Shown here: positions 1 to 22,934 of the stretch, in pieces
Layout of the letters: every line of letters begins with the position of its first letter
How positions within the stretch are numbered: position 1 is the first letter of the stretch
Source of the DNA: a virus
Reading direction: 5' to 3' (one strand)
Virus record (IMG/VR): IMGVR_UViG_3300025141_012153
Location: 1-22,934 of that record
Length of the DNA stretch: 22,934 nt
Program-made: the position numbers and the translations under genes
The notes under the pieces: generated by a model
Seen by the model: the letters and a program-made list of their open reading frames with translations, nothing else
What the model was told of the DNA's origin: nothing
Databases searched by the model: none

Positions 1-96
1 GCTGCTCCAGAAGTTGCTCCAGCGGCTGCTCCAGAAGTTGCTCCAGCGGCTGCTCCAGAAGTTGCTCCAGCGGCTGCTCCAGAAGCTGCTCCAGCG
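1..96 (+). repeat. Four tandem copies of a 24-base coding repeat
   Basis: Units at 1-24, 25-48, 49-72 and 73-96. The first three are identical; the last has GCT in place of GTT. It encodes the AAPEVAPA tail. It is a protein-coding microsatellite, and the array may continue upstream of the window. Confidence 0.95.
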
Positions 97-102
97 AGGT
101 AA
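1..102 (+). CDS. C-terminal end of an upstream gene, Ala/Pro/Glu repeat tail (partial)
   Basis: The window opens inside a gene read in frame 1 that stops at TAA 100-102. The visible 33 residues are an Ala-Pro-Glu-Val repeat of the form AAPEVAPA, four copies, ending in Ala-Arg. Tails like this are usually flexible, extended linkers; no domain is visible, so the function is unknown. The reading frame is preferred over the +2 frame (which gives Leu-Gln-Arg-Leu repeats) because the stop sits just before the ATG of the next gene and overlaps its ribosome binding region. The acidic EEVA repeat inside the giant protein downstream has a similar style. Confidence 0.7.
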   Translation, partial: AAPEVAPAAAPEVAPAAAPEVAPAAAPEAAPAR

Positions 103-106
103 ATAT

Positions 107-874
107 ATGAAGATATCTAAATTACTTAAATCTGTATATGATATAGCAATAGCAAATAATCTATCTGTGCCATATATAGTTGGAGGAATTCCTAGAGATC
201 TTATAATGGGAAATGAAAATAGCATAGAGGATATAGACGTTACTACTGGCGATTCTGGCTCTTTGAATTTAGCTCACTTATGTCATAAACAATGGCCAGA
301 AACATTTTTTAAAGAATTTGATGATGGTCATGCTTCTATTAATTTTAAAAATATAAAATTAGATTTTAGCAGCAATTTTATTGCTCCAGATATTGAAAAA
401 AAGATGGCAGAGATAGGTATAAGTAGTCCAACAGATTTACAGAAAGAAATATATTCAAGAGATTTTACCATTAACACTTTATTAAAACCGATGGATGATT
501 TAAATAAAGATATTATAGATATTACTGGAAAGGGAATTGACGATTGTAAAAATAAAATATTGCGTGGCCCCATAAGTGGTGAATTTTCTTTCATAAATCA
601 TTCTAATAGAATTGTTAGAGCTATAAGATTGTCTGTTAAGATGGATTTGAAATTTAGCAAAGAGCTAGGAGAATCTATCAGAAGGCTAAAGAATCTTTTA
701 ATAGATGTGTCTGATGGTTACATAAATAGAGAAATAAACAGGGCATTGCGCGAGGATACGACAAAAACGGTAGCAATCTTAGTAAACTATAAATTGTTAC
801 CTATAATGCCTTTATCTAAAATGCTAACAATGGAATTAGCAAAGCAGAGAATGGTTCAACATATATTAGATTAA
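107..874 (+). CDS. tRNA nucleotidyltransferase / poly(A) polymerase family protein
   Basis: This 255-residue protein belongs to the class II nucleotidyltransferase superfamily, which adds nucleotides (CCA or poly-A) to RNA 3' ends using two metal-binding aspartates. Seen: GGIPRD at residues 26-31 (the GGxxRD signature), the catalytic pair D42-x-D44 in EDIDVTT, SRDFTINTLL (the RRDFTINA-type motif), and a RIVRAIRLS segment matching the RxxRAxRF neck motif. It is short for a CCA-adding enzyme and lacks an obvious C-terminal body/tail. The start is ATG 107, with GAGG at 95-98 overlapping the end of the upstream gene. An in-frame ATG at 14 would only add residues from the repeat of the upstream gene read out of frame. 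Substrate is unknown; phage tRNA repair is possible. Confidence 0.8.
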   Translation: MKISKLLKSVYDIAIANNLSVPYIVGGIPRDLIMGNENSIEDIDVTTGDSGSLNLAHLCHKQWPETFFKEFDDGHASINFKNIKLDFSSNFIAPDIEKKMAEIGISSPTDLQKEIYSRDFTINTLLKPMDDLNKDIIDITGKGIDDCKNKILRGPISGEFSFINHSNRIVRAIRLSVKMDLKFSKELGESIRRLKNLLIDVSDGYINREINRALREDTTKTVAILVNYKLLPIMPLSKMLTMELAKQRMVQHILD

Positions 875-883
875 GGAGTTATA

Positions 884-1405
884 ATGAGAACTTTAAACGA
901 AATGTTAAAACTTGCTGACGAGATGATAGACAATAATAATACATATGGTCTTAGAAGCCTTTGTCAGAATTATGAGGAGCACTTATTAAAGATATTTAAA
1001 ACCTCTCACTTTGTTCCTGATGAAAATTCTGACACTCCAAATCTATGGAAAAAAAATCTTGACTACGCCAATTACGAAGATTCCCCTTGGAGAGGGAACA
1101 TGGCAGATTTTATGAAAAAATTTCCTGGTGGTTTGAGAGATTGGATTGAGCATAGGGCAAAAGAAAAAGGAAAACGTTTTAATCTATATTCTATTAGAGA
1201 TTTTAATAAAAAATCTGGCCAGGATATTATAACAATGTTAAAAAATAGTTTGATGAAAACGGCAGATAAATATGATCCAAAAAAGTGGGGTGGAGTTAGA
1301 ACATTTCTTTCTCAATATGCAGATGATTTGGACCAAGCTGCCTCCGACGCTGTAGAAGATATTGTAAAGTATTATGAGTTAATGAGGAAAGCGAGAAAGA
1401 AATGA
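884..1405 (+). CDS. Unknown 173-residue helical protein
   Basis: Not recognised. It starts at ATG 884 behind AAGGAG (873-878), directly after the stop of the nucleotidyltransferase gene, and overlaps the next gene by ATGA at 1402-1405, so it is part of one transcription unit. It is predicted mostly helical and charged. The N-terminus carries MLKLADEMI, which loosely resembles the LIKLANKLD tag found on genes further downstream. The C-terminus is basic (RKARKK). A Trp/Gly-rich middle segment (WRGNMADFMKKFPGG) may be a folded motif. No catalytic motif or membrane segment is visible. Confidence 0.75.
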   Translation: MRTLNEMLKLADEMIDNNNTYGLRSLCQNYEEHLLKIFKTSHFVPDENSDTPNLWKKNLDYANYEDSPWRGNMADFMKKFPGGLRDWIEHRAKEKGKRFNLYSIRDFNKKSGQDIITMLKNSLMKTADKYDPKKWGGVRTFLSQYADDLDQAASDAVEDIVKYYELMRKARKK

Positions 1406-1860
1406 AAAAAAAATCATGGATAAAATCTAAGAGTTTTGAGGATTTTTGCCCGTTTGGCCTTCCACTTACACAGGCTTGTAGATATGCTGGAGATGCAACT
1501 TTAAAGATGTGTCCATTAGATTATACTGAAGAAGAAGATCAAAAAGAAGAAATAAAAATTGCTAATAAAAGAGTATATATATATCATAAGACTGGTAAAA
1601 GATGTCCATTTGCGGTCAATATCATGGGCAAAGACATGGTAAATTGTGATTGGGGTGATGTAGGACAGGGTGTTGGAGGTGCTGAGTTAACTGGAAGTCC
1701 ATTATATCCCAGCACTTTTGCTGGAATTGGAATGGAGAATCTTTATGGATTTCCATTAGGTTTCTATGCTGACAATAACCAAAGTAGAAATACACCACAT
1801 GGTTTATTTTCATTGCTTGGAAAGAAAAAAGAAAAGAATATTAAACGTGGTGAAGAATAA
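1402..1860 (+). CDS. Unknown Cys-rich protein, possible metal binding
   Basis: A 152-residue protein whose start overlaps the upstream stop (ATGA). Cysteines at residues 16, 26, 37, 68 and 82 sit in CPFG, CRYA, CPLD, CPFA and CDWGD contexts. The repeated Cys-Pro pairs suggest a structural metal site, such as zinc or less likely Fe-S, but the spacing matches no family I know. The second half (residues about 85-130) is Gly/Pro/aromatic rich without Cys, and the C-terminus is Lys-rich. It is followed by the longest intergenic gap in the window (129 bases), so it probably ends a transcriptional subunit. Confidence 0.7.
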   Translation: MKKKSWIKSKSFEDFCPFGLPLTQACRYAGDATLKMCPLDYTEEEDQKEEIKIANKRVYIYHKTGKRCPFAVNIMGKDMVNCDWGDVGQGVGGAELTGSPLYPSTFAGIGMENLYGFPLGFYADNNQSRNTPHGLFSLLGKKKEKNIKRGEE

Positions 1861-1989
1861 TATGCCACATAAGAGAGACATAAGGGAATATTAATATAGT
1901 CAGAAAGAAAGTTAAATTGTGGCAAAGATTTAATTGCCTATAACTTATAATAAAAAATATTAGAAAGAACGACTTTAAAAGGAGAAAAT
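1861..1989 (+). promoter_or_regulatory. Intergenic gap with a possible -10 element
   Basis: This 129-base gap holds TATAAT at 1946-1951, about 39 bases before the next ATG, but no matching -35 hexamer at normal spacing. Two weak inverted repeats are visible: TGCCACA (1863-1869) with TGTGGCA (1918-1924), and GGCAA (1921-1925) with TTGCC (1934-1938). There is no T-run, so no intrinsic terminator is claimed. A phage-specific promoter is plausible but unproven. Confidence 0.2.
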
Positions 1990-2487
1990 ATGTTTGAACT
2001 AATTTTACTTGCGCCGGCTGTTGCCTCTTCTATATCTCCAGCAGCTACAGTTGGAATTGTTATGGGATTATTAACTGTTATAATAGCACTTACTGAAATT
2101 TTAAAAAAGAAAGTTTTCGGTAAGCCAGATTCCGAAATGCGGAAAAATATAAATTTGACCGTTACAGAAAATAATAAAAAATTATCAGAATTACTCCATT
2201 CTCTTTCTAAAGTTAACGAGACATGTGATCAATGTTATAAACTGCATAATGTTAAAGACAGTGATAATATTCCATTATGGTATGTGACAAGTAACATAAA
2301 AAAACTTATTGCTGAAGTTCACGCTACTGTATCTGAAATGAAACAAATCGTTACAGATACAGATGAAAATTCTGAAGAGATCCTTATAAAATTACCTGAG
2401 TTAATTAGCTCAAACCAAGCAATAACTTTAAGATTGACTGATTTGGTAATATTATTAGAAAAATTGGCGAACAAAATTTCTTCATAG
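1990..2487 (+). CDS. Membrane-anchored coiled-coil protein
   Basis: 165 residues. A hydrophobic N-terminus of about residues 3-38 includes a likely membrane helix in TVGIVMGLLTVIIALTEIL, followed at once by basic KKKVFGK, which suggests an anchor with the bulk on the cytoplasmic side. The rest is a long charged helical/coiled-coil region with a lone CDQC pair. The last residues are LEKLANKISS, matching the first half of the LANKLD tag seen on neighbouring genes. RBS AAGGAG lies at 1978-1983. One-helix-plus-coiled-coil proteins occur among phage holins and spanins and among envelope-associated virion proteins; I cannot choose between these. No lipobox is seen. Confidence 0.75.
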   Translation: MFELILLAPAVASSISPAATVGIVMGLLTVIIALTEILKKKVFGKPDSEMRKNINLTVTENNKKLSELLHSLSKVNETCDQCYKLHNVKDSDNIPLWYVTSNIKKLIAEVHATVSEMKQIVTDTDENSEEILIKLPELISSNQAITLRLTDLVILLEKLANKISS

Positions 2488-2497
2488 GAGGAAGGTT

Positions 2498-2653
2498 GTG
2501 TCAGAAAAGAGGAAAATTATTAAAACTGCTTTTGTTAGAAAAAAACAAGACAAGCGCAAACGCTTATTAGAAAATATGGGGGTTTGTATAGAAGCCCAAA
2601 AAATTTTAGGTGATCGAATTAAGAAGCTGATAGCTATATTAACAGTAAATTAG
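2498..2653 (+). CDS. Small basic protein, 51 residues, GTG start
   Basis: Opens at GTG 2498 with a strong GGAGG at 2487-2491 and closes at TAG 2651-2653, filling exactly the gap between two well-supported genes and ending 10 bases before the next ATG. The product is Lys/Arg-rich (FVRKKQDKRKRLLEN) with a hydrophobic C-terminal helix (KKLIAILTVN). It could bind nucleic acid through charge, but no fold is recognised. It is short enough to be missed by length-filtered gene callers. Confidence 0.65.
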   Translation: MSEKRKIIKTAFVRKKQDKRKRLLENMGVCIEAQKILGDRIKKLIAILTVN

Positions 2654-2663
2654 GAGGAAACAA

Positions 2664-3461
2664 ATGTATTTCGATGAAGAGATGATGGTGTCAGAAGAGG
2701 AAGGTGGAAATATTTCTGCTGACACAAAACAAGAACAAGAACAAGAGACGAGCTGGTTAAAATCTAGGGATCCTGCTTTTTTATGTCAATATGTCCATGA
2801 TACTTTTAAAAGTATTCAATCACCAGATAAGTGGGGCTCTAGTCCCAGCACTTATCAGCAATTACTTGGTAGGTTAAATGCTCTTGACAAAAATATCACA
2901 AGAGGTCTGAGTACTGATCCTGAAGGAAAAATCCAACCAGACCAAATAGAATGGCTTGATGGTGTTCGACAAAAAATATATGAATATGTAGATAGATTGG
3001 TAGATTTAACGGCGGGTCATAGTGCTGCTAGAGATAATCATTTAAAAAGCATTAGGCAAAAACATAGAAAGAAGGCGTCTGATCAAGGTAAATGTGGCAT
3101 TTGTGAATCAGTTTTATGGCAAGATGAAGATGTTGGTTTACCATTATGCTTGTCTTGTTTAAGCGATGATAATAGAAAGCTCAGAAAAGAGGCCACTACG
3201 CCTCGTTTTAAAGGACTACAAATAGTAATGACTCCTTTTCAAAGAGCAATTACGGGTACATTGATCAATGCTACTGTTTCTGGTGGACATAATATTAATG
3301 AAGTATATGGAAAACTAAAGAAAAAGTATGGGATAGATAATAAAGAAGAGCTGGGAATTATACAACTTCTGGCAGATCTTGGATATCCCGTATTAAAAGA
3401 TCGTGTTTTGATGGACGACCAAGAAGGTAGTGGAGAATGGATTAAAAACTATCACGCATAG
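2664..3461 (+). CDS. Unknown protein with a four-Cys zinc knuckle pair
   Basis: 265 residues, RBS GGAGG just after the upstream stop. Domains in order: an acidic, Gln/Glu-rich N-terminus (residues 1-30); a helical region (about 35-140) with conserved-looking Trp and Arg positions; a zinc-binding hairpin with C144-x2-C147 and C162-x2-C165; and a C-terminal helical region (about 180-265) that may be a small winged-helix-like fold (repeated helix-loop patterns ending ADLGYPVLKDRV). Family not recognised. Its position upstream of the terminase makes a packaging, replication-to-packaging or structural role possible, but a small-terminase assignment is not supported by any motif. Confidence 0.75.
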   Translation: MYFDEEMMVSEEEGGNISADTKQEQEQETSWLKSRDPAFLCQYVHDTFKSIQSPDKWGSSPSTYQQLLGRLNALDKNITRGLSTDPEGKIQPDQIEWLDGVRQKIYEYVDRLVDLTAGHSAARDNHLKSIRQKHRKKASDQGKCGICESVLWQDEDVGLPLCLSCLSDDNRKLRKEATTPRFKGLQIVMTPFQRAITGTLINATVSGGHNINEVYGKLKKKYGIDNKEELGIIQLLADLGYPVLKDRVLMDDQEGSGEWIKNYHA

Positions 3462-3492
3462 TATTATAGGCAGATAGCCATAGGAGAAAAAA

Positions 3493-4716
3493 ATGAGTCA
3501 TAGAGAATATGAATATATGAAACCTTCAAGAATGCCAGATTGGATGAAGGATTTTGCCGATAAAGAGGCACTTGGAAAAAAAGAGGGAAATTATATTGAT
3601 CACATAAATCAAGTTTTACATCCCGAGTCATCTTTTACTTCTGTTGAGGCAATGGTTAGTGACTTGCGTGAGCGTGTTGGTCTTGATATGCTAACTAAAG
3701 AGGCTAGTCGAAATTGGGTTGATGATTATTTTAAAAAATGGCCTGAAATGAAAATAAGGGCAAAGAAATATGCCGAAGCTATTGGAGAACCTTATGATAG
3801 ATATATCGGTCGTCACAAAAGAACATCTTCTAGATTGGGAAGAAAAATATTAAATTCTCAGATTGGATATCCAGGAATTCCATGGACGCCACCAAAAAAA
3901 TTAAAACCGGGAGAATGTGAAACAATAGAAGGTCCAGGATTTTCCAATACAAGATGCCGCCCAGGAAAGAAAAAACAAAAAGAAGCGATAGATCTCGCTC
4001 CTTTTAGAGCCTTATTAAATAAAGGAACAAAATTAGATGAGTATCTATTAAAAGACTATGAAAAATTGACTTGGGTTGTTTTCTATGCAAATAAAGATAT
4101 AAAAACGGCCAACAAGACATTAAATTATCTAAGGAAAATCTGGGATGAAAATGAAAAACGAGATAAAACTGGTAAGGCTGTAGTTGATAGAGTATTGTTG
4201 TTGATGGCCAGAAAAGTATATGAAAAAATGAATAAAAAAACATCATTAATTAACAATTTAGTAAAAATGTCTAACAAATTGGATATTGAGGGGAAACACA
4301 AAGAAGCTGCTGCAATAGATAGAAAAATTTTAGCATTGGCAAAAGAGTCTAAAGAAAAAGAGTCTAAGGAAAAAGAGTCTAAAGAAAAAGAGTCTAAGGA
4401 ATCTAAAGAGGGCGGATTAGAGGGAATACTTGACGATCCCCAATTTCGCGACTTTGTACAATTTATTGATAGGGTTGTTGAGGGGCGTGGAGGGAATATA
4501 ACATCGATGTCTTTAGAAGCCATGATGGAAAATGAGATGGGCGCTGATATGAGCAATTCAAAATTAAAGGATTATATTGGCAAAAAAATACAAGAAGTTA
4601 GAGATAGTTCCCCTAAGGTAGATGAGGCTGGCGGATTTTTTGGTGCTGATATTCAAGAGGCTGACAAGGAAGCTAATAGCCAAATGTTTGATATGCCAGA
4701 AAGTAATATGAGTTAG
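3493..4716 (+). CDS. Unknown 407-residue protein with internal tag and KES repeat
   Basis: Not recognised. RBS AGGAG at 3482-3486. The first 245 residues form one helical, basic unit (two Cys at 142 and 155 with a Pro/Gly-rich loop between). Residues 252-283 contain an internal copy of the tag seen at the start of neighbouring genes (LVKMSNKLDIEGKHKEAAAID). A Lys-Glu-Ser repeat (residues about 285-306) and a separate acidic C-terminal unit (about 308-407) follow. The tag thus sits at a junction, as if two proteins had been fused or as if the protein is cut there. It lies two genes upstream of terL; a small terminase or scaffold-like role is possible by position only. Confidence 0.75.
   Translation: MSHREYEYMKPSRMPDWMKDFADKEALGKKEGNYIDHINQVLHPESSFTSVEAMVSDLRERVGLDMLTKEASRNWVDDYFKKWPEMKIRAKKYAEAIGEPYDRYIGRHKRTSSRLGRKILNSQIGYPGIPWTPPKKLKPGECETIEGPGFSNTRCRPGKKKQKEAIDLAPFRALLNKGTKLDEYLLKDYEKLTWVVFYANKDIKTANKTLNYLRKIWDENEKRDKTGKAVVDRVLLLMARKVYEKMNKKTSLINNLVKMSNKLDIEGKHKEAAAIDRKILALAKESKEKESKEKESKEKESKESKEGGLEGILDDPQFRDFVQFIDRVVEGRGGNITSMSLEAMMENEMGADMSNSKLKDYIGKKIQEVRDSSPKVDEAGGFFGADIQEADKEANSQMFDMPESNMS
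4246..4341 (+). other. Internal copy of the LANKLD tag
   Basis: Codes for residues 252-283 of the 3493-4716 protein. The pattern hydrophobic-hydrophobic-x-x-(L/M)-(A/S)-N-K-L-D-I-x-G-x-K-K/H-K-E-(S/A) is shared with the N-termini at 4726, 9650 and 10686, but the DNA has diverged, so this copy is old. Confidence 0.7.
4345..4410 (+). repeat. 15-base repeat coding for Glu-Ser-Lys-Glu-Lys
   Basis: Nearly four copies of GAGTCTAA(A/G)GAAAAA, alternating A and G at one third-codon position, so an effective 30-base higher-order unit. It codes for a charged, probably helical or disordered linker just after the internal tag. Confidence 0.9.
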
Positions 4717-4725
4717 GAGATTATT

Positions 4726-4812
4726 ATGATATTACAATTAATTAAATTAGCTAATAAATTGGACATATTAGGTTATAAAAAAGAATCTAATTTTATAGAC
4801 ATATTAATAAAG
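4726..4812 (+). repeat. Dispersed tag repeat, copy 1
   Basis: The first roughly 72 bases of this gene match the starts of the genes at 9650 and 10686 almost base for base, including third codon positions. A 54-base stretch from 4741 is identical to the copy at 9650. Similarity drops after about 87 bases. Confidence 0.9.
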
Positions 4813-5712
4813 AAAGCGTTAGACCCTCAAGTTAAGAAACTAATAGATTCAGGCCAGGGATACACTTATGGCTGTCCGAGTTGTAATAAAGAAGTGGATA
4901 TTGATGAGAAAGTATTTTCTATGTTTATGCCCCCTAATATGACCTGTCCTAGCTGTAACGAAGAATTTTCACCGCATGATGCTGGAGCGGCTAGATCTAC
5001 AAATGCTGGAGAGTTTCCTCAAAATGATCCTAAAGGCGGTGATTTTGGGAAACACTCTTTAAAAGAGAATGAGCGAGGAGTCTGGGTTCTTTACCAGAGG
5101 GGAAAGCCAATATTGGCATTTGATGGGAAGCCCAATGCTCAAACCTTTTTAAGACAATGGAAAAATGGAGCTTGGTATGATCCCACTTATTTTTATGGGG
5201 TAGGTTTACCAGCAGATCATGATCAAAAACAGGCTGACGCTCTTGGAATAAGTCTTGAAGCATATCAGGATGAATGGGAAGACCACACTCCCTCTTCAGA
5301 GGTGCTTGATTCTATAATACAGGGGTCTAAAATGGACTTGTGGAGTCCTAGTGAGGATCTGTTAGATGATTCTGGTGTGGAGGTAGAGAGCGAGGCCGCT
5401 CAATATATTGGGTCTGGTTCTAACATTTTAAAAGAAATAGTTGATAAGACTTCAAAAATTTTGCCACTGTCTGGGGCTACAAAATTAAAACCGGGGTCCG
5501 TTGTTCAACATGGTGAGCAACCAAAAGAAAAACATTATGATAGTATAATAGATCAATTAGAAAACATTCCCGATGATGGTGATGGGCAAGAGGAAGAAGA
5601 TAGCATTTTGGCTGAATATTCTGAAGCAATTACCAGAAGAGTCGTGAAAAACCGGCAAGCAAAGAAAAATAATGTAGATCCTGATACCCTTGCTGATGAT
5701 ACGAGGTGGTAA
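4726..5712 (+). CDS. Tagged zinc-ribbon protein, paralog 1
   Basis: 328 residues, RBS AGGAGA at 4715-4720 overlapping the previous stop. Order: helical tag (residues 1-30); zinc ribbon with C50-x2-C53 and C74-x2-C77 flanking IDEKVFSMFMPP; a W120-to-A138 block (WVLYQRGKPILAFDGKPNA) that may be a small beta domain; a long acidic middle; and a conserved tail NNVDPDTLADDTRW. It is a full-length paralog of 10686-11681: the ribbon, the W120 block, a TSxIxP...SVVxHGExPK block and the tail all align in the same order. The terminal Trp codon and stop abut the GTG start of terL, so the two are translationally linked. Function unknown; an accessory packaging or DNA-end-binding protein is an inference. 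Confidence 0.85.
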   Translation: MILQLIKLANKLDILGYKKESNFIDILIKKALDPQVKKLIDSGQGYTYGCPSCNKEVDIDEKVFSMFMPPNMTCPSCNEEFSPHDAGAARSTNAGEFPQNDPKGGDFGKHSLKENERGVWVLYQRGKPILAFDGKPNAQTFLRQWKNGAWYDPTYFYGVGLPADHDQKQADALGISLEAYQDEWEDHTPSSEVLDSIIQGSKMDLWSPSEDLLDDSGVEVESEAAQYIGSGSNILKEIVDKTSKILPLSGATKLKPGSVVQHGEQPKEKHYDSIIDQLENIPDDGDGQEEEDSILAEYSEAITRRVVKNRQAKKNNVDPDTLADDTRW

Positions 5713-7554
5713 GTGCCAACAATCTCCTCAAAAAAAGAAAGCTTTGATTGGCTTAAAAAAGAAGTTCTCAAAGTAGATCCCGTTTCTTTTTCAGAAAACT
5801 ATCTAACTATTGAAAATCGTGAGTTCAAGATAACTGATAATGGTTGGAAATTCATGGCTGATTTATATAGACATATTATATATAAAGCTATGTCAGATGA
5901 TGGAAAACCAATTGTTATTGTTAAGGGTCGTCAGGTTGCCGCTACCACAATGGCTACTAATTTGGGTTGTTATTTAATGGGCTCAGGCAATTATGGACTT
6001 GGCAAAAGATCTCCCATCTCATTACTTCATGCATTTCCTCAGCTTGAACTTATGTATGACTATGCAAAAGATAAGTTAGAAAAAACAATTCGTAATTCTA
6101 CCCCTATCGACCATCCTACAAAAGCGGGTAAAGTTTTAGGTTATATGGAATGGATGAAAGATTCTGCGCGTGACGCAACGGACAGCCTAACATTTAAACA
6201 ATTTAAGGATGGAAACTCCTGGTGGTGTAATTCGATTGGAAATGAGGGAACAAGAGTATTAGGGCGTCGTTTTGATGGCATCTTTTTTGATGAAGTCCAG
6301 AAAATGACTGAAAAGGCTGTTGGCATTGCAAAAAAGTGTTTAACATGGTCGCAGTATGGCCCAGTTGGTGAAGGATTTCAAGTATACTTTGGAACACCAA
6401 GACATAAAAATTCATACTTTCATAAAATTTGGGAAAAATCTGACAAGCGATATTTCTTTTTGGGCTGTTGCGCTTGTAATGAGTTTTTTGAATTATATAA
6501 TTCAAAAGATACTGGAGCTTGGGAAGAAGTATGGCTTTATGATATGGTTGTTAAATGTTCTCATTGCGGTGAGGAACAGAATAAGTTAGAGGCTATTGAT
6601 AGGGGAAAATGGATTCCGACAGTGGCAGATCCAGAGAATTGTAAATATACTGGCTTTCATTTTAATCAATTATATATTCCAATTTTTACAAAAGAGACTG
6701 TCCTAAAAGAAAAACCGGAAAATTCCGCAGAGAATTCTGAAGTTACTTATATGAATGAAGTTTTAGGAGAATTTTATTCTGGAGAAGGTCTACCAATTAC
6801 TTTTGATGAAATTTATACTACTTGCAGAGATCCAGATAGACTTTGGACACACCCAAAACATATTATAACGAAAAGAAAATCTGTAGAAGATAAGACATTA
6901 TTTTTAGGGTTTGACTGGGGCGGGAAGCCAGATATAGCTGGAGCGACAAGGGGTCAATCTTTTTCTGTCATGACGGCACTTGCCGTAGAACATGATGGCC
7001 TATATCCTATTGAATATGCTACAAAACTCAAAAAACTTAAGATAGATGATAAAATTAAATTTGTTGAAGAAATGTTTAGATTATATCGTCCAAGATTGGC
7101 AATGGGTGATATTGGTTACGCTGAAGACTTATCTATGGAATTAAAATCTATTTTTGGTGACAAATATCAAACAGTGCGAAATGCCGCTTCTGTTGCTCAT
7201 GGTGTTAAATATCATGCTGACGAGCTAGAAGTTGTAGTTGACAAGGACAAATGGTTAGGCGAGATGTTTGATAATTTTAGGCGTGGTAAGTTTCGGATTC
7301 CTTGGGGAAGTTATGAGCAATTAGCTTGGTTTGTTGAGCATTGTTGCTCTATGGAATCCAAAACTGTTATAAGAGGCGGTGTTCCATATCAAATGTTTAT
7401 TAAGGGTAAGGAGCCAAATGACGGGTTAATGTCATTACTTTGTGCCTATGTGGCTTATAAGTTTAATAAAACACATGCTTTTAAATTAAATCCAAATTCT
7501 GTAAGTACTAATAGTTTAAAACCAATTCTGGCATATATCCCTAAAATGCGGTAA
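5713..7554 (+). CDS. terL: Terminase large subunit (DNA-packaging ATPase/nuclease)
   Basis: 613 residues. It is the motor that cuts concatemeric phage DNA and pumps it through the portal into the prohead. Seen: a deviant Walker A VKGRQVAATTM (70-80); Walker B GIFFDE with D193/E194; a coupling motif FGTPRHKNSYF (from about 226); a zinc-ribbon-like insert C252/C255 with C282/C285; and an RNase H-like nuclease with D401 (FDWGG), D466 (MGDIGY) and D570 (PNDGL). The zinc insert between ATPase and nuclease recalls the lambda gpA group. The start is GTG 5713, touching the upstream TAA, with GAGG at 5703-5706; the first in-frame ATG would remove about 47 residues. Standard Gly-Lys of Walker A is replaced by Ala-Ala; K71 or R73 may substitute, as in lambda gpA. 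Confidence 0.93.
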   Translation: MPTISSKKESFDWLKKEVLKVDPVSFSENYLTIENREFKITDNGWKFMADLYRHIIYKAMSDDGKPIVIVKGRQVAATTMATNLGCYLMGSGNYGLGKRSPISLLHAFPQLELMYDYAKDKLEKTIRNSTPIDHPTKAGKVLGYMEWMKDSARDATDSLTFKQFKDGNSWWCNSIGNEGTRVLGRRFDGIFFDEVQKMTEKAVGIAKKCLTWSQYGPVGEGFQVYFGTPRHKNSYFHKIWEKSDKRYFFLGCCACNEFFELYNSKDTGAWEEVWLYDMVVKCSHCGEEQNKLEAIDRGKWIPTVADPENCKYTGFHFNQLYIPIFTKETVLKEKPENSAENSEVTYMNEVLGEFYSGEGLPITFDEIYTTCRDPDRLWTHPKHIITKRKSVEDKTLFLGFDWGGKPDIAGATRGQSFSVMTALAVEHDGLYPIEYATKLKKLKIDDKIKFVEEMFRLYRPRLAMGDIGYAEDLSMELKSIFGDKYQTVRNAASVAHGVKYHADELEVVVDKDKWLGEMFDNFRRGKFRIPWGSYEQLAWFVEHCCSMESKTVIRGGVPYQMFIKGKEPNDGLMSLLCAYVAYKFNKTHAFKLNPNSVSTNSLKPILAYIPKMR

Positions 7555-7558
7555 AAGA

Positions 7559-7651
7559 ATGATGTTATATTTAAATCAACTAATAAAAAGGTATCTAGTG
7601 GTAAAGACTATCTATAATTTGAGAGTGCCTCAATTATTTGGATTGAAGTAA
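7559..7651 (+). pseudogene. Probable decayed copy of the tag sequence (30-codon open frame)
   Basis: The gap between terL and the portal gene holds a 30-codon frame beginning MMLYLNQLIKR. Its DNA start ATGATGTTATATTTAA matches the 9650 tag (ATGATATTATATTTAA) at 15 of 16 bases. Further matching blocks (CTAATAAA, then ATCTATAATTTGAGA against ATCTAATTTTGTAGA) continue with small gaps that shift the frame. There is no good ribosome binding site. I read it as a relic of a tagged gene start or a copy lost from the portal gene; chance similarity in A+T-rich DNA is the alternative. Confidence 0.4.
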
Positions 7652-7660
7652 GGAGAAAAC

Positions 7661-9634
7661 ATGAGAAGAGGAACAAGAGACGTTAATAAGAATGTAGAAT
7701 TGGGTAAAATGAGTGTTAGTCCTAAAGCATCTAGACAATTGTCTGATGTTAGAAAACAAATGCTCAATAAAGACATTGAAAAAGGTTTAATAGCTGAAGG
7801 TGGCAATAATTATAATGGCAGCACTTTAAAAAAAGGTGTCCCTGATGCTAAAACAACAAATATGGATTTACCCGATATCGGTCGTGGTGACTGGAATGAG
7901 CAACATAGCAGTCAATCTGTATCTAGAGGTTCTGGCAATGCTGCCAATTATTTAGGAAAAACATCACAAGCTGCTATTGCCCATAGCCTTTCATTCAGAA
8001 AACAAGCTTCTATTTCCTCTACATCTAATTCTGCCGGATATTCTGGTGGCACACAAACTGACAGATTAGCTCCAGAAGTTTATTCTCCATTATTTACAAT
8101 GGCAAATCTTAATTTGCCAAGAGACAGAATTACTATAAATACATGGAATAGAAATTTTTATGATTTACATCCAATTGTTAGAAATTGTATTACATTACAC
8201 GCAACTTATCCCATATCTAAATTAAATATTAGATGTTCTGATCCAAAAGTTGAGCAATTTTTTAGTGATATGGTAGAAGAAATGGATCTCCTAGGAACTC
8301 TGGGAGAGCTATCACTTGAGTTCTGGAAACTTGGAGAGGTGATCCCATATGCTGTTTTAGACGAAGCAGAAAAAAAATGGAAAAGAATAAATATTCTTAA
8401 TCCTGATTTTGTTCATGTCAAGAAAGCAGCCATCGGCGGTTATCCAATCATTTCTTTAAGACCTGACGAAGCCCTCAAGAGATTGGTTATGAGTGGTCAT
8501 CCAGCAGACCAACATATTAGGTCACAAATTCCAGAAGAAATTGTACATCATGTTAGAAAGGGACAAAACATACCTTTGGACAATTTTAACACTTCTCATT
8601 TAAAAATGCTTTCAAGCCCTTATGATATTCGTGGAACATCTGTTATAGTTTCATGTTTTAAGGATTTAATGCTTTATGATAAGTTAAGAGAAGCTAAATT
8701 TGCTCAGGCAGATGGTCTTATAAATCCAATAACTTTAGTAAAAGTTGGCGGAACTGGTGAGGGCGATGCGCGAATGCATCCAGAAGATCTAGAAGAGTGG
8801 CGTCAGATTATGGAAGAGGCGCAGTATGATAAGGATTTTAAAATTATTACACATGCTGGTGTTGCCATTGAGAGAGTTGGGGCAAATGGAGGGATTATTG
8901 ATGTTGCTGGTGATATTGAACTTATTGTTAAAAATATATATACTGGATTAATGGTTCCTCAAGCTGTAGTAGATACTGAGAGTTCTGCTTATTCTTCTGC
9001 CTCTATTGGTTTGGAAGTATTAAGGCAGAGATATTTTAATTTTAGAAATTTAATAGCTAAGTGGTTAGTGAATAAAATTTTTGCTCCTATAAGCAAAATG
9101 AGAGGATTTTTTGAGTATAAGGACGGAGAGAAAAAACTTATAGTTCCTGAGATTGAGTGGAATCATATGAATCTGTATGATTTAAGTGACTATCTACAAT
9201 CGACAACTGGTCTTCTTTCCACACAGCAGTGTTCATTACAAACTGTGTATAGAAGTCTTGGATTAAATTATGAGGAAGAGAGGAGAAAGCAGAGAGAGGA
9301 ATCTATTAATCTAGCTATTAAGCAGCGAGAAGAGCAAGCATTGGCAAGATATGGTTTGGAAGAACTCAGATCTCTTGATCCTTCTAAGGAAATACAGGAT
9401 CCTCCAGAGGGTGAGAGAGCAGATGGTGGCGCAGCCGCTGGTGCCGGTGCAGATGCTGGTATGGGCGGTGACATGGGCGGTATGGGCGACATGGGCGGTA
9501 TGGGCGGTATGGGCGACATGGGCGGTATGGGCGGTGGTGAATTGGCTCCTCCACCAGCAGGTGAACTTGGTGGGGGTGCAGGTGGTGGCGGTATGACGCC
9601 TGACATGGGCCCAGGTGCTGGTCCACCTATGTAA
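7661..9634 (+). CDS. Portal protein
   Basis: 657 residues. The portal dodecamer forms the DNA gate at one head vertex and docks the terminase. After a low-complexity Ser/Gly/Asn N-terminus of about 140 residues, the sequence shows the portal-type entry PLFTMANLNLPRDRITINTW and FYDLHPIVRNCI, then the alpha/beta body with LEFWKLGEVIPYAVLD. The late segment GLMVPQAVVDTESSAYSSAS (about residue 427 on) leads to a long helix with RYFNFRNLIAKWLV, typical of portal stem/wing regions. The C-terminus has a charged coiled coil followed by a Gly/Met/Asp repeat and Pro/Gly tail. RBS TAAGGAG at 7649-7655. The position right after terL supports the call. Portal assignment is by overall pattern and context, not a catalytic motif. 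Confidence 0.85.
   Translation: MRRGTRDVNKNVELGKMSVSPKASRQLSDVRKQMLNKDIEKGLIAEGGNNYNGSTLKKGVPDAKTTNMDLPDIGRGDWNEQHSSQSVSRGSGNAANYLGKTSQAAIAHSLSFRKQASISSTSNSAGYSGGTQTDRLAPEVYSPLFTMANLNLPRDRITINTWNRNFYDLHPIVRNCITLHATYPISKLNIRCSDPKVEQFFSDMVEEMDLLGTLGELSLEFWKLGEVIPYAVLDEAEKKWKRINILNPDFVHVKKAAIGGYPIISLRPDEALKRLVMSGHPADQHIRSQIPEEIVHHVRKGQNIPLDNFNTSHLKMLSSPYDIRGTSVIVSCFKDLMLYDKLREAKFAQADGLINPITLVKVGGTGEGDARMHPEDLEEWRQIMEEAQYDKDFKIITHAGVAIERVGANGGIIDVAGDIELIVKNIYTGLMVPQAVVDTESSAYSSASIGLEVLRQRYFNFRNLIAKWLVNKIFAPISKMRGFFEYKDGEKKLIVPEIEWNHMNLYDLSDYLQSTTGLLSTQQCSLQTVYRSLGLNYEEERRKQREESINLAIKQREEQALARYGLEELRSLDPSKEIQDPPEGERADGGAAAGAGADAGMGGDMGGMGDMGGMGGMGDMGGMGGGELAPPPAGELGGGAGGGGMTPDMGPGAGPPM
9457..9537 (+). 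repeat. Gly-Gly-Met / Gly-Asp-Met coding repeat in the portal tail
   Basis: Reiterated GGCGGTATG and GGCGACATG triplet-of-codon units encode GMGGDMGGMGDMGGMGG. The G+C content is well above the surroundings. Out-of-frame readings give Trp-Ala-Val or Pro-Tyr-Arg repeats, which are artefacts. Confidence 0.9.
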
Positions 9635-9649
9635 TTAAGGAGATGATAA

Positions 9650-9736
9650 ATGATATTATATTTAATTAAATTAGCTAATAAATTGGACATATTAGGTTAT
9701 AAAAAAGAATCTAATTTTGTAGATAAATTAATAAAA
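9650..9736 (+). repeat. Dispersed tag repeat, copy 2
   Basis: About 70 of the first 72 bases match the copy at 4726. The coding sequence diverges sharply right after the tag. Confidence 0.9.
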
Positions 9737-10465
9737 CACTCCATAAGCAGAGAGGAGTGGGATGCGGCATTAAAGCCAGAAGTTACGACATATGATCCCT
9801 ATAGAGAACTTAGTAAAGCTCCGAATACTTTTAGCACTGTTGAGAAAAATGTTGAAGATATAACTGACGAGCCTATAAAAATTCAAGAAGAGGAAGACGA
9901 TCAGTCTCTTTGGATTTTATGGATAATGGGCGAACCCATGTATGCTATTAGAGGAAAGTCTAATGCGCTCAGTCAAATGCAAAATATAAAGTCTGCGCCC
10001 GAAAGTGCAGGCGATTATTTATTTTATGGTCGCGCATTTGCTCAGAGCAATTATCGAGGATCTATTCCAGGTGGAAGTCATGATGTAGAAAAATATTTAG
10101 ATGAAGAATTTGGCGGCACAAAAGATTCTCACGAAGAAAGAGCGAAGGTGGTGCTTTCTTATTCTGTTGGGACAAGCAAATTACCTATTTCTAAGAATAT
10201 AGATATGGATGATACTTCCATAATAGAACCCAATGAATCTGTTGATGAAAATAGAGAAGTGTGTCTGTCTTTTGAAGAAGAACAATATTTAAACGAGAAT
10301 CTTGAAAACTGGATTGGGGAAGGTGAGGGACAGCATGCATATCTTACTGATATAGTTGAACCATTTGAGGAAAAATGTAAAAAGTTAAAAGAAATTTTTG
10401 ATAAGATTCGCAAATCTGGCAAAAATCCAAAAACAATGCCTGAATGGAAAAATAGGATTTGGTGA
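9650..10465 (+). CDS. Tagged protein, diverged paralog lacking the zinc ribbon
   Basis: 271 residues, RBS AAGGAG at 9637-9642. It starts with the same 30-residue helical tag as 4726 and 10686, nearly identical in DNA. It then lacks the Cys ribbon but keeps the Trp block at residues 88-106 (WILWIMGEPMYAIRGKSNA), matching WVLYxxGxPxxAxxGKxNA in the other two. The rest is acidic and helical, and the end PEWKNRIW echoes the terminal KIW/TRW of the paralogs. Its stop overlaps the next start (TGATG). I infer a family expanded around terL and portal, with this member having lost the metal site. Function unknown. Confidence 0.8.
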   Translation: MILYLIKLANKLDILGYKKESNFVDKLIKHSISREEWDAALKPEVTTYDPYRELSKAPNTFSTVEKNVEDITDEPIKIQEEEDDQSLWILWIMGEPMYAIRGKSNALSQMQNIKSAPESAGDYLFYGRAFAQSNYRGSIPGGSHDVEKYLDEEFGGTKDSHEERAKVVLSYSVGTSKLPISKNIDMDDTSIIEPNESVDENREVCLSFEEEQYLNENLENWIGEGEGQHAYLTDIVEPFEEKCKKLKEIFDKIRKSGKNPKTMPEWKNRIW

Positions 10466-10689
10466 TGAGTTTAGAATTAAATAAAGAATATAAAGAAAAG
10501 CGGAGACAATTATATCAAATGGCGGGAAATCCTGGGGCTTTAAAATCTATGGATTTTAAATTAAATCAAGAATATAAGCAAGTTCTTGCCGATTTCAATC
10601 AATTATCTGCTAAATTATTTCTATTAAAGAAACTTTGTGGTGAAACTGGGAGATTGGTTAGACAATCTACCAAAGGGAGTAAAAGATGA
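10465..10689 (+). CDS. Small helical charged protein, 74 residues
   Basis: Begins at ATG 10465, which overlaps the upstream TGA (TGATG); TTG 10459 and GTG 10462 are in frame just before it but less likely. It ends with ATGA overlapping the next gene. The product (MSLELNKEYKEKRRQLYQMA... to KGSKR) is a basic helical hairpin: a repeated LNKEYKEKRRQL / LNQEYKQVLADF pattern suggests two similar helices. It sits between two tagged paralogs and is translationally coupled to both. No known family recognised. Confidence 0.75.
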   Translation: MSLELNKEYKEKRRQLYQMAGNPGALKSMDFKLNQEYKQVLADFNQLSAKLFLLKKLCGETGRLVRQSTKGSKR

Positions 10690-10772
10690 TATTATATTTA
10701 ATTAAATTGGCTAATAAATTGGACATTTTAGGTTATAAAAAAGAATCTAGATTTGTAGATAAGCTAATTAAG
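10686..10772 (+). repeat. Dispersed tag repeat, copy 3
   Basis: Matches the copies at 4726 and 9650 closely, with a handful of mostly third-position differences. Confidence 0.9.
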
Positions 10773-11681
10773 GAATCTATAGATCCTGGAGTAAAGAAGC
10801 TTGTTGACTCAGAACAAGGATGGACATATGGTTGTCCCAATCCGAGCTGTAATAAGCCTGTAGAAATAGATGAGAAAGTATTCTCTATGTTTATACCTCC
10901 CAAAATGACATGTCCTAACTGTAATGAAAAATTTTCACCACATGATGTAGGAGCAACACGGTCTATTTCTGGTGCTGGAGAAATAGAAGGAATACACGAA
11001 GATCCTGGAAAATATTCTTTAAAGGAAGATGAGCGAGGAGTGTGGGTACTATATTGTCATGGACAACCTTGGATGGCCATCGAAGGAAAAGCAAATGCTG
11101 AACGATATTTGAGAAGATGGGTGGCAGGAGATTTTCGAGATATTATGGAAAATGCAGAATTCTGGCAATATGAAAGGCATACGGAGAAAGGGGTTGATAT
11201 TACGCCATTCAGTAGAAATCTGGAAAAAAAAATGATGGACTACCCTCTAAAACTTTTGGATAACTATTTAGACTATGTATATGAGGGTGCTCCTGAGGCA
11301 GTTGGAGAAAAAGAGGCTGAAGAAAATCGACGGGCAAGAATAGAAGAAGATAGATTTGTTAAAAGACGCATTGGAAATATAAAAAAACTTGTAGAAGAAA
11401 GTGTTAGAAGAACTTCTGAAATTCGGCCTCAAGCAGATGAAAATGTAAACTCTAGTTCTGTCATTCCCCATGGAGAATTTCCAAAAAAAGAGAGGATTGT
11501 AAAATTTTTAGATGATAACGCTCCTCCGCTCCCTGATTCACATTGGGAGCCAGAAGACCCAAATTATGGAGGCATTGATCATGAAATATATGAGCAGCTG
11601 CATGAAGATTTGGAAACGAGAAGACGGGCAAGAGATGATGGCGTGAATCCTGAAGATTTAGCTGACGATAAAATTTGGTAG
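10686..11681 (+). CDS. Tagged zinc-ribbon protein, paralog 2
   Basis: 331 residues, start overlapping the previous stop (ATGA), RBS GGGAG about 8 bases upstream. Same order as the 4726 protein: tag (1-30), zinc ribbon with C50-x4-C55 and C76-x2-C79 around IDEKVFSMF, the Trp block at exactly residues 120-138 (WVLYCHGQPWMAIEGKANA), a charged middle, SSVIPHGEFPK, and the tail DGVNPEDLADDKIW. The first knuckle is CPNPSC rather than CPSC, a two-residue insertion. The middle (about 150-260) is more basic and helical than in paralog 1. Strong conservation of ribbon, block and tail against a drifting middle suggests those parts make the functional contacts. Function unknown. Confidence 0.85.
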   Translation: MILYLIKLANKLDILGYKKESRFVDKLIKESIDPGVKKLVDSEQGWTYGCPNPSCNKPVEIDEKVFSMFIPPKMTCPNCNEKFSPHDVGATRSISGAGEIEGIHEDPGKYSLKEDERGVWVLYCHGQPWMAIEGKANAERYLRRWVAGDFRDIMENAEFWQYERHTEKGVDITPFSRNLEKKMMDYPLKLLDNYLDYVYEGAPEAVGEKEAEENRRARIEEDRFVKRRIGNIKKLVEESVRRTSEIRPQADENVNSSSVIPHGEFPKKERIVKFLDDNAPPLPDSHWEPEDPNYGGIDHEIYEQLHEDLETRRRARDDGVNPEDLADDKIW

Positions 11682-11694
11682 GAGATAAAAAATA

Positions 11695-13188
11695 ATGCTT
11701 ACAATAAAACAAGCTGGACAGTTTTCAGATATTTTAAAAGAACATAAATTATATAAGGATGCTAATCAAGTAGACAAATATATACTTTTAGCAAGTGCTT
11801 CACCTATAGAGAAACATGCTGGCCTTTGGGACTGGGTAGGGGGAAAGTTGTCTGGCTGGAGCAAGCGTATATTTTTCAAAAATTTTCGGCAAGCGTATTC
11901 TTTGGCGCAAGATATTCAAAAAGAGTTGGACAAACAAATGGATGCTGTTGAGGAGCAACATAAGCAAACACATATGTATTTAAATAGACATGATCTTACA
12001 AATTGGCAAAGAACAATTTCAGAATTGGCTGTAAATGTAACTCCCACAGATACGCTTTCTAATCTTCAAGAAAGATATAATGACTCTTTACAAGAAATGA
12101 ATCGTGGCATTGGATTATTAAGTAATAAACAACAAGAAGAATTAAGAGAAGAGCAAAAGAAGCAGCGGGAAGAAAGAGAGCAAGCTTCAGGAACCCCACC
12201 TTCAGAGGCCCCATCTTCAGAGGCCCCAGATGTGGATGCGCCCAATGATGTTGAGACAGAAGAAGAACAAGCAAATATTAGAAATCCTGAAGAATTAAGT
12301 TCCTACCAGCAATATAGATCTATAAAATATGATGCTCCCGCGCACATTTTACGATGGTTAAATGATTTGGGATATCTTGAGTGGGCAAGAACTAGCACTT
12401 TTTACAATCCAGAATTTGGAGGAAAAAATCAAATAGTCATTCCGGAACCATTATTAAAACGTCATGTGGATCTTGGACAGTTTGACGTAAAAAGAAATCC
12501 TGATGAGAAAGTTTATTATAAAGTTATACAGGAAGAACATACTTCATTGCCAAGTGAATGGAGTAGAACTTTTGCTAGCCCAGAGATGATTGATAGGTGT
12601 TGGGTTGCTGAAGAAAGTATTTCAGCTCCAGATGGTGTGACTTGGTGGATACTTGGCAGTGTAGATCCTAAAATTTTAGATTTATATAACGTCAACCTTA
12701 AACCAAAACTCCCATTCTTAGATGATTTAATAAGGTCTCCAAATACAGATAAATATAATTTTTATGTTGCGAAAGATCAAAATGATAATACTATATATCT
12801 ACCACTAAGAGAGGCCATGGAGGGAGTCCAAGAAAAATTTATTACAGATATACGAGAAGCTGGTACAATATTTTTTGGAAAATTAGATTTAGAGCAAGCT
12901 CCTAGCGAATGGACACATACTTTATCATACGGCAGGGGAGAAGGACAACAATTACGTTTTGATACTAGGCCAGAAGGAATAACCCCTGATACTTGGGTAA
13001 AAATTACTAAAATTGGAACAACAGAAAGAGATAGAGAATTGAGGGGTGGTGGAAAAGCACCTCTTGAAGAAGTTGATACTACTCAAGATTTAAGTCCAGA
13101 AGATATAAATACTGGCGATCCTGATCAGCAAACAAGGGCGGCGCTTAAGAGAGTTGATAAAATTATTGCTTTAGCCATGATGACATAG
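11695..13188 (+). CDS. Unknown 497-residue protein with tag-like ends
   Basis: RBS AGGAGA at 11680-11685. The N-terminus FSDILKEHKLYKDANQVDKYILLAS follows the same helix-turn-helix pattern as the LANKLD tag (L-x-K...L-Y-K-x-A-x-x-V-D), although diverged. Next comes a long coiled coil (about residues 65-165), a Pro/Ser/Glu-rich linker with two PSSEAP-type repeats (about 165-200), then a folded alpha/beta domain rich in Trp (about 205-450). It ends in RVDKIIALAMMT, again tag-like. No enzyme motif is seen. By position, between the portal-associated cluster and the giant gene, it may be a virion or head-assembly protein. Confidence 0.75.
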   Translation: MLTIKQAGQFSDILKEHKLYKDANQVDKYILLASASPIEKHAGLWDWVGGKLSGWSKRIFFKNFRQAYSLAQDIQKELDKQMDAVEEQHKQTHMYLNRHDLTNWQRTISELAVNVTPTDTLSNLQERYNDSLQEMNRGIGLLSNKQQEELREEQKKQREEREQASGTPPSEAPSSEAPDVDAPNDVETEEEQANIRNPEELSSYQQYRSIKYDAPAHILRWLNDLGYLEWARTSTFYNPEFGGKNQIVIPEPLLKRHVDLGQFDVKRNPDEKVYYKVIQEEHTSLPSEWSRTFASPEMIDRCWVAEESISAPDGVTWWILGSVDPKILDLYNVNLKPKLPFLDDLIRSPNTDKYNFYVAKDQNDNTIYLPLREAMEGVQEKFITDIREAGTIFFGKLDLEQAPSEWTHTLSYGRGEGQQLRFDTRPEGITPDTWVKITKIGTTERDRELRGGGKAPLEEVDTTQDLSPEDINTGDPDQQTRAALKRVDKIIALAMMT

Positions 13189-13247
13189 GTGATTGAATAA
13201 TTTATTTTGGATGCCCAGAGATTATTATATAAAAAAACAAATTGCCT

Positions 13248-13252
13248 AAGGA
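13248..13252 (+). promoter_or_regulatory. Ribosome binding site of the giant gene
   Basis: AAGGA lies 7 bases before ATG 13260 and fixes the start. The 71-base gap before it contains TATATAA-like sequence (13226-13232) that could be part of a promoter, but no complete promoter is recognised. Confidence 0.6.
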
Positions 13253-13259
13253 TATTGCC

Positions 13260-16200
13260 ATGAGTAAATTTCGCACTAACATTAGAAATTTAAAAACAAC
13301 TGCCGACTTAAATATTGATCAAATTATTAATTTAATTCAAAAAAAGAAAGCGCCAGCGGAAGTTGCGCCAACGCCAACGGAAGTAAGTAACGGCATATTA
13401 AAGCCACTTCCTTTAGTTGACACAAAAAAAGCATATGACATTATTATTGGCCTTGAAACTGGTGGCAAATATGCTACCGGAGATATTGGCACTGGATATG
13501 GTCTTGTTGGAAATCAGCTTTCTGCTTTTGCTAGACATTTATCAAAAGACCCCCAAGTTGAAAAGTTAACTGGGATAACGCCTTCTGAATATAAAAAGAT
13601 AGGTAAGGCCCATGGTGACGCTTGTCGTGCATTAAGGAAAATTGACTATTGGAAAGAAATTCCCGTTGATCAAAAAACAATCGAAGAATATTTTAAAAAG
13701 AATCCTAGGAAATATAGGCGCAAGGTTCTCAAATATACTTTGCCGAGTGGTGAAGCGATTATCGTAAAGAAAAAAAATGGCAAATGGAATGGTTTTGGAA
13801 TTAACTATCAAAGTTTAGATGGATTTATGAAGGTAACTCCAGAAGCGAAGGAAAAAATAAATAAGATTGTAAGCAAATATATTACTGGTAATGTAAATTT
13901 AAGTGCTATTGCAAAATTGAAAGCTTATCAAGACAACAAAGAATTATATGATAAATTTGATGCGATATTTGCTGATGTAAAAGGTGTAAGAAAGAGTAAG
14001 CCGCTTAATGCGTTGTGTGAAAGGATGGCTCAAAGAGATTTCTTTGGAAGAATAAATTCTGCAGTAAAAATGGTTCAAAAATACGGATATGATGTTTCTA
14101 ATCCGAAAGCTTATAATATTTATCAATTAATTGCTATCGCTAATTCTAGTGGCCTAGGAAGATTAAGTCGTTTTCTAAAAAATCGACAAACATTTTCTAT
14201 GGCACACTTATATTATCTCAAAAGAGCCAATACAGCTATACAAAAGGCTACAGGAATATCTACACAAATGCCGCCTGATGGAGGAATTGCTGGGTTCCAA
14301 ACAAAAACTGCTATGATATCTAAAAGAGCTACTGTCAAGAAGACAATACCATTCCCGCAAGATTATGCCGAATCTATTCAGAATGGTAATAGAACTTTCA
14401 CTATTAGGCTTGAAGATTATGGAGTTGTGCCGGGTGATACTATAGAGGCTCGTACAGAGGCTGGTGCTCATTTTTGTGATTTAGTAATAGAAGATGTTAA
14501 AAAAATGACTCCATATAAGATAGGTAAGGATATTAGCGCACCATTAGGGTTAGATTTGGAAGAAAAGTTTAAATTTAATGAGGAAGTAGAAAATTTTATT
14601 GTTATTAAGTTTTATAATCCAAATATTAAGCTTGCATCGAATATTAAAAAAACCGCCGGTCAGGTTTATGATGATGATGGAAAAATATATGAAATTGATA
14701 AGCTTATTGAGCTAACTAAAGACACTAAAATCAAAACAGAAAAAATACAAAAGCTTAAGAAAAATCTAAAAGATAAAATGTGGACTGATTCTAAAGATAA
14801 TAAAATTTCTTTACAAGATGTTTTAGACAATAAGTCCAAATATAAAAAAGAATCTGCTAGAATTAAAAAAGTGGATTTTGATCATCCTATTTTAATTTGG
14901 AAAGATAATGTTGTTGATGGCAATCACCGCTTGGCAAAAGCTTTTGATGAAGAAAAAGAAACAATTGATGTTAAATATGTTACCGATAAACAGATGGAAG
15001 AATGTTTGTGGAAAAAAATAGATTTTCCGAAATGTGAATATGGTAGTATAAAAAAGGATCTTAAAGCAAGAAATTTTGTATTTACAACTCGTGTTCAAGA
15101 TGAAAGGGGAAAGTATGAAAAAGGTGATTTATTAGAATCTCCATTTGGTGACTTAGTAGTTGAGGAAGTAGATCAATATGATAAGATAGAAGACCATCCT
15201 TATCTAGATCAATTGAGTGAAAAGAATAAGAAAGATATCGGAAACCATAAGTATGATTACATAAAGCTTAAAAAAGCATTTAGAAAGCGTGAAATTCAGA
15301 AGCTGGCAAAAAAAGATAAATATGAAATATTTATAGAACATCTTCTTGATATATTAAATGATGTTGGTGTATCAAAGTCAGAAGTAATTATAGGTGGAAG
15401 CGGTATTCTTGGAGCATTGGGTTTGAAATCTGTTGGGGATTTAGATATTACTGTTCCTGATATAAAAGCATGGGAAAAAATATCAAATCATCCTCAGGGC
15501 ATCGTAGATGAGCTTCGTCCTGGAAATCCAAGAGTTCGGTTTGATTTTCCAGAAGGCGAATTGGAAATATTTACCGGCCCTTGGAAAGTTGGTGATAAAG
15601 ATTTTACAGAAAATATGTTGCTAACAGACATAAAGGGCATTCGTCATTGGAGTCCAGAACACACTTTAGAGTGGAAGCAAATGATGAATAGGCCAAAAGA
15701 TCAGAGTGATATCGATTTGCTCAGGACATTTCAAAAAGAGTCTAGGTTCGACATAATTCAAAAATTGGCAGAAGAAAATATAAATTTGAAATCACCAGAT
15801 CTCGTAAATACAATTGACAGTATCATTGATGCGCTTGATCCAGAAGTTACTATAGATGCGAACATTAGATATAATCAACTTTTGGAATTGTCGGTCGAAG
15901 CAGATATATATAAATTTTTAGAGTTTTCTGGAATAACAGATGGCTTGCCGGGCGGGACAAAAATATATATGCCTGGCAGTAAAATGATGCTTAGTCTGCC
16001 CATTAATCAAAATAATCTTGGCATTCCTCCTTCCATAATTCAAAAAGCTACACAAAATATTAATAATGCTGTTATTAATTCAGATCAGGAGGAGATAGAG
16101 AAAAAAATTTGGGCCAGAGTTTGGAATTTGGCCATATTAGGTTATGGTGCGACGACTAAGCAATATGCTTTTTCTTTTAGCAATTTCACTTTTAAAGATA

Positions 16201-19200
16201 AGGATAAAATATTATTTCCAGAAGAGCCTTCAGTTCTATCACTGTCTGAAGTTAATATACCAGAGGAAAATAAGAAGCAGTTTACAGATAACATATCAAA
16301 AGTTTTGGGATATGGCGAAGAATTTACAGATTTTCGCATATCAATAGAAGAAGGTGAAGTTGAATTACATTGTATCCCAGAAAGAGAACCGGCTACTTAT
16401 GTTGACTTAGAGGGTCAAAAAAGTGACGTTATTGAGCAAAAGAAAAAGCATACTGGAGAAATTGGATTTAATAAAGAAAAAATGGATTCTTTGTTAAACG
16501 AAACATATGCTTATTATAAAAATTTTGATTATGATGAATATACTGCTCATCCTATTGATGATGGACATCCTTCATGTTTAATAAGTGATATTTGGTCTGA
16601 TCCATATGGGGCGGGAGGAAAATTTTTTGATCCAAATACTAAATTATCTTTGGTGTTTTCCGACAGAGTAGATGAGTTAAGTTATGAGGCAGTATATGAA
16701 CAAAAAAAAGACTTAGTTATTATTTATATTCCAGAAGATAGTCCTATTGATTGGCGAAGAGTAACACATGTAATTGAACATGAATTAATTCATAGTGGGC
16801 AGGTAGACTTAGGTACATACATTAGTTCAGATCAAAATTTTTTATTATATTTATTAAATAGAAGTGAGATAGATGCTAGGTGGGGAGAAATTCTTTTTTC
16901 TCTAAGAAAATTTGGTCCGTCAGGAGAATATTATAAATTACTTAATTCTGAAAGAAGGCGCATGACAAGAACAGAAAAGAGTAAATTTGATGCCGCTATC
17001 AAAAAATTACGGCAAGCATATTCGAACATTATTTTAGAAACTATAAATGAAGGACATAATTCTATTGATATGGTACATAAGGCTCTTGGAGGGAAGTTTT
17101 CCAAAGAAGCTATTCAAAAATATTTTGAAGAGTTGGACTATTATGGTAAAACTTTTAAAGCGGCAAGACTTAGCAAAATAGTAAGTTTGTCTAAAAATGC
17201 TTCTGAGAGAGATAGTTTTAAAATATTATATCACATAGGTAAAAGACCCGCCACTCCTCAACCTTATAGGCACAATTTAGAAAAGGGGAGAATTAGGCAT
17301 GTTAAGGAAGATGGAAAATGGGCAGAAAAACAATATGATACTGCCGCATTTCTTACTGATGATTGGGTAAAAGTATGGCGTAATCATGGGATAAGAGGAA
17401 ATATTTATATTTATAGAATACCAATGGCTTTAATTAAAGAAGCTGGTGGAATTACTGAATATGATTGGGCACCTGAAATTGTCATTGACGGAGACTTATG
17501 GAATAAATATCAGAATAAAATAAAATTGATTGGCTCTATTGATGAAGATAAGGCGGAAGAAGAGGCCAGAAGTAATGAAGCGGATTGGAGACTTATTCCT
17601 GGAACTAAAGATGAGCCTCCTATTATATTTCCTGAAAATGTTAAAGACGCTGCGGTTTCTAGATATAGTGTAATTAAGAAATTGGCAAAAGATTTTGTAT
17701 TATATCATTATGCCCCAAGAGAATTTGGGGAAGAAATAGAAAAAAATGGATTGAAAACTCCTTATTCGTTAGTTAAAAGCAAGCATAAGGAAGAATTTAT
17801 AGAGAAGTATCGTGAAAGAGCTTCTATAGCATTAGACAAGCCCGAGGCAGAAGTTACAACAAGTGATGTTTTAAAAAGTCTTGAAATAAGAAGAAATACA
17901 ATGTTTGATGGCGAAGGGGGTTCACGGGCATTATCTGCATTCTTAGAACCAATTCCCAACGTAAAAGGAATGAATAAAGATATTAAGAAATTTATGGAAG
18001 AAGAAGATTTATATGAAATAAATTTTAATTCAGCTATTAGAGATGGTGTAATAGAAAAAGCTGCTATTGTGGAAGAAAAACCTCGCAGTGAGCGTCCCGT
18101 AGAATTAGAAGATTTAGAACAAGAATTGTTTGATTCCAAAATAGAAGATCGACAATGGGAAGAAAAGGGCAAGTTTTATTTTTCTGGAAAAGCACACGCT
18201 ATGCTCGTATTAAAAGATGGTATTTTGCCAAGCAAATACATAGAAAAAATAACAGAACAGAGTCTTGATGACATTTATCGTACTCGCTCTGAAGGTAATT
18301 TATATGGAGATGATGACGAGGAGCTTCCCTCTGGTGATAGTGGATGTATAACAAATCCTCGCCCAATGATATTTGCTCCAGCAGAAAAAAAGATGCTAGA
18401 AAGAATTTGGGCATTTGGAGAGCTATGTAAGTTTGCCGCTGACGGAGAAGATGATGAAAATCCAGAAAAAACCAATGAAGAGGAAGTTGCTGAGGAAGTT
18501 GCTGAGGAAGTTGCTGAGGAAGTTGTAGAAGCTCCAAAATTTGTATCTCCAATGGGAAGAAAAGTTCAAGAGTGGATCCCAACTGAGCCGCCAAAAAATC
18601 ATACTGAAGAGGAAGAATTTGCTGAAGAAGAGGAAGAATTTGCTGAAGAAGAGGAAGAATTTGCTGAAGAAGAGGAAGAATTTGCTGAAGAAGAGGAGGA
18701 AGGCGAAGAAGAAGATAATGGTGACGATGATGAAACCTATTATGTAGATTATGCTGACTTAGGTGGATTTATGGAAATAGATATGAGTGATGAGGATCCT
18801 GCTGAAGACCCTGATTATGAAAGTAAGTTGGAAGAACTCACTGTGCTATCACCAACTCTAGAAAGTAATGATTGGCCGGAATCTGAAAGAAAAAAATATT
18901 ATATAGCAATAGAGGAAATCCGCAAAGAACATCCGGGTGCTATTGGCGGGTTTGCTCCTCTTGCTGGAAAAAAGGGTATGAAGTTTATTATAACTCCCCC
19001 TCCCGAAGCAAAAACAATAGATGATGCTCTTCTTTCGCAAATAGCTAAGAAGCCTAAATATTCTCAAAATGAAATGGGATTTATAGCTTCAGTATTTACT
19101 CAGGAAAATTTATCTACAATACGTGGGATAGACGACATTTTTTCTTCCTTACGAGGCTTAAATGATTTTAGCAAACACTTGAAAAAAAATCCTAATTTTA

Positions 19201-22200
19201 TATCAAATGTAGTCTATCCTGAGATTGCCAATAAGGTTTTTCCAAGAGTATTTAAGCATCTCACAAGATATATTTATTATGAGGGTGGGACAAGTGAAAA
19301 GAATGTCCGAAAACTTTTTATCCGTGGTATTCCGATAGAGAAAGAAAACATTATGACAGGCAAAATTGTCAATGTGGCATTAATGAAATATGCTCAAGAA
19401 GAATTGTGTAAAATTATTAAAGTATATTTAGAAAGTTCCACTGTAGAGATAAGAAAACAGCCAATTATAAGATATTGCATATCAGCTTGTATTAATAATA
19501 TAAAAAATCATTTAGTAAAAGAATATTTATCTGCCGCTTCTGGAAGAATGTATAAAAAGGAAGTTCGACCAGCCTGTATGAATTGTAAAGTCAATGGTGC
19601 AAAGATGGCCGCTTTATATAATATTACAGATGCAGGTTTTTATAAACCACTAACTAGGTCTGGAGACAAAAGATCTCATTATAAATATTCTTGTCCAAAT
19701 TGTGAAAAGTGGCAAGAAAAATTAATGGAAGAATCTGCAAAACACAAGAAAACGGCACTAGATGCGAAAAGACAATTCGATATAACTAAAGCTCCGGAAT
19801 TTTTAAGAGTTGCTCAAGAATCATTAGATGAGGCGAATACAATAGCCGCTAAGGCTACAAATCTTGATGTATTTATTAATCCATCACGAGCCCACATGGC
19901 ATGTCCTAATAGAGATTGTCCTGGTGGGATGAAGCATCCTAGCGGCAAGATGATAAGTAAGTTTCCATTAAATAGTATTGATTGGGAAAATAAATGGTGG
20001 GATAATATTTCTGGGCAACAAAAAATGAATATTTTAAGAAAACTTGCTATTCATTATAGAATATATCCTCCTGAGACCTTTAATAGTTTAGATTCGCCTA
20101 TTGTTTCAACTATACCAAGTTATAAATATATTTCAGAAACTCCCAAGTGGCTAGCGTTTGTCCCATTCCATTGTCCATTTTGTAAAACAACATTTCAGCC
20201 ACAAGAAGTTTCCGGACAAAATGGTGGTTGGGCGGGATTAATTGTGCCTCCTAGACTTTTGGACTGGGTAGATAGTATTTTGCTTGACTCCGCAGATAAA
20301 GAAAGTACTCCCGATCTATTAGAAGAGGGATCTGGGGGAGAGGATGAGGGGGAAATTGCTGAAGTTAAAGAATTTGACGATTGGACAAATGTTAAAGATC
20401 CGGAGCAAGAAGAAGAATATGAGGTAGAAGAGGGAGTAGAGGCGTCAGGAATGGGGGAAATAGAAGAAATGCAGGCAGATATTCTACAGCTTGTGGATAT
20501 TATTAGACTTGAATTTGTAAGATTGATGCTTATTTGGAAAAAAGACTTCATGCTAGGAATGAAGTCTTCCAGACGATTTAAGGGGAAGAAATTATCAGAT
20601 AAGGAATCCATTATTAATGCGTTCGATAAAAGAATGGAAATAGTAGAATATATTATAGCTAAAATGAAATATGATCCAGAATTTGGTAGAGACATTCTTA
20701 AGAGTTATGTTAATGTAACGCAGTATGATGGTATAAAAATTTTAGAAAGATATAATGCTCATCTTAAATTAAAAAGAAGAGAGCTTGGATTTTATAAGCC
20801 CTATGAACATCAAGATATAATTCGTTGTAAAAAAGAAATTGTAGCACTTCAAAGAAAAAAAGAGGGTGTTAAGGAAAAAATCGCCTCTTTTGCGAAGTCT
20901 AAAAAAATTATTGGTGCTGGAATGTCTCGCCTTATTCCAGATGTGATTCAGGAAAAAATACAAATAGATTTGAGAGAAATTAGGGAAGATTTGGGAGAAA
21001 ATGCTTCTCTTGAGGAATATTGTAAAATACTGACTGAAGATTGGGGAACTATTGCTGGTGAAAATTTACGAGGCTTATTTCCAAATGTTAGGTTAGATCA
21101 TAAATTCAAACCATATTTTGGCATGATGTGTGAAGTGAAGGAAGGTGGAATAATAGTATTACCCAAACAATTTCGTAAAAATGAAAATTTATTGATTGGT
21201 GATGTATTATTTTTACAGAATGTTAGTGAAAGACAGCAGTTCACTTTCTCTTTTGACTTAAATAAGTTCCCGAGTAGTAAAATTAGTTCTAACTACCTTA
21301 TATTGCATGACATAAAGGAGAAGGGATCTTCTGTAACTCACAAAGATATTAAATTAAAATTAGATATGATTAAAAAAGATTTTAATATTGATTTAGGGAA
21401 ACCAAAGACTTATGTTTATTTGGCCGCTTTTGTAATAAATAGAAAAGAAACTATGCAGGATACTATATATAAATTATATGGGATTGACCCTCGCAGAAAA
21501 ACACGCCCCGAGATTTCTATCAAATTATTAGAAAGTTTCAAAGAAGGCGGATTAAATAAAGATCATGGCAGCACTGAAATTTTAAATAACTGGGAAAATA
21601 TGCTTAAGGTTTCTGGATATAGTTCTTCTGGGTTACGAGAAAGAGCTAATATTATAGACGATACACATGAAATGTATTTTTCTGAGATGGGGCCAAAACT
21701 TGCTTCTCTTAAAGAGTACAAAAATAAAAGAAATTTTAATGAGACATCTGAGCCAAAAGGCAAAAAGGGAAATGGCGCAAATAAATATCGATTTGTAATA
21801 CAAGATCATGATGCCGAAAAAGCTGGTCGCCATTTTGATTTACGTTTAGAAAACGACAGTGGTTCCCTCTCTTCTTGGGCAATACCAAAACATAAATTGC
21901 CTAGCGGAAAAGCAAAACTTTTAGCAGTAAAAACAGAAGATCATCCTTTAGAATATCGTTCGTTTCAGGGAGAAATTGAAAATGGATATGGCAAAGGTCA
22001 TATGACAATTCATGATTCTGGAACATATGAAGAAATTGAGTCTAAATCGGATAGTGTTATTTTCAAATTAAATGGAAAAAAAGAAAAGGGATCCTATACA
22101 TTATTTAATACTGAAGACAAACAATGGTTAATAATGAAACATAATGAAAAGAAAGGGGTTGCAAGAATTGATAAAATAAAAAAACTTGCTGAAAATTCTA

Positions 22201-22934
22201 TAAAAAAAATCTTGGACAAGAAAATGAAAAATATAGAATACGGACTAGTCACTAAAAAGGGTGATACTATTTTGACTCCAGACCTTATGGATTCTTTAGA
22301 TGAGCTAGAAGTTGATTGGTGGAATGAAGGAAAAAACATAAAATTATTAACAACTGACGAAGTTTTAAAACAAAATATTGGAAGTTGTTACGACCAAAGC
22401 CTATTAGAATATAAAATTTTAAAGAAAAATAATTATGATCCTATAGTAGTTTTTGTACAGCCAAAAGATGGAGAGGGAAATGGTCATACTGCGGTTTTTT
22501 ATAAAGATAAAGATAAGTGGTATTGGTTTGAACATTCTTGGGCGCAGAAGGCGGGAATTTACGGTCCTTTTGATGACTTAGAGGATGGAATTGACCTTTT
22601 AGTTAAAGAAATGAAGAAGGATTGGAAAAGTGTAACAAAATTTTATCTTAATAAGGACATGGACATTTCATCTTGTTTGGACAAAAAAGGATTGACGTAT
22701 TGGGACTTTGGTGAGATTGGACGCAAGGGATCTTCTATAGAAAGTGTTAAGTTGAAAAAAGCTAGGTTTGACTTGATTAATAAATTAGCGGTTCCTTCTG
22801 ACGCTAAAGTTTTAGAAAATATAAATCTAAAAAAATTAAAGGAGAGCAATCCTCTAACACCAAATGGGGATGAATTACAAAATTATTATTCAAAAATGAA
22901 TGAAATGGCCAAGTCTGGTCCAGAATATTCTAAA
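13260..22934 (+). CDS. Giant multidomain (polyvalent-type) protein, at least 3,225 residues, truncated at window end
   Basis: A single open frame with no stop from ATG 13260 to the last base, so the protein is at least 3,225 residues. Modules in order (residues): possible lysozyme-like around E66 (55-340); ASCH/PUA (358-455); ParB/Srx-like with DGNHR 553-557 (520-575); second PUA-like (600-672); nucleotidyltransferase with GGS 712-714 and D727/D729 (680-825); HExxH zincin 1174-1178 (1065-1220); two ART-like domains (1320-1425; 1480-1665); acidic repeats (1728-1850); paired zinc knuckles (2100-2310); LigD-type phosphoesterase (2840-2962); transglutaminase-like C3043/H3076/E3091 (3000-3120). 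IxKLA motifs recur between modules. Multi-effector architecture beside terminase and portal fits polyvalent proteins, which are thought to be packaged and injected with DNA. Alternatives are a giant internal virion protein that is cut into parts. The open frame is certain; the role is inferred. Confidence 0.95.
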   Translation, partial: MSKFRTNIRNLKTTADLNIDQIINLIQKKKAPAEVAPTPTEVSNGILKPLPLVDTKKAYDIIIGLETGGKYATGDIGTGYGLVGNQLSAFARHLSKDPQVEKLTGITPSEYKKIGKAHGDACRALRKIDYWKEIPVDQKTIEEYFKKNPRKYRRKVLKYTLPSGEAIIVKKKNGKWNGFGINYQSLDGFMKVTPEAKEKINKIVSKYITGNVNLSAIAKLKAYQDNKELYDKFDAIFADVKGVRKSKPLNALCERMAQRDFFGRINSAVKMVQKYGYDVSNPKAYNIYQLIAIANSSGLGRLSRFLKNRQTFSMAHLYYLKRANTAIQKATGISTQMPPDGGIAGFQTKTAMISKRATVKKTIPFPQDYAESIQNGNRTFTIRLEDYGVVPGDTIEARTEAGAHFCDLVIEDVKKMTPYKIGKDISAPLGLDLEEKFKFNEEVENFIVIKFYNPNIKLASNIKKTAGQVYDDDGKIYEIDKLIELTKDTKIKTEKIQKLKKNLKDKMWTDSKDNKISLQDVLDNKSKYKKESARIKKVDFDHPILIWKDNVVDGNHRLAKAFDEEKETIDVKYVTDKQMEECLWKKIDFPKCEYGSIKKDLKARNFVFTTRVQDERGKYEKGDLLESPFGDLVVEEVDQYDKIEDHPYLDQLSEKNKKDIGNHKYDYIKLKKAFRKREIQKLAKKDKYEIFIEHLLDILNDVGVSKSEVIIGGSGILGALGLKSVGDLDITVPDIKAWEKISNHPQGIVDELRPGNPRVRFDFPEGELEIFTGPWKVGDKDFTENMLLTDIKGIRHWSPEHTLEWKQMMNRPKDQSDIDLLRTFQKESRFDIIQKLAEENINLKSPDLVNTIDSIIDALDPEVTIDANIRYNQLLELSVEADIYKFLEFSGITDGLPGGTKIYMPGSKMMLSLPINQNNLGIPPSIIQKATQNINNAVINSDQEEIEKKIWARVWNLAILGYGATTKQYAFSFSNFTFKDKDKILFPEEPSVLSLSEVNIPEENKKQFTDNISKVLGYGEEFTDFRISIEEGEVELHCIPEREPATYVDLEGQKSDVIEQKKKHTGEIGFNKEKMDSLLNETYAYYKNFDYDEYTAHPIDDGHPSCLISDIWSDPYGAGGKFFDPNTKLSLVFSDRVDELSYEAVYEQKKDLVIIYIPEDSPIDWRRVTHVIEHELIHSGQVDLGTYISSDQNFLLYLLNRSEIDARWGEILFSLRKFGPSGEYYKLLNSERRRMTRTEKSKFDAAIKKLRQAYSNIILETINEGHNSIDMVHKALGGKFSKEAIQKYFEELDYYGKTFKAARLSKIVSLSKNASERDSFKILYHIGKRPATPQPYRHNLEKGRIRHVKEDGKWAEKQYDTAAFLTDDWVKVWRNHGIRGNIYIYRIPMALIKEAGGITEYDWAPEIVIDGDLWNKYQNKIKLIGSIDEDKAEEEARSNEADWRLIPGTKDEPPIIFPENVKDAAVSRYSVIKKLAKDFVLYHYAPREFGEEIEKNGLKTPYSLVKSKHKEEFIEKYRERASIALDKPEAEVTTSDVLKSLEIRRNTMFDGEGGSRALSAFLEPIPNVKGMNKDIKKFMEEEDLYEINFNSAIRDGVIEKAAIVEEKPRSERPVELEDLEQELFDSKIEDRQWEEKGKFYFSGKAHAMLVLKDGILPSKYIEKITEQSLDDIYRTRSEGNLYGDDDEELPSGDSGCITNPRPMIFAPAEKKMLERIWAFGELCKFAADGEDDENPEKTNEEEVAEEVAEEVAEEVVEAPKFVSPMGRKVQEWIPTEPPKNHTEEEEFAEEEEEFAEEEEEFAEEEEEFAEEEEEGEEEDNGDDDETYYVDYADLGGFMEIDMSDEDPAEDPDYESKLEELTVLSPTLESNDWPESERKKYYIAIEEIRKEHPGAIGGFAPLAGKKGMKFIITPPPEAKTIDDALLSQIAKKPKYSQNEMGFIASVFTQENLSTIRGIDDIFSSLRGLNDFSKHLKKNPNFISNVVYPEIANKVFPRVFKHLTRYIYYEGGTSEKNVRKLFIRGIPIEKENIMTGKIVNVALMKYAQEELCKIIKVYLESSTVEIRKQPIIRYCISACINNIKNHLVKEYLSAASGRMYKKEVRPACMNCKVNGAKMAALYNITDAGFYKPLTRSGDKRSHYKYSCPNCEKWQEKLMEESAKHKKTALDAKRQFDITKAPEFLRVAQESLDEANTIAAKATNLDVFINPSRAHMACPNRDCPGGMKHPSGKMISKFPLNSIDWENKWWDNISGQQKMNILRKLAIHYRIYPPETFNSLDSPIVSTIPSYKYISETPKWLAFVPFHCPFCKTTFQPQEVSGQNGGWAGLIVPPRLLDWVDSILLDSADKESTPDLLEEGSGGEDEGEIAEVKEFDDWTNVKDPEQEEEYEVEEGVEASGMGEIEEMQADILQLVDIIRLEFVRLMLIWKKDFMLGMKSSRRFKGKKLSDKESIINAFDKRMEIVEYIIAKMKYDPEFGRDILKSYVNVTQYDGIKILERYNAHLKLKRRELGFYKPYEHQDIIRCKKEIVALQRKKEGVKEKIASFAKSKKIIGAGMSRLIPDVIQEKIQIDLREIREDLGENASLEEYCKILTEDWGTIAGENLRGLFPNVRLDHKFKPYFGMMCEVKEGGIIVLPKQFRKNENLLIGDVLFLQNVSERQQFTFSFDLNKFPSSKISSNYLILHDIKEKGSSVTHKDIKLKLDMIKKDFNIDLGKPKTYVYLAAFVINRKETMQDTIYKLYGIDPRRKTRPEISIKLLESFKEGGLNKDHGSTEILNNWENMLKVSGYSSSGLRERANIIDDTHEMYFSEMGPKLASLKEYKNKRNFNETSEPKGKKGNGANKYRFVIQDHDAEKAGRHFDLRLENDSGSLSSWAIPKHKLPSGKAKLLAVKTEDHPLEYRSFQGEIENGYGKGHMTIHDSGTYEEIESKSDSVIFKLNGKKEKGSYTLFNTEDKQWLIMKHNEKKGVARIDKIKKLAENSIKKILDKKMKNIEYGLVTKKGDTILTPDLMDSLDELEVDWWNEGKNIKLLTTDEVLKQNIGSCYDQSLLEYKILKKNNYDPIVVFVQPKDGEGNGHTAVFYKDKDKWYWFEHSWAQKAGIYGPFDDLEDGIDLLVKEMKKDWKSVTKFYLNKDMDISSCLDKKGLTYWDFGEIGRKGSSIESVKLKKARFDLINKLAVPSDAKVLENINLKKLKESNPLTPNGDELQNYYSKMNEMAKSGPEYSK
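13422..14270 (+). other. Possible lysozyme/muramidase-like module of the giant protein
   Basis: Residues about 55-337. The segment YDIIIGLETGGKYATGDIGT followed by GYGL resembles the E-G-G-Y...D-x-G-G-x-T-x-Y-G entry of phage N-acetylmuramidases, with E66 as the candidate catalytic acid. A DACRALRKIDYWKEI stretch and a helical second half also fit a lysozyme-type fold. The match is partial; this could be another helical domain. If true, it would help the virion cross peptidoglycan. Confidence 0.35.
14331..14640 (+). other. ASCH (PUA-fold) module of the giant protein
   Basis: Residues about 358-460. FPQDYAESIQNGNRTFTIR (365-383) matches the ASCH signature in which a helix ends in G-x-K/R-T-x-x-x-R, followed by VVPGDTIEAR and a beta strand. 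ASCH domains have a PUA-like fold and bind or process RNA or modified nucleotides. Confidence 0.65.
14817..15000 (+). other. ParB/sulfiredoxin-like module of the giant protein
   Basis: Residues about 520-580. DHPILIWKDNVVDGNHRLAK contains the D-G-x-H-R box (553-557) of the ParB/Srx fold, preceded by the usual P-I strand and followed by an IDVKYV strand. Members are NTPases, nucleases or DNA-binding enzymes; which one applies is not visible. Confidence 0.65.
15060..15277 (+). other. Second PUA/ASCH-like module
   Basis: Residues about 601-672. NFVFTTRVQDERGKYEKGDL then SPFGDLVVEEV and DHPYLDQL follow the beta-barrel pattern of PUA-like domains (T-x-R, then K-Y-x-x-G-D, then a strand pair). It sits between the ParB-like and nucleotidyltransferase modules. 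Confidence 0.5.
15297..15735 (+). other. Minimal nucleotidyltransferase module
   Basis: Residues about 680-825. IIGGSGILGALGLKSVGDLD gives the GGS loop (712-714) and metal-binding D727/D729. A third acidic strand is ELEIF, and RPKDQSDIDLL (811-821) matches the R-x-K-D-x-x-D-I helix of AbiEii/MNT-type nucleotidyltransferases. It would transfer NMP to an RNA, protein or small-molecule substrate. Confidence 0.65.
16440..16920 (+). other. HExxH zinc metallopeptidase-like module
   Basis: Residues about 1061-1220. VTHVIEHELIHSGQVDLG carries H1174-E1175-x2-H1178, and RSEIDARWGEI 25 residues on offers E1203 as third zinc ligand, as in gluzincin-type folds. Zincins are a recurrent part of polyvalent proteins; this one could process the giant protein itself or cut a host target. 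Confidence 0.7.
17217..17535 (+). other. ADP-ribosyltransferase-like module 1
   Basis: Residues about 1320-1425. ILYHIGKRPATPQP (H1325), then DTAAFLTDDW, NHGIRGNIYIYRIP and APEIVIDGDLW (E1406) follow the H-...-E layout of ART-like enzymes that use NAD+ or act on phosphorylated RNA ends. Fold recognition is by pattern only. Confidence 0.5.
17697..18255 (+). other. ADP-ribosyltransferase-like module 2 (tentative)
   Basis: Residues about 1480-1665. FVLYHYAPREFGEEIEKNGL resembles the L-Y-H-x-T...I-x-x-x-G-L opening of ART-like domains, with H1483. Later parts (RALSAFLEPIPNV, DLYEINFN) are less diagnostic, and no clear Tyr or Glu partner could be fixed. Confidence 0.35.
18480..18527 (+). repeat. 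12-base repeat coding for Glu-Glu-Val-Ala
   Basis: Four copies of GAGGAAGTTGCT, the last changed to give Val-Val, at residues 1741-1756 of the giant protein. Part of an acidic linker. Confidence 0.9.
18618..18701 (+). repeat. 21-base repeat coding for FAEEEEE
   Basis: Four copies with Phe at residues 1787, 1794, 1801 and 1808. The regular Phe every seven residues in a polyglutamate run makes a highly acidic linker that separates the front (effector) half of the giant protein from the zinc/phosphoesterase half. The Lys-rich + frame over this stretch is an out-of-frame artefact. Confidence 0.9.
19575..20190 (+). other. Paired zinc-knuckle region of the giant protein
   Basis: Residues 2106-2308. 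Cys pairs at C2106/C2109, C2145/C2148, C2215/C2220 (CPNRDC) and C2305/C2308 (CPFC) are the right number for two four-Cys zinc sites. The C-x4-C pair CPNRDC resembles CPNPSC in the tagged ribbon protein at 10686. Possible nucleic-acid or protein binding. Confidence 0.6.
21777..22145 (+). other. LigD-type 3'-phosphoesterase module
   Basis: Residues about 2840-2962. YRFVIQDHDAEKAGRHFDLR matches the opening FVxQxHxA..xHxDFRLE of the phosphoesterase domain of bacterial ligase D, including the two His and Asp metal ligands (H2850, H2858, D2860). SWAIPKHKLPSG, VKTEDHPLEY, FQGEIENGYGKG and HDSGTYE follow in the right order, then FKLNGKKEKGSYTL and WLIMKH. In LigD this domain heals 3' ends during end joining. 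No ligase or polymerase domain is visible beside it here. Full-length and with key residues kept. Confidence 0.85.
22258..22620 (+). other. Transglutaminase-like (papain-fold) module
   Basis: Residues about 3000-3120. LLTTDEVLKQNIGSCYDQSL places C3043 at a helix start, GHTAVFY gives H3076, and WYWFEHSWAQKAGIYGPF gives E3091, the Cys-His-acid order of transglutaminase-like peptidases and deamidases. The complete triad suggests an active enzyme acting on protein, perhaps as protease or amidase. Confidence 0.7.

Follow-up and report, generated by a model that had tools for sequence, protein, structure and literature searches.

Several proteins encoded in a 22.9 kb virus record, the whole of which we refer to as the window, carry one and the same short segment, and this locus raises the question of what such a segment (the tag) does and how it came to be joined to its different carriers. 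The initial annotation had described it as a mobile N-terminal tag on unrelated proteins, and had proposed that it serves either in capsid targeting, with removal by a prohead protease as in the T4 internal proteins, or in docking to a common partner.

Tag copies and their carriers in the window

The ORFs that begin at positions 4726, 9650 and 10686 share the opening MIL(Q/Y)LIKLANKLDILGYKKES(N/R)F(I/V)D.LIK; the consensus of the tag is L-(I/V)-x-(L/I)-A-(D/N)-x-L-D-x-x-G-x-x-x-x-A-(D/N)-x-(I/V/L)-D-x-x-I. Across the first 29 codons, the DNA of these 3 ORFs is 86–93% identical, and in the tag pairs among them a different codon was used at only 2/26, 5/25 and 6/28 of the identical residues. Both the common opening of ~30 residues and its near-identity at silent positions were thus as first described. 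When the N-terminus of 4726 alone was used as query, it matched 10686, 9650 and also a stretch within the 3493 ORF (E=9e-4, residues ~252–283), where a related form had been noted; this internal tag is kept in orthologues from 2 related contigs (G001 and L010). The same query did not recover the copy at the start of 11695, which is too divergent. Orthologues of 11695 elsewhere were matched by a profile built without any member of the 11695 family (G026, E=1.6e-6; G028, E=7.8e-5), and for this reason we accept the proposed 11695 copy as a real, divergent form of the tag. The features of the window, all on the + strand, are as follows.

4246–4341 (+): tag copy 4, internal to the 3493 ORF (residues 252–283), from the sequence search (E=9e-4)
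4726–4824 (+): tag copy 1, at the start of the 4726 ORF (residues 1–33), from the sequence search and profile matches
4825–5709 (+): body of the 4726 protein, with a zinc-ribbon-like region and a W-L-G-P-A-GK-NA segment; paralogue of the 10686 body
5713–7554 (+): terminase large subunit (TerL; GpA_ATPase, E=2e-14), anchor of the head gene block
7661–9634 (+): untagged portal protein (phrog_16240, E=1e-54), with 34% identity to the portal of Bacillus phage G
9650–9748 (+): tag copy 2, at the start of the 9650 ORF, from the sequence search and codon comparison
9738–9865 (+): cassette immediately behind tag copy 2; strain L007, which is near-identical, has a different sequence here
10686–10784 (+): tag copy 3, at the start of the 10686 ORF, from the sequence search, codon comparison and a structural model
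10785–11678 (+): body of the 10686 protein, paralogous to that of 4726
11695–11796 (+): tag copy 5, a divergent hairpin at the start of the 11695 ORF, from orthologue profile matches and a structural model
13242–22934 (+): very large multidomain ORF of >3231 aa, polyvalent-protein-like, which runs off the window
15741–15770 (+): boundary linker SRFDIIQKLA in the 13242 ORF; others lie near 17163, 17658, 22161 and 22761

With the tag removed, the bodies of 4726 and 10686, paralogues with a zinc-ribbon-like segment, are 39% identical (E=3e-59), and a 39-residue segment, W-(I/V)-L...G-x-P...A-I-x-G-K-x-N-A, is common to 9650 and 10686 (E=4e-8). By these alignments, 4726, 9650 and 10686 form a small family whose bodies have diverged, and the proteins of 3493 and 11695 belong to different families. 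For the former 3, the description as unrelated is too strong. The window contains neither a capsid gene nor a protease gene, and the nearest named relative of its portal is that of Bacillus phage G. A Lys-Glu-Ser repeat (KESKEKESKEKESKE) lies directly behind the internal tag of the 3493 ORF (window 4330–4400), and a protein with a poly(A) polymerase head domain is encoded upstream of the head genes (window 35–874), a repeat-rich stretch (LLQKLLQR) preceding. Elsewhere, the portal ORF at 3054–6209 of L010 has an intein-like insertion (start CFLSGTMVWMADG, end VHNC), and several other portal matches have unusually long spans.

The 13242 ORF, located downstream of TerL and the portal gene, combines several distinct domains in one large chain; Pfam matches were to LigD_N (E=3e-24), to a transglutaminase-like domain (E=7e-4) and, weakly, to ASCH. 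HExxH-like sequences can be seen by eye in this ORF, which has no Pfam peptidase match. Linkers of the form SR(L/F/I)D.I.K(L/I/V)A occur in it and in its 4150-residue counterpart from G001, and 13 of the 28 boundaries of shared modules lie no more than 12 residues from a strict linker, where 1.5 were expected. Modules of the ORF, which has a counterpart in L014/L015, are shuffled between 2 related phages. The linker resembles helix 1 of the tag, and we considered whether linkers SR(L/F)D.I.KLA are degenerate tags. This idea was rejected: the linker profile overlapped tags in only 6 of its 200 top other hits, and the profile comparison establishes no relation. The tag profile gave no match to the 13242 ORF.

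Shape, position and distribution of the tag

AlphaFold placed helices at residues 2–14 and 18–41 of the 10686 protein (low confidence) and at residues 4–16 and 20–34 of the 11695 protein (pLDDT ~76–84), and so, in the 2 families modelled, the tag is a predicted helix-turn-helix hairpin with a short turn. Fold searches with both models gave nothing significant.

We gathered more than 130 related loci via TerL and portal alignments, many of them from contigs of >100 kb, and searched them with an iterated tag profile at a cut-off of 8 bits, with reversed and shuffled ORFs as controls. Regions scoring at least 8 bits numbered 170 in real ORFs, 0–1 in reversed ORFs and 0 in shuffled ORFs. A profile built from the copies and run over related phages, the check that had been suggested, thus yielded ~80 non-redundant copies against almost empty decoys; it should be noted that the conserved columns are partly forced by the pattern used for alignment, and that very high percentages in them are partly built in. 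Whole-contig searches of related contigs showed up to 10 copies per contig. The tag is a lineage-wide repeat in uncultured very large bacterial viruses. One 11.3 kb contig (L131) has 7 tag matches in 6 ORFs; most of these proteins are small, N-tagged and alike in their dialect of the tag.

Outside this group the searches were negative. Phages T4, phiKZ, G, Rctr197k and LR745208 gave zero tag matches at E<=10 with a query that finds up to 10 in related contigs; among 25 tags compared with Pfam and PHROGs, no 2 matched the same family; a PDB sequence search with the tag gave no significant match; and relatives of TerL or of the tag were not found in bacterial genomes. A literature search returned no description of this tag, which is weak evidence of novelty.

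When the 80 non-redundant copies were sorted by position, 31 were N-terminal (within the first 75 residues of the frame), 12 were C-terminal (within 25 of the end) and 37 were internal (between these limits). Some proteins carry 2 tags, and there are small ORFs that consist largely of tag. No common motif, and no cleavage motif, was seen downstream of the hairpin in these 80 copies. The tag can also change sides within one family: in a conserved-domain family encoded upstream of TerL, it is N-terminal to the domain in most members and directly C-terminal to it in L125 (47 bits), perhaps also in L150 and L127, where scores are weak; some members have no detectable tag. The claim that the tag is mobile is supported by this change of side and by its N-terminal, C-terminal and internal positions in many non-homologous proteins; the claim that it is N-terminal is not, since internal and C-terminal copies together form the majority.

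Copying of the tag and its association with head genes

Within the window, codons for identical residues differed silently at 13/79 positions in the tags and at 104/231 in the bodies (p=4e-6), in a test whose 3 tag comparisons share sequences and are not fully independent. Between the window and its G001 orthologues the corresponding figures were 15/42 for tags and 87/212 for bodies, which is not a significant difference. Because orthologous tags diverge silently as much as bodies do, tag DNA is not specially constrained, and the silent-site data favor recent copying or gene conversion over constraint at the DNA level as the probable source of the near-identical tags; of the causes that the initial annotation had listed, strong constraint is thus the less favored.

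Exchange next to a tag can be seen directly in strain L007, in which ~130 bases immediately behind the 9650 tag are a different sequence, the tag and the remainder of the gene being essentially identical to those of the window. In the 13.6 kb that could be compared, this is the only site where one stretch replaces another; the other dense L007 differences fall in repeats, at the end of the contig and in a smaller cluster near 11500. On the other side of the tag, the similarity between 4726 and 9650-type genes continues for ~19 bases ahead of the start codon and enters the ribosome-binding region.

The capsid protein and the protease-scaffold of the lineage were located via homology to gp27 and gp19 of phage G. 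Homologues of gp19 in related contigs, outside the window, indicate that the lineage encodes a prohead protease (phrog_18299, E=2e-12; head maturation protease in PHROGs). In the 6 contigs that could be mapped, the block from TerL to capsid plus 10 kb, margins that were chosen after the hits were known, held 29 of the 36 tagged ORFs, where 9.7 were expected (p ~1e-11). Tagged ORFs outside the head block include 3 of the 4 in contig G008, several small ORFs and a tagged CCA-adding enzyme, the tRNA nucleotidyltransferase of L011 (10387–12570), whose tag is N-terminal and whose gene is distant from the head block. None of 79 capsid or protease-scaffold ORFs was tagged. A likeness of the tag to helix 1 of the capsid N-terminal extension was by eye only, had zero profile support, and was discarded.

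A further connection is provided by an AHP-x-G-G...VET...P-x-G segment, which was present in 5 protease-scaffold fusions and in 7 distinct tagged proteins, where it precedes a tag, and in no other credible ORF among the loci examined. The tagged proteins of the window lack it. By this sequence likeness, the segment ties part of the tagged set to the scaffold. ORFs in which the prohead protease is fused to a long scaffold-like region occur in L188 (4622), L199 (34), L132, L143 and L120, those of L188 and L199 having a repeated AYFQGGG..N.P segment.

Proposed function and known systems

The free position of the tag, its concentration in the head block and its absence from shell proteins suggest a docking role for accessory or cargo proteins. 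We propose, with a probability of about 0.5, that the tag is a portable docking hairpin that joins accessory proteins to a common partner in head assembly, its copies being spread by recombination. The hairpin would be active at the N-terminus, at the C-terminus or between domains, and hence would act by binding and not as an N-terminal propeptide. The partner would most likely be the scaffold of the prohead or the capsid's inner surface, and the docked proteins would be built into, or packaged in, the virion; the partner, virion entry and the fate of the tag are the parts of this model that we infer. Recombination would spread and homogenize copies within a genome, so that new bodies become joined to an existing tag. 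The earlier suggestion of docking or head targeting is in keeping with the genomic context, namely the many non-homologous head-block proteins with tags in all 3 positions. T4-like removal of the tag by the prohead protease is not supported, in view of the internal and C-terminal copies and the missing motif behind the tag, but some copies may be removed, a prohead protease being encoded in the lineage. More tentatively, the hairpin could be a position-independent two-helix code that loads many proteins, enzymes included, into the head, with cargo swapped by recombination at the tag.

Among other explanations, the main one is that the hairpin is a general clip for self-association or oligomerization among tagged proteins, with no head targeting. 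A short, repeated, position-independent helical hairpin, at times present twice per protein, and small ORFs made mostly of tag would be expected of such a clip; the clip alone leaves unexplained the concentration in the head block and the segment common to scaffold and tagged proteins, and we consider it unlikely, if worth keeping in mind. It is rather improbable that the tag is a T4-like capsid targeting propeptide cut off by the prohead protease. The lineage does encode such a protease, a cleaved N-terminal targeting peptide is common to the T4 internal proteins (PMC9026906), and 3 copies in the window are strictly N-terminal, but most copies in the lineage are not, and no conserved cleavage motif follows the tag.

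Two further proposals were weighed. If the repeat were chiefly a recombination handle for swapping variable gene parts, without a shared protein function, then the L007 cassette, replaced directly behind a tag, and the smaller number of silent differences between tags than between bodies in the window would be accounted for; conservation at the protein level in distant contigs that lack DNA similarity (some columns being partly set by the search pattern) and the ordinary silent divergence of orthologous tags make this quite improbable. Least probable is that the N-terminal copies are translation-boosting leaders copied along with a ribosome-binding site, as the shared ~19 bases upstream of 4726 and 9650-type genes could indicate, since such a role is impossible for internal and C-terminal copies.

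If the docking hairpin serves as an address tag, candidate virion cargo of uncultured phages could be listed straight from their sequences, and the head component that takes up this cargo would be indicated; many head-block proteins of huge phages have no known role, and a position-independent loading hairpin could double as a cargo tool. Even as a mere oligomerization clip, the tag would unite dozens of unknown proteins in one assembly.

Known systems resemble the tag in part. The 13242 ORF, very large, multidomain and beside the terminase and portal genes, is like the phage polyvalent proteins (PMC5512222); these, as far as the portion of that paper drawn on here describes them, share globular domains, whereas the tag is a short hairpin that recurs on separate proteins of the head block. 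In phage P1, helical parts of DarA and Hdf anchor internal proteins on the inner surface of the capsid, and the protease is believed to remove the N-terminus of DarA (PMC12810830); compared by description only, these are larger dedicated domains in 2 proteins, with no repeated hairpin. SPN3US and other phiKZ-like phages are also huge, with a prohead protease and many head proteins. According to the part of PMC10052503 used here, SPN3US propeptides have 20–254 residues and are cleaved behind AXE, and all but the one belonging to the protease are N-terminal; that part describes no shared portable hairpin. In T4, a shared N-terminal peptide of ~10 residues targets the internal proteins IPI–III to the prohead core and is cleaved during head maturation (PMC9026906). 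Because the tag is not confined to N-termini and no cleavage motif follows it, we have not classed it as a T4-type sequence, even though the lineage does have a prohead protease; in place of a short terminal peptide there is a ~30-residue hairpin at N-terminal, C-terminal or internal positions. Like the T4 capsid targeting sequence, the tag is one short element on several different head-linked proteins, and it may similarly bring cargo into the prohead core.
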